Positions 1 to 61,000 of a stretch of DNA of 61,000 nucleotides are shown here, piece after piece. Each line of letters starts with the position of its first letter. Within the stretch, counting starts at the first letter, position 1. This stretch comes from Terriglobia bacterium (GTDB lineage: Bacteria > Acidobacteriota > Terriglobia > Acidiferrales > UBA7541). A model generated the notes under the pieces. The model was not told the origin of the DNA and did no database searches. It saw nothing but the letters and a program-made list of their open reading frames with translations. The stretch lies in assembly GCA_023512135.1 (NCBI GenBank), contig JAIMAG010000015.1, positions 1 to 61,000 of the forward strand, in the 5' to 3' direction. The position numbers were made by a program, and so were the translations under genes.

Positions 1-1259
1 GTCGTCCGGATGCGGGCGTGCTGCTGGAGCCAGTCGAGAGTTTTTTCGCTACGCAACCTAGATTTCATCGTATCCAGTGCTCCCTGTTTTGTCAAGCGAG
101 CCCGCACGGCGGTGGCCGATTCGCCACTGGCCGCAGCCAGCGCGGCCAGCCGCTGCTCGAGTTCCGCTTCGGTGACCTCGATCCCTTCCGCGGTGGCGAT
201 GCGGTCCAGCAGCAGCTCGGCCTTGACGTCCTCGATGGCGCGTTCGCGCTGCCGCCGGCGCAGGGCCGCCCAGTCCACGTTCACGCCGCGCGGATCCAAA
301 CCCTGCGCCGCCAGCGACCGCACCAACCGTTCCAGGCGCGTGTCCATCTGCTGCTCGACCAGTGCCTCCGGCACGGGGAAATCATGCCGGGCGACCAGCG
401 CCTCCAGAATTTTCTGCTGGATCAGCTCCCGACGGCGCCGGTCACGCTCCGCTTCCAGGCCCTGTCGGATTTTCTCGCGCAATTCGGCAAGCGTCTGGGC
501 ATCGCTGACCTCGCGTGCGAAGTCGTCGTCCAGCTCTGGGAGCTGCTTCTGCTTGATCGCCTCCAGCCGGGCCACGTAGTGGAAGGTGCGACCCGCGAGC
601 CGGGGGTCCGGGTAGTCGCCCGGGTAGGTCACATCGAAGCGGCGAGTTTCCCCGGGCCGGGCGCCGCGCAGTTGCGTGCTGAATTCTTCCAGGGTTTCTT
701 CGCTGCCGATGTGCACGAGCGCGTTTTCGGCCTGCACCGGTTCGCGGCCGTCGGCGGGCGTGCCGGTCAGGCGCACCACAGCAAAATCCCCGTCGGTCGC
801 TGGCCGGTCTTCCACGGGCACGAAGCGCGCGGCGCGCTCGCGCATCTCTTCCAGGGCTTTCTCGACGTGCTCGTCGCTCACCTCGAGCGGGGGCAGCTCG
901 ATCTCCAGCTCCTTGTAGTTTCCCAGCTCGAACTCGGGGAGCACTTCAAACACCGCACGGAACTTCAGCGGGCCGCCTTCGGGAAACTCGATGCGATCCA
1001 CCTGCGGACGGCTGACGGGCATCAGCTTCTGCTCCGCAACGGCTTGCTCGATGCGCTCCGGCACCAGCGACTGCAGGACTTCTTCCTTGATCTCGCCCGC
1101 GTAGCGGCGCTGAATCAGCGGGATCGGAGCCTTCCCCGGACGAAATCCCGGCACGCGCGCCACCCGTGCAAATTCCCGCGCGATGCGCTCGGTTTCCTGA
1201 CGAACTTTTTCCGCCGGAATTTCCAACTCGAGTTCTCGGCGGCAGGTGGTCTCGGCCAT
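1..1259 (-). CDS. tig: Trigger factor, ribosome-associated chaperone (3' end beyond the window)
   Basis: Trigger factor binds the ribosome exit tunnel, holds nascent chains and has peptidyl-prolyl isomerase activity. The frame is read leftward from ATG at 1259 and stays open to base 1, so about 419 residues are visible and the last few are outside the window. The N-terminal ribosome-binding signature GFRPGKAP is present around residue 40. It is followed by an FKBP-like segment (about 150-245) and a long charged helical C-terminal domain. A canonical promoter lies 77 bases upstream (1336-1364). The family is about 430 residues, so little is missing. Confidence 0.93.
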   Translation of the reverse strand, partial: MAETTCRRELELEIPAEKVRQETERIAREFARVARVPGFRPGKAPIPLIQRRYAGEIKEEVLQSLVPERIEQAVAEQKLMPVSRPQVDRIEFPEGGPLKFRAVFEVLPEFELGNYKELEIELPPLEVSDEHVEKALEEMRERAARFVPVEDRPATDGDFAVVRLTGTPADGREPVQAENALVHIGSEETLEEFSTQLRGARPGETRRFDVTYPGDYPDPRLAGRTFHYVARLEAIKQKQLPELDDDFAREVSDAQTLAELREKIRQGLEAERDRRRRELIQQKILEALVARHDFPVPEALVEQQMDTRLERLVRSLAAQGLDPRGVNVDWAALRRRQRERAIEDVKAELLLDRIATAEGIEVTEAELEQRLAALAAASGESATAVRARLTKQGALDTMKSRLRSEKTLDWLQQHARIRT

Positions 1260-1335
1260 CGTTGCGCTTCCGCAGGCTTCAGGTCAGTTGCTTCGCATGT
1301 TGGAGACGGGAAATGGAGCCCGGCGCGGAAGCTGC

Positions 1336-1364
1336 AGTATAGGGGAGCGTAGCCGCCACGTCAA
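1336..1364 (-). promoter_or_regulatory. Sigma-70-type promoter of tig
   Basis: On the minus strand the -35 box TTGACG (1359-1364) and the -10 box TATACT (1336-1341) are separated by exactly 17 bases. The start codon of tig lies 77 bases downstream. The boxes match consensus at 5 of 6 positions each. Confidence 0.75.
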
Positions 1365-1408
1365 CTGAAGCAGGCAGCGCCCGCCGGGGTATGCAGAGTT
1401 CGATGCCC

Positions 1409-1495
1409 TGGTGCGGAAGGGGGGAGTTGAACCCCCACGGCCTTGCGGCCACAGGATCCTAAGTCCTGCGCGTCTGCCCGTTCCGCCACTTCCGC
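1409..1495 (-). tRNA. tRNA-Leu (anticodon TAG), site of element integration
   Basis: On the minus strand a complete leucine tRNA can be folded. The acceptor stem GCGGAAG (1495-1489) pairs with CTTCCGC (1419-1413). The anticodon stem CAGGA/TCCTG surrounds the loop CTTAGGA, giving anticodon TAG. A long class II variable arm (GGCC GCAA GGCC) and a GGGGG/CCCCC T stem follow. The discriminator A and an encoded CCA end (1411-1409) are present. The 5' half, from the anticodon loop onward, lies inside the left direct repeat of the integrated element. This gene is therefore probably a hybrid of a chromosomal 3' half and an element-borne 5' half. Confidence 0.95.
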
Positions 1496-1647
1496 ATTGC
1501 TGCGTAACATCCTATCAGACAAGACCTTATATCACCACCGAAGTCGTTCGCCAGGATGTTCATTGTTTCTCAGTGTCAGTTTTGGTGCCAGTTGCATCTT
1601 GGCCTTGAGGCGCTACCAAGCGGTCTACGGCTTGCCGGACGTGCCCT
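1456..1647 (+). repeat. Left attachment-site repeat (attL region)
   Basis: This segment is repeated at 21382-21561 in the same orientation, with one mismatch in the tRNA D-loop (base 1479 region), a 12-base indel near 1572-1584 and a few other substitutions. It covers, left to right, the anticodon-loop-to-5'-end half of tRNA-Leu (1456-1495), the tRNA upstream region, and the 3' end of the integrase gene (1560-1647). The true recombination core is presumably within the tRNA part. Confidence 0.9.
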
Positions 1648-2690
1648 GGGGCCAAGTGAGCATACCGCATCACCATTTGCAGCGTCCTGTGCCCTAGCAA
1701 CTCGGCCACGGTCCGCAGATCAACCCCGGCCATTACCAAGCGCGAAGCGAAGCAGTGCCGCAGGTCATGCCAGACGAACCGACCGATGTCGGCCTTCTTG
1801 ACGGCGGCCTCGAACCATCGTTGCCAGTCGCGCTCACGCCCACGCGCCGTGCCGGGTACAACGTAACCTGAGCCGTCTTGCTGCGCGCGTAGTTTCTCAA
1901 GCGCCTTCCGGGCCACTTCGTTCAGCGGGATTGACCGCCTGTGGCCGTTTTTACTCTGCGCAATGTTCAGCAGCCCCAGTTTGAAGTCCACATGCTCCCA
2001 GCGCAGGCGGTATTGCTCGTTCCTCCGCATCCCTGTATGCAAGGCAAGATCGACCTCGGGCTCCCGCTCCGGAGCCAGCTCTCGAATCTTCTCACGGAGT
2101 TTCTGTTCCTGCTCAGCGTCCAGTAGGCGGACGCGCCCGCTGTTCTCCCGGCGACGGGCGACCTTGCGGATCGGGTTGTCGGCCAGCTTGCCGTTACGCA
2201 CCGCAATCCGATAGACGAAACTCAGGAGTGCCCTGTAGCGGTTGCACGTCGCTGGCGCCCATGCTTTCTCGGAAAACCTCGCTTCGATCTCCTGCGGCGT
2301 AATGGTTTCAGCGGTGCGAGAGCCAAACCATTTGATAAGGATTCCCATTCGGTACTCGTCGTCTCTATAGCTGCGCTTGTGCGCGCGCGAGTAGGCCAAC
2401 GCATCCTCGGCAATGCTTTTGAACGAAGGTAAGGGCTTGCGCAACGTCTCTGGTAGCTTACGCCCTTGAAGCACTTCGGTCTTTCGCTTCTGATACAACG
2501 TGATCGCAGCGCCCTTGCTCGGCGCACGTTCACGCCGGATGCGGCCTGTGGCGTCGGCGTACCTTATCCACCAGCGGCCCGACCCACGCGGCTTCTCGTA
2601 CACGCCGCGTTGTTTCTTCTCCTCACTTTGAGTCTTGGCTTTGCCCCGCTTGGGGATTTCTAGGACAACCGCCGTTGCCGTGCTCACCAT
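1560..2690 (-). CDS. int: Tyrosine recombinase/integrase of the element
   Basis: This 376-residue site-specific recombinase would catalyse integration into and excision from tRNA-Leu. All catalytic residues of the phage integrase family are visible: Arg222 (HTGMRRNE), Lys247 (QSKNG), His308-x-x-Arg311 (HDLRH), His334 (LLGHR) and the nucleophile Tyr343 (MRYAH). A core-binding helical domain precedes them (about 90-180), and the N-terminal 85 residues are basic and resemble an arm-binding domain. The stop codon lies 65 bases from the tRNA gene, the usual place for an integrase. The 3' end is copied in the right repeat. The start region overlaps the next minus-strand gene by 68 bases. Confidence 0.93.
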   Translation of the reverse strand: MVSTATAVVLEIPKRGKAKTQSEEKKQRGVYEKPRGSGRWWIRYADATGRIRRERAPSKGAAITLYQKRKTEVLQGRKLPETLRKPLPSFKSIAEDALAYSRAHKRSYRDDEYRMGILIKWFGSRTAETITPQEIEARFSEKAWAPATCNRYRALLSFVYRIAVRNGKLADNPIRKVARRRENSGRVRLLDAEQEQKLREKIRELAPEREPEVDLALHTGMRRNEQYRLRWEHVDFKLGLLNIAQSKNGHRRSIPLNEVARKALEKLRAQQDGSGYVVPGTARGRERDWQRWFEAAVKKADIGRFVWHDLRHCFASRLVMAGVDLRTVAELLGHRTLQMVMRYAHLAPGHVRQAVDRLVAPQGQDATGTKTDTEKQ

Positions 2691-3606
2691 TTCCTCCGTC
2701 TTTTTCTCGTTTTTGCCTTTTCCTGGCTCGGTAGTTTCGACACTTAATTACGTTCAAGCAGCTCGGCGAGCAATACCTGTCCCTGCCAGTACGCATCGGG
2801 AATACGCGCCCACAATGTCCGCACTGACGAAACTCACCACCCAGTCGCTCAGCGAATCTCCAATACACGACATGGAGGAGGGCATTCCAATGAAGCTCAA
2901 GACCAAACTTGTGCTCCGCCTCCGGGGTGACACGATGAAAGGATTGAAACTTGTAGTTGATCGCTTTAATCTGATCATTGATCAATGTGGTGAGCACAGT
3001 GTAGGCGCAGCCGATCGGGTCGCACTCCCAATCGCGAAATCCGATGCTAAATGCCAAATCGTCCTTGTCTGGCAACACCTCAGGGGGCAATTTGACGACG
3101 TGGAGCTTGGGAAGCATGGGCTCCTCGACTGGGCCGCGTAGGCCCATCTTCTTGAACTGCGCCTCGATGGCGCGGGCGAGCGCCAGTGACGAGTGGTCAT
3201 CGAGCTTCACTCGCCCGCTGCGCACATCACTGATAATTCCCAGAATCCCCAGACCGCCTTCGATGATGCGTGCGTGACCCAGAGCCCAACCGACCGGGTC
3301 ACCGTTTAAGCCCTCTCCCGAGCGACGCGCCTCCTCGTAACCCAGAAGACCATACCGCTTCGTAAAGGCGAGAAGCGAAGCTTCATCACGTACCGCGCCG
3401 AAGTCCTCCACCAGGCGCGGTTCCAGAACTGGCCAACAAGCATCTGCTCCAGGGGCCCTCCAATCAGGAACGACCACACGAATCCTCTGTCGCTGCCGCG
3501 TTTGTGTTTCGATGTGATAGGAGCCAGCCACGGGCCAAGGGTCGTTCGCAAGCAGGTGCGACACCTCGCGCGACACCTTTGTTTTGTTTAAAAAGTGTTG
3601 AATCAT
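2623..3606 (-). CDS. CGNR-like zinc-finger protein, probable element regulator
   Basis: The protein has 327 residues from ATG 3606. The frame runs further upstream, but a promoter-like pair and the divergent excisionase gene sit there, so the shorter start is preferred. The C-terminus carries CGHC, then RYCSPSC, then the basic YRARKRQKR. This layout resembles the CGNR zinc-finger domain, which is found in bacterial DNA-binding regulators. The N-terminal 250 residues match nothing I recognise. The gene lies upstream of int on the same strand and its last 68 bases overlap int in another frame, so the two are probably co-transcribed. The tail is low complexity (Gly/Asn/Gln/Lys). The function is inferred from the domain only. 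Confidence 0.72.
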   Translation of the reverse strand: MIQHFLNKTKVSREVSHLLANDPWPVAGSYHIETQTRQRQRIRVVVPDWRAPGADACWPVLEPRLVEDFGAVRDEASLLAFTKRYGLLGYEEARRSGEGLNGDPVGWALGHARIIEGGLGILGIISDVRSGRVKLDDHSSLALARAIEAQFKKMGLRGPVEEPMLPKLHVVKLPPEVLPDKDDLAFSIGFRDWECDPIGCAYTVLTTLINDQIKAINYKFQSFHRVTPEAEHKFGLELHWNALLHVVYWRFAERLGGEFRQCGHCGRVFPMRTGRDRYCSPSCLNVIKCRNYRARKRQKREKDGGNGEHGNGGCPRNPQAGQSQDSK

Positions 3607-3612
3607 GCGCGC

Positions 3613-3642
3613 ATGGTATGGCATTCTCCGCCCGGCAGTCAA
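3613..3642 (-). promoter_or_regulatory. Possible promoter of the zinc-finger/int unit
   Basis: On the minus strand TTGACT (3637-3642) and TACCAT (3613-3618) are 18 bases apart. The -10 box lies only six bases from the ATG at 3606, so a transcript from it would be leaderless or nearly so. The -10 box is weak (4 of 6). Confidence 0.35.
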
Positions 3643-3665
3643 GCTCAAAGGAGGACACCACTGCA

Positions 3666-3851
3666 ATGCAACAGGCGAACGTGCCAGAGAGGGTGATGCA
3701 CAGTATCCCGGAGACGGCATTCCTACTGAACATCAGCACTCGAAAGGTTCACTACCTCATTGCCGAAAAGAAGATCAGGACGCTGAAGTGTGGGAAGAGA
3801 CGCTTAATTCCGCGCACCGAAATCCTTCGGTTGTCCCGCGAAGCGCGGTAG
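3666..3851 (+). CDS. Excisionase-like helix-turn-helix protein
   Basis: This 61-residue protein starts at ATG 3666 behind a strong ribosome binding site (AAAGGAGG ending at 3654). The sequence SIPETAFLLNISTRKVHYLI is a MerR/excisionase-type winged HTH (residues about 13-32), followed by a basic wing ending in IPRTEILRL. Proteins of this type direct excision or act as small repressors. It is divergent from the int/zinc-finger unit and lies 7 bases upstream of the primase gene. That position suits an early-gene regulator of a satellite or phage. Confidence 0.8.
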   Translation: MQQANVPERVMHSIPETAFLLNISTRKVHYLIAEKKIRTLKCGKRRLIPRTEILRLSREAR

Positions 3852-3858
3852 GAAATCA

Positions 3859-6123
3859 GTGGCCGCCCATACCACCAGCGACGGAGACCGGCGCATCGTG
3901 GGGACGTATCCCTACCACGATGAAGGGGGATCGCTCCTCTACGAAGTTGTTCGCTTCGAGCCGAAGGGCTTTGCCCAGCGGCGGCCAGACGGAAAGGGAG
4001 GCCACGTCTGGGGGCTGAATGGCACTCGCCGCGTTTTGTATCGCCTGCCTGAACTGATCAACGCGGCACCGCACACTACGATCTACATTGCCGAGGGCGA
4101 AAAGGACTGCGACCGCCTGGCCGATCTGGGACTGGTCAGCACCACGTCGGGGGCGGCAGGGAGCTGGCGGCCTGAATTCGCCGAGTACTTCGTGGGTCGT
4201 GAAGTTGTGGTGCTTCCCGACAGCGATGGCCCCGGCCTCGACCACGCCGACCGCGTGGCTCGGAGTCTTCACCAGGTCGCGCGTCGTGTGCGGCTGGTCT
4301 GGCTGCCGGGGCCAGAGAAGTCCGACGTCTCGGACTGGCTTGACGCCGGCCATAGCGTCGAGGAACTGCTGGCTATCGTCGCCCGGACGCCCGACTACGA
4401 GCCGCCGACGGAGACCAGCGGTACTGCGCCCACCAAGGTGATCGAGTTTCCCAGTGACGAAACCGCGAAGCCGCTGAAGAAGTCGGCGGCGGTTCGGCTG
4501 GTGGAAGTTCTGCCAGATGACACCGTACTGTTCCATGCCCCGGACGGCGTGGAGTATGCCGTCGTCACGGTGAACGCCCACAGGGAAACGCTCAAGGCTA
4601 AGTCCTCTGCGTTCAGGAAATACTTGGCCCGCCTGTTCTACCTGACCGAGGGAAAAGCGCCCTCCAGTCAGGCACTCCATGACGCCGTTAACCTGATCTG
4701 TGCCCAGGCGCTTTACGACGGCCACGAACAGGAAGTGTACCTGCGGACTGCACCACGCGAGGGCGGCGGCTTCTGGCTCGACTTGTGCGATTCAACCTGG
4801 AGCGCAATTGAAGTAACCGCCAGCGGCTGGTGTGTCGTAGAGAACCCGCCCGTTCGATTCCGGCGCGCCCCTGGCATGTTGGCGTTACCGGTGCCTCAGG
4901 GCGGCGGGAGCCTCGATGAGGTTGGCGAGTTCCTGAACGTCAAGTCAGCGGACGACATGGTGCTGATGCTGACCTGTATCACCGCCGCGATGCGCCCGAA
5001 GGGGCCGTTCCCGGTGCTTGCCTTGCATGGTGAGCACGGGAGTTGCAAGAGTACGGCGGCCCGAGTTATCCGCCTGCTGGTTGACCCCAGCACGGCTCCG
5101 CTGTCCAGCGCGAACAAGATGGATGAACGCGACCTGGTGATCTGCGCCCACAATTCCTGGATGATCGCACTGGACAACCTTTCACATTTGGATGCCCGCT
5201 TCAGTGACGCGCTCTGTCGGTTGGCAACCGGTGGCGGATTGCGGACCAGGGCTTTGTACACCGACACGGAGGAAACGATTTTCGACGCCCAGCGGCCGAT
5301 CATCATCAATGGGATCGAAAACGTGGCCACGCGCGGCGATTTGGTGGATCGCTCCGTCACGATCTACCTCAACCCGATTCTTCCAGAGCAGCGGCGGGAA
5401 GAGAGCGAATTCTGGGCGACCTTCGCGCAAGCGCATCCTCGAATCTTCGGGGCAGTCCTCGATGCGGTAGTGGGCGGCCTGCGGAACATCGAATCCGGGG
5501 TCGAGCTGGAGCGCAAGCCGAGGATGGCCGATTTCGCGGTCTGGGGCGTAGCGGAGGAAGTGCCGCTTGGGTTCGCGCCCGGCACCTTCATCACTGCCTA
5601 CACAAGGAACCGCACCGACGCAAACTCCCTAGCCCTGGAGTCCAGTCCGGTTGCCGGAGCCATCATGCAGATGATGGCCGGGAGACACAGGTGGTCAGGA
5701 ACAGCAACCGAGTTATTGGGGGAGTTGGCGTCGTACGCCGGAGAAGCCGCCAGACTGAAGGGTTGGCCTGCCGATGGTGCCCGCCTTCGTAAGGCGCTTC
5801 CACGCCTGACGCCAAGTCTGCGGGAAGCAGGGATCTACATCCATTTTGGTGAGCGTGAAGGAAAGTCCGGGCGTCGGGTGATTCGCATCGAGCGCGTACA
5901 GGTTGGGCAAAACACCGTCAGCACCGTCAGCGGCTCGCGGGTCGAAGCTGCCGATAGCCCGCAACCCCTTGAAATACCGTCAGCTTTGCCGTCAGCCGTA
6001 AAGGCTTCAAAACACGAACCGGCTGACAGTACTGACAGTGCTGACAGTAAACAGCAGCTTTTATCTGCCGCACCAGTCGGGGTGACTAAGCCCAAGCCGG
6101 TCAGCCGCCAGGAGGATTTCTAA
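3859..6123 (+). CDS. Primase-like protein: TOPRIM domain plus P-loop ATPase
   Basis: This 754-residue replication protein starts at GTG 3859, directly after the excisionase stop. The N-terminal half carries a TOPRIM fold: AEGEKDCDRL (glutamate at residue 79-81) and the metal-binding pair VVLPDSDGPG (Asp121, Asp123), as in phage and satellite primases. The second half has a P-loop GEHGSCKST at about residue 390, followed by WMIALDNLSHL as a Walker B-like strand and a conserved DRSVTIYL. This suits an initiator helicase or ATPase. The C-terminal linker (about 685-735) is encoded by iteron-like DNA repeats (5914-6049). The protein probably starts replication of the excised element. Substrate and origin are inferred. 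Confidence 0.85.
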   Translation: MAAHTTSDGDRRIVGTYPYHDEGGSLLYEVVRFEPKGFAQRRPDGKGGHVWGLNGTRRVLYRLPELINAAPHTTIYIAEGEKDCDRLADLGLVSTTSGAAGSWRPEFAEYFVGREVVVLPDSDGPGLDHADRVARSLHQVARRVRLVWLPGPEKSDVSDWLDAGHSVEELLAIVARTPDYEPPTETSGTAPTKVIEFPSDETAKPLKKSAAVRLVEVLPDDTVLFHAPDGVEYAVVTVNAHRETLKAKSSAFRKYLARLFYLTEGKAPSSQALHDAVNLICAQALYDGHEQEVYLRTAPREGGGFWLDLCDSTWSAIEVTASGWCVVENPPVRFRRAPGMLALPVPQGGGSLDEVGEFLNVKSADDMVLMLTCITAAMRPKGPFPVLALHGEHGSCKSTAARVIRLLVDPSTAPLSSANKMDERDLVICAHNSWMIALDNLSHLDARFSDALCRLATGGGLRTRALYTDTEETIFDAQRPIIINGIENVATRGDLVDRSVTIYLNPILPEQRREESEFWATFAQAHPRIFGAVLDAVVGGLRNIESGVELERKPRMADFAVWGVAEEVPLGFAPGTFITAYTRNRTDANSLALESSPVAGAIMQMMAGRHRWSGTATELLGELASYAGEAARLKGWPADGARLRKALPRLTPSLREAGIYIHFGEREGKSGRRVIRIERVQVGQNTVSTVSGSRVEAADSPQPLEIPSALPSAVKASKHEPADSTDSADSKQQLLSAAPVGVTKPKPVSRQEDF
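5914..6049. repeat. Iteron-like repeats in two opposed clusters within the primase gene
   Basis: Four copies of CCGTCAGC read forward (5914-5931 and 5976-6000). They are followed by three perfect tandem 9-mers of the type CTGACAGTR at 6023-6031, 6032-6040 and 6041-6049, whose CTGAC core is the inverse of GTCAG. The coding frame shows them as TVSTVS and DSTDSADS. Clustered, opposed short repeats beside an initiator gene are typical of replication origins. An origin role is inferred. Confidence 0.5.
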
Positions 6124-6566
6124 TGCTGGCGGTAGCCGAACTTTTGCAAAGAGCCGAGCTTCTGGGCGTCCGCTTCTGGTTCGAGGGCGATAAGCTCAAG
6201 GTTGGTCTGCCGGACGATCCGGAGGCCGAGGCCGCTGTGGATGAACTTCGCGTCCACCGGGACGATGTACTTCGGCTGCTCCAAGAGCGCGAAACCATCC
6301 CGCCGATGCCGCCGGGCGTCCGGCTGGTGGAGTGGAAGCCCAAGCCCGCGCCGGTGATGATCACGCGCTGGGCTGTGGTGATCGACGTTCCCGCCTTCGT
6401 GCGCTCCACGTTGCACCAATTGGAGCACGCGCTGGCCTGGGAGGCGGACGACGAGAACCGCCGCTGGCTGGCCGGCCATCGCTCGTCGCGAGAATTGCAG
6501 GACTATCTCTCGCAGGTCGGCTGTGTGGTTGAGATCGAGGAGGCCGGATGCCGCGTAGGGTCGTGA
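6123..6566 (+). CDS. Hypothetical protein with TubC-docking-like N-terminus
   Basis: This protein has 147 residues. Its ATG overlaps the primase stop (TAATG), indicating translational coupling. The N-terminal 55 residues (AELLGVRFWFEGDKLKV ... LRVHRDDVLRLL) resemble the short TubC-type alpha/beta docking domain often found at the start of replication-associated small proteins. The remainder is not recognised. No catalytic motif is visible. Its place in a tight early operon suggests an accessory role in replication or regulation. Confidence 0.65.
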   Translation: MLAVAELLQRAELLGVRFWFEGDKLKVGLPDDPEAEAAVDELRVHRDDVLRLLQERETIPPMPPGVRLVEWKPKPAPVMITRWAVVIDVPAFVRSTLHQLEHALAWEADDENRRWLAGHRSSRELQDYLSQVGCVVEIEEAGCRVGS

Positions 6567-6799
6567 TTCGGAGGTGGTCGCCGAGCAGGGAGCCGATCAG
6601 CTGGACGACGTGCTACCTCATCGAGAATCCGGCACGGATGGCGGAGATCGCCGCAGTGAAGCTGGCGCGCGAGCTGGCCGGAGTCGGATGCGGCTGCCAC
6701 TCGGTCGCTGAGCTTCAGGGCCTGCTGCGGGATTTGGGTGTTGAGGTCGAGATCGTCGAGGGAGAACCCGAGCATGGACGCAAAGGGATCGTCAACTAG
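6548..6799 (+). CDS. Small hypothetical protein in the early operon
   Basis: An 83-residue frame starts at ATG 6548 and overlaps the previous gene by 19 bases. It contains CGCHSVAELQGLLRDLGVEV, which echoes the end of the upstream protein (SSRELQDYLSQVGCVVEIEE). The two may share a small related domain after duplication. Function is unknown. Tight packing between coupled neighbours supports it being real. Confidence 0.5.
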   Translation: MPRRVVIRRWSPSREPISWTTCYLIENPARMAEIAAVKLARELAGVGCGCHSVAELQGLLRDLGVEVEIVEGEPEHGRKGIVN

Positions 6800-7799
6800 C
6801 CCCGCGCGCGACGCGCTGGAACTGCTGGGCAAGCCTTGGGGCATCGTGCCGGACGTGCTGCGGCACATCGAGCAGGTGGCCGATGCATATCTTCGCGGAG
6901 GTGCGTCGCTGCCCGAGGCGCGGCTGGTGCAAGCGCAGTCTGGCGGAGGCCGGGGCTTCGATCTGGTAAACGGCGTCGCGGTCATGCCCGTGACCGGCGT
7001 GTTAGTAAAGCGCTCGACGATTTTGGGTTTCTTCTTCGCCGAAGCGGTGACCGAATCGCTGGCCGCCGACTTCAAAGCCGCGCTGGCCGATCCCAAAGTC
7101 AACGCCGTCCTGCTGCACATTGACAGCCCGGGCGGAATGGTGGACGGGGTCGAATCGCTAGCCAGTCTGATTCACCGTGCGCGTGGCCGGAAGCCTGTGG
7201 TCACGTTGATTGACGGCTTGGGTGCGTCCGCCGCCTATTGGTTGGCCAGCGCCGCCGACCGTGTGTTCATCACCGGCGAGACAACGCAGGTGGGCAGCAT
7301 CGGCGTTGTAGCCACGCACATTGACCGCAGCAAGGCGGACGAACGGCGCGGCGTGAAGGTCACCGAGATTGTGGCTGGCCGGTACAAACGCGTCGCCAGT
7401 GAGCGCAGCCCGCTGAGCGACGAAGGCCGCGCCATGCTTCAGGACGTGGTGGATCGCATCTACAGCGTGTTTGCGCAGGCCGTGGCCCGGCATCGCCGGA
7501 TCGCTGTGGAGCACGTGGTCGCGACTGAGGGCCGCATATTCATCGGCAAGCAGGCCATTGAGGCCGGGCTGGTAGACGGCACGGCCACACTTGACCGCTT
7601 GCTCGAGGCACTTGCTCCGGGCGGCCCAGGGCTGTCCACCGCGAAGGCGGCAAAGCAGAGGGCTGTCCCTCCGCAGACCCATGAGGAAAGCACGCGACTC
7701 AGGGGGATCGAAAGGCTTGTGGCCAAGCATGGCCTCGACGCTGTCCGGCAGGCGATCCGCGAGCACCTGCAAGCGACGAGTTCTCTGTACAAGCCGTAG
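6774..7799 (+). CDS. S49-family serine peptidase (prohead protease/SppA-like)
   Basis: A 341-residue protein from ATG 6774, inside the end of the preceding gene. It shows the S49 core: HIDSPGGMVDG (residues 116-125), the nucleophile Ser152 in DGLGASAAYW, and a candidate general base Lys205 in AGRYKR after the motif VGSIGVV. No signal peptide or membrane segment is seen, unlike housekeeping SppA, and the size fits the lambda-C type capsid maturation proteases. In an element with no capsid gene it may process a helper-phage protein or act otherwise. The peptidase call is firm and the role is inferred. Confidence 0.85.
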   Translation: MDAKGSSTSPARDALELLGKPWGIVPDVLRHIEQVADAYLRGGASLPEARLVQAQSGGGRGFDLVNGVAVMPVTGVLVKRSTILGFFFAEAVTESLAADFKAALADPKVNAVLLHIDSPGGMVDGVESLASLIHRARGRKPVVTLIDGLGASAAYWLASAADRVFITGETTQVGSIGVVATHIDRSKADERRGVKVTEIVAGRYKRVASERSPLSDEGRAMLQDVVDRIYSVFAQAVARHRRIAVEHVVATEGRIFIGKQAIEAGLVDGTATLDRLLEALAPGGPGLSTAKAAKQRAVPPQTHEESTRLRGIERLVAKHGLDAVRQAIREHLQATSSLYKP

Positions 7800-7824
7800 A
7801 AAAACACACCCAAGGAGACGAGGA

Positions 7825-8670
7825 ATGTCCGTGGAACGGTTGAAGAAGGAAGTGAGCAAGTGGGAAGAACGGCTGAGCCAGCTACAACAGAAGGCCAGCC
7901 AGGAGATGGCCCGCGCCAACGCGCTCGAAACAGAGCGCCGGGCACTTGCGCTGGCCGCTGCGGATGGCGACGAGAAGTCCGAAAAGGCCATGAACCGCAA
8001 GGCCGCGGAAGCCGAAGAGGCCCGGCGTCAGTCGGACAACTTCGCACTGATGGCCCGCGAAGCCGAGAGAAACCTCGAATCGCTCCGCGACGAGCTGGCC
8101 GAAGCCGAGTCGCAGGCAGCACTTGATGTACTGCGCGAAGCCTCTGGGCAGCACAACCCAGCGAGGATCGAGCGAGTCGTGGCTGAGTTGGTTGAAGCGC
8201 TCCGCACGGCCAAGAGTTTCTCCGCACAGATTGCATTGCTCGCAGAAAGAGTCGGCGTCAACTTCGATGCGCGCAGCAACCTGTTCAAGCCTGCTGTGGC
8301 CTATGTTCTCTGGTCGCTCAAGCGCGAACTAAGCGAGTCGGATTTACTGGAGTGGTCATTCGCGCCGCGTGACCCCAAGGCGGAGCCTCAGGGTGCGCTC
8401 GTCCAGCATGAGCGCTGGTACGTGGAAGGTCTCGTGGCAGCCGCTGAGCGCAGTATCCAGGGGGCGAAGCTGGCGCGGGAACGTGCGCGGGGCCTGATTC
8501 GCGTGGAGGAGGGTGAGCAACTGTATCGCGCGCTGCATCGCCTCATCGGGGTGCGCGGGCTGAATCTTCAGCCTGGCGAACTGATCGCCCTACGCCCAGA
8601 CGAAGCAGAAGACCTCGCAGAAGCGGTCGAACTGACCGAAGGAGCGCCCGACCAGGCCCAAGTCGCGTAA
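7825..8670 (+). CDS. Coiled-coil protein of unknown function
   Basis: This protein has 281 residues, starting at ATG 7825 behind AAGGAGACGAGG. The first 110 residues are an almost unbroken Ala/Glu/Lys/Arg coiled coil. The second half is helical, with WSLKRELSESDLLEW and an acidic tail. It sits 25 bases after the S49 peptidase gene, where a scaffold-like protein lies in tailed phages, but no scaffold signature is recognised. Another possibility is a nucleoid or structural factor of the element. Confidence 0.6.
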   Translation: MSVERLKKEVSKWEERLSQLQQKASQEMARANALETERRALALAAADGDEKSEKAMNRKAAEAEEARRQSDNFALMAREAERNLESLRDELAEAESQAALDVLREASGQHNPARIERVVAELVEALRTAKSFSAQIALLAERVGVNFDARSNLFKPAVAYVLWSLKRELSESDLLEWSFAPRDPKAEPQGALVQHERWYVEGLVAAAERSIQGAKLARERARGLIRVEEGEQLYRALHRLIGVRGLNLQPGELIALRPDEAEDLAEAVELTEGAPDQAQVA

Positions 8671-8731
8671 GCGGGCACACAAAGCTGCAGACGCACACTG
8701 GGCAAGACGCTGTCGTTAGGGAGTGCCGTTT

Positions 8732-8759
8732 GGGGCGGTCATGGCTTCAAGGCCGCCCC
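8732..8759 (+). terminator. Hairpin after the early operon, possible terminator
   Basis: GGGGCGG (8732-8738) pairs with CCGCCCC (8753-8759) across a 14-base loop. It lies about 60 bases after the stop of the coiled-coil gene. There is no T run, so intrinsic termination is uncertain. Confidence 0.3.
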
Positions 8760-8769
8760 GCCGCGATGG

Positions 8770-9021
8770 GTGAATCACCACGGGGGAGTCAATGGTTACG
8801 ATCACCAATCGGGGAGCAGGCCCCGGCGGGACGTAAATGCAGAGGTCGTGGCCCAGCATCGCGTGGAAGGCAGGAGTTGGCGGGAGACTGCCCGGTTGCT
8901 GGACGCAGGATATGGAACTGTGCGCCGCGCCTACCACCAGCGAGCCAAAGCTGAGCCAAAAGCGTCTCTTCGGCCAGAAACGGACAACCCTGACCAGTCC
9001 ATAGACCGTGCGCTGGGCTGA
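8770..9021 (+). CDS. Small helix-turn-helix protein (resolvase-type HTH)
   Basis: An 83-residue frame from GTG 8770. The stretch EGRSWRETARLLDAGYGTVR (about 33-52) is an HTH of the kind found at the C-terminus of serine recombinases (sequence WREIARxLxVSxGTV). No recombinase catalytic domain is present, so this is either a free-standing HTH regulator or a remnant. The start is uncertain and the tail is low complexity. Confidence 0.45.
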   Translation: MNHHGGVNGYDHQSGSRPRRDVNAEVVAQHRVEGRSWRETARLLDAGYGTVRRAYHQRAKAEPKASLRPETDNPDQSIDRALG

Positions 9022-9201
9022 ACCCCGTTCTTCGGTCGGGGAAGTACGCCCGCATGTATGCTCAGGCTGGACCAACGGGTCCTGTCAGACCCCCTGCCAG
9101 TCGCGGGTGACGGCGGGCGCGGCCTCGCACCAGCGTATGAACGAAAATTTCGCCGTTTCGTTTCCGTTTCGTTTCGCTTTGGGCAGAAAGGAAGGCAGGG
9201 C

Positions 9202-9441
9202 GTGGCAAAGACCGTGAACGTCAGGGAGTTGGCCGCCTTGCTGGGTATCAGCCCTCGCCGGGTTCAGCAACTTGTCCGTCTTGGGATGCCGCGCGTCGCT
9301 CGCGGCAAGTACGATCCAAAAATCTGCCGCAAGTGGTACGAGTCCACCCCCTGGCGCAGGTGGGCGCGCGACCAGGCCAAACTGTCAGGAGTGATAGACG
9401 ACCTGCTTTCGAAGGTAGATCCTCCAGGTGGAGCGACGTAA
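9202..9441 (+). CDS. Nu1-like HTH protein, candidate small terminase
   Basis: A 79-residue protein from GTG 9202, preceded by AGGAAGG. NVRELAALLGISPRRVQQLV (residues 5-24) is a winged HTH like the N-terminus of the phage lambda Nu1 DNA-packaging subunit, followed by a PRVARGKYDP-type wing and an Arg/Trp-rich segment. In satellites a small terminase redirects a helper phage's packaging machinery. No large subunit is found here. A plain HTH regulator is the alternative. Confidence 0.6.
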   Translation: MAKTVNVRELAALLGISPRRVQQLVRLGMPRVARGKYDPKICRKWYESTPWRRWARDQAKLSGVIDDLLSKVDPPGGAT

Positions 9442-9509
9442 AGCAGCGTAGCTATGAAGTTACGGTTAGATACCTCAGGGTGTACAGCCAATGAGCCACT
9501 GGTGGTGAG

Positions 9510-10032
9510 CTAAATCTCTTGTGTCTGTGAATCAAGCCCTGAGGCGTAGCAGGGAATCAAGTTCACCAAGCACTCGGCGCTGGGCAAACGGCTCTTGGTT
9601 TTCACAAGTAGGGCCTTGAGCCGATCAGCGTATTTGAGGTAGATGGACTTTTTATATGCCTGGAGCCGCTTCCAGTCCTTGCCCTTCCCAACGTACATAC
9701 ACTTCTTGCAGTACCAGAAGGAGTACACAATTGGGCGCTTCAGCTTCTTTGCTGCCCATTCAACCAGCCGGTCGTATCGGTCATCAATACCGTGACCCTT
9801 GATAAATCTCAGAAGCCGCCGAGTGACAAGCTTACTGAGCTCGTGTTTTTGCTCGCTTCCGAACCAGAATCTGAGAAGCGGAGGACAGCATTTCCTCTTG
9901 CAACTTCGTCTTGACCCTCTTATTGAACTTCTTAGGAGGGCCTGGCTGCAGAATAATCAACCGCAACACACTGTCCATACGCCGGTTCATGGTTTTTTCG
10001 AGCGAGCGTCGGAACTGAGTTATGTAGGCCAC
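9510..10032 (-). pseudogene. Frameshifted GIY-YIG-like protein gene
   Basis: Read leftward from ATG 10032, the first frame gives a basic helical N-terminus and stops at 9832. After a +1 shift at a run of five A (9846-9850 on the plus strand) the frame continues to the stop at 9510 with HELSKLVTRRLLRFIKGHGI, then PIVYSFWYCKKCMYVGKGKD and WKRL. The VYSFWY-x5-MYVGKGKD-x-KRL pattern resembles the core of GIY-YIG nucleases. The joined protein would be about 173 residues. Removing one A restores a single frame, so this is either a real inactivating insertion, a phase-variable tract or a sequencing error. The GIY-YIG assignment is tentative. Confidence 0.55.
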
Positions 10033-10041
10033 GGACGCCTC

Positions 10042-12867
10042 CTACCCACTGTTGTGTTTCACCAGGACCTCGTGAATATCGCCGGGATGGCGCGAGACGG
10101 CGGCGACCCAGGTGCCGAAGCCGCCGTCTCCGTTAACTGCCCGAATCCATTCATCCAGGAATTCTCGCTTGGTCTGCTGCTCTTGGGTGTCCTGGCCTTT
10201 CACTTCAAGCACCAGCATCTTCCCGCTGGTCAACCGTACCAAGTAGTCGGGCCGAAACTTCCGGATCACGCCCTTATAGGAGTAGGTGATCTCGAATCCT
10301 AGGTGGTCATTCTTCACCCAGGCAGCCACGTTGGGATTGCGGTCTAACTCAAAGGCCTCGCTCGCTTCCCACGTGCTGTCGAACACGCACATATTGATGT
10401 GTGAGCGCTTCGTGTGCTCGCAGGGTTTGCCGGTGTACCACGGCAGCATGTCGCCTGTGGAGCGGACGGGCTTTTCGGTGTCGAACACGGGCTCCAGGGC
10501 CAGCGAGTTCTCGAAGCGAATCGCCTCCCACATGTGCTGGACGACCTTGCTCATGTTGAGCGTGATAACGATGCGCCGCCGCAGATCGTCTTCATGGAAC
10601 AGCGGCGGGTGGACCTGTATGTTCCCGCTCTCGATAAACCGTTCCACCAACCGAATCAACTGGGCCAGCAAGTACTCGCGGCTCCCCTTCCACGTGGGTT
10701 TCATCTGGTCATAGAGATCGCTGGCCGTGGCAAAGATGATTTTTTGCATCCGGAACTTCCGCCCCAATTCTTCCAGGCTGATCTCGGTCAGGCGCGTCAC
10801 GTCCGGTTTGCCGTCAATTACGGGAGCCAACTCGGCCAGCATCGCCGTGTCGTAGGCGTCCAGCACCAGGGGCTTGGTCTTCAGCGGGTCGAGTGTGAGC
10901 TGCGGTCGGTATTCGTGGTCGACGCGAATGACGTTCGGCCACGTGATTTCATACGCCGCCCGGCGCTCGGGCAGAGGTTCAATCCTCGTCTTCGGTGGAG
11001 GTGGGGGAGGGGGCGGCTCATCCGCCCCACCTTCATGCGGCAGGAACGTGAAGGGAACGCCGAAGATGTTCACGTACTCGGGCTTGAACAGTCCGGTTTT
11101 CTCGTCCACCTCGTAGGACATTCGCCGCAGGCCACGCCCGACAACCTGCTCGCAAAGAAGCTGCGAAGTGAACGCCCGCAGGCCCATGATGTGCGTGACA
11201 GTCTTGGCATCCCATCCTTCGGACAGCATCCCCACCGAGATGACCTTCTGAATCTGCTCGCCAAGCTGACCTTCCCGCCCGATGGTATCCACAGTCCGCC
11301 TCAGCAACTCCGCGTAATCTTTCTTCGAGAGCTTGGGGCGCTGTCCATTCCCGTTCTCGCCGTTTTCATCTTTGTTCTCGGCCTCCGCATACTCGATCTC
11401 GATGGGTTCCTCCCGCGCCTCGGCCTTTTCCAGCACCTTCGAGTCAATGTGCAGAATCTTGTCCGGCTGGGACAGTTCCTCGATGTGAATCTTGCCTTTC
11501 GCGAAGGCGTGCTGTACGCGCGCGGCCGTTTCGGTGCGGTTTGCAACAGTGATCATCACCGGCGGCGTCTTCAAGCCCGCTTCCTGCCACTTCTTGGCCG
11601 TCTCCAGCCAGTCTTTGCCCAAGAAGTAGTAGCCATTCACCACCAGGTCAGGCAGCGGTGTGTGCGGCTCCGCCTTGCGGTTTAGGTCGGACTTGACCTC
11701 AGGGTCCATATAGATGTGGTAGAAGCGCGACTTGTATTCGCTGGTCAGCTTGCCATCGTCCCGGATGACCACGCGGGGCGTTTTCACTAAGCCGGACTCA
11801 ATGGCGTCGTTCAGTCCGAAGTCGCTGACGATCCACCCGAACAGTGTTTCCTCACCGCTCTTGCGCCCCGTAGGAGCAAACGGGGTCGCCGTGAAGTCGA
11901 AGCAGGTCAGGATGCCGCGCGCGCGGTGGATGCGATCCAGCCCGCCGATCCACTTCGTGGCTTCTTCCAATTCTTCGCGGGAGACGCCGGGAATCCGCAC
12001 CTTGGGCGGCACGCGCCAGGCGTGGTGCGCTTCGTCGTTGATGACGACGATGTTCTGCGCCGAGGCCATCTCGCCTAGCACCTCGCGCACGTAAGCCTCG
12101 TCGCTTTTCGGTCCGCGCTTATCCACGCTGCGCTTCTTGCGAATCTGCTCCTCGGTTTCCCAATCCAGCTTGTGCCAGTTGTGCACGAGCACCCGGCACG
12201 TCTGCCCCTGCCGAAGTTTGTCTTCGAGCCCGGGCGGGACGAGCCGGAACTCGCTGTAGTAGTTGCCCGGTCTCCCCGGCACCAGGACTTCAAGCCTGTT
12301 TTTCACCGTCAGGCCCGGCGCAATCACCAGGATGTTTTTCGAGAACCGCTTGTCCTGCGGATAGGTGACCTTGTTCAGCACCTGCCACGCAATCAGCATG
12401 GCCATTGCGATGGTTTTGCCCGCGCCCGTGGCCATCTTCGCGCACAGCCGCGCGAACTCGCCGCCGTCGCCCGGAATCTCGATCCCCACGCGCTCCGACG
12501 CCGGCGCTTCCACCAGCCAGATCAGCGTCTCGATGGCCTCAAGCTGGCAGAAGAAGAGCCGCCGGTTGCTCTCGCGCTGTTCCGCGTCCCACCAGTGTTT
12601 CAGCAGCCGCTTGGTAATGCCGGTCGCGCCCGGATAGTCCGCTTCGCGCCAGGCTTTCACGCGGGGCCGAATTTTGTTGACCAGCGGCAGCTCAATGAAC
12701 TCGCCCGGATCGTCGAACGACTTGGAGGACTCCGAAGCGCGAACGTAACCCGCCGGTCGGCGGCCTGGCTTGCGGATGAACTCGCGCCTCTCGCGGTTGT
12801 AGCTCCAGTATTCCGCCGGCTCCTGGTAGGGAGAGTTAAGAATCAGTTGGTCTATCGTCTTGGGCAT
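10042..12867 (-). CDS. Restriction helicase-nuclease, BPTD_3080-like (type III Res-like)
   Basis: A 941-residue DEAD/DEAH helicase with a C-terminal nuclease. Visible motifs are Walker A MATGAGKT (145-152), DEAH (278-281), FTATPF, SEGWDAKTVTHI (motif V) and VVGRGLRRM (motif VI). A C-terminal PD-(D/E)xK site follows: FRPDYLV with Asp874, then LVLEVKG with Glu888 and Lys890. This is the layout of type III restriction subunits and of the family named for BPTD_3080. It lies two bases downstream of the methyltransferase gene, so the two form one operon. A proline run (eight Pro) sits between helicase and C-terminal parts. It should cut unmethylated foreign DNA after ATP-driven translocation. Confidence 0.9.
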   Translation of the reverse strand: MPKTIDQLILNSPYQEPAEYWSYNRERREFIRKPGRRPAGYVRASESSKSFDDPGEFIELPLVNKIRPRVKAWREADYPGATGITKRLLKHWWDAEQRESNRRLFFCQLEAIETLIWLVEAPASERVGIEIPGDGGEFARLCAKMATGAGKTIAMAMLIAWQVLNKVTYPQDKRFSKNILVIAPGLTVKNRLEVLVPGRPGNYYSEFRLVPPGLEDKLRQGQTCRVLVHNWHKLDWETEEQIRKKRSVDKRGPKSDEAYVREVLGEMASAQNIVVINDEAHHAWRVPPKVRIPGVSREELEEATKWIGGLDRIHRARGILTCFDFTATPFAPTGRKSGEETLFGWIVSDFGLNDAIESGLVKTPRVVIRDDGKLTSEYKSRFYHIYMDPEVKSDLNRKAEPHTPLPDLVVNGYYFLGKDWLETAKKWQEAGLKTPPVMITVANRTETAARVQHAFAKGKIHIEELSQPDKILHIDSKVLEKAEAREEPIEIEYAEAENKDENGENGNGQRPKLSKKDYAELLRRTVDTIGREGQLGEQIQKVISVGMLSEGWDAKTVTHIMGLRAFTSQLLCEQVVGRGLRRMSYEVDEKTGLFKPEYVNIFGVPFTFLPHEGGADEPPPPPPPPKTRIEPLPERRAAYEITWPNVIRVDHEYRPQLTLDPLKTKPLVLDAYDTAMLAELAPVIDGKPDVTRLTEISLEELGRKFRMQKIIFATASDLYDQMKPTWKGSREYLLAQLIRLVERFIESGNIQVHPPLFHEDDLRRRIVITLNMSKVVQHMWEAIRFENSLALEPVFDTEKPVRSTGDMLPWYTGKPCEHTKRSHINMCVFDSTWEASEAFELDRNPNVAAWVKNDHLGFEITYSYKGVIRKFRPDYLVRLTSGKMLVLEVKGQDTQEQQTKREFLDEWIRAVNGDGGFGTWVAAVSRHPGDIHEVLVKHNSG

Positions 12868-12869
12868 GG

Positions 12870-15383
12870 CTACCGGAGGTCCACCACCTTCAGGCTCTCG
12901 ATGCCCCGGTCGTCTATCACCTTGACGGCCACGCGCTTGTTCGGCCCCGGCTCGAAAGGCAGCGAGACGGTGCCGCGATATGCTTCGATCAGTTCGGGAT
13001 CAATCTCCGCCTTCAGGTTGCGCGCCAGTCTGGCCCAGCCTTCGTCATCGCCGGCCATCGGGAAGAACACCTGCCGGGCGTAAAGGCTGCGGCCGTCGTA
13101 GTCGGTATCCAGCAGCCACATGGCGATTTTCGAGGTGTCGCCGGATTCAATCGTGCCGGTGCGCGTGTTGTAATAATCGAATCCGCGCACCTCGACCTGC
13201 CACTTTCCCTTGTGCTCGCCGGACTTCACCTGCCGCAAATCCACGTCCGGGCGGCCCACCAGCCAGAAGCTCTGATTGCTGGTGCGCTTCTTCTTCAGGT
13301 CTTCAGTCAGCAGGTCAGCGTTCATTTTGGCGGTCAGGAAGGTCATGCCGGTTTTTTCTTTGGTCAGCTCGTCAATGTCCTTGGCCGCTTCCGGGTCGAA
13401 CTCGAAGGCAGCGAAGACGATGATTGCAGGCTTGGGGATGAGCGTGCGCGCCTCTTCCCAGGCGAGTTCCACCTGGCGCTGTTCGAGAAGGCCGTGCTCG
13501 GGGCCGAAAGAGATGACCACACGCTCCGGCTTCGCGCCTTTGGTTTCGGCGTCGGCGTGCAGCCAGCGCGTGCCGCCCAGGGGTTCGACGCGCGAGAAGT
13601 GGATCATCTGCCCGCCCTTGCCCCGGATGCCGGTCTTAAGTAGTTCATCGCGCCACTCGGAATGGCGCAGCGTCGCGCCCTTGCGCGCCACAGAAGCATC
13701 GGCAGGCATTGTGGGCTTGTCGGCTTCGATGTCTTCCAGCGAACGTACCGTCGGCGCGGGCACGGCCTCCACCGTGAACGGGCCGGTCACGCGCACGCGT
13801 TTCTTATCCACGTAGGGCTGGTCGTAGAGGGTTTCCTGGTCGGCGTATTTGGCGATGGCCGCGTCAATTTGTTCGCGGGTCATCCCCTCGCGGATTTCAG
13901 GATTGTTGGCGATGGATTTCAGCGTGACGTGGGGCACAGTTTTGTAACGGAAGCCGCTGCCCACGCCTTCCTCTGGGTGCGCCAGCTCGTAGTAGTCATA
14001 GACGGCCGTCATTAGCCGCTGCTTGGCCAGCGCGATGGCCACACGAGATGTATCGCACGTAATCCAGCGGCGGCCCCACTGCTCGGCCACGAAAGCGGTC
14101 GTGCCAGAACCGCACGTTGGGTCGAACACGAGGTCACCAGGGTCCGTGGTCATCAGCATCGCTCGCTTGATGGCCTCAGTACTCGTTTGCACAGCATAGA
14201 CCTTCTCTTTGCTGAAAGTAGATATGATGGTGCCCCACCATACATTGTCCATCTCGGTGTACTCAAAGTCCTCCGGGAACCGTTTGCCGTATTTCCCAGA
14301 CTCTACAAGACGTCCCGCCAAGCGAAGCCTCACATAGCCCTCGGGGTCGTTATCCTTGTCGATCTGCGCGGCCTTATATCGGCGACCACCAGGGCCAACA
14401 TTATTGAAGGTTCCTTCTATCTCCTCATCTGTTCGCTCTCGATACAAGGGCCTGAACTTCAGGGAGTCGGTCTTGCCATACCAAACGAGAAAATCATACA
14501 AACGCTGAATCCTTTTTGCATTCTGATTGGTTGCAGTCTTATATGAAATCAAGGCTACGAAATTCTTGGAACCGAACACTTCAGACATGACGTGCCGCAC
14601 TAGATGGACGTTTTCGTCGTTGATCTGCACAAAACAAGAGCCGGATTCATGAAGCAATTCGCGGGCGAGCAACAGACGGTCGCGCAGGTAGGTCAAGTAG
14701 GAGTGGATGCCCAGTTCCCACGTGTCGCGGAAGGCGCGGATCATCTCGGGCTCAGCGGTCAGGTCTTCGTCTTTGCCGTCCTTCACGTCGCGCTTGTTCA
14801 CGAACGGCTGGAAGTTCGAGCTGTACTTGATACCGTAGGGCGGGTCTATGTAAACCATCTGCACCTGCCCGGCCATGCCTTCCTTTTCCAGCAGCGAGTT
14901 CATCACCAGCAGGGAATCCCCGGCAATCAATCGGTTCGACCAGCCATGCGCGTGCCTGTAGAAGTCAATCGCATCACGCAGCGGCAGTTTCTCCTCGGGC
15001 CGCTCAAAAAGCGACGGCTGCACCGGCTGGCCATTGCCGTTGCGTTTGCGGACCGCTTCAATGATCGTGCGCGGGTCAATCCGCTCGTGGACGTGGAGCG
15101 AAACAGTCGGCACTTCGAATGAGGTGTGCTCCTTTTTCCCCGCCCACACAAGCTGCGGATCCAGGTGCGGGTCGTAATCAAGGTCTTTGCCAGGCCGCAC
15201 CGATGGCACCGGTAGATGGTATTCATACGTCTTGTGAGTCGGCGCGGGCGGGTCTGTCTCCGGCGTCACCAACCCCACCGGTGGGTTGTTGACGCGCTTC
15301 TTATCCGTGTGCTCGTACCGCTCAATCGCCCGCTTCCTGCCCGCCCCGCTCCGCTTGCCTCCCTTCCCTTTTCCTCTCGCCAT
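12870..15383 (-). CDS. Site-specific adenine DNA methyltransferase (type III Mod-like)
   Basis: An 837-residue methyltransferase protecting host DNA. The beta-class order is clear: catalytic motif DPPY at 180-183 first, then the AdoMet-binding motif DPTCGSGTTA at 421-430. The region between them and the long C-terminal half (about 450-837) probably hold target recognition and the contact with the nuclease. The N-terminal 20 residues are very basic (GKGGKRSGAGRKRA). The frame is open up to 15557, but a promoter at 15426-15454 and AGAGGT before ATG 15383 favour the shorter start. It is the first gene of the operon with the helicase-nuclease and divergent from the HEPN gene. Confidence 0.92.
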   Translation of the reverse strand: MARGKGKGGKRSGAGRKRAIERYEHTDKKRVNNPPVGLVTPETDPPAPTHKTYEYHLPVPSVRPGKDLDYDPHLDPQLVWAGKKEHTSFEVPTVSLHVHERIDPRTIIEAVRKRNGNGQPVQPSLFERPEEKLPLRDAIDFYRHAHGWSNRLIAGDSLLVMNSLLEKEGMAGQVQMVYIDPPYGIKYSSNFQPFVNKRDVKDGKDEDLTAEPEMIRAFRDTWELGIHSYLTYLRDRLLLARELLHESGSCFVQINDENVHLVRHVMSEVFGSKNFVALISYKTATNQNAKRIQRLYDFLVWYGKTDSLKFRPLYRERTDEEIEGTFNNVGPGGRRYKAAQIDKDNDPEGYVRLRLAGRLVESGKYGKRFPEDFEYTEMDNVWWGTIISTFSKEKVYAVQTSTEAIKRAMLMTTDPGDLVFDPTCGSGTTAFVAEQWGRRWITCDTSRVAIALAKQRLMTAVYDYYELAHPEEGVGSGFRYKTVPHVTLKSIANNPEIREGMTREQIDAAIAKYADQETLYDQPYVDKKRVRVTGPFTVEAVPAPTVRSLEDIEADKPTMPADASVARKGATLRHSEWRDELLKTGIRGKGGQMIHFSRVEPLGGTRWLHADAETKGAKPERVVISFGPEHGLLEQRQVELAWEEARTLIPKPAIIVFAAFEFDPEAAKDIDELTKEKTGMTFLTAKMNADLLTEDLKKKRTSNQSFWLVGRPDVDLRQVKSGEHKGKWQVEVRGFDYYNTRTGTIESGDTSKIAMWLLDTDYDGRSLYARQVFFPMAGDDEGWARLARNLKAEIDPELIEAYRGTVSLPFEPGPNKRVAVKVIDDRGIESLKVVDLR

Positions 15384-15425
15384 CTTGGGCTTACCTCTGC
15401 GTAACTGTGGTTTCCCGGCTGCCAG

Positions 15426-15454
15426 ATTGTATTCTCTGACCCGAGGGAAGCCAA
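15426..15454 (-). promoter_or_regulatory. Promoter of the restriction-modification operon
   Basis: On the minus strand TTGGCT (15449-15454) and TACAAT (15426-15431) are separated by 17 bases. They lie 42 bases before the chosen methyltransferase start. The position inside the longer open frame argues against the upstream start. Confidence 0.55.
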
Positions 15455-15532
15455 CAGGTTTGCAAAGTGGTGGATATGTTAGAGTAAGAATGACCGCCCG
15501 GGTCGCGACCGTCGGCTTGTTGGAGGTCGTAT

Positions 15533-16333
15533 ATGCACTGGATTCGTGATTTCTCACACCGAGAAGGTCACATACCGTCAGTTAGAAACGTAGAAGATGC
15601 TCCGCAGCCCATGCGTCAAGAGTTGGTGGATGTTTTCTTCAGTGTTGCTGAGCAGAATCCTGGAATCATCCAAGAGGAACGTATCCACAGGGTGATCTGC
15701 CAAAGTTTGGGCGTCGGCGCGTCCGCTAATCCCTACGGCGGCTACCGGTATGCTGCTGGACGGGACATCCGGGGGGTTGGCTGGCAAAGGGTATATGACC
15801 TCATTGTCCGGTTATGGCCAGAATTTGAAAGGGCTGGCCTGAGTGATCAATTCCGCGATGGCGTGAACCGCGTGCTCGCCGCCCACGATTCGGCATGGGA
15901 CTTGGGCGCAGACGGCCGTTTGTATCGGGTGCTGCCAGCGCCAGCGCAGGCGCAGGTCGTTGCAGCCGTCGCGGAGCTTGCCAATCCGAGATACGCCCCC
16001 GCTGCGGCTCTGTTCAACACCGCCAGGGACGCTTACGATGACAGGCCCCGCCGCGACCGTGACGCGTGCGCGAACGCTTTCGACGCGATGGAGTCAGTAG
16101 CCAAGGAAAAGTACGGGTTGCCCAACGCTACCTTCGGGCAGGTTGTGGCTCATATCCGGCAAGGTCAGGCGTTGAATGAGCAGATCGTTGGCGTTCTCGA
16201 AGCACTCAACACTCTGCGGAACAGGAATTTCGGGCACGGGATGGCAGCACCGTTCGCGCTCAGTACAGCCGAAGTTGACTTCACTTACCTTGCCTGCATC
16301 GGAGGGATTTTGCTGCTTACCCGGACTCCATAA
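15533..16333 (+). CDS. HEPN-type protein, abortive-infection C-terminal-like
   Basis: This protein has 266 residues, starting at ATG 15533 behind GGAGGT. The C-terminal half (about 165-260) contains the pattern DACANAFDAMESVAKEKYG and then TLRNRNFGHG, which gives R-x5-H. That is the HEPN ribonuclease signature, and the surrounding layout is like the Abi C-terminal domain of abortive infection proteins. The N-terminal half (PGIIQEERIHRVICQSLG) is not recognised. The gene is divergent from the restriction operon within a run of defence genes. The role is inferred: RNA cleavage on infection. Confidence 0.68.
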   Translation: MHWIRDFSHREGHIPSVRNVEDAPQPMRQELVDVFFSVAEQNPGIIQEERIHRVICQSLGVGASANPYGGYRYAAGRDIRGVGWQRVYDLIVRLWPEFERAGLSDQFRDGVNRVLAAHDSAWDLGADGRLYRVLPAPAQAQVVAAVAELANPRYAPAAALFNTARDAYDDRPRRDRDACANAFDAMESVAKEKYGLPNATFGQVVAHIRQGQALNEQIVGVLEALNTLRNRNFGHGMAAPFALSTAEVDFTYLACIGGILLLTRTP

Positions 16334-16355
16334 TTTAAGAGCGAGGCGATTGCAA

Positions 16356-17064
16356 ATGGGCCGCCGTGAAGAAACGATCCGTCGCACGCAGCAGAGGGTA
16401 AGCGATCTAATACAAGGCTTCGACGCGTACTGCGATTTCTTCGACGGTGCCAGCCTGTTTACAGGGCAAGCCTCTACTTTCATTTCGAAACCCTCAAGCT
16501 CTTGCGGGCTCACAGTTCAGTCGCTGACGCAATCCGAAATGAGGCGTTTTTGGAATCACTGTATGCCACGCTAACCACCTGGGGCTGCATCGCATGGGGC
16601 CAGGATCAACAAAGCTAGTTGAATTCTCCGAACTGGTTGCCAGCTTCAAGGCAGCAGAGGAGCAGATTGAAAATCTCTCTTCCTTGACGATCTGGACTCT
16701 CAGCCCTGACCAGATTGGTTCCGCAAGTGAGAGCATCTGGGACGTGATCTCTGCGCTGAGAGTTGGGATCGGAGAAACCAAGATCGTTTCGGGTTCCAAA
16801 GCCCTCCATCACGTCTTGCCCGAGCTGGTCCTGCCGATTGACCGCGAATATACCGTCGGTTTTTTCTTTCACAGCACGAACCTCTACCAAGGTGACCATG
16901 CGGCCTTGCTCGAAATGGTCCCGCACTTCCATCGAATCGCCGTGGAGTGCCGCAGCAAGATTGAGTGTCGCTTTGGGCGAGGGATGAACATGAACTCGTC
17001 GAAGGTTACGGACAACGCGATTGTGGGTTTGATGAAGAAAGAGGCTGATGCAAAGCCAGAGTGA
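16356..17064 (+). pseudogene. Conserved-looking gene broken by two single-base deletions
   Basis: Three successive frames read as one protein: MGRREETIRRTQQRVSDLIQ from 16356, then ASLYFHFETLKLLRAH after a lost base near 16467 (GGG-CA-AGC, probably once GGG-CCA-AGC), then HRMGPGSTKLVEF after a lost base near 16586 (GGC-TG-CAT, probably once GGC-ATG-CAT). The last part contains SKALHHVLPELVLPIDREYT. Restoring the two bases gives 236 residues. From memory, archaeal and bacterial proteins of unknown function share the SLYFH, MGPG and PIDREYT motifs, which I cannot confirm here. Either the gene is dead or the assembly has two errors. Confidence 0.7.
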
Positions 17065-17074
17065 GGCCAGTTCC

Positions 17075-17449
17075 TTACAGGGCTCGCCATCTCTCGTACA
17101 GATTTATCGTCGCTGGCCGAGAGATGTATTTCACGGGGCGCGTGTGCCTTATGAACCTTCCCTGGGCCAACTCAAAGACCGGCTTTCCAATCTTCAGCGC
17201 GTGATTCACCTCTTTTCCGACGCCGGCGGTTACCTTGCCCAGCAGACGGCTGAAGACGACGATGTCGCAGCCCTCAATAAGCCGCAGACAGAATCTGACG
17301 CCATTCCTTCTCTTGTCGGGATGGCCATCGTAGTCGGCGGGGTTGACGATCCTGCTGCCGCGAAACTTCCGCTTGATCTGGGCCAACTCCTGGTGCTCTT
17401 CCGGCTCACCGTACAGGCACATAGCGTGAGCGTAGTAGACTTTCTTCAT
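17075..17449 (-). CDS. Nucleoside 2-deoxyribosyltransferase/SLOG-like small protein
   Basis: A 124-residue protein from ATG 17449, divergent from the STAND nuclease gene. The fold suggested by MKKVYYAHAMCLYG (first strand and loop), IVNPADYDGH, EGCDIVVFSRLLG and GVGKEVNHALKIGKPVFEL is a Rossmann-like nucleotide-binding domain. The order is that of nucleoside 2-deoxyribosyltransferases, DUF4406 and the SLOG group. The glutamate in GVGKEVNHA would be the catalytic residue in the transferase family. Such domains act in nucleotide-signal or NAD-depleting defence systems, but this function is only inferred. Confidence 0.6.
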   Translation of the reverse strand: MKKVYYAHAMCLYGEPEEHQELAQIKRKFRGSRIVNPADYDGHPDKRRNGVRFCLRLIEGCDIVVFSRLLGKVTAGVGKEVNHALKIGKPVFELAQGRFIRHTRPVKYISRPATINLYERWRAL

Positions 17450-17542
17450 GTCGAGAGGCTCAAGTCAAAGTGTAGCATAGGGCGGTATTTCACGGAGCCG
17501 GGCGCTGAGTAAGAAAGCTCCGTTAAACCGGGAGCATTCAAC

Positions 17543-20500
17543 ATGTCATTTGTTGGGTTGGTCATAGGCAGCGATGTTGAGCAACTTGGGGCAGAAGCGT
17601 TACGCAAGGTGTTGAACACGCTGGTCGTGGCGGAGGCCACTGCCGCTGGGTGCCCCCTAGGAAATGTTGACATTTCGGCGCGGGATAACGACCCTGACGG
17701 GGGCGTTGACGCACGAATTCGCTGGCCCGCAGGCTCGCCACACGACATCCTCCCCGACGGAGAAACTGCGCTCCAGTACAAGTCTGGAAAGCTAACCAAA
17801 AGACTGTTGACCGATGAGTTCAACAAGCGCGGCGTCCAGGAGACGCTGAAGCGCGGCGGCAGCTACCTGCTATTGGTTGGCCACGACTACGTACCTCGAC
17901 AAGCAGACAAGTGGAGAGCAGAGCTCAAGAAGCTATGCCGGAAAAAGCGGATCAAGGCAGGCCGGTGCAAGGTACTTTTCGGAAGTCAGATCGCTAGATG
18001 GATTTGCCGACACCCGGCAGTCGTTATCATGCCGGAACTGCGGAAGGACTTCCCCGGTTTCGTTACTGTGAGCCGGTGGCTCCTGCATCCACAACTTCAG
18101 AACCCGTGGAAGCCTGACGCCCAGCGGGCGGAGTTGATCGAGAGAATTCGTTCATTCCTCCGAGGGGAGCTCCACGTCAGCGTGATTCGAGTCCAAGGCC
18201 AGGCAGGCATCGGCAAGACCCGCATGGTGCTTGAAGCCGTCAAGGAGCAAGGAATTGCGGAGCGTGTCGTTTATACCCCCAATGGTGACGACCAAAACGT
18301 GACGGATTTTCTGGCCCGCGCACAAGCTGCACCTACGGTGGGCGCGATTGCCGTGGTGGACGAGTGCGACCGTGATCGGCAGGAAACACTGAAGGCATAT
18401 GCTGATCTATCTGAGGGCAGGTTGAAGCTGATCTGTATAGGAACTGCGGACTTGCTTTCGCCGGGTGCCCCTGAGCTGTCGAACACCTGGGCGATGGCTC
18501 CCCTTTCCGATGAAAAGGTAAGAGAGGTCGTGAACGATGCAATTGGAACTGCTCCAAAGGAGCTTGTGGACACGGCTGTTCGCCTTGCAAGCGGGTTCGT
18601 CAAGCTCGCAATCTTCGTGGCCACACACCTGAAGCGCCAATCCAATATCCCGGCTGTAGAACTTGCAAGGATCGACGATGTAAAGCATTTCCTGAAGAGC
18701 TTTGTTGACGATAGGACGCGCCGAGCCTTGCAGGTCTTTTCGGTACTCTCCCAAGTTGGCTGGGAGGAAGCGCTCGTCCAAGAGGCCGAAGCTATCGCCA
18801 ACTTTCTGGCAGTCCCTCTCCCGGAATTACGTGCGTCAGTGAGAGCCCTTCGTGATCGGGGAATCCTCATCCCGCGAGGTCGGTATCTATATGTGTCTCC
18901 GGAACTGCTAGCCATTTCAGCCGCCGCTGAACTCTGGGATGAATGGGGGCCTGATCTCATCAAGATTGTTGATAGCCTGCCGGGACCAAAGCCTAGGCGC
19001 GAACTCCTCAAGCGAATGGCTGCAATGGGGGAACACGCGCGAGTTCGCCAAGCCGTGGAAAGTCTTCTCGATGAAGATGGTCTGTTTAAGACCCTGGCTG
19101 ACCTGGATGACGAGTTCCGCAGTGAGATGCTCAGGATTCTGAGTTCTGCCGTTCCTGGGAAGGCTGCGGAGGTGTTGGAAAGGATCATCGCCAAAGGTTC
19201 GAAAGATGAGTTGCTGGGTTTTGAGCGAGGCCGCCGCAATGTCATGTGGACTATCGAGACGCTCGTGCGGTGGCCAGAGACATCTCTTTCGGCGGCTCGA
19301 TCTCTGCGGGCCCTCGCACTGGCGGAAAACGAGAACATCGGAAACAACGCCACAGGAATCTTCTGCCAGTTTTTTCACATGTACCTCAGCGGCTCCCCAC
19401 TTCCATTGCTCGAACGCCTCACCTTGGTTGATGAGCTTCTCGAATCGCCGGATGAGAACAGCCGCATTCTGGCCGTGAAGGCATTGACCGCCGGTCTCCA
19501 GCATCATGAATCAAGGATGGGTGGCGAAGTCGATCATCTCTCAGGTAGACCCTACACACCGGAGTGGCGCCCTAAGACATATGGGGAACTGTGGGAAGCA
19601 CGTCGTGCGGTTCTCAACCGCCTTCGGTTGGTTGCCGGAGGTGATGACACGGTTGCTGCGGAAGCGCGCAAGGCCCTCGTCGGCTCAGTATTCACATTGA
19701 TTCGGGATGGCCTGTGGGTTGATGGGATCAACTTCCTGGAAGAGTTACAGCCGCAAGACGATGAAGAGCGACGACAGATTTTGGAGGCGATTAATCGAAT
19801 TGAGAGAGACGTCGGTGAGCGTCTGTCGGAAGAAGAGAAGCAGCGCCTAAAAACCCTTTCCGGACAGGTCTTTGACAACAGCTTTTCGAACAGGTTGCGT
19901 CGCTGGGTTGGCCGTCGATTGCACTCCGACTACGATCTGGTGGGGAAAACAGGCTATCAAGCCGCGGACCGCGAAGCTGCAAAGTTGGCAGAGGAAGCTG
20001 TGGAGGCTGGTATTTCCGACTCCGATCTGGCATGGCTGGCCTCGCCTGAAGCTCAGCATGTTTGGGCGTTCGGGCGTAGGCTGGGCGAGTGCGATCGGGA
20101 TTCCGCTTTACTTGACCGGATAGTCTCGGCGTCGACGGACGACGTGAACTGTGTGCTCCTAGCGTCCTATCTTAACGGCCAGGCGGGCGAAAAGGGGGAG
20201 GGGTTCCGGGAAGACATGCTCGACAGGCTGGCCTCTTCCCGTCCTTTGCTTGCTTTTGCCAGCACGTGGCGGGGGAGTGCCTCCGCCAGGGGCCTTGATA
20301 GGATTCTTCGCCTTGTTAATCAGGGATCGGTTCCACCTGAAATGCTAGGCTTTCTAAGCTATGGAGGATGGACAAATTCGCTTTCGTCTGAAGAAGTCAT
20401 CCGGTTACTGGAGGCCCTTCTCAAGGGTGAACCAAACAAGGTCCTTGATCCAACCCTGAGGATTCTACTTGCGCTAATTCAGAGAGAACCAGAATCGCTG

Positions 20501-21163
20501 GAGAAACTAAGGCCGCTGATCTGGAAAGTTCTTGAGATGAAGCCACGTAGACAATGGGACTTGGAATGGGGCCAGTTGGCCGAGCGGATGGTGAGGGAGG
20601 ATCCAGAAAGGATGGCGCGGATTGTGCTGTCCTTTTTTCAGGACGAAGATTTTCTGCCCATCCAAGGAGACACGACCATACAGGCGCTCGCGACCGCGAC
20701 GCAAAAAGAACCCGGGAAGTGTTGGGAGTTGGTTGGGGCAGCCCTACTTGATGAAGGCGAGGCGCATCGGGGATTCAGATTGAGCCTCGCCATCAAAGGT
20801 TGGTACGTTGAACTCATACCGAGCGACATCTTGATATCTTGGGCCAGGAACCATTTGCCTCGTGGGCCTTCCATCGTAGCTGACCTAGTGATCGCAAGGG
20901 CAGCCCCCATGCCCGAGCGAGCGCGAGCCGTTCTCATAAGCTTTCCGGATGACGAAAGGGTGAAGTCTCGGATTGCAGGCAACCTCAGATCAGGCCTCTC
21001 CGTGGGCCCATATTCGAATCGGCTTAAGAGCGACCTGGAGATAGCGAAGGGTTGGGCTCACGATCCACACCCGAGGATTCGCGCGTTCGCAGTCGAAGTA
21101 ATCAAACAGCTCGAAGCGGAACTGTTAAGGCACCTGATTATCGAACAGGAGGAGGAGCTTTAG
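17543..21163 (+). CDS. Mrr-like nuclease fused to STAND-type NTPase with helical repeats (Avs-like)
   Basis: A single 1206-residue frame from ATG 17543 behind GGGAGC. Residues 1-170 look like a restriction-endonuclease fold: GGVDARI with Asp56 and ALQYKSGK with Gln78-x-Lys80, the Q-x-K variant typical of Mrr-type nucleases. A P-loop GQAGIGKT (219-226) and Walker B AIAVVDECD (268-276) follow, then a winged-helix-like region (about 380-470). More than 700 residues of helical repeats follow, with no other catalytic motif. The order nuclease, STAND ATPase, repeat sensor is that of Avs antiphage proteins, though it is shorter than most. It probably oligomerises on sensing a phage protein and degrades DNA. 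This is inferred from architecture. Confidence 0.75.
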   Translation: MSFVGLVIGSDVEQLGAEALRKVLNTLVVAEATAAGCPLGNVDISARDNDPDGGVDARIRWPAGSPHDILPDGETALQYKSGKLTKRLLTDEFNKRGVQETLKRGGSYLLLVGHDYVPRQADKWRAELKKLCRKKRIKAGRCKVLFGSQIARWICRHPAVVIMPELRKDFPGFVTVSRWLLHPQLQNPWKPDAQRAELIERIRSFLRGELHVSVIRVQGQAGIGKTRMVLEAVKEQGIAERVVYTPNGDDQNVTDFLARAQAAPTVGAIAVVDECDRDRQETLKAYADLSEGRLKLICIGTADLLSPGAPELSNTWAMAPLSDEKVREVVNDAIGTAPKELVDTAVRLASGFVKLAIFVATHLKRQSNIPAVELARIDDVKHFLKSFVDDRTRRALQVFSVLSQVGWEEALVQEAEAIANFLAVPLPELRASVRALRDRGILIPRGRYLYVSPELLAISAAAELWDEWGPDLIKIVDSLPGPKPRRELLKRMAAMGEHARVRQAVESLLDEDGLFKTLADLDDEFRSEMLRILSSAVPGKAAEVLERIIAKGSKDELLGFERGRRNVMWTIETLVRWPETSLSAARSLRALALAENENIGNNATGIFCQFFHMYLSGSPLPLLERLTLVDELLESPDENSRILAVKALTAGLQHHESRMGGEVDHLSGRPYTPEWRPKTYGELWEARRAVLNRLRLVAGGDDTVAAEARKALVGSVFTLIRDGLWVDGINFLEELQPQDDEERRQILEAINRIERDVGERLSEEEKQRLKTLSGQVFDNSFSNRLRRWVGRRLHSDYDLVGKTGYQAADREAAKLAEEAVEAGISDSDLAWLASPEAQHVWAFGRRLGECDRDSALLDRIVSASTDDVNCVLLASYLNGQAGEKGEGFREDMLDRLASSRPLLAFASTWRGSASARGLDRILRLVNQGSVPPEMLGFLSYGGWTNSLSSEEVIRLLEALLKGEPNKVLDPTLRILLALIQREPESLEKLRPLIWKVLEMKPRRQWDLEWGQLAERMVREDPERMARIVLSFFQDEDFLPIQGDTTIQALATATQKEPGKCWELVGAALLDEGEAHRGFRLSLAIKGWYVELIPSDILISWARNHLPRGPSIVADLVIARAAPMPERARAVLISFPDDERVKSRIAGNLRSGLSVGPYSNRLKSDLEIAKGWAHDPHPRIRAFAVEVIKQLEAELLRHLIIEQEEEL

Positions 21164-21189
21164 GATTGTGGACCATTGCCTCCGAACAC

Positions 21190-21206
21190 ACTTTGCATCG
21201 CAAAGT
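21190..21206. repeat. Inverted repeat near the right end of the element
   Basis: ACTTTGC (21190-21196) and GCAAAGT (21200-21206) form a perfect 7-base stem with a 3-base loop. CCGAA and TTCGG extend it outside a small bulge. It may be an arm site for the recombinase or a terminator of the STAND gene, but it lacks a T run. Confidence 0.45.
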
Positions 21207-21209
21207 TCG

Positions 21210-21231
21210 GTGTCAGTTTTGGTGTCAGTTG
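21210..21231 (+). repeat. Extra copy of the integrase 3' tail sequence
   Basis: This 22-base segment matches 1573-1594, inside the 3' end of the int gene, at 21 of 22 positions. On the minus strand it would encode the same Thr-Lys-Thr-Asp-Thr tail. It lies 150 bases before the right repeat, on the element side. Confidence 0.6.
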
Positions 21232-21381
21232 GTTTTGCAAATTGGTGCTGGCGGCTGCGCGGTCGTGCACGGATGGTGCGGGGCCAACGTCGGCGTAACA
21301 ATTTGTGGACACGTGGTTTATGCGGTGCGTTGCCCTTGGCTGCGCGATGATGCGGGACCGCCGTAAAGGGCCTTCCTTGGA

Positions 21382-21561
21382 ATCCTAAGTCCTGCGCGTC
21401 TGCCAGTTCCGCCACTTCCGCATTGCTGCGTAACATCCTATCAGACAAGACCTTATATCACCACCGAAGTCGTTCGCCAGGATGTTCATTGTTTCTCGGT
21501 GCCAGTTGCATCTTGGCCTTGAGGCGCTACCAAGCGGTCTACGGATTGCCGGACGTGCCCT
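21382..21561 (+). repeat. Right attachment-site repeat (attR region) with tRNA-Leu 5' fragment
   Basis: Direct copy of 1456-1647. It holds only the 5' half of a tRNA-Leu gene (to base 21421 or so). The variable arm, T arm and 3' acceptor strand are absent to its left, so this copy is not a working tRNA. Its D-loop reads AACTGGCAGAC, as in typical leucine tRNAs, while the intact gene at the left reads AACGGGCAGAC. Confidence 0.88.
21486..21561 (-). pseudogene. Integrase C-terminal remnant
   Basis: Reading leftward, 21561-21486 encodes HVRQSVDRLVAPQGQDATGT, then EKQ and a stop. This is nearly the same as the last residues of the intact integrase at 1560-1647, with one substitution (Ala to Ser) and four residues missing through a 12-base deletion. 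The catalytic region is absent. It lies outside the element on the chromosomal side, so it is the trace of another related element once inserted here. Confidence 0.85.
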
Positions 21562-22064
21562 TCTCAGGATGAGGTCAGCTAGAACTGCCGAAGACGTCCA
21601 GGTCTTCCCGGCACCTGTAGAAGCAGCCAGAACAAATCCGCCATGCCATCCAAAAGCTCCGACTTCATAGCTTCCGATCCTTCTATCTGCCCTTGGAAGC
21701 CTTCCTTGGAAAGCACGCGGCCGTGTCCCGAGAAAGCTTCCGTGTCGGTAGGGAGAGGGATTCCGGCATCCGTGCATTCCGGAGCGCCCTCCGCCATTCT
21801 TCCAGTTCTCGGACTGGGGGTGCCTAGCGTTCGACAGGCGGGTCCATCTTGAGCGGTTCTATGTCATCTCCAGTCTCTTTGTGCCTCTGGATACTCGTCT
21901 CTCTCCGCCGCTGCGTACATCCACAGGAGGCAGGCCAATTCGACCTCCCCCGCCGGGTCCGGTTCTTCCTTCCATTCCCCGTTCACTCTTGGCTGGTCCG
22001 GCGCAAAAACCTTCGTCGCAGCAAATACCTCGAATTGCTGGTCAGAAACGGAGGGGGAAGGAGC
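21562..22064. other. Gene-poor stretch between attR and tRNA-Glu
   Basis: No convincing gene is seen in these 503 bases. Short open frames occur on both strands. One minus-strand frame (to about 21777) contains ASTGAGKT, which looks like a P-loop but has no other helicase feature around it. The stretch is probably eroded mobile-element or intergenic DNA left from earlier insertions. Confidence 0.5.
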
Positions 22065-22139
22065 TGGTAGCGGTACCGGGAATCGAACCCGGGTTTCCAG
22101 ATTGAGAATCTGGCGTCCTAACCCCTAGACGATACCGCC
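22065..22139 (-). tRNA. tRNA-Glu (anticodon CTC)
   Basis: On the minus strand, acceptor GGCGGTA (22139-22133) pairs with TACCGCT (22075-22069), with a G-T first pair. The anticodon stem CCAGA/TCTGG encloses TTCTCAA (anticodon CTC). The T arm CCGGG-TTCGATT-CCCGG and an encoded CCA (22067-22065) are present. Confidence 0.95.
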
Positions 22140-22172
22140 AAGCACGCTTTGCTGAAACGCAAAACCAGTTCG

Positions 22173-22202
22173 TTTATAGCCCGGGCCGCACGGTGCCGTC
22201 AA
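22173..22202 (-). promoter_or_regulatory. Promoter of tRNA-Glu
   Basis: On the minus strand TTGACG (22197-22202) and TATAAA (22173-22178) are 18 bases apart. The tRNA 5' end lies 34 bases downstream of the -10 box. Confidence 0.6.
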
Positions 22203-22252
22203 GCCTGCGACCGCAGGTGTCGAAGGCTAGGGTAGTACTCGCGGGTTGTCGT

Positions 22253-22639
22253 TCAAGTCGGTCGGGATTGCACTGGAGTTCTCTGCTCGGCTGAATCTGG
22301 CGTGGCGATGTGCCGCGGCGCAATTTTCCGGAATGGGCGAATCGAAAAGAATCGGAGTCGGCAGGTGTCGCAGCGATACGTCGGCACTCCCATCCGGCGC
22401 AGCAGATGTTTCCAGGCCGGCGCTCCCGGCCCTGGAGTGCTTCGTTCCAGAGCCAGGTTGCCGCACTGCGGACAATGCGCATACAGCGCATGTGCCGCCG
22501 CGGTCCGCCACCCGTAGAAACGGTGCTCACAGGTGCGGCACCGCCAGGGACGCAGCCCGACCAGCGTTCCCAGAAAATCGGTTACGCCACGACGGCGCGA
22601 ACGGCGACAGTTGGCACTCTGACACCGAGGACAGATCAA
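22253..22639 (-). CDS. Zinc-ribbon protein of unknown function
   Basis: This protein has 128 residues with four Cys-x2-Cys pairs: CPRC (3-6), CRTC (about 34), CPQC (about 57) and CDTC (about 90). They form two tandem zinc ribbons, each followed by an aromatic RFYGW or RFFSI strand. The N-terminus is rich in Arg (RRSRRRG), suggesting nucleic-acid contact. The start is TTG at 22639 and is uncertain. The gene reads toward tRNA-Glu. No enzymatic motif is present. Confidence 0.65.
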   Translation of the reverse strand: MICPRCQSANCRRSRRRGVTDFLGTLVGLRPWRCRTCEHRFYGWRTAAAHALYAHCPQCGNLALERSTPGPGAPAWKHLLRRMGVPTYRCDTCRLRFFSIRPFRKIAPRHIATPDSAEQRTPVQSRPT

Positions 22640-22756
22640 AATCAGAACTCGTCGCAGCTCGTGGTGTTCGGTGATGCTTCAGCATAGACGAAATTGTGGT
22701 GTCAGGACAAGAAAAACTCCCACCCGGCTGTTGTACAATTTGGATGGGAATGGCCC

Positions 22757-23143
22757 ATGCCCGACTACACGGTTGAACACGCCCGAGCCGGCATCCGCGC
22801 GCGGTTGCCGAAACTGCAGACGTGGCCGAATCAGTTTCCCGGCTACACGATCACCATTCGCTTTCCCGAGTACACCTCAGTTTGCCCGAAGACCGGCCTG
22901 CCCGATTTCGGCACGATCACGATCGAGTATCAACCGCGCAAGCAGTGTCTGGAGCTGAAGGCTCTGAAGATGTATCTGCTGGCGTATCGGAACCTGGGCA
23001 TTTTTTACGAGAATGCCGTCAACCGCATCCTGCGCGATATCGTGCAGGCAACCCGTCCGGTCTGGTGTGTCGTGCGCGGTGAATTCACGCCCCGTGGCGG
23101 TCTGCGGACAACGGTCGAGGCTCGGTGGCCGCGCCGACGCTGA
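22757..23143 (+). CDS. queF: NADPH-dependent 7-cyano-7-deazaguanine reductase
   Basis: QueF reduces preQ0 to preQ1 in queuosine biosynthesis. The 128-residue size fits the short, single-domain type. The nucleophile Cys43 lies in EYTSVCPKTG and the acid Asp50 follows in LPDFG. The QueF signature ELKALKMYL (66-74) and the YRNLGIFYENAVNRI segment are present. A longer in-frame start exists, but ATG 22757 begins right before the conserved PDYTVEHA. A TACAAT box at 22734-22739 lies 18 bases before the start, too close for a normal leader unless the -35 is weak. No preQ1 riboswitch is seen upstream. No other queuosine gene is in the window. Confidence 0.92.
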   Translation: MPDYTVEHARAGIRARLPKLQTWPNQFPGYTITIRFPEYTSVCPKTGLPDFGTITIEYQPRKQCLELKALKMYLLAYRNLGIFYENAVNRILRDIVQATRPVWCVVRGEFTPRGGLRTTVEARWPRRR

Positions 23144-23170
23144 ACCCGCCGTCCCTGTGCGGCCTTTGTG

Positions 23171-23199
23171 TGGACAAGTGCGTCGGGCTGGCCCATAAT
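23171..23199 (+). promoter_or_regulatory. Promoter of the coiled-coil membrane protein gene
   Basis: TGGACA (23171-23176) and CATAAT (23194-23199) are separated by 17 bases, each matching consensus at 5 of 6 positions. The start codon is 51 bases downstream. Confidence 0.6.
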
Positions 23200-23249
23200 C
23201 GATAATGCACCGCGATGCGCTCGCACCGCGCATCCGAGGAGGAAACTCG

Positions 23250-24113
23250 ATGAGCACAACTTCGAACCTTCCGCAGGATTCGGCGTCCGGCGGAGGACGG
23301 ATCGAAATGGCAGCCACGCCGCGCTGGGTTCTTGTGGCCTTCATCGTGGTGCTGGCCGCACTGGGCTATCTTGGCTATGCCAGCTATTCCACGCGCCAGG
23401 AGCTCCGTGACCAGGTGAACCGGCTGGAGCAGCGCAACGCGTTGCTGGATGCACAACTGGCCCAGGCCAACGAGCGCGTGGCCCAAATCCAGGGGCAGCT
23501 CGACGTGACCTCGGAAAAGCTCGGTCTGACCCAGCAAGAGCTGGCGCGGGCCCGCGCGCTGGCCCAGTCCATCCGCAAAGAGCAGATGGCTGCCGATGAA
23601 CAGCTCCGCGCCCAACTCAGCGAGACCCGCCAGCGCACCCAGGAGCAGCTCGGCGCCATCTCCGGCGAACTGAGCGGCACAAAAAGCCAGGTCGAAGCCA
23701 CCCGACAGCAGCTCGATGCCACGATCAGCAAGCTGGAACGCGCCATCGGTGACCTGGGCGTGCAGAGCGGGCTGATCGCCCGCAACCGGGAAGAGCTCGA
23801 AGAGCTGAAGCGGCTGGGCGAACGCAACTACTTCGAATTCGATCTCCGCAAAACCCGTGATCCGCAAACCGTCGGCCCCATCCGCGTTCGCCTGAAGAAA
23901 GTGGATACCAAGCGCTACCGCTACACCCTCGACGTCTACACCGGCGACAAAGCCATCGAGAAGAAGGATAAAACGCTCTACGAACCGGTGCAGTTCTACG
24001 TCCAGCAGGGCGCGCGGTGGCCCTATGAAATCGTCGTCTTCGAGCTCTCCAAGGATCGCATTGTCGGCTATCTCTCCACGCCAAAGTCCGGCGCGGCGGC
24101 TTCCGGACTCTAG
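23250..24113 (+). CDS. Membrane-anchored coiled-coil protein
   Basis: A 287-residue protein from ATG 23250 behind GAGGAGG. A single transmembrane segment (WVLVAFIVVLAALGYLGYA, about 26-44) follows a short cytoplasmic N-terminus. A long coiled coil (about 50-205) is rich in Gln/Glu/Arg. The C-terminal 80 residues form a beta-rich domain beginning NYFEFDLRK. The topology suggests a periplasmic coiled-coil spacer with a terminal sensing or binding domain. No family name is known to me. A strong terminator follows at 24132-24162. Confidence 0.7.
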   Translation: MSTTSNLPQDSASGGGRIEMAATPRWVLVAFIVVLAALGYLGYASYSTRQELRDQVNRLEQRNALLDAQLAQANERVAQIQGQLDVTSEKLGLTQQELARARALAQSIRKEQMAADEQLRAQLSETRQRTQEQLGAISGELSGTKSQVEATRQQLDATISKLERAIGDLGVQSGLIARNREELEELKRLGERNYFEFDLRKTRDPQTVGPIRVRLKKVDTKRYRYTLDVYTGDKAIEKKDKTLYEPVQFYVQQGARWPYEIVVFELSKDRIVGYLSTPKSGAAASGL

Positions 24114-24131
24114 TCGGACGACGAAATCCGC

Positions 24132-24162
24132 GGGGCGGCTTCAGGCCGCCCCATTTTTTTTT
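24132..24162 (+). terminator. Intrinsic terminator
   Basis: GGGGCGGC (24132-24139) pairs perfectly with GCCGCCCC (24145-24152) around a 5-base loop. Nine T follow at 24154-24162. It lies 18 bases after the coiled-coil gene. Confidence 0.9.
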
Positions 24163-24300
24163 CACCCCATCGCGTCTTTCTGCCCTTTCGGTGCCATGGC
24201 CCGGCGGGCCTCGTGCGTTTCAGTGGGATGTGCTTCTCTGCACGGGCGGCGTGGACTACACTGGCTCGAGCGACATTCGAAGACCATCGGAGCCGCAACC

Positions 24301-25263
24301 ATGTGGGGTTGGGCACGTCCTACTCTGTGGTTCTTGTCGGCGGGCCTGATGGCTGCCGCCGTGGCGGCACAGCCTCCGCCGCAGCGGTCCGAACAGTCGC
24401 CGATTCGTGCCCGCGTGGAGCTGGTCAACGTGGATGTGTTCGTCACCGACCGGCGCGGCAATTTTGTCACGGATCTTACGCGCGAGCACTTCCGCGTATT
24501 CGATGAGGGGGAGCTGCAGCCGGTCACGCATTTTGCGTCCCTCGAAGCTCCGGCGCGCGTGCTGGTTCTGCTGGAGACCAGCCCGGCTGTCTACCTGCTT
24601 CATCAGCAGCATCTCGCGGCTGCTGATGCGCTGCTCGAGGGTCTGCATCCGGAGGACGAAATTGCCCTGGCCAGCTATGACGACGCCTTCCATCTGTTGC
24701 TCGGCTTTACGCGCGACCGCGACGCCATCCGCAGTCGGCTCGCCGCGCTGTCCTATCGTCTGGGCATGGCCGAGCTGCGCTGTTTCGATGCCGTCGCCGC
24801 CGCTCTGAACTGGCTGGCGTCCCATCCGGGCAAGAAGGCGCTCGTGCTGTTGTCCACCGGACTCGATGCGGCGGGCACGGCGCGCTGGGCGGCGCTCGAG
24901 CCGAAGCTGCAGGCAGCCGGCGTGGTCATCTTTGCGGTGGCATTGGGCGGAGAGCTGCGCGGGTTTTCGGGGGAAGGGGAGTCCGCAGCGTCTGCGCTCA
25001 GCTTCGCCTCGGCCGATCGCGCCCTGCGTCGCATGGCGGAGCTAACCGCTGGACTGGCTTTTTTCCCGCGCCGCGCCGAGGACTTTGCCGGCCTCTACCA
25101 GCAGATTGCCGCCCAGTTGCGGCATCACTACAGCCTGGCGTTTCCCCCGCCCCGGCGCGACGGGCGCTACCATCGTCTGCAGGTGCAACTGCTCGGTGCC
25201 GACGGTCGGCCCCTGCCCCTGCGGGTGCGTGCCCGGCCGGGGTATCTGGCGCCGGGCCCGTGA
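24301..25263 (+). CDS. Secreted VWFA-related protein (acidobacterial type)
   Basis: A 320-residue protein from ATG 24301 with a signal peptide (about 1-23, ending AAAVAAQ). The mature start ELVNVDVFVTDRRGNFVTDL then HFRVFDEGE is the hallmark of the VWFA-related domain family that is expanded in Acidobacteria. An integrin-like A domain follows (about 75-245). Its metal site is atypical: the usual DxSxS is replaced by LLETSPAV, so adhesion through a metal ion is doubtful. The C-terminus LRHHYSLAFPPP ... RARPGYLAP is also typical of the family. It is probably an extracytoplasmic binding protein. This gene is the main taxonomic clue in the window. Confidence 0.85.
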   Translation: MWGWARPTLWFLSAGLMAAAVAAQPPPQRSEQSPIRARVELVNVDVFVTDRRGNFVTDLTREHFRVFDEGELQPVTHFASLEAPARVLVLLETSPAVYLLHQQHLAAADALLEGLHPEDEIALASYDDAFHLLLGFTRDRDAIRSRLAALSYRLGMAELRCFDAVAAALNWLASHPGKKALVLLSTGLDAAGTARWAALEPKLQAAGVVIFAVALGGELRGFSGEGESAASALSFASADRALRRMAELTAGLAFFPRRAEDFAGLYQQIAAQLRHHYSLAFPPPRRDGRYHRLQVQLLGADGRPLPLRVRARPGYLAPGP

Positions 25264-25274
25264 GGGGCGATCTC

Positions 25275-27725
25275 TCACTCGAACTCTTTCATTCGCTCAG
25301 CCATTTCGCGCAGACGAGCGTCCACACGAGCAAAGACGGTGTCTTCTTCAAATCGGCCGTCCGGGCCGCGCTCGCCGGCGCGCACACCGGTGAGCAGTTC
25401 GATGCCTTCGCTGACTTTTGAGATCGCGTAAATGTGGAACTGGCCCTGCGCGACGGCTTCGATCACGTCTTCGCGGAGCATCAGGTCGTCCACATTTTCG
25501 ACCGGAATCACGACGCCCTGCGTGCCGGTCAGGCCCTTGACCCGGCAAACGTCGTAGAAGCCTTCGATCTTCTGGTTCACGCCGCCGATGGCCTGCACGT
25601 CGCCGTGCTGATTCATCGAGCCGGTCACCGCCAGGTCCTGCCGCAGCGGCAGCTCCGCGAGCGCGGAGAGCAGCGCGTAGATTTCCGTTGAGCTGGCGCT
25701 GTCACCGTCCACGCCGGTGTAGGACTGTTCGAAGCAGATGCTGGCGGCCAGCGAGAGCGGTTTGTCCCGGGCGAACAGGCTGCGCAGATAGCCGGACAGG
25801 ATGTGCACGCCCTTGTCGTGCAGGCGCCCGCTCAGGTTTGCTTCGCGCTCGATGTTGATGATGCCCGCCCGGCCCAGCGCCGCCGAGGCGGTGATGCGGA
25901 CCGGCTTACCGAACTCGTAGCCGCCGATTTCCAGCAGGCTCAGCCCGTTCACCTGCCCGATGCGCCACCCTTCGGTGTCGATCAACAGGACGCCCTGCTC
26001 GATCATTTCGCGGATTTTCGTTTCGATCAGATTGTGCCGTTCGACCTTCGCTTCCAGGGCCCGGCGCACATGAGCGGCGCGGACCGGCGTTTCGCCTGCC
26101 TGGCGGGCCACGTAACAGGCCTCGCGCGCCAGGTCGGCCAGTTCGCTGAATCGCGCGGTGATCTTCCCCCGGCGACCGGCACGGCGCACACCGTATTCGA
26201 TCATCGCCGCCACCGCGCTGCGGTCCATGGGACACAGACCTTCGTCGTCACACAGCTTTCGCAGTCGGCCGGTGTACTGCCGGATGACCTCGTCTTCGAC
26301 TCGCGCTTCCTCGTCGAATTCCACGCGCACTTTGAAAATCTTGCGGAAGTCCTCTTCGAGGCTGTAGAGCAGCTCGTAGAGCTCCCGGTCGCCGATCAGC
26401 ACGACCTTGATGTCCACATCCACCGGCTCCGGCTTCAGCGAGGTGGTCGCAAACGGAAACAGCAGGTCCAGGGGCTGAATTTCCAGTTGCCCGTGATTCA
26501 GCGTGCGCTTCAGCGTCTTCCACACGCCCGGTTCGGTCAGCGCGTCCAGCGCGTACATGATCAGGAACCCGCCGTCAGCCCGCAGCATGGAGCCGCCGCG
26601 CAGGTCCATGAAATCGCTTGTCCAGCCGCCGCGGTGGTCGTAGCTGCGATGGACGGTGCCGAACAGGTTTACATAGGTGGGCGCTGTTTCGAAGATCACC
26701 GGTGCTGTTTCTTCCGGCTGGTGAGCCAGGATCACATTGACGTCGTAGACGCGGAACGGATCCCGCTCCGCTCCGCCACCCCGCGCGCGATCGGCTTCGA
26801 TGGCCTGCTCGGGCTGGTCGGCTTCGCCTTCCCGGTCTTTGAACAGTTCCAGGTTGTCCAGGATGTGGTGCCGCACTTCTTCCAGATACTCGGCGATCCG
26901 CGGGCCGGGGTATTTCTCTTTCATCTCCTCGATGAAACCATCCACGAGCACCGAGGCAGCTTCCTGTTCGAGATAGTTCATCTCACTGGCCAGTTCGCGC
27001 GAGAGCGTCAGCGTCTTCCGGTACACGACCGTGAACTCCTGCCGGAACTGTTCGTACTTCCGCTCCAGGTCTTCGGCGGCCACCGGTTCGATGCGGCCTT
27101 CCTGCACCAGCTTCGGCACGTCTTCGATCGGCACCATCTGCCCTTCGAGCACCGGAAAAATTTCCGGCAGGGCGACGGCGCCCACCTGCATGCGACCCAG
27201 CGCGAACTGTTCGCGAGCAATCCGCCGGGTGAAGTCCTCCATCAGCTCTTTTTCGCGCGCGGTGAATCGCTCCACGATCCGCGCCTTCTGCCGCTGAAAC
27301 GGCTCACCTTCGAAGACCTGCGGGATGCGTCGCCGCAGGAACTCGATGCCCGAGCGCATGTCTTTCTTGAAGGCATTGGCCTGCCCGCGCGGCAGGGTGA
27401 GCAGGCGCGGCCGGTCCGGATTCTTGAAGTTGTTCACGTAGCAGCGGTCCGGTGCCGCCGTGGCCCGGGGCCCGATTTCCTCGAGTATCCGTGCGATAGT
27501 GCCGCCGCGACTGGTGCCGGCCAGTCCGCAAACGAACATGTTGTAGCCCGGAGCGTTCAGTCGCGCGCCCATTTCCAGGGCCTGAATCGCCCGCTGCTGC
27601 GCGATCACGCCTTCCTGCGGCGGCGCCTCGGCGGTCGTGGCGAACGGGATCCGTGCCGGATCGCAACGCCAGCGCAACTTTTCAGGAGGCAGGCTGCGGG
27701 GAGGTTGTGCGGCTTTCATCGGCAT
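25275..27725 (-). CDS. Lon-family ATP-dependent protease (AAA_32 type)
   Basis: A cytoplasmic 816-residue protease. The C-terminal Lon proteolytic domain holds the Ser-Lys dyad: GVDGDSASSTEIYALLSALA (serine in DSAS) and GGVNQKIEGF (lysine). The N-terminal ATPase part has a modified P-loop, GLAGTSRGGT, where the usual Lys is Arg, as is common in this subfamily. The YDHRGGWTSDFMDLRGGSML segment marks the AAA_32 group. There is no classical Lon N-terminal substrate-binding domain. It is convergent with the VWFA gene and 15 bases from the permease gene upstream, so those two may be co-transcribed. Substrates are unknown. Confidence 0.9.
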   Translation of the reverse strand: MPMKAAQPPRSLPPEKLRWRCDPARIPFATTAEAPPQEGVIAQQRAIQALEMGARLNAPGYNMFVCGLAGTSRGGTIARILEEIGPRATAAPDRCYVNNFKNPDRPRLLTLPRGQANAFKKDMRSGIEFLRRRIPQVFEGEPFQRQKARIVERFTAREKELMEDFTRRIAREQFALGRMQVGAVALPEIFPVLEGQMVPIEDVPKLVQEGRIEPVAAEDLERKYEQFRQEFTVVYRKTLTLSRELASEMNYLEQEAASVLVDGFIEEMKEKYPGPRIAEYLEEVRHHILDNLELFKDREGEADQPEQAIEADRARGGGAERDPFRVYDVNVILAHQPEETAPVIFETAPTYVNLFGTVHRSYDHRGGWTSDFMDLRGGSMLRADGGFLIMYALDALTEPGVWKTLKRTLNHGQLEIQPLDLLFPFATTSLKPEPVDVDIKVVLIGDRELYELLYSLEEDFRKIFKVRVEFDEEARVEDEVIRQYTGRLRKLCDDEGLCPMDRSAVAAMIEYGVRRAGRRGKITARFSELADLAREACYVARQAGETPVRAAHVRRALEAKVERHNLIETKIREMIEQGVLLIDTEGWRIGQVNGLSLLEIGGYEFGKPVRITASAALGRAGIINIEREANLSGRLHDKGVHILSGYLRSLFARDKPLSLAASICFEQSYTGVDGDSASSTEIYALLSALAELPLRQDLAVTGSMNQHGDVQAIGGVNQKIEGFYDVCRVKGLTGTQGVVIPVENVDDLMLREDVIEAVAQGQFHIYAISKVSEGIELLTGVRAGERGPDGRFEEDTVFARVDARLREMAERMKEFE

Positions 27726-27740
27726 GACCCTCCGGGCGCG

Positions 27741-28811
27741 CTACTCTAGCACAGTGCTGCGGTTGCGCCCAACCGGGGCGACCGGCTGTTCCAGCTGTCG
27801 CGTGTACGTCTCCAGCAGGCCGGCCGCAGTGGCCACGACGATCGGGCCCAGCACCACTCCCAGCATCCCGAACACCGCAATGCCTCCCAGCACGCTGACG
27901 AACACCACCAGCCCGCTCAGACGCGCCCGACCGCTGATCAACAGCGGCCGCAACACGTTGTCGGCCATGCCTACGACCCCTGCGCCGAGCGCCACCAGCA
28001 GCAGGCCTTTGCCCAGTTCTCCGTTGGCGATCAGCCAGCCGGCCGCCGGCAGCCACACGATCCAGGCGCCCACCAGGGGCAGCAGCGAGAGAAACGCCAT
28101 CACCACGCCCCAGAACACGGGCGACCCGATTCCCAGCAGGGCAAACATCACCCCGCCCAAGGCACCCTGCACCGCCGCAACGATCAGGCTGGCCGTCACG
28201 CTGGCTTGGATCAGCTCGTGTGCCTGCCGAATCATCAGCTCGCGCTGGGTTTCTTCAAACGGCAGCGCCCGCCGCAGACCCGCGACCAGCGACCCCGCGT
28301 CGCGGAACAGATAGAACATGGCCAGAATGGTCACGACGAGATCGAACAGGAAAACGGCCACATTGCGCAGCACTGCGCTCATTCGCGCCGCCAGGAACCC
28401 CGCGGCATCGCGGGCCAGCGTGCCCGGGTCGACGGCGACTTGCGGGACCCGCTCTTGCACCCATTGCCAGATCCTCTGCACCCACGGCAACCGTCCCTGT
28501 TCCACTGCCTGCTGGATGTTTCGCAGTGCCTCGACGCCTTCGTGCACGAAGGCGGTCATCAGCAGCAGCGAGGGAACGATCAGGATCAACGTCACGACCA
28601 CCGTGCTGGCGGCTGCCGCCGCAGTTCGGCCCCAGCGCTGCTCCAGCCACCGATGCCAGGGATAGAACACCACAACGAACACAGTCGCCCAGCCGAGTGG
28701 CACCAGGAAGGGCTGAAAGATGCGAAACACCAGGTAGGCCAGTAGCAACACCACGCCGTAGAACAGCATGCTGGCGACACGCTCGCTTCCCGAGGCCGGG
28801 TTCGCAGACAT
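27741..28811 (-). CDS. AI-2E family transporter (permease)
   Basis: This integral membrane protein has 356 residues. The frame is open much further upstream, but ATG 28811 precedes the first membrane helix (MLFYGVVLLLAYLVFRIFQP), and a divergent promoter lies just beyond. Paired N-terminal helices, an amphipathic middle (residues about 75-130) and a C-terminal bundle with PLVGAWIVWLPAA, then GMADNVLRPLLISGRARL and VLGGIAVFGMLGVVLGPIV, match the AI-2E/UPF0118 exporter family. Substrates in that family range from autoinducer-2 to ions and remain undefined here. Confidence 0.88.
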   Translation of the reverse strand: MSANPASGSERVASMLFYGVVLLLAYLVFRIFQPFLVPLGWATVFVVVFYPWHRWLEQRWGRTAAAAASTVVVTLILIVPSLLLMTAFVHEGVEALRNIQQAVEQGRLPWVQRIWQWVQERVPQVAVDPGTLARDAAGFLAARMSAVLRNVAVFLFDLVVTILAMFYLFRDAGSLVAGLRRALPFEETQRELMIRQAHELIQASVTASLIVAAVQGALGGVMFALLGIGSPVFWGVVMAFLSLLPLVGAWIVWLPAAGWLIANGELGKGLLLVALGAGVVGMADNVLRPLLISGRARLSGLVVFVSVLGGIAVFGMLGVVLGPIVVATAAGLLETYTRQLEQPVAPVGRNRSTVLE

Positions 28812-28828
28812 GCTGCACGATATATAAT
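28801..28828 (+). promoter_or_regulatory. Promoter of the MFS transporter gene
   Basis: TATAAT (28823-28828) is a perfect -10 box. TTCGCA (28801-28806) is 16 bases upstream and matches the -35 consensus at four positions. The box lies in ATATATAAT between two divergent genes. Confidence 0.55.
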
Positions 28829-28886
28829 GCGGAGTCAGTCGCCTGCAAGCGGTTTGCGCGGGCGACTGCCGGAGACACTCGCGCGG

Positions 28887-30164
28887 ATGCCCGATCGTCC
28901 TCCTCTCCTGACCGCTCGTCAGGGCCGGCTGCTGCTGATTCTCGCGCTGATCAACTTTGTCAATTTTGCCGACCGCACCGTTGTGCTGCCTCTGTTCCCG
29001 TTGCTCCGGCAGGAATTTCTGATCACGGATCAGGCGCTGGGCTCGCTTCAGTTCTGGCTGCAGATTGTGCTGGCGCTGGCCACACTGCCGCTGGCCTTGC
29101 TTGCCGATCGGTACAGCCGCCGCCACATCATCGCCATCGGCGTGCTCTTCTGGAGTCTGGCCACGTTTGCCGGCGGCCTGGCGCCCACCTTTACCTGGCT
29201 GGTGGTGGCGCGAGCTCTGGTCGGACTGGGTGAGGCCGCCTACAGTCCAGCGGCGCAGTCCATGATTACCGGCGCGTTTTCTCCCGCAGCACGGGCCCGT
29301 GCGCAGGCCGTGTTTGCCGCGGGCATGCTGGTGGGTGGTGCTGCTGGTCAGGCACTCGGCGGGATCGTAGGCGAAGCCTACGGATGGCGTCCGGCGTTCT
29401 TTCTGGTGGGTGTGCCCGGGTTGCTGCTTGGCCTGCTGGTTTGGTCGCCGCTGTGCTGGGAGCCGCCGCGCGGCCCGCGTTCGGAAGTGGTTTCGGTGGG
29501 TCGGCTGCTGCGCGTGCCGGCCTTTGCGGCGCTGTTGCTGAGCGGGGTTTGCATTACCTTTGCCGGAATGTCTTTTCTGACCTGGGGTGCCGACTACGTA
29601 GTGCGCTACAAAGGATTCAGTGTCCGCGAAGCGGGCGTCTGGCTGGGCACGGTGGGGCTGGCCGCGCTGGTCACCGGCGCGCTCGCAGGTGGCTACATCG
29701 CTGACCGGCTCCAGCAGCGGTTCCGCTATGGTCGCGTGCTGACCGTTGCGGTTGCCTTTTTGCTCGCCGCGCCCTGCATTCTGTGGGCGCTGGCGGCGCA
29801 GAGCAAGCCGGTGGTGCTGCTGGCCTTTTTTCTGGCAGGCAGTTTCATGTCCTTCTACCACGGCCCGGTGACTGCCTTGATCCACGACATGACCCCGACA
29901 CGCGCCCATGCTACTTCGGTCGGCGTGTTCATGTTCGTGACGCAACTGCTGGGCGCCTTCGGTCCGCTGTTGCTCGGCCAGATTTCCGATGTTCTGGATC
30001 TCCGCGCGGGTCTGGAGATCGCGGTGGCGGTGATGGTGCTCGGCGCGTTGGGATTCTTCGGGGTCGCCTACTTCATTCACCGCGACGGCCTGCGCCATCC
30101 CGTGCTGGGGGCCGGGCCCGGTGAACCGGAAGACGCCGTCCCGCCGGCCCCGACAGATCGTTAA
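28887..30164 (+). CDS. Major facilitator superfamily transporter (spinster-like)
   Basis: A 425-residue transporter with about 12 membrane helices. The MFS signature between helices 2 and 3 reads LLADRYSRRHIIAIG. The first helix (LLILALINFVNFADRTVV) and GLGEAAYSPAAQSMI in helix 4 resemble the spinster-like family of sugar or organic anion symporters. ATG 28887 is chosen, with an in-frame alternative at 28827 that would begin inside the promoter. The substrate is not predictable. The C-terminal tail is proline-rich and cytoplasmic. Confidence 0.85.
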   Translation: MPDRPPLLTARQGRLLLILALINFVNFADRTVVLPLFPLLRQEFLITDQALGSLQFWLQIVLALATLPLALLADRYSRRHIIAIGVLFWSLATFAGGLAPTFTWLVVARALVGLGEAAYSPAAQSMITGAFSPAARARAQAVFAAGMLVGGAAGQALGGIVGEAYGWRPAFFLVGVPGLLLGLLVWSPLCWEPPRGPRSEVVSVGRLLRVPAFAALLLSGVCITFAGMSFLTWGADYVVRYKGFSVREAGVWLGTVGLAALVTGALAGGYIADRLQQRFRYGRVLTVAVAFLLAAPCILWALAAQSKPVVLLAFFLAGSFMSFYHGPVTALIHDMTPTRAHATSVGVFMFVTQLLGAFGPLLLGQISDVLDLRAGLEIAVAVMVLGALGFFGVAYFIHRDGLRHPVLGAGPGEPEDAVPPAPTDR

Positions 30165-30319
30165 AAGAATTCTGCTGTTGATGTACAATCGCCGCGCATT
30201 CGGGATGCCTTCGTGCGAGTGTTTGCGAGGCTGGTTTTCTGCTGTTCCTGCCGGGTGCGAACCGACGCGCGTTCTCGCCCGCCGAGCTGTATTTCCCTTA
30301 CGGAGTTTCGGGGGAAACG

Positions 30320-30475
30320 ATGCCTGAGCCGGCCCAGTGTCCGCACCGGTTGACCCGTCTGGTGGCTCGTGATCAGGACGCCGAGTACCTGGAATGCCTC
30401 GACTGCGGCGCTGTCCTGGAGCGAGGGGAGCTGGAAGAGCCGCCGGAATTCAACGAATCTCTTTCGGACGCCTGA
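30320..30475 (+). CDS. Small zinc-binding-like protein (51 residues)
   Basis: A short frame from ATG 30320 preceded by GGGGAAA encodes MPEPAQCPHRLTRLVARDQD, then EYLECLDCGAVLERGELEE. The CPH-x20-CLDC pattern is a compact C/H-C-C zinc ribbon, and the tail is acidic. A TACAAT box near 30183-30188 could be its -10. It is convergent with the gene at 30487-30864. It is too short to assign a family, but the cysteine spacing argues that it is real. Confidence 0.55.
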   Translation: MPEPAQCPHRLTRLVARDQDAEYLECLDCGAVLERGELEEPPEFNESLSDA

Positions 30476-30486
30476 CCGTTTTGCGC

Positions 30487-30864
30487 TCAGCCGATGCCCA
30501 GCGCTTCCGCCAACCGCAGGACTTCTTCGGCGGGCACATCGTAGAGGGCATGCTCGTCTTCTTCTTCGAGCCGCTCGCGCAGGTATGCGGCGGCGATGTG
30601 ACTGGCCTCCCGGTCGGTGAGGTCCCGCCCGCTGCGTTCACGGAACCGGACAAACGCAGGATGCGCCAGTCCGACGATCACCCCCCGTCCATCGACGAAA
30701 AATTTGCAGTCCACCGCGTCGGCGTGTCGTGTCGAGATGGCATTCCACAGGTGGGAAAAACGCACCTGATAGTCGTGTCCGGTCAATTTGGACTGCACCG
30801 TGAACGGGGCCACGAATTCGCTCATCGGTGCCGGATTTGCGACCAGGGCGCGTTCCCGGGTCAC
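30487..30864 (-). CDS. Hypothetical protein coupled to the aminotransferase
   Basis: This protein has 125 residues. The GTG at 30864 overlaps the aminotransferase stop (GTGA), which suggests translational coupling. ATG 30825 (MSEFVAPFTVQS) is an alternative start. A globular alpha/beta sequence (YQVRFSHLWNAISTRHADAV, then CKFFVDGRGVIVGL) is followed by a helical tail (DREASHIAAAYLRERLEEE). No known motif is seen. Confidence 0.6.
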   Translation of the reverse strand: MTRERALVANPAPMSEFVAPFTVQSKLTGHDYQVRFSHLWNAISTRHADAVDCKFFVDGRGVIVGLAHPAFVRFRERSGRDLTDREASHIAAAYLRERLEEEDEHALYDVPAEEVLRLAEALGIG

Positions 30865-32072
30865 TTCTTCCCTCCGATGGCCACCGCGCTGGCTTCGGCA
30901 TAGCTGCGCACGGCCGCGCCCACTCCCGCGCCGGCAGGCACTTTGCAGCCCTGGTCGAGCAGCACCTTCTCGAACGCCGCCAGGAACAGCAGCACGTTGT
31001 TCTTCGTGCTGGAACAGCCGAGCAGGCCCACACGCCAGATTTTTCCTTTCAGCGGCCCGAACCCGCCGGCAATTTCGATATTGAACTCATCGAGCAGTTG
31101 CTGCCGCACTTTGCGGTCTTCCACGCCGGGAGGCACTTTGATGGCCGTCACCGTGATCATCCGTTCGGCCGGATTTTCGACGAACGGCTCCAGCCCCATC
31201 GCTTCGATGCCCGCCAGCAGCGCCTGCTGATTTTGCCGGTGCCGTTCCCAGCGTGCCGGCAGGCCCTCTTCCACCACCATGCGCAGCGCTTCGCGCAAAG
31301 CAAAAATCAGCGAGATAGGCGCCGTGTGGTGATAGGTGCGTTCCTTGCCCCAGTAATTCATCGTTGTGGTCAGGTCGAAGTACCAGCTCTGCACCGGCGT
31401 CTTGCGCGCGCGCAGCATCTGTTCGACGCGCTCGTTCAGCGTGATGGGTGCCAGGCCGGGCGGTGCACTGATCGCCTTCTGCGAGCCGCTGAAGCAGATG
31501 TCCAGCCGCTGCCCGTCCACATCCAGCGGCATGCCCGCCAGCGTGGACACCGTATCCACCACCAGGATTGCCTCCAGCTCGTCGGCCACGCGCCGGAATG
31601 CGTTTAGGTCGCTGGCGACCGCCGTAGAGCTTTCTCCGTGCGTGACGCCCACCAGTTTCACGTTTCTCCCTTTGCCGGCCCGGCGGACATCTTCCGGATC
31701 CACAGCGCGCCCGTAGGGGGCTTCGACCCGCGTTACCCGGGCGCCGGTGCGTTCGGCGATGATGGCCATGCGTTCGGAAAACGTCCCGTTCACGCAGATG
31801 ATGGCTTCGTCGCCAGGTTCCAGTGGATTGACCACGGCGGCTTCGATCCCGCCCGAACCCGACGCCGAGATGGGGAAGGTGACCCGGTTCTGCGTCTGAA
31901 AGACCTGCCGCAGCAGCACCTGGACATCGCTCATCATTTCGGTGAACCACGGGTCGAGGTGGCCCACCAGGGGTGTTGCCATTGCGCGATAGACGCGCGG
32001 GTCCACATTCGACGGGCCCGGCGTCAACATCAGGCGCGGCGGGGGAAGCAACTCACCGATTCCATTAGCCAT
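30861..32072 (-). CDS. PLP-dependent aminotransferase, class V (alanine/serine-glyoxylate type)
   Basis: This enzyme has 403 residues, starting at ATG 32072. The N-terminus LMLTPGPSNVDPRVYRAMA and HLDPWFTEMM are typical of alanine-glyoxylate and serine-glyoxylate/pyruvate transaminases. The PLP lysine lies in FSGSQKAISAPPGLA, with VVDTVSTLAGMPLD before it supplying the cofactor aspartate. THGESSTA and the YHHTAP segment also match the family. It probably exchanges amino groups between alanine or serine and glyoxylate, though purine catabolism (ureidoglycine) is another known role. The open frame continues far upstream antisense to transketolase, which is not coding. Confidence 0.9.
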   Translation of the reverse strand: MANGIGELLPPPRLMLTPGPSNVDPRVYRAMATPLVGHLDPWFTEMMSDVQVLLRQVFQTQNRVTFPISASGSGGIEAAVVNPLEPGDEAIICVNGTFSERMAIIAERTGARVTRVEAPYGRAVDPEDVRRAGKGRNVKLVGVTHGESSTAVASDLNAFRRVADELEAILVVDTVSTLAGMPLDVDGQRLDICFSGSQKAISAPPGLAPITLNERVEQMLRARKTPVQSWYFDLTTTMNYWGKERTYHHTAPISLIFALREALRMVVEEGLPARWERHRQNQQALLAGIEAMGLEPFVENPAERMITVTAIKVPPGVEDRKVRQQLLDEFNIEIAGGFGPLKGKIWRVGLLGCSSTKNNVLLFLAAFEKVLLDQGCKVPAGAGVGAAVRSYAEASAVAIGGKK

Positions 32073-32450
32073 GGCCGTATCCTCTAGTTCTCTCCGCGTA
32101 TTCCCGGAACCGCGCCCTGTACGCGCGGGGCGCTGGCCCGGCTGTTCCAGACCCGTATGCGGAACGGGTGGGGGCGCGGAACTTAAGTGTGGCTGATTCC
32201 CCCGTACGGGGTCAACGGCGAATATGTTTTTGCCGCAGCACATCCTCCAGCGGGCAGGCGCTTCGTTTTGGCGCTTCGCGGCGAACCCTGAAAGCATCTT
32301 ATAAAAAGCCCGCATTTCCGCTACAATGCGCCCCCTCGCAGCAGACCGATCAGACCGCGCCAGCAGGGTGGCGCAGTCGGAACCCAAGCAGCGTTTGCAG
32401 CTCGGCTGCACACGGCCGGCGAACCGGCCCGGACAAACGCGAAGGAGCAG
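32073..32450. promoter_or_regulatory. Divergent intergenic region, aminotransferase/transketolase
   Basis: These 378 bases hold no gene. A perfect 12-base palindrome CCCCGTACGGGG (32200-32211) touches a minus-strand TTGACC (32210-32215), which could be the -35 of the aminotransferase, but its -10 is poor. A plus-strand TACAAT (32322-32327) with TTATAA 17 bases upstream (32299-32304) may serve transketolase. The leader would be about 120 bases. Confidence 0.4.
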
Positions 32451-34331
32451 ATGATGACGGCCACCTCTCAGGAAGCCCCGCAGCGCGGCACCAGCATCGA
32501 ACAGCTCCGAGAAATCGCACGCCGCCTGCGTGTTCATTCCCTGCGTGCCACCACGCGCGCCGGCTCCGGCCATCCCACCTCGTGTCTTTCTGCAGCCGAG
32601 CTGGTGGCGGCCGTGTTCTTTCATGCCATGCGGTTCGACCCGCAAAATCCGCACGCACCCGACTGCGACCGGTTTGTCCTCTCCAAAGGCCATGCGGCAC
32701 CGGTGCTCTATGCGGCGCTGGCCGAAGCCGGTGTGTTTCCCGCCTCCCGCCTGATGACCCTGCGGGAATTTGCGAGCGAACTCGAAGGCCATCCCACGCC
32801 TCGCGTGCCCGGCGTGGATGCCGCGACCGGCTCGCTCGGCCAGGGACTGTCTGTCGGCGCGGGACTGGCCTTGGGCGCGAAGTATCTCGACAAAAATCAG
32901 GCGCGTGTCTATGTGCTGCTCGGCGATGGCGAAATGGCCGAAGGGAACGTGTGGGAAGCGGTCGCGTTTGCTGCGCACTACAAGCTCGACAACCTGACGG
33001 CCCTCGTGGATATCAACGCGCTCGGCCAGAGCGAGCCGACCATGTATCGCCACGATTTGGAAGCCTACCGCCGCCGCTTCGACGCCTACGGCTGGCACAC
33101 GGAGCTGGTCGAAGGCCACGATCTGGCTGCGATCATCGCCGCATTGGATCGCGCCCGGGCCACCCGCGGTCGCCCGCAGGCCATCCTGGCGCGCACGCTG
33201 AAAGGCAAGGGTGTCAGTTTTCTCGAAGGGCAGGAGGGGTGGCACGGCCGGCCGGTGCCCGAAGACCGGTTGGCTGCCGCGCTGGCCGAGCTGGGCGGCG
33301 CGCCCGAGCTGCCTGCGGACGAAGGTCGCAGCTACGCCCGCACCGCATTGCCCGCCCCGCCGGACTTCCCGGCGCCGGCGCCGCCAGCCTACCGCAGAGG
33401 CGAGCTGGTGGCCACGCGCCAGGCCTACGGCACGGCGCTGAAAAAACTCGCGGCCGTGCATCCGCGCGTCGTCGCCGTGGATGGTGACGTAAAAAATTCC
33501 ACCTACGCCGAAATTTTCGCGGACGCGTATCCGGAACGCTTCTTCCAGGGATACATTGCCGAGCAGAACATGGTCAGCGTCGGCGTGGGTCTGGCCGCGC
33601 GCGGTCTGGTGCCCTTTGTCGCCACGTTTGCCTGTTTTCTGTCGCGTGCCTGCGACCAGATTCGCATGGCAGGCATCAGTCGCAGCAACCTGAAACTGGT
33701 CGGCTCGCACTGCGGCGTTTCCATCGGTGAGGATGGTCCTTCGCAGATGGCTCTTGAAGACTTGGCGATGTTTCGTCCCATCCCCGACGCCACAGTGCTT
33801 TACCCGGCCGATGCGGTGGCCACCGAGCGGCTGGTCGAAGCCATGGCGCGACGGCCGGGCATCTGTTTTCTGCGCACCACCCGGCCGAAAACCCCTGTGC
33901 TGTACGGCAACGACGAGCTGTTTCCGATCCCGGGTTTCAAGGTACTGCGCCAGAGCGGGCACGACCGCGCGGCCGTGATTGCCGGCGGCATCACTCTGCA
34001 CGAAGCGCTGCGTGCCGCCGAGCGTCTGCAACAGAAGGGGATTGCTGTGCGGGTGATTGACCTCTACTGCCTGAAGCCGCTTGACGGCGCCGCGCTGCGC
34101 CGCGAAGTGGAAGCTGCCGGCGGGTGCGTCATTACCGTCGAAGACCACTACCCGGAAGGCGGTTTGGGTGAAGCCGTCGCCACCGCGCTGCTCGAATCGG
34201 GCGCACGGCTGGCGGCAATGAAGCGGCTGGCCGTTTCCGGCCTGCCCCACTCGGGCAAGCCCGAAGAATTGCTGGACGCCTTCGGCATCTCCGCCCGACA
34301 CATCGAGGCGGCTGTGGAGGCGCTGCCCTGA
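32451..34331 (+). CDS. tkt: Transketolase
   Basis: A 626-residue thiamine-diphosphate enzyme of the non-oxidative pentose phosphate pathway, starting at ATG 32451 behind AAGGAG. Visible features are SGHPTSCLS near the N-terminus, the TPP motif GDGEMAEGNVWEAVAFAAHY (about 159-178), and the pyrimidine domain with EQNMVSVGVGLAARG and the acid/glycine segment GEDGPSQMALEDLAMFR. A C-terminal domain follows. It is a single-chain enzyme, unlike the split transketolases of some bacteria. It stands alone without other pentose phosphate genes nearby. At about 625 residues it is slightly shorter than the E. coli form. Confidence 0.93.
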   Translation: MMTATSQEAPQRGTSIEQLREIARRLRVHSLRATTRAGSGHPTSCLSAAELVAAVFFHAMRFDPQNPHAPDCDRFVLSKGHAAPVLYAALAEAGVFPASRLMTLREFASELEGHPTPRVPGVDAATGSLGQGLSVGAGLALGAKYLDKNQARVYVLLGDGEMAEGNVWEAVAFAAHYKLDNLTALVDINALGQSEPTMYRHDLEAYRRRFDAYGWHTELVEGHDLAAIIAALDRARATRGRPQAILARTLKGKGVSFLEGQEGWHGRPVPEDRLAAALAELGGAPELPADEGRSYARTALPAPPDFPAPAPPAYRRGELVATRQAYGTALKKLAAVHPRVVAVDGDVKNSTYAEIFADAYPERFFQGYIAEQNMVSVGVGLAARGLVPFVATFACFLSRACDQIRMAGISRSNLKLVGSHCGVSIGEDGPSQMALEDLAMFRPIPDATVLYPADAVATERLVEAMARRPGICFLRTTRPKTPVLYGNDELFPIPGFKVLRQSGHDRAAVIAGGITLHEALRAAERLQQKGIAVRVIDLYCLKPLDGAALRREVEAAGGCVITVEDHYPEGGLGEAVATALLESGARLAAMKRLAVSGLPHSGKPEELLDAFGISARHIEAAVEALP

Positions 34332-34346
34332 GCGGCTCGTCGGCCG

Positions 34347-35186
34347 CTAGGAGGTTTCTTCGGCCAGGACATGCGGCGGCGGCTCGCGCAGTTCCCAGAC
34401 GAGCCCGCACCAGGCAAGCAGTTTCAGCAGGTAGTAGGTGACGTCGATTTCCCACCAGAAAAATCCCTGCCGTGCCGAAGCCATGTAGTGGTGATGATTG
34501 TTGTGCCAGCCTTCCCCCAGCGTGAGCAGCGCCATCAGAAAACTGTTGCGGCTGTCGTCCGGGGTGGGATAGCGGCGACGGCCGAAAACATGGGCAAGCG
34601 AATTCACGAGAAACGAGCCGTGCCACAACAGCACCGTGCTCACGAAAAATCCCCACACCAGCCACCCCCACCCGCCGGCGAGAAACAACGCTACGGCCAG
34701 CGTGAGCGGAGGCACCAGAAACCACCGATTCAGCCAGCGCAACTCGGGGAATTTGTAGAAATCCCGGATCTGTTCCACCTCGGTGCGGTTGTAACGGTTG
34801 CTCAGAATCCAGCCCACGTGCGACCACCAGAATCCCCGCAGTCCGGGGGAGTGCAGATCCTGGTCGGTGTCGGCGTAGCGGTGGTGATGGCGATGATGCG
34901 CAGCCCACCAGAGCACGCCTTTCTGCGCGGACGTCATGGCCGCATAGGCCAGCAAGAATTGGAACGCGCGGCTCGTCTTGAACGCGCGATGCGAAAAATA
35001 GCGGTGATAGCCTGCGGTGACGAAAAACATCCGCGAAAAATAGAGCGCCAGACACAGCGCCACAAACGACCAGCGGAACTCGATCCAGAAAACGGCCAGG
35101 CAGGCCAGATGCACCGCCCAGAAGGGAAGCGTTTTCAGTACAGTCTTGGCTTGTTCTGTGGTTGCGGGCAGCAGTCGTGCAGCCAT
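34347..35186 (-). CDS. Membrane fatty acid desaturase (acyl-CoA/acyl-lipid delta-9 type)
   Basis: A 279-residue di-iron enzyme introducing a double bond in acyl chains. The three histidine boxes are clear: HRYFSH, HHRHHH and HNNHHH. Hydrophobic segments flank them (LACLAVFWIEFRWSFVALCL and VPPLTLAVALFLAGGWGWLV). ATG 35186 is chosen because the upstream part of the frame has no desaturase features and overlaps the promoter (35287-35315). It likely adjusts membrane fluidity. It is convergent with transketolase. Confidence 0.92.
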   Translation of the reverse strand: MAARLLPATTEQAKTVLKTLPFWAVHLACLAVFWIEFRWSFVALCLALYFSRMFFVTAGYHRYFSHRAFKTSRAFQFLLAYAAMTSAQKGVLWWAAHHRHHHRYADTDQDLHSPGLRGFWWSHVGWILSNRYNRTEVEQIRDFYKFPELRWLNRWFLVPPLTLAVALFLAGGWGWLVWGFFVSTVLLWHGSFLVNSLAHVFGRRRYPTPDDSRNSFLMALLTLGEGWHNNHHHYMASARQGFFWWEIDVTYYLLKLLAWCGLVWELREPPPHVLAEETS

Positions 35187-35286
35187 TCGTGTTCGGTTCC
35201 TCTGCCTCGGAGATGTATAGAGCGCCTCTTCCGACGTCGCGAGGAACCCACCGATGGCCCACAGCGCGAAAGAAGAAGACTTCACC

Positions 35287-35315
35287 ACTATAGAGGAGTG
35301 CTGACTGGTCGTCAA
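35287..35315 (-). promoter_or_regulatory. Sigma-70-type promoter of the desaturase gene
   Basis: On the minus strand TTGACG (35310-35315) and TATAGT (35287-35292) are 17 bases apart. The start codon is 100 bases downstream, leaving a leader of about 90 bases in which no known riboswitch is seen. The rest of the 35187-35516 gap holds nothing I can identify. Confidence 0.7.
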
Positions 35316-35516
35316 TCACACCGTGCGGCACGCTGTTTTTTCTTTGCAACGCTGTGCAGCCAGCGTGCGTACACGGCACACCTGTGCCGTTCTGAACACA
35401 CTGCCGGACTGCAGGTCCCTCTGTGACATCTTCACGCGCTGATTTCAAACTGCTTGTCCGCTGTCCGAATGGCCGTCCAGGTGCGAGAACTCTGCCCGGC
35501 AAAACTGCCATTGGTA

Positions 35517-37490
35517 ATGTCGCCGGAGCCGCACCACTTGTCGCTGAAGCCAAAGCCCAGTTCGATACAGAAGCGCTTCATTGTTTTGCAGGCTGCCACG
35601 CTGATGGTTGTGCTCTGGCTGCTGGCTGCGGCGGGGTATTTCGTCTTCTGGATGCAGCGCGAGATGGGTGCGCCGCTCGAGGACCTGCACCATGCTCTGC
35701 TCGTCGCGGCTGAAGTGGAAAAGGAGATGGAAGAGCTGAAAGCTGCGGCCGTTGAGCTGCACGACTCCGGTGGGCAACAGAGCACCGCCGTGCTGGTGGC
35801 TACTGCAGAACGTCTGGAGCGGTTGCGTCATCGGTACATCGAACTTCCCCTGGTGGGTGAAGAGCAGCCTCTGGCCCTTCAGGTGTTTCGGTCTACCGGC
35901 CAGGTGGTGGAATTGGCCCAGGAGCTTGCGCAATCTTCTTCCCGGACTCCCCCGCAGCACCACCTGCTGCGGACAATGATCCGGCTCCATGTCGAGGCGC
36001 AGGAGCATCTGCATCGCATCCACGCGCTGCAGATCGCCCGTGCTCAGGCCAGCTACCAGCGCATCCGCCGCTCCATGCTTTGGCTCGGCGGATTGCTGGC
36101 GGTTGCGGTTGCGTTCGCCATCGGGATGATCAGCCTGTTCCGACGGATGCATCGCCGACTGCTCTGGCAGCCACTGGAAGCGCTGCGTCAGATGGTGTTA
36201 CAGGTGCGCGGGGGCCAATTGGACCTGCACGGGCCGGTGCCCGATGCCCTGGAATTGGAGCCCCTGTTCCTCTCTTTCTACGAGATGGCCGCCGAGTTGC
36301 GCGAGATGCGCGAGGCGCTCGAGCAGAAGGTGCGCGAACGCACGGCCCGGCTCGAACAGGCCCACCAGCAGCTGGTGCGCGCCGCCAAGCTCTCTGCCCT
36401 CGGCCAGCTCGTCTCCGGCGTCGCTCACGAAGTGAACAATCCGCTCACGGTGATCCTGGGCTTCAGCGAGGTCGCCCTCATGCGCGACGATCTGCCCGCA
36501 CGCCTGCGTGCGCACCTGGAAGCCATCCGCACCGAAGCCCTGCGGCTGAAAAATGTCGTGGCCAATCTCACCCGTTTCTCGCAGCAGCAGGCCGCCCGTA
36601 TGGCCCGCATTGACCTCCGCGACGTCCTCGCTCGCCTCATCCAGCTCCGCAGCTATCAGCTCCGTGTCCACGGCATCCGTCTGCATTACCACCCGCCGTC
36701 GCAGCCCGTTTTCGTTTGCGGAGACGCCGAGCAGCTTCTCCAGGTGTTCTTCAACCTGATGCTCAACGCCGAGCAGGCCATCAAACGGGCTCGCGCCGAA
36801 GGAGACATCTGGCTGCACTGTTCGGCCGAGGTCGGTCGTGTCGTCGTCTCGGTGCAGGACAACGGCGCGGGCATTCCCTCTGAGCTGCGCGAGCAGATCT
36901 TTGAGCCGCTGTTTACCTCCAAACCGATGGGACGCGGCACCGGCCTCGGCCTCACCGTCGCTTACGAAATCGTCCGTCAGCATCACGGAGAAATCCGCGT
37001 CGAAAGCGAGCCGGGGCGGGGCAGCACGTTTTCCATCGTTCTGCCCGAAGACCGCCAACCCGCTGCTGCGGACGACCATCCTGTCGAACCCGCTCATGCT
37101 TCTGCACCGGTCACGGGCCTTGCCCTTGTCCTGGACGACGAGCCGGCCATTGCCGCCCTGCTGGAGCAACTGCTGAGTGCCTGCGGCTGGCGAACGCTCG
37201 TGCGGTACGATGCCGCTCAGCTCGAAGCGGAACTCCACACCGTTGCGCCGGACCTCATTCTGTGCGACCTGAAAATGCCCGGGCGTACCGGTCTGGATGT
37301 GCTCCGCTGGCTTCGGCAACACCGGCCCGCGCTCGCCGCACGTTTTATCCTGATGACTGGCGACATGGCCGATGCCGAAGCTCATGCCGGAGAACTCGCC
37401 GGTGTCGTTATTCTGCTGAAACCGTTCACAGCCCAAGCGTTGCAAGACGCCATCGGCCGGCTTGGTCCCGCAGCCAGGCCGCCCCTCTAG
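35517..37490 (+). CDS. Hybrid sensor histidine kinase with C-terminal receiver domain
   Basis: This membrane kinase has 657 residues. Two membrane segments (about 22-42 and 185-205) enclose a helical sensor region, then a HAMP-like linker and coiled coil. The HisKA site is LVSGVAHEVNNPLTVILGFS (phosphorylated His in AHEVNNP). The ATPase lobe has NLMLNAEQAI (N box), DNGAGIP (G1) and GTGLGLTVAYEIV (G2). The receiver (about 530-650) shows VLDDEPAI, the phosphorylatable aspartate in LILCDLKMPG, MTGD and LLKPF. No partner regulator or output gene is adjacent. Several in-frame starts exist (35454, 35469, 35517). I chose the ATG before the basic pre-membrane segment. Confidence 0.87.
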   Translation: MSPEPHHLSLKPKPSSIQKRFIVLQAATLMVVLWLLAAAGYFVFWMQREMGAPLEDLHHALLVAAEVEKEMEELKAAAVELHDSGGQQSTAVLVATAERLERLRHRYIELPLVGEEQPLALQVFRSTGQVVELAQELAQSSSRTPPQHHLLRTMIRLHVEAQEHLHRIHALQIARAQASYQRIRRSMLWLGGLLAVAVAFAIGMISLFRRMHRRLLWQPLEALRQMVLQVRGGQLDLHGPVPDALELEPLFLSFYEMAAELREMREALEQKVRERTARLEQAHQQLVRAAKLSALGQLVSGVAHEVNNPLTVILGFSEVALMRDDLPARLRAHLEAIRTEALRLKNVVANLTRFSQQQAARMARIDLRDVLARLIQLRSYQLRVHGIRLHYHPPSQPVFVCGDAEQLLQVFFNLMLNAEQAIKRARAEGDIWLHCSAEVGRVVVSVQDNGAGIPSELREQIFEPLFTSKPMGRGTGLGLTVAYEIVRQHHGEIRVESEPGRGSTFSIVLPEDRQPAAADDHPVEPAHASAPVTGLALVLDDEPAIAALLEQLLSACGWRTLVRYDAAQLEAELHTVAPDLILCDLKMPGRTGLDVLRWLRQHRPALAARFILMTGDMADAEAHAGELAGVVILLKPFTAQALQDAIGRLGPAARPPL

Positions 37491-37583
37491 GGGGTTCTCC
37501 CCCGAGGCCTCCCGATGTCTTCCTGGTAGCGATGTGATATCTTCTGCCTGCCTTTCGCAATCAGTGCAGGCGGTGGCACATCC

Positions 37584-37862
37584 ATGTCGGAAAAACTGGT
37601 TCTGGTCGGTGTGATTCCGCAGGTGGTTGTGCTGGGGCCGGGTGAGCAGATTGTCTGGCTATCCGATGCCGGCACGCTTCGGGTCGAGTTCGACCCGAAG
37701 CGCTGCCCGTTTTCCTCCAACGTATTCCAGGCTCCGGCGGGTGTGCAGCTGCTGAGCGGCCCGGTGCGGCCCGGCACGAAGCCGGGCTCGTACCGCTACC
37801 GCATTGCCATCAACGACGTGGTGATTGCGCAGGGCGAGGTGATTCTGCGCGAACGGTCCTGA
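37584..37862 (+). CDS. Small beta-rich hypothetical protein
   Basis: A 92-residue protein from ATG 37584. The pattern PQVVVLGPGEQIVWLSDAGT, then FQAPAGVQLLSGPVRPGTKP and SYRYRIAINDVV, suggests a small all-beta fold reminiscent of cupredoxin-like domains. The metal-binding His and Met residues are absent. There is no signal peptide. It is convergent with the gene at 37873-38301. Confidence 0.5.
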   Translation: MSEKLVLVGVIPQVVVLGPGEQIVWLSDAGTLRVEFDPKRCPFSSNVFQAPAGVQLLSGPVRPGTKPGSYRYRIAINDVVIAQGEVILRERS

Positions 37863-37864
37863 CA

Positions 37865-37898
37865 GGGCGCGTTCAATCGCTCGCCAGCGAACGCGCCC
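37865..37898. terminator. Inverted repeat between convergent genes
   Basis: GGGCGCGTTC (37865-37874) and GAACGCGCCC (37889-37898) form a perfect 10-base stem with a 14-base loop, at the junction of two convergent genes and overlapping the end of the minus-strand one. It could end transcription in both directions, but no T run is present. Confidence 0.4.
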
Positions 37899-38301
37899 GC
37901 TCCTCCGCGGATGCGTGGGCCAGGTTGCGTCGCAGGGTGGAAAGTAGAAAGGGTGGCACGGGTTTTTCCGCCGGCACCAGCACTGCGGTGGCCCGCCGCG
38001 GAAACTCATTCCGCCGGTCGAGCTGGAGTCCGGTTTCTCTCAGCAGCTCTTCGACCAGCTTCGGGTCGTCCGAGCGGTCCACGGCCCAGAACCACAGCCG
38101 CTCCTCGTTGTGCTGCAAAAACTGCAGGGCTTCAGCCAGCTTCTTGATGGCTCGGTCGAACGACGAAGCCAGGAAATAGACCGGCAAGCTCCACTCGTGC
38201 CGTCGGAACACCGCGCGCACCCGAACGCAATATTTCCCGTTCTGCGTGCGTTCGATCGCGCACTGGTATTCGTTCTGCTGACGGCTGTTTTTCTGCGGCA
38301 T
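37873..38301 (-). CDS. Hypothetical protein
   Basis: A 142-residue protein from ATG 38301. Residues 12-75 (YQCAIERTQNGKYCVRVRAV, then FFRRHEW-like strands and the helix SFDRAIKKLAEALQFLQHNE) form an alpha/beta domain. The rest is charged and helical. I recognise no family. It lies downstream of the PpiD-like gene on the same strand but 215 bases away. Confidence 0.5.
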   Translation of the reverse strand: MPQKNSRQQNEYQCAIERTQNGKYCVRVRAVFRRHEWSLPVYFLASSFDRAIKKLAEALQFLQHNEERLWFWAVDRSDDPKLVEELLRETGLQLDRRNEFPRRATAVLVPAEKPVPPFLLSTLRRNLAHASAEERARSLASD

Positions 38302-38515
38302 GGTACACCTCGAACCTTGCTGAGTCGACGCTGCGCGGGCGCCCCGCTGTGGGCGCCCAATTCCGTGGTGACCTTGGCGGTCGCTCGTCCAGGGAAGGCT
38401 TCGGGGGCCGGCGGGCGCTGCGCCTACCGACCACCGTGAAAATGCTAGCCTGCTGCCGAAAGGAAGGCAATCAAAAAGGAAGCAACTATAACTGCTTTGC
38501 TTTCAAATAGATAGA

Positions 38516-40441
38516 TTAACCGCCGGCCGGAACACGGAGCCTGGCGAGGGCTTCCTGGTTGATTTCCAGCTTGCCTTGCTGACGGAGTCGCTGCTCGAGG
38601 GCGGAGCGGAAGGCTTCGTAGGCCAGCGTTTTTTTCTCTTCGAGCAACTGATTGCGAAGAGTTTCTCTTTGTGCCGCGAGTTCCTGAGGATTGGCTTCCT
38701 GGCGTTCCAGCACCCGGAAGACCACCCAGTCGGTTCCGAGCGAGAGGGGAGCGCTGCTTTCGCCCGGCTTCATCTGGAAAGCGGCGGCGAGCTGGCTGGC
38801 GTTGCCGAGCGGTTCGACGTAACCGTTGCGGGCAAAGAACTCGGTGGTTTGCGCGGTCAACCCGAGTGCTCGCGCCGCCGCACTCAGCGCTTCGCCGGCT
38901 TGAGCGCGCCGAGCTAGTTCTTCGGCGCGCGCGCGCGCCAGACTGACGGCGCGGAGTTTGCGCAGCTCGTCGGTCACCCGCTCGCGGACCTCGTCCAGCG
39001 TGCCTTGGTGTGCGGGCAGGATCTCCTTCACCGTGACCACGACGTGGCCCCGTTCGATCGCCACCGGCGCGCTCAGCTCGCCCGGACGCAGCCGAAAAAT
39101 GACGTTCTGCAGGTTCGCATCGCTGCCCAGCTCGCCGATCGGATCGCCGGGTCCGACCGGTGGCACCTCCTGCACGCGCAGCCCGAGCTCGGCAGCAATT
39201 TCTTCGATGGGCCGCCGGGTGGATTGGCGCACCGCTGCCGCCAGCTTTTCCGCCAACTCTTCGATGCGGCGACGGGTCTGCTGCTCGCGCAGCGTTGCCG
39301 CGATCGAATCGCGCACCTCCTCGAAACTCTTCGTTCGCGCGGTTTCACGCTCTTCGACTTTCAGAATGTGAAATCCATACTGGGTCCGGACCAGGTCGGA
39401 AATGCTGCCCACCGGCAGAGTGAATGCTGTTTGTTCGAATTCCGGAACGGTCTGTCCGCGGAGGATCCAGCCCAGGTCACCGCCGTTCGGTGCGGTGGTG
39501 TCTTCGGAAAATTCCCGGGCCAGTTGGGCGAAATCCTCTCCGCGCCGTGCCCGGCGGAGTACTTGTTCGGCTTTCTTGTGAACTTCTTCGATTTCGGCTT
39601 CGGTCTTGCCGAAGGTTTTGAACAGGATGTGCCGCACGCGGACACGGTTTTCCACCCGGTACTGATCCAGGTTGGCGTTGTAGTAGTTTCGCAGCTCGGT
39701 TTCCGTGGGAGAGACCTGGTTGCGGATCTGTTCCCGGTCGAGCAGCACATAGCGCACACTGCGCTTTTCCGGCACCTGGTAGCTCGAGCGATTTTCTTCG
39801 AAATGCCGTGCAATTTCTTCGTTCGTCAAGGCTATCTGGGATTCGAGCGCGGCCGGGCTGATCCGCACGAATTCGATTTTTACTTTTTCATTGCGACGAC
39901 GGAATTCCTGTTCGATTTCTTCCGGTGTGACACCGATCCCATCCGTCACCAGCCGCCGCAGTTTCGTTTCCAGCAGTCCCAGTCGGACGCGGTCCTCGAA
40001 CTCCGCGACCGTCATTCCGAAGCGCGACTGCACCTCGGCCGAGTAGCGGTCCATACCCAGAAACGTATCGCCCGCAAACACCGCAGGCAGGCGGGACTTG
40101 ATGAACTCGGCGTGTTCTTCTTCGGTGACGCGAATGCCCAGTCGCCGCGCTTCTTCTTCCAGCATGCGTTCGTAGAGCAGCTGTTGGAAGACGGTGTTGG
40201 CATAGAAGCCGCGCAGCGCTGCCGGAATCTGCTGCAACCGTTCGATTTCGCGCAACTGCTGTTCGACCATGGCCGTGGTGATTTCCTGCCGACCGACGCG
40301 GGCCAACACATCGGCGCGGTTGCCGAACGAACCCACGCCGGTGGGCACCAGTGTGATCACCATGGCGCCGCCGATCATGGCGACCACCAGTACGAGCAGT
40401 ATGCGCTTGAGCACATCGCGCCTTTGAAAAATTTGCAGCAT
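38516..40441 (-). CDS. PpiD/SurA-like periplasmic peptidyl-prolyl isomerase
   Basis: A 641-residue envelope folding factor from ATG 40441 behind AGAGGAA. One N-terminal membrane anchor (ILLVLVVAMIGGAMVITLV, about 14-32) is preceded by the MLQIFQRRD segment seen in PpiD proteins. A SurA_N-like helical domain (45-240) follows, then a parvulin rotamase domain (about 275-370) with RVRHILFKT, FAQLAREFSEDTTAPNGGDL and GFHILKVEE. A second degenerate rotamase-like part lies at 440-580. It likely helps outer-membrane or secreted proteins to fold. It is expressed from the strong promoter at 40476-40504. Confidence 0.88.
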   Translation of the reverse strand: MLQIFQRRDVLKRILLVLVVAMIGGAMVITLVPTGVGSFGNRADVLARVGRQEITTAMVEQQLREIERLQQIPAALRGFYANTVFQQLLYERMLEEEARRLGIRVTEEEHAEFIKSRLPAVFAGDTFLGMDRYSAEVQSRFGMTVAEFEDRVRLGLLETKLRRLVTDGIGVTPEEIEQEFRRRNEKVKIEFVRISPAALESQIALTNEEIARHFEENRSSYQVPEKRSVRYVLLDREQIRNQVSPTETELRNYYNANLDQYRVENRVRVRHILFKTFGKTEAEIEEVHKKAEQVLRRARRGEDFAQLAREFSEDTTAPNGGDLGWILRGQTVPEFEQTAFTLPVGSISDLVRTQYGFHILKVEERETARTKSFEEVRDSIAATLREQQTRRRIEELAEKLAAAVRQSTRRPIEEIAAELGLRVQEVPPVGPGDPIGELGSDANLQNVIFRLRPGELSAPVAIERGHVVVTVKEILPAHQGTLDEVRERVTDELRKLRAVSLARARAEELARRAQAGEALSAAARALGLTAQTTEFFARNGYVEPLGNASQLAAAFQMKPGESSAPLSLGTDWVVFRVLERQEANPQELAAQRETLRNQLLEEKKTLAYEAFRSALEQRLRQQGKLEINQEALARLRVPAGG

Positions 40442-40475
40442 TCGGTTCCTCTCCGCGGCTTCCCTGAAAACACCC

Positions 40476-40504
40476 ATTATAGGCGTTGCCGGCCGCGCTC
40501 ACAA
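40476..40504 (-). promoter_or_regulatory. Strong promoter of the PpiD-like gene
   Basis: On the minus strand a perfect TATAAT (40476-40481) is preceded, after 17 bases, by TTGTGA (40499-40504). The start codon lies 35 bases downstream. Confidence 0.75.
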
Positions 40505-40734
40505 TCCACATGGTCCCCGGAAAGGGGAAAGGTGCATCCTAACACCTGGCGAGATTGCCCTGCCGGACGGGGGGAGGCAGAAGCAGCTCGCCGCCCGCCT
40601 GGGAGGCGCATTTCGAAGTGGCCGTGGGTACCCTCCGAAAGATTCGGGGCGTTGGCGGATACGCAACGCGGTTCGGGGCCGGCGGAAACGGGTTTCTGGT
40701 CGTGTGCTAGATTGTAAATTCGATTTCGCGTGCG

Positions 40735-42012
40735 ATGAGCCACACGACTCAGCAGCCACCCAAGCCCGAGAAGATTTCCCGGGTCGAAGTGTACTGGCAC
40801 ACGGTGACTTACCGCACCGTGGTGGTGCTCGTGCTGCTCGTGGGGGCGGTGGTTTTACTGGTCTGGTATCTGATGAATCCGGCGTTCCTCACCCAGAGCC
40901 TGGAGCGTTTCGCCGCGACGTTTGCCAGCAACCCGGGAGCGGCTGTGCAGCCGGTGGGCAGTCAGGTGCGATTTGTCAACCTGGACGGTCGGGTGCACGT
41001 CAAAAAAGCCGATTCGGTGGACTGGGTGCCGGCCGACTACCGCATGGTGCTCGACAAGGGCGACCTGATTCGCACCGGCCCTGACGGGGTGGCTCGCCTC
41101 AGCTTTGCCGACGGCACCACCTACACCGTCAAACCTGACACGCTGATGACGGTCGAAGAAAACAGTGTCTACACCAATCGCACCACCCGCGTCGGGGTGC
41201 GCATCGCCACCGGAGCCGTGGACCTTTCGACGGGCACCTGGGAGGCGCCCGGTTCATCGGCCCGGGTATCGTTCGAAAATGCCGTGGCTTCGCTGAAAGA
41301 AAACAGCCGCGCTGCCGTGCGCACCGACCCGGCCCGCAACCAGCACGAAATCACGGTCACGGCAGGCGCGGCCGACCTGCAGCGGGGAAGTGTGAACATC
41401 CCGGTCAACCGCTGGGAGAAAGTCAGCTTCGCCACGGGCGGCGAAATCACGAAAACGCAGGTACTGGCTCCGCCCGAACTGGTCGAACCGGTCAACTTTC
41501 AGCCGATTATCGTGCCCGAGCCGCGTCAGGCCACCGTCCGCTTCACATGGCGCACCGTGCCCCAGGCGGCGGCTTACCATCTGCGCGTTGGTACTTCCTC
41601 GATGTTCACGCAGGTCGTGGCGGAGCGCCGCGTGCAAAGCACTTCAGCAACGCTTTCGGGCCTGGACGCCGGAGATTATTTCTGGACAGTGGCGGCTATT
41701 GACGCGGAAGGCAAACAGAGTGAACCGAGCGACGCTTATAAGTTCACCCTGGTCGCCCAGGGTAAGGGCGAGGAGATGCTGCTGGAGATCGAAGGCACGC
41801 AACTGCACGGCAGTGTAGTGGAGGTCATCGGCCGCACCGAGCCGGGCGCAGCGGTGTTGATCAACGGCCAGCCGGTGGCCAATTTGCGTTCCGACGGCCG
41901 CTTCCGGCACTACACGCCGCCGTTGCCGCGCGGCAATCAGGTCATTGTCGTTACCGGGCAGAACCGACGGGGTGCGACCGCAATCAAACGGGTGCCAGTC
42001 GTGATACCCTAG
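40735..42012 (+). CDS. Membrane-anchored FecR-domain protein
   Basis: A 425-residue protein from ATG 40735. A transmembrane segment (VVVLVLLVGAVVLLVWYL, about 29-46) is followed by a FecR-like domain (80-215) with LDKGDLIRTGPDGVARLSFA and DGTTYTVKPDTLM. A fibronectin III-like domain (about 255-340, VRFTWRTVPQAAAYHLRVGT) and a C-terminal Ig-like domain (VEVIGRTEPGAAVLINGQPV) complete it. No sigma factor or TonB receptor lies nearby, so this is not a classical FecR regulator. It more likely binds peptidoglycan or envelope partners, and it stands directly before mreB. Confidence 0.78.
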   Translation: MSHTTQQPPKPEKISRVEVYWHTVTYRTVVVLVLLVGAVVLLVWYLMNPAFLTQSLERFAATFASNPGAAVQPVGSQVRFVNLDGRVHVKKADSVDWVPADYRMVLDKGDLIRTGPDGVARLSFADGTTYTVKPDTLMTVEENSVYTNRTTRVGVRIATGAVDLSTGTWEAPGSSARVSFENAVASLKENSRAAVRTDPARNQHEITVTAGAADLQRGSVNIPVNRWEKVSFATGGEITKTQVLAPPELVEPVNFQPIIVPEPRQATVRFTWRTVPQAAAYHLRVGTSSMFTQVVAERRVQSTSATLSGLDAGDYFWTVAAIDAEGKQSEPSDAYKFTLVAQGKGEEMLLEIEGTQLHGSVVEVIGRTEPGAAVLINGQPVANLRSDGRFRHYTPPLPRGNQVIVVTGQNRRGATAIKRVPVVIP

Positions 42013-42137
42013 GGGGCGCGCAACGCTGGGCCGGCCGGCTTCGGCACCCCCACCGACCGGCTCTGGGGGACGCCGGCTCCCGTCTGCGACCCCGGATCCC
42101 TCCGATGAGGCCAGGCGGGAACGGCGGATAGAGGCCT

Positions 42138-43181
42138 ATGATGAGCAAGAACGGTTACAACTTTCGTTCGATCTTCAGTTTGTTTTCTTCGGACCTGGCC
42201 ATCGATCTGGGCACGGCGAATACGCTGGTCTACGCGCGCGGCAAGGGCATCGTGGTCAACGAACCTTCGATCGTAGCCATCAACAAAAATTCCGGCGAAG
42301 TGGTTGCCGTCGGTCGCGAAGCCAAGGAAATGCTGGGCCGCACGCCCGGCAATGTGGTGGCCATCAAGCCGATGAAGGACGGTGTCATCGCGGATTTCAA
42401 GGTCACCGAAAAAATGCTCACCTACTTCATCCAGAAGGCCCACAACCGCCGGGTGCTGGTCCATCCGCGCATCGTCATCGGCGTGCCGAGCGAAATTACT
42501 CCGGTCGAAAAGCGCGCCGTGCAGGACAGTGCGTACCGCGCCCGGGCCAGCGAAGTCTTCCTGGTGGAGCAGGCCATGGCTGCCGCCATCGGCGCCGGTC
42601 TGCCCATCGAAGAGCCTTCCGGCAACATGGTCGTAGACATCGGCGGCGGAACGACCGATATCGCCGTCATCTCCATGAGTGGCATCGTGTATTCCCGCTC
42701 GGTGCGCGTGGCCGGCAACGAAATGGACGAAGCCGTCATGCACTACCTGAAGCGGAAGTACAATCTGCTGGTCGGCGAGCGTACCGCCGAACAGATCAAA
42801 ATCGAGCTCGGCTCCGCCTATCCGCTCGAAAAGCCGATGACCATGGAGGTCAAGGGCCGCAATTTGATCGAGGGTGTGCCCCGCACCGTCACGATTGATG
42901 ACAGCGAAATCCGGGAGGCGCTCAGCGAATGCGTGGCCACCATTCTGAACGCGATTCGCGTGGCACTGGAACGTACCCCGCCGGAGCTTTCTGCCGATAT
43001 CAGCGACCGCGGCATTGTGCTCACCGGCGGGGGTGCGCTGCTGAAGAACCTCGACAAGCGCATCCGCGAAGAGACGGGTTTGCCCGTCTCCATCGCTGAC
43101 GACCCGCTGGCTTCGGTCGTGCTCGGCACCGGCAAGATGCTCAGCGATTTCCGGCTCCTGCGCCAGGTGTGCATCGACTAG
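42138..43181 (+). CDS. mreB: Rod-shape-determining actin homologue MreB
   Basis: A 347-residue cytoskeletal ATPase that organises lateral-wall synthesis. Phosphate-1 motif IDLGTANTLVYARGKGIVVN, phosphate-2 motif VVDIGGGTTDIAVISMSG, and the adenosine motif VLTGGGALLKNLDKRI are all present. The start is one of two adjacent ATG codons at 42138/42141 behind GAGG. It is the first gene of the mreBCD-mrdA-rodA cluster, 125 bases after the FecR-domain gene. Confidence 0.97.
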   Translation: MMSKNGYNFRSIFSLFSSDLAIDLGTANTLVYARGKGIVVNEPSIVAINKNSGEVVAVGREAKEMLGRTPGNVVAIKPMKDGVIADFKVTEKMLTYFIQKAHNRRVLVHPRIVIGVPSEITPVEKRAVQDSAYRARASEVFLVEQAMAAAIGAGLPIEEPSGNMVVDIGGGTTDIAVISMSGIVYSRSVRVAGNEMDEAVMHYLKRKYNLLVGERTAEQIKIELGSAYPLEKPMTMEVKGRNLIEGVPRTVTIDDSEIREALSECVATILNAIRVALERTPPELSADISDRGIVLTGGGALLKNLDKRIREETGLPVSIADDPLASVVLGTGKMLSDFRLLRQVCID

Positions 43182-43244
43182 GGGACGGCTGCCGCGGCCC
43201 GGCCACTAGCTGCCGGCCTGCTCTCGCGGCGGCGGGGAACAGCC

Positions 43245-44138
43245 ATGCTGCCGATCACCTCTCGACATCGCCCGCTCGTTGTGCTCGCCGCCACCCTGCT
43301 GGCTCAGGTGTTGCTGCTCGCTGTGCAGATCAAGCGCGATCAGGACGTGCGCCTGATCCGCGTCTGGGCCGTGCGCCTGATCACGCCGGTGCAGGACGCT
43401 GCCTCCTGGACCTGGGCCAAGCTGACGGGAGCCTGGCAGGGTTACGTCGCCCTCCGCGGCACGTACCGCGAAAACCAGGCCCTGCACCAGGAAAACCAGC
43501 AACTCAAACTCCGTCTGGCTCAATTGGAAGCCCGCGCTGCTGAAGCCGAACGTCTGGCCGCCCTGCTCGACTTCCGCCACAACTACCCGGACTATCCCAT
43601 GGTCTTTGCCCGCGTCATCGGGGCTTCGGTGGACCGAGGCAGCCGCATCTTCTTCATTGACCGTGGCAGCTCCGATGGCCTCGCCAAGGCTATGCCGGTG
43701 ATTACCCCCGATGGCGTGGTCGGCAGAGTGGAACAGGTGTTTGCCGGTACGGCGCAGGTATTGCTGCTGACGGACAAGGAAAGCGGTGTCGGCGCCATGC
43801 TGGAAACTTCGCGAACCCAGGGCGTCATTCGCGGCAGCGGCGCGCCCACGCTCACGCTGGACTACATCGTCAACGAGCAGCCGGTCGCCGTAGGCGAGCG
43901 CGTGCTCACCTCGGGCCAAGATCGGATTTTCCCCAAGGGCCTGCCGATCGGCACCGTGCTCCAGGTTGAGCCCGGCACCGAGCTGCGCAGCCCGTTTCAG
44001 AAAATTGTCGTGCGTCCTTCGGCGCGGCTGGATCAACTGGAAGAGGTCATCGTCCTGCTCTCCCGCGAGGAGTTGGTGCCGGCCGAACCCCGGGCCGCTT
44101 TGCCCGCCGAATCCCGTCCGGCAGGGCCGCCGCAATGA
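43245..44138 (+). CDS. mreC: Rod-shape-determining protein MreC
   Basis: A 297-residue bitopic protein. A membrane helix (LVVLAATLLAQVLLLAVQI, about 10-28) leads into a coiled coil (70-110, ENQALHQENQQLKLRLAQLE). The beta-rich periplasmic domain follows with VIGASVDRGSRIFFIDRGSS, then VGRVEQVFAGTAQVLLLTD. MreC links MreB inside to the PBP2/RodA synthase outside. The C-terminal 20 residues are Pro/Ala-rich. It lies 63 bases after mreB. Confidence 0.95.
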   Translation: MLPITSRHRPLVVLAATLLAQVLLLAVQIKRDQDVRLIRVWAVRLITPVQDAASWTWAKLTGAWQGYVALRGTYRENQALHQENQQLKLRLAQLEARAAEAERLAALLDFRHNYPDYPMVFARVIGASVDRGSRIFFIDRGSSDGLAKAMPVITPDGVVGRVEQVFAGTAQVLLLTDKESGVGAMLETSRTQGVIRGSGAPTLTLDYIVNEQPVAVGERVLTSGQDRIFPKGLPIGTVLQVEPGTELRSPFQKIVVRPSARLDQLEEVIVLLSREELVPAEPRAALPAESRPAGPPQ

Positions 44139-44168
44139 GTTGTACCCGCCGTGGCGGAAGCCTCTGAC

Positions 44169-44687
44169 ATGATGCCCCACGCACAAAGCGAACCGCACAT
44201 CGAAGTGCACAAGTTTCATCCGGGTGTGGTTGCTGGCGCCGTCTTTCTGGCGCTGGTGCTGGAGGTGTTTCTTCCCCGGCTGCTGCCCCGCGGTGCCGAG
44301 TACGTCGAACTGCCGTTTCTGGTCACACTCTACTTTGGCCTCAGCCGTCGCAACCCGATTACCGGCCTGCTGCTCGGCATGATCATTGGCCTGCTCCAGG
44401 ACGGCCTCACCGGTCGTCTGATTGGTCTGTTTGGCCTGGCGAAAACCGTGGTCGGTTTCGGCGCTTCCTCGATCGGCGGGCGGATTGACGTGGATCACCC
44501 GCTGGCCCGGCTGGTGCTGGCTGGCCTGTTCTACCTGATTCACGAAGGCGTGCTCGAAGTGGCCCAGCGATTGCTGCTCGGTGAAGCCAGTGCCTTCCTG
44601 ACAACACACCTGCTGCTGGCCACGCTGCTGAATGCACTGCTGGCTGTGCTGTTCTTCCCGGCCTTGGACCGCCTGCGCCGCACCTGA
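44169..44687 (+). CDS. mreD: Rod-shape-determining protein MreD
   Basis: A 172-residue polytopic membrane protein with about five helices, beginning after a polar N-terminus (AGAVFLALVLEVFLPRLLP). It contains the MreD-like segment NPITGLLLGMIIGLLQDGLT and ends in VLFFPALDRLRRT. The adjacent GTG at 44151 is an alternative start. Its place directly between mreC and mrdA confirms the assignment. Confidence 0.9.
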   Translation: MMPHAQSEPHIEVHKFHPGVVAGAVFLALVLEVFLPRLLPRGAEYVELPFLVTLYFGLSRRNPITGLLLGMIIGLLQDGLTGRLIGLFGLAKTVVGFGASSIGGRIDVDHPLARLVLAGLFYLIHEGVLEVAQRLLLGEASAFLTTHLLLATLLNALLAVLFFPALDRLRRT

Positions 44688-44764
44688 CCTTCCGGCCAAT
44701 CGCCAAAACGCCACTGTTCGACTGGGCAAAACGGTTGCACCAGAATGAGGCAAGTGGTAGCTTG

Positions 44765-46801
44765 ATGCCGCTTCCGCGGGTTGGCCGCCCGGCCCCGCCC
44801 GCCATCGGTCAGCGGAAACGGAGCAACAGCGTGTCGTACTGGTTTGGCAACGAGCATCGGCTCCCGCAGTCGCGGCTGACGTTCCTGGCTTATCTGCTCG
44901 TTGGACTGTTTGTTGTTTTGGTGCTCGGCTACTGGAAGCTGCAGGTGCTCGAAGCCGACTATTACGCGGAGCTGGCCGAGCGCAATCGCATCCGCACGGT
45001 ACCCATCAATGCGCCCCGCGGGAAAATTCTCGACCGCGAAGGGCGCGTCCTGGTGGATAACTATCCTTCGTTCAGCATTCTGCTGCTTCGCGACGACCGG
45101 GGAGAAATCGAACGCACACTGCCGCAGATTGCCGCCGGCTTGAACATTCCGGAGGAGGAGATTCGCGCTCGCTTGGAAGCAGCGCGCCACGAGCCACAAT
45201 TCCGTCCGATCGTGCTCAAGCACGAAGCTACCCCCGCCGACATTGCGTTCATCGAAGCCCATCGCCGGGACCTGACGGCGCTCGAGCTGCTGATGGTGTA
45301 TCGCCGTCGCTACCCCCGCGACGGCTTTCTGGCCCACGTGATTGGCTATGTGGGCGAAGCCAGCGAGCAGCAAATCGAACGCAGCGGCGGCCGCCTGCGC
45401 CCGGGCGACATCGTCGGCAAGGCCGGTTTGGAGCGCCAGTACAACGACATCCTGATGGGCACGGATGGCCTGCGTCGCCTGGTGGTCAACAGCCTCGGGC
45501 GTGAAGTCGGCCGGCTCGACGAAAAAGAAGCCATCCCGGGCCAGCCCATCGAAATCACGATTGACTACGACCTGCAACTGGTTGCCGAAGCCGGCTTGGC
45601 CGGCCGCAAGGGAGCAGTGGTCGCCCTCGACCCGCGCACCGGCGAGGTGCTGGCCATGGTCAGCCATCCGGCTCCAGACCTGAACTTGTTCGCCATTCGC
45701 ATTCCGCCGGAAGAGTGGCGTCGCCTCAACGAAGACCCCGACCGGCCCATGCTGAACCGCGCCATTCAGGCGCAACTGGCCCCGGGTTCCGTCTTCAAGA
45801 TCATGATGGGCGCCGCCATGCTCGAATCGGGTATTCTGCCGGAGCGGTTCAGTGTTTTCTGTCCGGGTTTTGGTGTCTTCTACGGCCGCACCTTCCGCTG
45901 CTGGGAAAAGGAAGGTCACGGACAGGTGGATCTGCATCGCGCAATTGTTCGTTCCTGCGACGTCTTCTTCTACAACGTCGGCCAGCGCCTGGGGATCGAT
46001 CGCATTGCCTTCTACGCCCAGCAACTGGGTTTGGGCCGCCGCACCGGCATTGACCTGCCCGGGGAAGAAGCCGGTCTGGTGCCTTCCTCGGAATGGAAGC
46101 AGCGTGCGCTGAAACAGCCCTGGTATGCCGGCGAAACCATTTCGGTGGCCATCGGCCAGGGTGCCACAACGTCGACGCCCCTGCAGCTCGCTTACTCGAT
46201 CGGCGGCATCGCTTCGGGGGGCGTGTTCCGCCAGCCGCACCTGCTGAAAAACTACAGCCCGGTGGAAGAGATCCGTTTCCCGCTGGCTGAGCGCACCGTG
46301 CAGAAATTGGCGCAGGGCATGTTCGGTGTGGTCAACGAGGATGGTACCGCACAGCGCTCTCGCATTGAGGGTGTGGAGTTTTGCGGGAAGACCGGCACCT
46401 CGCAGTTGATCAGCTTTGATACCCTGCGCCGGTTGGGCGGGCATCTGGCTCGGCGTTTCACGGAGAATGCCTGGTTCGTTGGCTATGCGCCGCGGGTCAA
46501 TCCAGAAATTGTCGTGGCCGTGCTGGTCGAGCACGGCGAGCATGGCTCCAGCGCTGCTGCGCCGATTGCCCGCGATGTGGTCAAAGCGTATTACGACAAG
46601 AAGAGTGCCCGCGAAGGGCAGCGATACACGGTCGAGCTGCGCCACCACGACCCCGAGCAGGCGCCGATGATCGCCGAGCTGCAGCCGCGGCCGGCTCCGG
46701 AGTCAGCCTCGTCCGGTGCGTCCCGCACGCCGGCAGCTTCCCGGAGACAGCCTGCCGAGCCGAGTGCTGCGCGCCGCTCGACCGATCCCGGGACCCGATG
46801 A
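44765..46801 (+). CDS. mrdA: Penicillin-binding protein 2 (elongasome transpeptidase)
   Basis: A 678-residue class B transpeptidase that cross-links lateral-wall peptidoglycan. One membrane segment (LTFLAYLLVGLFVVLVLGYW) is followed by the dimerisation/pedestal domain and then the transpeptidase domain. The active-site serine lies in APGSVFKIMM (SxxK), SCD in RSCDVFFYNV takes the SxN place, and KTG lies in FCGKTGTSQL. A Pro/Ala/Ser-rich tail of about 45 residues extends beyond the domain. The start is uncertain: ATG 44765 is chosen, with TTG 44735 and GTG 44831 as alternatives. The stop overlaps the rodA start (ATGA). Confidence 0.94.
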   Translation: MPLPRVGRPAPPAIGQRKRSNSVSYWFGNEHRLPQSRLTFLAYLLVGLFVVLVLGYWKLQVLEADYYAELAERNRIRTVPINAPRGKILDREGRVLVDNYPSFSILLLRDDRGEIERTLPQIAAGLNIPEEEIRARLEAARHEPQFRPIVLKHEATPADIAFIEAHRRDLTALELLMVYRRRYPRDGFLAHVIGYVGEASEQQIERSGGRLRPGDIVGKAGLERQYNDILMGTDGLRRLVVNSLGREVGRLDEKEAIPGQPIEITIDYDLQLVAEAGLAGRKGAVVALDPRTGEVLAMVSHPAPDLNLFAIRIPPEEWRRLNEDPDRPMLNRAIQAQLAPGSVFKIMMGAAMLESGILPERFSVFCPGFGVFYGRTFRCWEKEGHGQVDLHRAIVRSCDVFFYNVGQRLGIDRIAFYAQQLGLGRRTGIDLPGEEAGLVPSSEWKQRALKQPWYAGETISVAIGQGATTSTPLQLAYSIGGIASGGVFRQPHLLKNYSPVEEIRFPLAERTVQKLAQGMFGVVNEDGTAQRSRIEGVEFCGKTGTSQLISFDTLRRLGGHLARRFTENAWFVGYAPRVNPEIVVAVLVEHGEHGSSAAAPIARDVVKAYYDKKSAREGQRYTVELRHHDPEQAPMIAELQPRPAPESASSGASRTPAASRRQPAEPSAARRSTDPGTR

Positions 46802-47889
46802 GAGCCGAACGCATCAGCTTCCGCGACCTCGATTGGTGGCTGCTGGCCATTGCGCTGGCCATCTGCACGATCGGCATCCTCGAAATCTATTCCGCCACGC
46901 AGAACACTTCGCTGGCCGGCATGCACTGGCGGCAGACGGGTTGGGTGGCGCTGGGTTTGGTCGGCATGTTCCTTTTGGCCCGTGTGGATTACCATGCTGT
47001 GCTCGACCACGCTCCGCTGCTCTACCTGTTGAGCCTGGCCGCCCTGGTGGCGGTGCTGCTGTTTGGCGAAGCCCGCTACGGCGCCCGGAGCTGGATTTTC
47101 ATCGCCGGGCAGTCTTTGCAAGTGTCAGAGCTGGTGAAGTTGGTTATAATTGTTGTGTTGGCGCGCTTCTTCAGCGAAGTGCGTACCGACCAGCTCACGC
47201 TGGCAGACCTGGTCAAAGCCACCGTGCTGACCGCCGTGCCGCTCGGATTGATTCTGCTGCAGCCTGATTTCGGCACTGCGGTGATGATTCTGCCGGCGCT
47301 GGGTATCGGAGCCTTTTTGGCGGGACTGCAGTGGAAGCACGCTGTCGCTGCTTTTCTGATCGTGTTGCTGCTGCTGCCGGTGGGCTGGTCGTTGCTCAAA
47401 CCCTATCAGAAGGAGCGGATCTACACATTTTTCCGGCCCGAGGAGAACCCGCAGTCGGCCGGCTATCAGACCCTGCAGTCGAAGATTGCCGTCGGCTCGG
47501 GTGGCTTCTGGGGCAAGGGAATCGGCCAGGGCAGCCAGAATCAGTTGGGCTTTGTGCCCGTTCGATGGTCGGATTTTATCTTTGCTGCCGTGGCCGAGGA
47601 GTTGGGATTCAGCGGGGTGTTCATCACCCTGCTGCTTTTGCTGGCTTTGCTGCTGCGCCTGGTCCAGCATGCGCAACGTGCGGCCGATCGGGCCGGTATG
47701 TTCTTGGTCATGGGCGTGGCGGCAGTTTTAGGGATCCATGTGCTGTGGAATGTGGCCATGGTTATCGGCTATGTGCCGGTCACCGGTATCCCGCTGCCCC
47801 TGATGAGCTATGGCGGGTCGGCCACGCTGTTTGTGTTTCTCGCCCTGGGCTTGGTGATGAGCGTGCGCTTACGCCGCTTCGTGAATTGA
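46798..47889 (+). CDS. rodA: RodA, SEDS-family peptidoglycan polymerase
   Basis: A 363-residue integral membrane glycosyltransferase that works with PBP2. About ten membrane helices are visible. The SEDS signatures include SLQVSELVKLVIIVVLARFF, LLQPDFGTAVMILPALGIGA (with the catalytic-site Asp in QPDFGTA) and the C-terminal PLPLMSYGGSATLFVFLALG. The ATG overlaps the mrdA stop by four bases, so the pair is translationally coupled. The C-terminus ends RLRRFVN. Confidence 0.96.
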   Translation: MRAERISFRDLDWWLLAIALAICTIGILEIYSATQNTSLAGMHWRQTGWVALGLVGMFLLARVDYHAVLDHAPLLYLLSLAALVAVLLFGEARYGARSWIFIAGQSLQVSELVKLVIIVVLARFFSEVRTDQLTLADLVKATVLTAVPLGLILLQPDFGTAVMILPALGIGAFLAGLQWKHAVAAFLIVLLLLPVGWSLLKPYQKERIYTFFRPEENPQSAGYQTLQSKIAVGSGGFWGKGIGQGSQNQLGFVPVRWSDFIFAAVAEELGFSGVFITLLLLLALLLRLVQHAQRAADRAGMFLVMGVAAVLGIHVLWNVAMVIGYVPVTGIPLPLMSYGGSATLFVFLALGLVMSVRLRRFVN

Positions 47890-48080
47890 CCCTCGCGAAT
47901 GGCCTGCGCCCCTGCCCACGACCCGGGGCAGCTCGAATTCTGAAGAAGATCGAGGCCCGCATCGCGTGAGGGCGTATCCAAACAATTCGTTCCTGCCCTC
48001 CCCGGACTTCCCGGCCTTCGCCGAAGTCTGTGCGGCGGCGCGCCCCCGTAGCGCCCGCCCGTGCGCGCCAAGGAGTTTTC

Positions 48081-50696
48081 ATGTCGAAAGAACTGGTAAT
48101 CTCCGCGACCCCGCACGAAACGCGGGTCGCCATTGTCGAAGACGGTCAGCTTTGTGAGTTTTATGTAGAACGCGAAAAAGAATTTGCCCTGGTCGGTAGC
48201 ATCTACAAAGGCCGTGTGACCCGCGTGCTTCCCGGCATGCAGTCGGCCTTTGTGGACATCGGCCTGGATGGCGACGCCTTCCTCTACGTCAGCGACTTCC
48301 TCGAAGACTTGGAAGAATACGACCAGATCGTCAACACGGTCGAAGAAAAAATCCAGAAAATGGAACAACAGGGAGGCCAGGTCTTCCCGCAGACGGCCAA
48401 CGGCACGGTTCTCGAGCCGCCTGAAGTCACCGGGCCCGATACGCCCGCAGCTCCCCCGGCAGCGGAATCCCCAGCGCCGAACCAGTACAGCAGTCCCCGC
48501 GGCGGCTACGAAAATCGCCGCTTCTCGCGCGGGCGGGACCGCGGTGGTCGCGGCCGTGGCGGACGCCGCCGCGGCCGTTGGGACCGTCGCGGCCCGCGCG
48601 GCCGGGAACTGCCGTCTTCGAAATTTGTCCAGCACGGCTACGAATCTCCCGGTGACTACGAGCCGGTCATCCTCCCGGGTGAGTCGCTGGCCAAATACAA
48701 AGACCGCATCCCGGCTCCGCCGCCCGAAGAGCCTGCTGTCCCATCCGAGCAGCCCGCGGCAGTCGCTCCGGAAGAGCTTTCCCCCGCCGACCTCCCTGCC
48801 GTGACCGAGCCGAATTCCGCAGCCGCGCCTCCGGCTCCGGAGTCAGCTGCGGCGGCGCAAGTTTTCCCGGCTTCCGAGCCGGTTGCTGAGGCGGTCGCAG
48901 AGTTCGCTCCGCAGACCGAATCGCTCACTGCGTCTGCGCCGCAAGCTGTGCCCGTCGTTGCACCGCCGGAGCCGGTTGTGCACGAGCCTCCTGCTTTCGT
49001 CCCTGAGTCCGACTGGCCCATCAGCGCGCCCGCCGCCGAATCCTTCGCTGTTGCGGAACCGGCTGCGACGGAGACGGAATCTGCCTCCACAGCGGAAGAA
49101 GAGGCAGCCGGACAGGCCTCTGCCGAGCTCGAAGAAGGCGAAGCCGGGGCACTGGCCGCACAACTGGCGGAGGCGCGGCGCGAAGAGCTCGAACAGGAAA
49201 CCGAGCTCGAAACCGAAGAACTGGCGGAAGCCGCCTATGCCGATTTCGGAGAAGAGGCTGCCGAAGGCGAGGAAGCGTTGTCGGAAAATGGCGCGACCGA
49301 GGCCGGTGCGCTTCTCGTCGAGACCGAAGAAGCCCCGCCGGAATCGGCCCCGGACGAGGCCGGCACGGCCGAGCGCTCCGTGCGTGTCCAGCATGACCGC
49401 AGCATGCGTTTCCAGCGCCCGGCGCACCGGGAAGACCGTCGTACGGCTCGTGCGCGTTTCCGTCCCCGGCCGCAGCGCGTGCCCCGCCGCACGCAATCCA
49501 TCAGCGAGCTGCTCAAGCCGGGGCAGGAGATCATCGTTCAGATTGCGAAAGAGCCGCTCGGCAAGAAGGGCGCACGGATCACCAGCCACATCGCGCTGCC
49601 CGGACGCTACCTGGTGTACATGCCCACACTGGATCACATCGGCGTCTCCCGCAAGATCAGCTCTGCAGAACAGCGTGCCCGCCTGCGCCAGTTGCTGCGC
49701 GAATTGAAGGGCAACCTCCCGGGCGGCTTTATCGTGCGCACCGCCGCCGCAACGGCCAGTGAAGAAGAGTTGCGCGCCGATGTGGAATTTCTGGGCCATC
49801 TCTGGCAGGAAATCCGCCAGCGCGCCGAAGAGCGCCGCGCCCCCGCGCTGCTCCACCGCGACCTGAACCTGGTCGAGCGCGTCCTCCGCGATCAGTTGAG
49901 CGGCGACTTCACCGCCATCTGGGTGGACAACGAGGAAGAATTCACCCGCGTCGTCGAGTTCGTCAATCGCTTCCAGCCTAAGCTGGTGAATCGCGTCAAA
50001 CTCTACTCGAAGGAAACTCCCATCTTCGAAGAGTTCGGCATCCAGGCGGAAATCGACAAGGCGTTGCGCCCGAAGGTGTGGTTGAAATCGGGTGGCTACA
50101 TCGTCATCAATCACACCGAAGCACTCGTGGCCATCGATGTGAACACCGGCAAGTTCGTCGGCAAAGGCTCCACGCGACTGGAAGACACCATCGTCAAAAC
50201 GAATCTCGAAGCGGTCAAGGAGATCGTGCGCCAGATCCGCCTGCGCGACCTGGGCGGCATCATTGTGATCGACTTCATCGATATGGAGGAGCGTAAGAAC
50301 CGGAACAAAGTCATGCAGGCGCTCGAAGAAGCGCTGCGCAGCGACAAAGCGCCCTCCAAGGTGCTCTCCTTTAACGAATTCGGTCTGGTGGCCATCACGC
50401 GCAAGCGCACCAAGCAGGCGCTGGAGCGCATGCTCACCCAGCCCTGTCCGTACTGCTCCGGCTCCGGCATGGTCAAGTCCATCCCGACCATCTGCTACGA
50501 AATCCAGATGGAGGCGCGGAAGATGGCGCCCGAGCTGGACGGCAACAGCATCACCCTGCGGGTCCATCCGGAAATTGCCAAGGCCCTGAAGACTCGCGAG
50601 TCCATCCTGGTCGAAGAGCTCGAGCAGTGGACGCGCAAGAGCGTAATCATCCAGTCTGACCCCACGCTCCATTGGGAGCAATACGATATCTACTGA
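48081..50696 (+). CDS. Ribonuclease E/G with a very long insertion in the S1 domain
   Basis: An 871-residue endoribonuclease for RNA decay and rRNA processing, starting at ATG 48081 after AAGGAG. Residues 1-80 are the start of the RNase E/G fold (TRVAIVEDGQLCEFYVEREK, then GSIYKGRVTRVLPGMQSAFV). About 390 residues follow that are rich in Ala, Glu, Pro and Arg (95-472), including an RGR/GGR-rich basic patch near 150-175. Only then does the S1 domain resume with LKPGQEIIVQIAKEPLGKKG. The catalytic metal aspartates lie in VAIDVNTGKFVGKG and GGIIVIDFIDME, and the zinc-link cysteines in PCPYCSGSG. There is no C-terminal degradosome scaffold, so the insertion may take its place. Confidence 0.92.
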   Translation: MSKELVISATPHETRVAIVEDGQLCEFYVEREKEFALVGSIYKGRVTRVLPGMQSAFVDIGLDGDAFLYVSDFLEDLEEYDQIVNTVEEKIQKMEQQGGQVFPQTANGTVLEPPEVTGPDTPAAPPAAESPAPNQYSSPRGGYENRRFSRGRDRGGRGRGGRRRGRWDRRGPRGRELPSSKFVQHGYESPGDYEPVILPGESLAKYKDRIPAPPPEEPAVPSEQPAAVAPEELSPADLPAVTEPNSAAAPPAPESAAAAQVFPASEPVAEAVAEFAPQTESLTASAPQAVPVVAPPEPVVHEPPAFVPESDWPISAPAAESFAVAEPAATETESASTAEEEAAGQASAELEEGEAGALAAQLAEARREELEQETELETEELAEAAYADFGEEAAEGEEALSENGATEAGALLVETEEAPPESAPDEAGTAERSVRVQHDRSMRFQRPAHREDRRTARARFRPRPQRVPRRTQSISELLKPGQEIIVQIAKEPLGKKGARITSHIALPGRYLVYMPTLDHIGVSRKISSAEQRARLRQLLRELKGNLPGGFIVRTAAATASEEELRADVEFLGHLWQEIRQRAEERRAPALLHRDLNLVERVLRDQLSGDFTAIWVDNEEEFTRVVEFVNRFQPKLVNRVKLYSKETPIFEEFGIQAEIDKALRPKVWLKSGGYIVINHTEALVAIDVNTGKFVGKGSTRLEDTIVKTNLEAVKEIVRQIRLRDLGGIIVIDFIDMEERKNRNKVMQALEEALRSDKAPSKVLSFNEFGLVAITRKRTKQALERMLTQPCPYCSGSGMVKSIPTICYEIQMEARKMAPELDGNSITLRVHPEIAKALKTRESILVEELEQWTRKSVIIQSDPTLHWEQYDIY

Positions 50697-50794
50697 ATTC
50701 GGGCCGGCAAGCTGCCGACTGTGCTCGCGGCAGCAGACGCCGGCTCGTCGTGTTATCATGCCCGCGGAGTGAACATCGCCCTCGGGAGCGTACC

Positions 50795-51736
50795 TTGGCT
50801 GCTCGACTGTTACTCGGCACCGTCATCCGCGATCAAATCTACGCTGAATTGCAGGAAGAAATCGCTGCACTCCGCGCCGTCGGCGTCGAACCTTGCTTGG
50901 CGGCCGTGCTCGTGGGTGACCACCCGGCCTCCAAGCTCTATGTGAACAGCAAAATCGCGGCCTGTGCCCGGCTGGGATTGCGCAGCGAACTCCACACCCC
51001 GCCCGCCTCGGTCTCCACGGAGGAGCTACTGGACCTGGTCGCCGAGCTCAATCGCCGCGAGGAAGTCGATGGCATTCTGGTTCAGTTGCCCCTGCCGCCG
51101 CAGGTGGATGCGAAACGCATCCTCGACGCGGTCGACCCCGCCAAAGACGTGGACGGCTTCCATCCCATCAACGTCGGCCGTCTGGTGGCAGGACGCCCCC
51201 ATCTGGTGGCCTGCACGCCGGCCGGCATCATGGAGCTGCTGCGTCGCTACGAGATTCCGCTCGCCGGTGCCAGCGCAGTCGTGCTGGGCCGCAGCGACAT
51301 TGTGGGCAAGCCGATGGCTTTGTTGCTGCTGCACGCCCACGCCACGGTGACCATTTGTCATTCGAAAACGCGCCAGTTGCCCGAAGTCACCCGCCGCGCC
51401 GACCTGGTCGTCGCCGCCATGGGCCGCGCTGCCCTGGTCACCCCGGACTACATCCGTCCGGGGGCTACCGTCATTGACGTCGGGCAGAACGTCGTTACCG
51501 ACGCCGCGGAAGCAGAACGCATCTTTGCCCGCGCGCCCGACCGGCTGAACACCTTCCGCGAGAAGGGCCAGGTTCTGGTGGGCGATGTGCACCCCGATGT
51601 CGCTGAGGTCGCCGGCGCCATCACGCCGGTGCCGGGCGGGGTGGGTCCGCTGACGATTGCCCAGCTGATGAGCAATACCGTCCGCGCCGCCCGACTCCGC
51701 CGCGGCGCCGCCACAGCCGCTTCGGCGCGACGCTGA
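50795..51736 (+). CDS. folD: Methylenetetrahydrofolate dehydrogenase/cyclohydrolase
   Basis: A 313-residue bifunctional enzyme of one-carbon metabolism. It interconverts methylene-, methenyl- and formyl-tetrahydrofolate with NADP. TTG 50795 is taken as start because GGGAG precedes it and homology-like sequence (ARLLLGTVIRDQIYAELQ) begins there. The catalytic lysine lies in YVNSKIAACARLG. The folate motif VDGILVQLPLPPQVD, DPAKDVDGFHPINVGRL, the nucleotide loop GRSDIVGKPMALLLL and PVPGGVGPLTIAQLM are intact. A TATCAT box (50754-50759) may be its -10. The stop overlaps the coaE start (TGATG). Confidence 0.95.
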   Translation: MAARLLLGTVIRDQIYAELQEEIAALRAVGVEPCLAAVLVGDHPASKLYVNSKIAACARLGLRSELHTPPASVSTEELLDLVAELNRREEVDGILVQLPLPPQVDAKRILDAVDPAKDVDGFHPINVGRLVAGRPHLVACTPAGIMELLRRYEIPLAGASAVVLGRSDIVGKPMALLLLHAHATVTICHSKTRQLPEVTRRADLVVAAMGRAALVTPDYIRPGATVIDVGQNVVTDAAEAERIFARAPDRLNTFREKGQVLVGDVHPDVAEVAGAITPVPGGVGPLTIAQLMSNTVRAARLRRGAATAASARR

Positions 51737-52347
51737 TGCTTCGTGTGGGCCTGACCGGCGGAATTGCCTGCGGAAAAACAACCGTGGCACGCATGTTCGC
51801 CGAGCTCGGCATTCCGGTACTCGAAGCCGATGGAGTAGCTCATGCTCTGCTCGAGCCCGGCCAGCCCGCCTATGCCGCTGTCGTGGCCGAGTTCGGTCCG
51901 CAGGTGTTGCGGGCAGACGGCACCGTAGACCGGGGTCGGCTGGGTGAAATCGTTTTTGCCGATCGCGACCGGCTCGAACGCCTGAACCAGTTGGTCCATC
52001 CGGGCGTACGGGAAGCGATCGAGCACTGGTTCGCCGAGCAGGCCGGCCGTGGCGCCCGCGTAGCCCTCGTGGAAGCCGCGCTCCTGGTGGAAGCCGGTTA
52101 CCACCGCCATCTGGATCGCCTGATTGTGGTCTGGTGTCGTCCTGAGCAGCAGCGCGAACGGTTGCTGGCCCGCGGGCTTTCGCCCCGGCAGGCCGAGCAG
52201 CGCATCGCGGCGCAGATGCCGCTGGAAGAAAAACTCCGGCTCGCCGACGATGTCATCGATTGCTCCGGCTCGCTCGAGCAGACGCGGCGACAGGTCGAAG
52301 CGCTCGCTGCGCAACTGTTAGCACTGGCGGCAGCGCCGCCCGGATGA
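51736..52347 (+). CDS. coaE: Dephospho-CoA kinase
   Basis: A 203-residue P-loop kinase for the last step of coenzyme A synthesis. The Walker A motif GLTGGIACGKTTVARMFAEL is at the N-terminus. ADGVAHALLEPG and LVEAALLVEAGYHRHLDRLI follow, with the CoA-family segment IVVWCRPEQQRERLLARG. Its ATG overlaps the folD stop, so the two genes are coupled. Confidence 0.94.
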   Translation: MLRVGLTGGIACGKTTVARMFAELGIPVLEADGVAHALLEPGQPAYAAVVAEFGPQVLRADGTVDRGRLGEIVFADRDRLERLNQLVHPGVREAIEHWFAEQAGRGARVALVEAALLVEAGYHRHLDRLIVVWCRPEQQRERLLARGLSPRQAEQRIAAQMPLEEKLRLADDVIDCSGSLEQTRRQVEALAAQLLALAAAPPG

Positions 52348-52403
52348 GCCGGACGTGATTGGTTCGCAGGCGGACTCAGGCTCCGCAGAAAGGCAGGAGA
52401 ACG

Positions 52404-53567
52404 ATGACCACGACCCCGCGCGCACGCAACCTGATTCACCTGCTTGTGTTGGGTGCCGTCATTGGTCTGTTTGGCTGGTGGGCCGGCGCACGCTGGGGCA
52501 CGCCGCAGCCGACGCGGGTGGGGGCTGTCCCGGACGCCTCCTTGTTCCCGCAGAGCACCGCCACGGGCGAGCTCACCCCGGACGAGGTCGTCAACGTGCG
52601 CGTCTATGCGCAGGCCGCACCGGCCGTCGCCAACATCGTGACCCGCACCATCGAGTATGATTTCTTCTTCAATCCGGTGCCTGTCGAGGGTGCCGGCTCC
52701 GGCTTTCTGATCGACGCGCAGGGCCACATCCTCACGAATGCCCATGTCGTGGATAATGCCGACCAGATCGAAGTTTCCTTGGGCGAGCGCGGCGAGCAGG
52801 GGCGCTACCGTGCCCGCATCGTTGGCCGCGACGAACGCAATGACGTCGCTCTTCTGAAAATCGACCCGGGACGCCGCACGTTGAAACCGTTGCCGCTCGG
52901 CGATTCCAGCGCTGTCCGTGTCGGTCAGCGGGTGCTCGCCATCGGCAATCCTTTCGGTTTTCAGAGCACGCTCACCACCGGCGTCGTCAGCGCCACCGAG
53001 CGCACCGTGCAAACCGGCCCGCAGACCTTCATCGATCAAGCCATCCAAACCGACGCCGCCATCAACCGCGGCAATTCCGGCGGCCCGCTGCTGAACACGC
53101 GCGGCGAGGTGATCGGCATCAACACCCTGATCATTTCTCCGAGCGGAGCCGCCAGCGGCATCGGCTTCGCCATTCCCATCAACACCGCTCGCCGGATCGC
53201 GGAAGACCTGATCCGCTATGGCCGTCCGCGGCGGGCGTACCTGGGTGTGGAGGGCACGCCGCTCTGGCCTGATCTGGCCGAAGCCCTCGGCCTGCCGGTC
53301 GGGGAAGGCATCCTGATCGAACGCGTGGAACCCGGCGGCCCGGCCGACCGCGCGGGTCTGCGCGGCGGCGACCGCGCCGTTCGTGCCGGGCTGCGTCGGT
53401 TGATCATCGGCGGCGATGTGCTCGTGGCCATCGACGGGGAGCCCGTTCGCAATTCCTTCGAGCTGAACGTGCTGATGAACCGGCGCCAGCCGGGTGACAG
53501 CGTCACCGTCACCATCTATCGCGGGGATCGCAAGATGGATGTCCGCGTCCGCTTGGGCGAACGCTGA
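52404..53567 (+). CDS. HtrA/DegP-type serine protease with PDZ domain
   Basis: A 387-residue envelope protease from ATG 52404 behind AGGAG. An N-terminal membrane anchor or signal (LIHLLVLGAVIGLFGWWAGA) is followed by the trypsin-like domain with the triad His in LTNAHVVDNA, Asp in DERNDVALLKI and Ser in INRGNSGGPLLN. One PDZ domain (about 285-385) includes EGILIERVEPGGPADRAGLR and a short insertion (GDRAVRAGLRRLIIGG). Family members degrade or refold damaged envelope proteins. A single PDZ makes it DegS-like or of the general S1C type. It is 56 bases after coaE. Confidence 0.92.
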   Translation: MTTTPRARNLIHLLVLGAVIGLFGWWAGARWGTPQPTRVGAVPDASLFPQSTATGELTPDEVVNVRVYAQAAPAVANIVTRTIEYDFFFNPVPVEGAGSGFLIDAQGHILTNAHVVDNADQIEVSLGERGEQGRYRARIVGRDERNDVALLKIDPGRRTLKPLPLGDSSAVRVGQRVLAIGNPFGFQSTLTTGVVSATERTVQTGPQTFIDQAIQTDAAINRGNSGGPLLNTRGEVIGINTLIISPSGAASGIGFAIPINTARRIAEDLIRYGRPRRAYLGVEGTPLWPDLAEALGLPVGEGILIERVEPGGPADRAGLRGGDRAVRAGLRRLIIGGDVLVAIDGEPVRNSFELNVLMNRRQPGDSVTVTIYRGDRKMDVRVRLGER

Positions 53568-53675
53568 TCCTGTGCCCGCCGGAGGGGGCAAAATTAAGAC
53601 GCCGCGCCATGTGCCGGTTTGCTCAGAAAGCCGTTGCGTGGTTGCGGGATTCATTTTCTGGTTCGGGAGGTGACT

Positions 53676-54101
53676 GTGAAGAAAGCCAAGCGCATTCTGG
53701 TCGGCATCAAAGATGCATCACACGCTGCCGCGCTCGCTGAGCTGGCCTGCCGGGTTGCCGCGAAGGGAGCGAAGATCTGGCTCGCGCACGTGATCGAGCT
53801 GCCCGCGGCCACGCCACTCGATGCACCGGTGCCCGGGCTGGAAACGGCAGCCAGAAAAGCCCTCGCCGCCGCACAACGCACCGTTCGCCGCTTCCGACTG
53901 CAACCGGCCCCGTTGCTGCTCCGCGCACGGCTGGCCGGCGAGGCTCTGCTGGATGAGCTCAAAGAGAAAAAGATTGACCTGGCTGTGCTCGGCTATCACC
54001 ACAAGCGCACACTCGGGGAGATGCTGCTCGGGACGACGCACGACTACCTGGCCCGGCACGCGCCCTGCCACCTGCTGATGAGTATCCCGCCGCGCGGCTA
54101 G
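53676..54101 (+). CDS. Universal stress protein family protein
   Basis: A 141-residue cytoplasmic protein starting at GTG 53676 behind GGGAGG. The N-terminal strand KRILVGIKDASHAAALAELA, the second strand IWLAHVIELP and the C-terminal IDLAVLGYHHKRTLGEMLLG then TTHDYLARHAPCHLLM give the UspA alpha/beta order. The ATP-binding glycine motif is only partly kept, so nucleotide binding is uncertain. The gene stands alone. Confidence 0.8.
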   Translation: MKKAKRILVGIKDASHAAALAELACRVAAKGAKIWLAHVIELPAATPLDAPVPGLETAARKALAAAQRTVRRFRLQPAPLLLRARLAGEALLDELKEKKIDLAVLGYHHKRTLGEMLLGTTHDYLARHAPCHLLMSIPPRG

Positions 54102-54107
54102 GGCGGG

Positions 54108-54887
54108 CTAGTCGGGCCATTGACGGCGCCAGGCATCGCGTTCCGCCGGGGCCAGATGGAACCAGGCCTCGGCGAGGTCGCGCGCCTGTTCCAGGCGGCG
54201 CTGCAGCTCGGCCTGTTTGCGGGCGATGGTTTCCGCATCGGCCCGCGCGGGAACTTCCACCACCGGAGCGATGACCACCACGGCGCGGCTGAACGGGTGC
54301 GGGATCTGGAACTGGTCCCAGCTCTTCTGGAGCGTCCAGGCGTGCTCGACGCCGATGTGGAACGCCAGAATCGGCATGCCGGTGCGTCGCGCCAGCAGCA
54401 CGGCGCCCGGTTTGGCCACGTAGCGCGGCCCGCGCGGCCCGTCGATCGTAAAGGCTACGTCGCGCCCCTGCCGCAGCCGTTCGGCCATCACCACCAGCCC
54501 GCGCAGTCCGCCGCGCGTCGAACTGCCCTGTGCCGTGCCGAATCCCAGTCGTTCGATGACCCGCCGCGTCCATTGCCCGTCGAAATTCACGCTGTTCAGC
54601 ACCACGATGCCCCGCTGTCGCCAGAACCACGTGGCTGCAAAAATGCATCGGTGCCAGAAGGCGAAAATCACCCGGCGCCCGGCAGCATGTTCCCGTTCCA
54701 AGTGCTCGAAGCCAAGCACGTCGAAGCGCAGCGTGCGGCCGAGCAGCCGTACCAGTTGTGCGCCCGCCCAGCCGAGCAGGCGCACCTGCACCTGCTGCCA
54801 GCGCGTCAGCGGACGCGGCCGGGTGTCGTAGAGCGGGTTGATGGCCTCCTGCTCCGATGGATGCAAGGGTGGGCTTGCGCCAGCCAT
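54108..54887 (-). CDS. Lysophospholipid-type acyltransferase (DUF374)
   Basis: A 259-residue protein of the DUF374 acyltransferase group, from ATG 54887. The catalytic-type histidine lies in VIFAFWHRCIFAATWFW. The acceptor-site motif is FTIDGPRGPRYVAKPGAVLL, and GMPILAFHIGVEHAWTL follows. Such proteins act at the inner membrane on lipid A precursors or phospholipids. The N-terminal 60 residues hold one amphipathic or membrane-associated helix. It is convergent with the stress-protein gene and divergent from the FecR-like gene. Confidence 0.85.
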   Translation of the reverse strand: MAGASPPLHPSEQEAINPLYDTRPRPLTRWQQVQVRLLGWAGAQLVRLLGRTLRFDVLGFEHLEREHAAGRRVIFAFWHRCIFAATWFWRQRGIVVLNSVNFDGQWTRRVIERLGFGTAQGSSTRGGLRGLVVMAERLRQGRDVAFTIDGPRGPRYVAKPGAVLLARRTGMPILAFHIGVEHAWTLQKSWDQFQIPHPFSRAVVVIAPVVEVPARADAETIARKQAELQRRLEQARDLAEAWFHLAPAERDAWRRQWPD

Positions 54888-54922
54888 AGGCGTATAGTAT
54901 ATGACCGAGGTTTTTCTTCCAC

Positions 54923-55918
54923 ATGAGGACGCGGCCTGGGAACTGGGCTGTAGCGGCCAGGGGCGGGATCGCAGTGTTGCTGGCGGGTGTGCTCGCCCTG
55001 TACGCCACCGGTCAGCAGCCTTCGCCGGAGCCGGTGGGCACCCTGCGCGCGGCTCGCGCCACCCTCAACGGGCAGCGCCTGGAAGCCGCCGTGCAGCGGC
55101 TGGAGAGTGGCAACGACGTGCAGCTCGACGGTTATGCAAAGATCGAGCTGGTCGAGGGTGGCGAAATTCACGCCTGCGGGCCGGCCAACTTCCGCGTGCT
55201 GAAGTCCGGTGCGGCAATCACCATCGCGGTCAACTCGGGCCGGCTCCGCGCTGTGCTCGACGACCGAACGGCGGTCACCTTCTACACTCCGTTCATCTCC
55301 GCCACACCGATTGCCATCGGCGACGATCCTCGCGAAGCAATTCTCGCTCTGGAGGGCGGGGCGATGTGCGTGCAGGCGGCGCGGGGTGCGTTGCGTCTGG
55401 AAAATCAGTTCACCGGAGAAACCCTGGTCGTGCCGCAGGCCGGCGAATTTTTCCTGCGCGATGGGCAACTGGTCGCAGCCCGCCAGTCCCTGCCAGCCTG
55501 CACGTGCCAGCCGCCACCGGAGCCGCCGCGGCCGCAGTTGGCCGGTGTTCGTTCGGACGGGCCTCCTCCGGCGGGTGGCGCGCCGCCGCGGCGCGTGTTC
55601 GCACTTCCGATGCAGCCGGCCCGGCCTGCCCCGGATGAGTCGGTGCCGCCCACCTCGGAGCTGCCACCGGCACCGCTGCCCGGCGAACCCGTCTGGACCG
55701 TCGTCATGCCTCCGCTCCGCTTCGATGCCTCTGCGCCGGAGCCGCCGCCGGAAGCCGACCCGCAGTTCATCGTTCTGATTCAGCAAGTCCGCGTGGAACC
55801 GGCACTGGTGTTTCGCGGCGTGGTCCAGGCGCGCACCGCGCCGCCTGCGCTGCGCGAGCCGGCCCGCAGCGGCAATCCGCTCGGCAGATTTTTCCGCTGG
55901 CTCCTGGGCCTAAGTTGA
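54923..55918 (+). CDS. Exported FecR-like protein with proline-rich region
   Basis: A 331-residue protein from ATG 54923. A signal or anchor (GGIAVLLAGVLALYATGQQ, about 14-32) is followed by a FecR-like beta domain (40-190): GNDVQLDGYAKIELVEGGEI, then FRVLKSGAAITIAVNSGRLR. A Pro/Ala-rich linker (about 195-285) and a short basic C-terminus (LGRFFRWLLGLS) complete it. It has no neighbouring sigma factor. With the protein at 40735 it is the second FecR-like envelope protein in the window. Confidence 0.65.
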   Translation: MRTRPGNWAVAARGGIAVLLAGVLALYATGQQPSPEPVGTLRAARATLNGQRLEAAVQRLESGNDVQLDGYAKIELVEGGEIHACGPANFRVLKSGAAITIAVNSGRLRAVLDDRTAVTFYTPFISATPIAIGDDPREAILALEGGAMCVQAARGALRLENQFTGETLVVPQAGEFFLRDGQLVAARQSLPACTCQPPPEPPRPQLAGVRSDGPPPAGGAPPRRVFALPMQPARPAPDESVPPTSELPPAPLPGEPVWTVVMPPLRFDASAPEPPPEADPQFIVLIQQVRVEPALVFRGVVQARTAPPALREPARSGNPLGRFFRWLLGLS

Positions 55919-55951
55919 TTGCAGTCGGGGCGGGAAGCCTGTGGGCGATGG

Positions 55952-57622
55952 CTACATGCCTTCGTAGTTGGGCCCGCCACCGCCTTCCGGCGGCACCCAG
56001 GTGATGATTTCGTAGGGGTCCATGATGTCGCAGGTTTTGCAGTGGACGCAGTTCGAGGCGTTGATTTTGAGCCGGCGTTCGCCCCGCTCTTCGGTCATCT
56101 CGTAGACGGCTGCGGGACAGAAATATTCGCACGGGTTGCCGTATTCGGTTGTGCAGCGCGTCACGCAGATGTTCGGATCGGCGACAATCAGGTGGCAGGG
56201 CTGATCTTCTTCGTGGCGGGTGCCGGAGTGGTAGACGTCGGTCAGCCGGTCGAACGTGAGCCGGCCGTCGCCTTTGAACCGTGGCGGCGGACTGCCGCGA
56301 CCATCCAGCCGTTGATAAGCTTCATGCCCCGGTCGCGTGCGCCACGGGTCGCGCAGCCCGCGCCCGCCGGTCAGCATCTGGAGCGCGCTGTGCAGGAGTC
56401 CGCTCCACAGCCCGCCGTGGAACGCCTGATGGAAATTCCGCACCGGCCAGAGTTCCTGCCGGATCCAGCTCTGTTCGATTTTCTTCTGAAACGCAGAAAG
56501 CGCTTTCGCTGAAGTGTCGCCGGCGCAGAGTGCCTCGAAGATGGTTTCTGCGGCCAGCATCCCGCTCTTCATGCCGGTGTGGATGCCTTTCAGCCGCTGC
56601 GCGTTCAGCAGGCTGGCGGAATCGCCGATGATCAGTCCGCCGTCCACATACGGCCGGGGCATCGAGTACCAGCCGCCGTAGGGCAGCGTCTTGGCGCCGT
56701 AGCGCACCAGTGTGCCGCCTTCGAGCAGACGTCGCACCAGCGGGTGCGTTTTGAATTTTTGAAATGCCTCGTGTGGATCGAACTGCGGGTCCGGATATTC
56801 CAGCGCCACCACCAGTCCCAGCGAGATGCGGTTCTGCTGCAAGCCGTAGATCCAGCCGCCACCGTAGATCCGCGTGCCGAGCGGCCAGCCCATCGTGTGC
56901 GCCACAAAGCCCGGAGAGATGCGCCCGGCGGGCACCTCCCACAGCTCTTTGATCCCCAGCCCGTAGACCTGCGGGTTCAGCCCGTCGAGCCCGTAGCGCC
57001 GCACCAGGGTTTTCGTCAGCGAGCCGCGCGGACCCTCGGCTAGCACGGTGACTCGCGCGCGCAACTCATAGCCGGGCGTGTAGTTCGCTTTCGGTCGCCC
57101 GTTCTTGTCGACGCCTTTGTCCTCGGTGATGACGCCGGCGATGCCTTCGTTTTCCCAGATCAGCTCGGCGCCGGCGAACTGCGTGAAGAGATTGATGCCC
57201 GCCTGCTCGACCCGTTCCGCCAGCCACTTCGCCAGCCGGTTCAGCGAAACCACGTAGTTGCCGTGATTGCGGAGCGGTGGCGGCGTAATGGGGAATTTCC
57301 ACGCCCGTTTCTCCGTCAGGAAGTAGACGGCATCTTCGCGAACCGGCGTGTCGCTGACCCCGGCTACCGCCGTCCGTTCAAACTCGGGCAGCAGCTCGCG
57401 CAGCGCGCGCGGGTCCAGGATGGCACCGGAGAGCTGGTGCGCGCCGATTTCGCGCGCCTTCTCCAGCACGTAGATGTTTTCTGCGCTCAGCCCCGCTGTA
57501 GCCGCCGCTTCCCGGTTCGCGTGGATCAACTGGGCCAGTCGCAGTGCGCAGGCCAGTCCCGCCGGGCCGGCACCCACAATGAGCACATCGGCATCCAGCC
57601 TTTCCCGTTCCGCAGGTTTCAT
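55952..57622 (-). CDS. Electron transfer flavoprotein-quinone oxidoreductase
   Basis: A 556-residue membrane-associated enzyme that passes electrons from reduced ETF to quinone. The FAD motif ADVLIVGAGPAGLACALRLA is at the N-terminus. GPRGSLTKTLVRRYGLDGLN and GGLIIGDSASLLNAQRLKGI mark the ETF-QO family. The C-terminal 4Fe-4S ligand set is visible as CVHCKTCDIMDP together with a preceding cysteine in CEYFCPAAVYE. It is the last gene of a minus-strand cluster, its ATG overlapping the previous stop (ATGA). Length matches the family. Confidence 0.95.
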   Translation of the reverse strand: MKPAERERLDADVLIVGAGPAGLACALRLAQLIHANREAAATAGLSAENIYVLEKAREIGAHQLSGAILDPRALRELLPEFERTAVAGVSDTPVREDAVYFLTEKRAWKFPITPPPLRNHGNYVVSLNRLAKWLAERVEQAGINLFTQFAGAELIWENEGIAGVITEDKGVDKNGRPKANYTPGYELRARVTVLAEGPRGSLTKTLVRRYGLDGLNPQVYGLGIKELWEVPAGRISPGFVAHTMGWPLGTRIYGGGWIYGLQQNRISLGLVVALEYPDPQFDPHEAFQKFKTHPLVRRLLEGGTLVRYGAKTLPYGGWYSMPRPYVDGGLIIGDSASLLNAQRLKGIHTGMKSGMLAAETIFEALCAGDTSAKALSAFQKKIEQSWIRQELWPVRNFHQAFHGGLWSGLLHSALQMLTGGRGLRDPWRTRPGHEAYQRLDGRGSPPPRFKGDGRLTFDRLTDVYHSGTRHEEDQPCHLIVADPNICVTRCTTEYGNPCEYFCPAAVYEMTEERGERRLKINASNCVHCKTCDIMDPYEIITWVPPEGGGGPNYEGM

Positions 57623-58803
57623 CGCGCCGCCATTCTATCAGAGGAATCCCGTTCGCCGGCTGATTCGCGCGGCTCCCACTCCGGCAACGCGCGCAGGCCG
57701 AGCAAGGCTTCTGCCGCCCAGGCGCCGAAATAGACCGACTGCGCCACGCCGTGTCCGCAGTAGCATCCCACGGCCAGGGCGTCTGCGCACTGCGCGTGCC
57801 GACGAAAGACGGGTTTCCAGCTCCGCCGGATGCTCATCGGGCCGCCCCAGCGGTACCGGATACGCACGGTGCGGAGCGCCGGATGCAGTCCGCGCACGCG
57901 CTGCTCGAGCGCCTCCAACAGGCCACGTGCCTCGTCCCGGTGCACGTCCAGGCGGGCCAGTTCGCGCCAGTCTTCCACGAACACCAGCCCGCTGCCGAAG
58001 ATGGCTCCGCCGTCGTCGAGCAGTCGGCCCCACAGATAGGGCAAATCGACCGTGTAGAACGGCCGGCGCGGTTCAGGCCCCAGCGCCGCCAACTGGTCCG
58101 GGTCGAGCGGTTCGGTGGCCACGGCCAGCGTCAGGCAGGGTTGTACCCGCCCGGCCAGGCTGCTCAGCTCGAGCGATTCGGCATCGGTGGCGAACAACAC
58201 TTTGTCGGCCGTCAGCCTGCTGTGCGGAGTGGTCAGCTGAATCGGGCTCGAAAACTCGGCCGCCAGCACCGGCGTCTGCTCCCAGATGTGCGCCCCGGCA
58301 AGCTGGGCAGCGCGAGCCAATCCGGAAACCAGTCGGCCTGCGTCCACCGTGCCGCCAGCCACTTCTCCCACCACGCCCAATTCGCCGTAGTCTTGCCAAC
58401 GGAAGGGAGAATCGGCGCGGATGTTGCTGTGGGCGATCTCCCATACGCCGGAAAGTTGCAGGCCGCAGTCCACCTGAAGCGTTTGCAGAACGCGGGCGAA
58501 TCCGTCCAGCACGTCGCCGAGCCCGGTCAGCTTGCCCGCTGCGGTTTCTCCGAGCACTACGCCGCCGGTTCGTCCGCTGGCGCCGGCGCCAATCCGGCGG
58601 GCCTCCAGCAGCACCACCGTTGCGCCGGGTGCCAGCCGGGCCAGCCACGCTGCCGCAGCCAGTCCGGTGAAACCGCCGCCAACGACAGCAAAATCGGCGC
58701 GGGCTGGAAACGTCGCGGGTGGCTGCGGCTGAAATTCGATCTGCCAGGGCGGCTGGCCCCATCGCGGCGCTGCGGATTCTGTCCATGGAGTTTGGGAGGG
58801 CAT
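57619..58803 (-). CDS. DAO-type FAD-dependent oxidoreductase
   Basis: A 394-residue flavoenzyme of the D-amino-acid/glycine/sarcosine oxidase superfamily. The dinucleotide motif ADFAVVGGGFTGLAAAAWLA (about 35-54) is followed by VVLLEARRIGAGASGRTGG, and the C-terminus has WGGPMSIRRSWKPV and AVGCYCGHGVAQSVYFGAWA. It is translationally coupled to ETF-QO and sits between ETF and ETF-QO genes, so electrons probably leave via ETF rather than oxygen. The amine or amino-acid substrate cannot be told from the sequence. Confidence 0.83.
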   Translation of the reverse strand: MPSQTPWTESAAPRWGQPPWQIEFQPQPPATFPARADFAVVGGGFTGLAAAAWLARLAPGATVVLLEARRIGAGASGRTGGVVLGETAAGKLTGLGDVLDGFARVLQTLQVDCGLQLSGVWEIAHSNIRADSPFRWQDYGELGVVGEVAGGTVDAGRLVSGLARAAQLAGAHIWEQTPVLAAEFSSPIQLTTPHSRLTADKVLFATDAESLELSSLAGRVQPCLTLAVATEPLDPDQLAALGPEPRRPFYTVDLPYLWGRLLDDGGAIFGSGLVFVEDWRELARLDVHRDEARGLLEALEQRVRGLHPALRTVRIRYRWGGPMSIRRSWKPVFRRHAQCADALAVGCYCGHGVAQSVYFGAWAAEALLGLRALPEWEPRESAGERDSSDRMAAR

Positions 58804-58868
58804 GGTGCATCAGCCGCTGGTCCGGCCGGCGCGCAGCGCGACGGCGGCGCCGGCAAGTGACACCCGGA

Positions 58869-59855
58869 TCAGGAAGACGCAGATTGCTCCAGGGCTTCGT
58901 TCAGCGCAGGAACAATTTCGAACAGGTCGGCGACGATGCCGTAATCGGCAATTTCGAAGATCGGCGCGTTCGGATCTTTGTTGATGGCCACGATCGTCCG
59001 CGAGCCCTTCATGCCCACGACGTGCTGGATGGCACCGCTGATGCCCAGCGCGATGTACAGCTTCGGGGCCACGGTCTGGCCGGAGCTGCCGATCTGCCGC
59101 TCCATCGGCAGCCAGCCTTCGTCGCAAATCGGACGCGAGGCGGCCAACTCTCCGCCCAGCAGTTTGGCCAGCTTTTCCGCCAGCGCGATGTTTTCTTTTT
59201 CTTTGATTCCGCGACCGACCGCCACAATGACCGGCGCCTGCGTCAGGTCCACGGCCTGCTTGGCTTCGCGAAACAGCTCGCCGGGCCGCACGCGGATCTG
59301 TTCCGGCGACAATTCCACCGACACCGCGCGCACCGGCGCCGGGCTGCTGCCCCGCTCGAGCTGGTCAGCGCGGAACGCACCCGCCTGTATGGTGGCCAGC
59401 CACGGCGGCGGGCCAGCGAAAGTGACATCGGCGGCCGTGCGACCCTGAAACATTTGCCGCACGAACACGACGCGGCCGTTTTCGTAGCGGTAGCCGATGC
59501 AGTCGGCCAGCAGGGCGCGGCCGAGCGCTGCGGCCAGCTTCGGCGCGAAGTCGCGCACCTGGTAGGTGTGCGGCAGCAGCACCAGCTCTGGCGCTTCCCG
59601 TTCGATCAGTTGCCGCAGTGCTAGGGTGAACCCGTCGGCAGTGTACGGTTCCAGCCGTTCGTGCTCGACCACGAGCACCTCGTCCAGCCGGTAGCCGGCC
59701 AGCTCTTCGGCCAGTGCGCGAATGCCCTGGCCGGGCAGGGCTGCCACCAGCCGACCGCCGGTTTCGGTGGCGAGCTGCTGCGCCGCCGCCAGCGTTTCGA
59801 AGCTGACCTTGTTCCATTTTCCCTGGCGCTGTTCGGCAATGAGCAGGATGCGCAT
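58869..59855 (-). CDS. etfA: Electron transfer flavoprotein, alpha subunit
   Basis: A 328-residue ETF large subunit. ATG 59855 (MRILLIAEQRQGKWNKVSFE) is chosen over a longer frame. The C-terminal FAD-binding domain has the family signature: VGRGIKEKENIALAEKLAKL, GWLPMERQIGSSGQTVAPKL, then YIALGISGAIQHVVGM and IVAINKDPNAPIFEIADYGI. It pairs with the beta subunit just upstream on the same strand (28-base gap). Confidence 0.96.
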   Translation of the reverse strand: MRILLIAEQRQGKWNKVSFETLAAAQQLATETGGRLVAALPGQGIRALAEELAGYRLDEVLVVEHERLEPYTADGFTLALRQLIEREAPELVLLPHTYQVRDFAPKLAAALGRALLADCIGYRYENGRVVFVRQMFQGRTAADVTFAGPPPWLATIQAGAFRADQLERGSSPAPVRAVSVELSPEQIRVRPGELFREAKQAVDLTQAPVIVAVGRGIKEKENIALAEKLAKLLGGELAASRPICDEGWLPMERQIGSSGQTVAPKLYIALGISGAIQHVVGMKGSRTIVAINKDPNAPIFEIADYGIVADLFEIVPALNEALEQSASS

Positions 59856-59883
59856 CACAGACGACCTTTCCGGCGCGGCTCCA

Positions 59884-60663
59884 TCACGAGCTTCCGAGTA
59901 CCCGGGCTTCGTGCTTGAGCTTTTCAAGCAACTTGGCTGCGACTTCTTTGGGCGGCCCCTGGAGGAATTCTGTCTTTTTCGTTTTCTCGGGCACGTAGAT
60001 GCGTTCCAGTTTCTGGGTCGGGGCCAACGAAGGCAACAGTTCGGTGCGCGGGATGGTGCGAATTTCTTTTTTCTTGGCTGCCATGATGCCCTTCAGGGTG
60101 GCATAGCGCACTTTGTTGATGCCCGACTGGATCGTCAGCAAAGCGGGCAGCGGCAGCTCGATCCACTGAAACCAGCCGGCTTCCAGTTCCCGTTTCAGGC
60201 GCAGGGATCCGTCCTGCACCTCGATGGACATGATGATCGTGGCGTGGGGCAGCCCGAGCAGTTCCGCCAGCAGGACGCCGGTCTGACCGAAGCCGTGGTC
60301 GTCGCTCTGCAGTCCGGTCAGCACCAGGTCGCACCGCTCCGGCTCGAGGGCACGCGCCAGCGCCTGAGCGGCTGCGAGCGGGTCCAGCCGGTAGAATTCC
60401 TCGTCCGCGATGTGGATGGCCCGGTCGGCCCCTTTCGCCAGCGCTTCTTTCAGGGTCTGCTTGGCTCGCTCGGGCCCCAGAGAAATCGCCACGACCTCGC
60501 CGCCGTGTTTTTCCTTCAGCCGCAGCGCCTCTTCCAGCGCGTAGCTGTCCGGTTCGTTCATCTCGAAGCTGATGTCGGTTTCGCGAATCCATGTACCGTC
60601 GGGCGCGATGTGCAGCGGCGCGTCTTTGGCGGGAACCTGCTTGACGCAGACAGCAATCTTCAC
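59884..60663 (-). CDS. etfB: Electron transfer flavoprotein, beta subunit
   Basis: A 259-residue ETF small subunit starting at GTG 60663 (MKIAVCVKQVPAKDAPLHIA). It contains VAISLGPERAKQTLKEALAK, LVLTGLQSDDHGFGQTGVLL and the signature ending LPALLTIQSGINKVRYATLK. The first gene of the ETF cluster, it lies 51 bases after fabF on the same strand. Confidence 0.96.
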   Translation of the reverse strand: MKIAVCVKQVPAKDAPLHIAPDGTWIRETDISFEMNEPDSYALEEALRLKEKHGGEVVAISLGPERAKQTLKEALAKGADRAIHIADEEFYRLDPLAAAQALARALEPERCDLVLTGLQSDDHGFGQTGVLLAELLGLPHATIIMSIEVQDGSLRLKRELEAGWFQWIELPLPALLTIQSGINKVRYATLKGIMAAKKKEIRTIPRTELLPSLAPTQKLERIYVPEKTKKTEFLQGPPKEVAAKLLEKLKHEARVLGSS

Positions 60664-60714
60664 CGGTCGCCTCCTCGTCTTCGGGCGCGGCCTGGGTACC
60701 GGGCCCGGCCGGGT

Positions 60715-61000
60715 TCAGCTCTCCCACCGCTTGAACAGCAGTGCGGCGTTCGTTCCGCCAAAGCCGAACGAATTCGAAAGCGCGTAGCGCACCGTGGCTC
60801 GCCGCGCCTGGTTCGGAACGTAGTCGAGATCGCAGGCCGGGTCGGGGTGTTCGTAGTTGATCGTCGGCGGCAGAATCTGATCCCGCAGGGCCAGCACGCT
60901 GATGCCCGCTTCGAGCCCTCCGGCGCCGCCCAGCAGATGCCCGGTCATGGATTTCGTCGAGCTGACGGCCACCTGGCGGGCGCGCTCGCCGAACAGCCGC
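60715..61000 (-). CDS. fabF: Beta-ketoacyl-ACP synthase II, C-terminal end (5' part beyond the window)
   Basis: The last 95 or so residues of a condensing enzyme of fatty acid elongation. The frame is open through base 61000. [20 protein letters not shown] then [20 protein letters not shown] carries the active-site histidine (TGHLLG) and the lysine of [20 protein letters not shown] is the C-terminal family signature. The nucleophilic cysteine is outside the window. Confidence 0.94.

Follow-up and report, generated by a model that had tools for sequence, protein, structure and literature searches.

The window analysed here, a stretch of 61,000 nucleotides from the contig JAIMAG010000015.1 of a Terriglobia bacterium, contains an intact open reading frame with an ATG start coding for a protein of 1206 amino acids. 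The gene product is probably a bacterial immune receptor in which a domain that cuts DNA is followed by an ATP switch and an extended helical sensor. The gene lies just inside the right end of an about 20-kb integrative element (window positions 1456-21497), which is inserted at a tRNA-Leu gene and flanked by att-like direct repeats (Table 1).

Table 1. Positions in the window of the integrative element, its genes and the parts of the STAND-nuclease gene
Feature	Position	Strand	Evidence or remark
tRNA-Leu, integration site	1409-1495	-	
att-like direct repeat, left copy	1456-1571		115/116 identical to 21382-21497; overlaps tRNA-Leu
Tyrosine integrase of the element	1563-2690	-	PF00589 E 4e-32; phrog_1 E 1e-61
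Primase-like protein of the element	3859-6120		
λ gpC-like head maturation protease of the element	6738-7796		
359-aa ORF at the place expected for the capsid gene	7591-8667		no match
Small-terminase-like HTH protein of the element	9058-9441		
BPTD_3080-family restriction endonuclease, defence cargo	10042-12867	-	NF046055 1108 bits, cut-off 800
Type III-like DNA methyltransferase, defence cargo	12870-15557	-	PADLOC MTase_III E 9e-146
AbiJ_NTD4-like protein, defence candidate	15533-16333	+	PDC-S32 E 4e-11; PF18863 just below cut-off
Small nucleoside 2-deoxyribosyltransferase-like protein	17075-17449	opposite to STAND gene	adjoining the STAND gene; phrog_355 E 5e-8
STAND-nuclease gene, 1206 aa, solo PD-λ-4A relative	17543-21163	+	ORF, PADLOC PD-Lambda-4_A match, fold model
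N-terminal PD-(D/E)xK nuclease domain, residues 1-170	17543-18052	+	model pLDDT 92.3; best matches Avs4 nuclease, Can2, EcoT38I, BspD6I, FokI
Catalytic residues D56 to K80 (Q-x-K)	17708-17782	+	D56, Q78, K80 invariant in 55-sequence nuclease alignment
STAND/AAA-type nucleotide-binding domain, residues 193-385	18119-18697	+	profile matches, fold model
Walker A GQAGIGKT, residues 219-226	18197-18220	+	consensus in 78/80 homologues
Walker B AIAVVDECD, residues 268-276	18344-18370	+	D/E at position 273 (the aspartate) in 80/80 homologues
Winged-helix region, residues 386-480, β-hairpin 442-451	18698-18982	+	model secondary structure
C-terminal HEAT-like helical solenoid, putative sensor, residues 481-1206	18983-21160	+	all-helical model; PP2A scaffold matches
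Family signature patch RR...AENE-x3-NNAT...G-S/T...R, residues 564-625	19232-19417	+	best-conserved block outside catalytic motifs
att-like direct repeat, right copy	21382-21497		about 220 bp past STAND gene end

The element has the appearance of a (capsid-forming) phage satellite or of a prophage remnant carrying defence cargo in a genome of acidobacterial type. The STAND gene is cargo of this phage-satellite-like element, together with the restriction-modification and AbiJ-like genes. The G+C content is 56-57% across 14-22 kb and 61-69% beyond the right end of the element. A search for the empty integration site found trigger factor and tRNA-Leu close together in two relatives, in which the right flank is absent. 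Phage satellites and prophages are known to harbour defence genes (PMC9122126).

In the PADLOC search the single strong family for the 1206-aa protein was PD-Lambda-4_A (PDLC03991, E 1.7e-34), with residues 9-716 of 1206 aligned to positions 8-745 of 1283. Neither NCBIfam nor Pfam gave a match above the cut-off, the Pfam hits being sub-threshold AAA matches only, and a PDB search with the single sequence matched no chain. PD-λ-4 came out of a selection for fosmids that protect against phage (Vassallo et al. 2022, PMC9519451). The E. coli locus of the founding type codes for a 1283-aa protein that fits PDLC03991 over its full length; the next gene codes for 248 aa and matches PD-Lambda-4_B. BLASTP aligned our protein with E. 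coli PD-λ-4A over 753 columns including the nuclease motif (E 9e-22, 21% identity). The two proteins are of similar length and have in common a D-G-G-x-D...Q-x-K nuclease domain, a STAND ATPase and the beginning of the helical region. As the match ends at residue 716, the remaining sensor, comprising the final 490 residues, is without counterpart in the PD-λ-4A model. In a quick tree of the shared core the 1206-aa protein falls outside the E. coli/Enterobacter clade (SH-aLRT 100), its own deep position being weakly supported (60-80).

The preliminary description of this DNA had placed a nuclease motif at Asp56 and Gln78-x-Lys80. The residues D56 and Q78-Y79-K80 are indeed present and are conserved among homologues: D52, G54, D56, Q78 and K80 are all found in 69 of the 80 full-length homologues, which is the unselected count; the members of the 55-sequence alignment of Table 1 were picked for the motif. 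The secondary structure elements follow the order α-β-β-β-α-β, with E31 in the first long helix, then D56 and Q78-x-K80, i.e. the arrangement of the PD-(D/E)xK core. A model of residues 1-187 gave Foldseek E-values above 0.1. With a structural aligner the best match was residues 2-175 of Avs4 (Z 9.6, 3.1 Å over 135 residues), followed by Can2, EcoT38I, BspD6I, MspJI and FokI. Because the Avs4 nuclease, Can2 and restriction endonucleases are all among these matches, the nuclease fold predicted for the N-terminus is well supported by the model. The label Mrr-type, which the domain had also been given, is not supported: the Q-x-K motif is there, yet no Mrr model was among the matches listed (25 of 28 families) when 55 homologous N-termini were scanned with Pfam at E up to 1.

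The P-loop and the Walker B motif are located where they had been proposed (Table 1). The best solved sequences for the family profile were PH0952, NRC1, ADR1, Apaf-1 and Sr35, and also RFC. In the structural comparison the ATPase region (about residues 181-476) matched NRC4, NRC3, NRC2, ZAR1 and Apaf-1 at Z about 10-11, RFC and Cdc6 scoring equally; the matches to Apaf-1 and the NRC proteins reach residue 470-510. Both Walker motifs and an NLR-like nucleotide-binding domain with a winged-helix fold are thus present. The STAND GxP position reads G351-F-V353 here and is G-x-P in 65 of 80 relatives. According to the profile matches and the fold model the ATPase is STAND-like, with an NLR-type nucleotide-binding domain and a winged helix. 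Neither of the two outcomes named beforehand as refuting the preliminary description, an ATPase outside STAND or an N-terminus lacking a nuclease fold, was observed. The plant and animal NLR/Apaf-1 proteins (NRC2-4, ZAR1, Apaf-1, CED-4) have the same ATPase and winged-helix fold but differ from our protein in their effectors and sensors.

The part behind residue 480, about 725-730 residues, is all-helical in the predicted model, in agreement with the helical repeats of about 730 residues claimed earlier (about 727 by our count). PP2A scaffold proteins matched this solenoid at Z about 11, which is weak for helical repeats. The signature patch is situated near the solenoid start, behind the ATPase and the winged helix. 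As the 135 loci discussed below were chosen via the AENE-x3-NN motif, the conservation of the patch was re-examined on 14 homologues outside that selection. In these, E595 and A592 never vary, and N602, A603, L615, G617 and R625 are almost as constant. The patch may be a structural or signalling hinge common to all members, in which case reading of the trigger would fall to the C-terminal part, which varies more; the patch could equally be a ligand site.

The known PD-λ-4 system has two genes. The PD-λ-4B model (PDLC03992), which does recognise the B gene of E. coli, found no match in the whole genome of our bacterium, and a blastp search with E. coli PD-λ-4B in about 95 loci returned no copy besides E. 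coli's own. Across about 80 relatives there is no recurrent neighbour; the largest common neighbour family comprises 5 loci. The neighbourhoods contain diverse defence families, none of them recurrent in a raw tally. From the missing PD-λ-4B and the lack of a recurrent neighbour it follows that the family mostly lives as single genes. A Rugamonas contig (L063) carries two family members, at 16488-19481 and 7908-11816, about 5 kb apart. Since the second gene of the known system is absent here, it is conceivable that the protein, being solo, does not function.

These data also bear on a second explanation, in which the gene does not stand alone but acts jointly with the restriction-modification system or the AbiJ-like gene of the element. 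The two-gene organisation in E. coli and the other defence genes directly upstream would fit such a role. However, no neighbour is conserved in the relatives, and the gene at 17075-17449 on the opposite strand separates the STAND gene from the defence genes. We consider joint action unlikely.

The protein had been called Avs-like, and the other alternative to be weighed is that it is a true Avs member of the Avs4 type that senses portal or terminase proteins of phages by the recognition mode already solved. A full model (residues 1-1196, 59 sequences, mean pLDDT 88.6, pTM 0.71) had Avs3 (PDB 8dgc, E 8.7e-9) as its first and Avs4 (PDB 8dgf, E 1.9e-8) as its second Foldseek match, followed by human SAMD9 and other helical-repeat proteins. 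As in Avs1-Avs5, a single chain combines an N-terminal effector, a STAND ATPase and a C-terminal helical sensor. Avs4 (AVAST type 4) has the same order of domains, and it is also Avs4 to which the N-terminus comes closest, both having a Q-x-K nuclease. The TM-scores of the Avs3 and Avs4 alignments are low, for the about 2000 residues long Avs3 0.10-0.14, as is expected with a flexible solenoid; they indicate an architecture in common and not a superposition of the structures.

The sequence comparisons argue against membership in Avs. No Avs1-5 model matched the 1206-aa protein, either in PADLOC (E up to 10) or in NCBIfam (E up to 1). In the positive control, NF041815 (Avs4) detected an Avs4 protein of the same phylum (locus L115) with 1588 bits, above the cut-off, and PADLOC assigned this protein to Avs4 with E 0. 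NF041815 found no match in the genome of our bacterium. NF041814, the Avs5 model, gave elsewhere only weak sub-cut-off matches. A profile-profile comparison with Avs4 (hhalign) aligned the P-loop alone, at a probability of 3%, and left the nuclease unaligned; an Avs4 profile of only 3 sequences makes this a weak test. Moreover, Avs4 is about 370 residues longer, and the AENE-x3-NNAT patch defines the PD-λ-4A-like family, unlike Avs4. An Avs4-type receptor is therefore improbable. The term Avs-like stands for the architecture and the fold but not for sequence membership, the family being PD-Lambda-4_A, which the preliminary description did not name. Its statement that characterised Avs proteins mostly carry other effector domains is wrong for Avs1-4, which have nuclease effectors (PMC12931631). 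That the protein forms a branch of its own, which may respond to a new trigger, as had been suggested, is possible. Judged by its sequence, the gene product is distantly related to PD-λ-4A, an anti-phage protein of E. coli, but has no partner gene, and it is not a member of Avs1-5, which it resembles in shape. It represents a known kind of protein, a STAND nuclease receptor related to PD-λ-4A, in a divergent, partnerless form of which we found no description.

Exact peptide patterns taken from the 1206-aa protein recover no relative because they are not conserved. A single signature pattern derived from the alignment, AENE-x3-NN, identified 135 loci in bacteria and archaea represented by one genome per species. 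With our own genome counted, a family member is present in 2 of 61 close genomes and in 8 of 396 across the phylum. Members are found on 34 plasmids, whose hosts range from haloarchaea to Rhizobium and Enterobacter, and on 5 viral or prophage contigs; none was found in phage records. The family is thus broad, comprising bacteria and archaea, and patchy, and such a patchy spread would be expected of defence genes that move horizontally. On a plasmid of the haloarchaeon Haloarcula marina (L011:4950-8748) the same protein is encoded by two overlapping ORFs, one for nuclease and ATPase (353 aa) and one for the helical sensor (914 aa).

The location on mobile elements would also suit a regulator or an anti-plasmid device whose nuclease limits competing mobile elements, the relatives residing on plasmids and prophage or viral contigs and our own copy on a satellite-like element, but the E. 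coli relative was, per its name and the naming scheme, selected against λvir (Vassallo et al. 2022, PMC9519451), and we regard this explanation as very improbable.

The strict set of nuclease residues is missing in 11 of the 80 full-length relatives. One of them (L079) is a variant nuclease in which E replaces D56. In seven Bacteroidota proteins (L060, L069, L076, L082, L083, L092, L096) a TIR-like N-terminus (MKIKIFYSWQ...) takes the place of the nuclease; when four of these were scanned, two matched CAP12-PCTIR_TIR at E about 0.001, below the cut-off. Two further relatives have an α/β-hydrolase and one a membrane segment. On the quick tree, built from the shared core, the effector labels call for at least four changes, the TIR-like domain arising once, the α/β-hydrolase twice and the membrane segment once. 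The sequences thus indicate that a conserved ATPase/sensor core exchanges nuclease, TIR-like, α/β-hydrolase and membrane effectors. Avs and other STAND immune receptors are likewise known to combine a conserved core with effectors that can be swapped. On the Enterobacter roggenkampii plasmid pYK16-mcr-10 (L015:4035-8156) a DUF676-like serine esterase replaces the nuclease of a PD-λ-4A relative.

Taken together, the PD-Lambda-4_A match, the nuclease and STAND folds, the exchange of effectors, the patchy spread, the defence neighbours and the att-bounded integrase element make it likely that the gene codes by itself for an anti-phage receptor that belongs by sequence to the PD-λ-4A family and works like Avs or an NLR. 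By analogy it would most likely be a solo sensor that kills infected cells through DNA cleavage. In the resting state the STAND ATPase would keep the protein inactive. A phage product would bind to the C-terminal helical solenoid, whereupon ATP binding would lead the STAND modules to oligomerise and the oligomer would bring the N-terminal PD-(D/E)xK domains together. The assembled nuclease domains would then cut DNA of both host and phage, and either the infected cell would die or the phage DNA would be lost. For oligomerisation, trigger binding, DNA cleavage and abortive infection the models are the Avs and NLR proteins.

A wider reading, which we put forward tentatively and hold to be less likely than not, is that the PD-λ-4A-like proteins form a separate pan-prokaryotic class of one-gene STAND pattern-recognition receptors. 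Their nuclease, TIR, hydrolase and membrane effectors would be interchangeable, and the receptors would sense, with involvement of the AENE-x3-NNAT helical patch, a conserved product of phage or infection that is neither terminase nor portal.

In the review PMC10952713 PD-λ-4 is entered solely as a P-loop NTPase system, and in the open-access literature we found no mechanistic study of it. Defence annotation that demands the PD-λ-4B gene would overlook solo members such as the gene described here. Placing E. coli PD-λ-4, so far catalogued as a P-loop protein, as a branch of a large family of single-gene STAND receptors would provide it with a testable mechanism. Viewed as a STAND receptor with exchangeable effectors, PD-λ-4 comes with predictions for active-site mutants, and the conserved sensor patch would offer a focused target for trigger screens.
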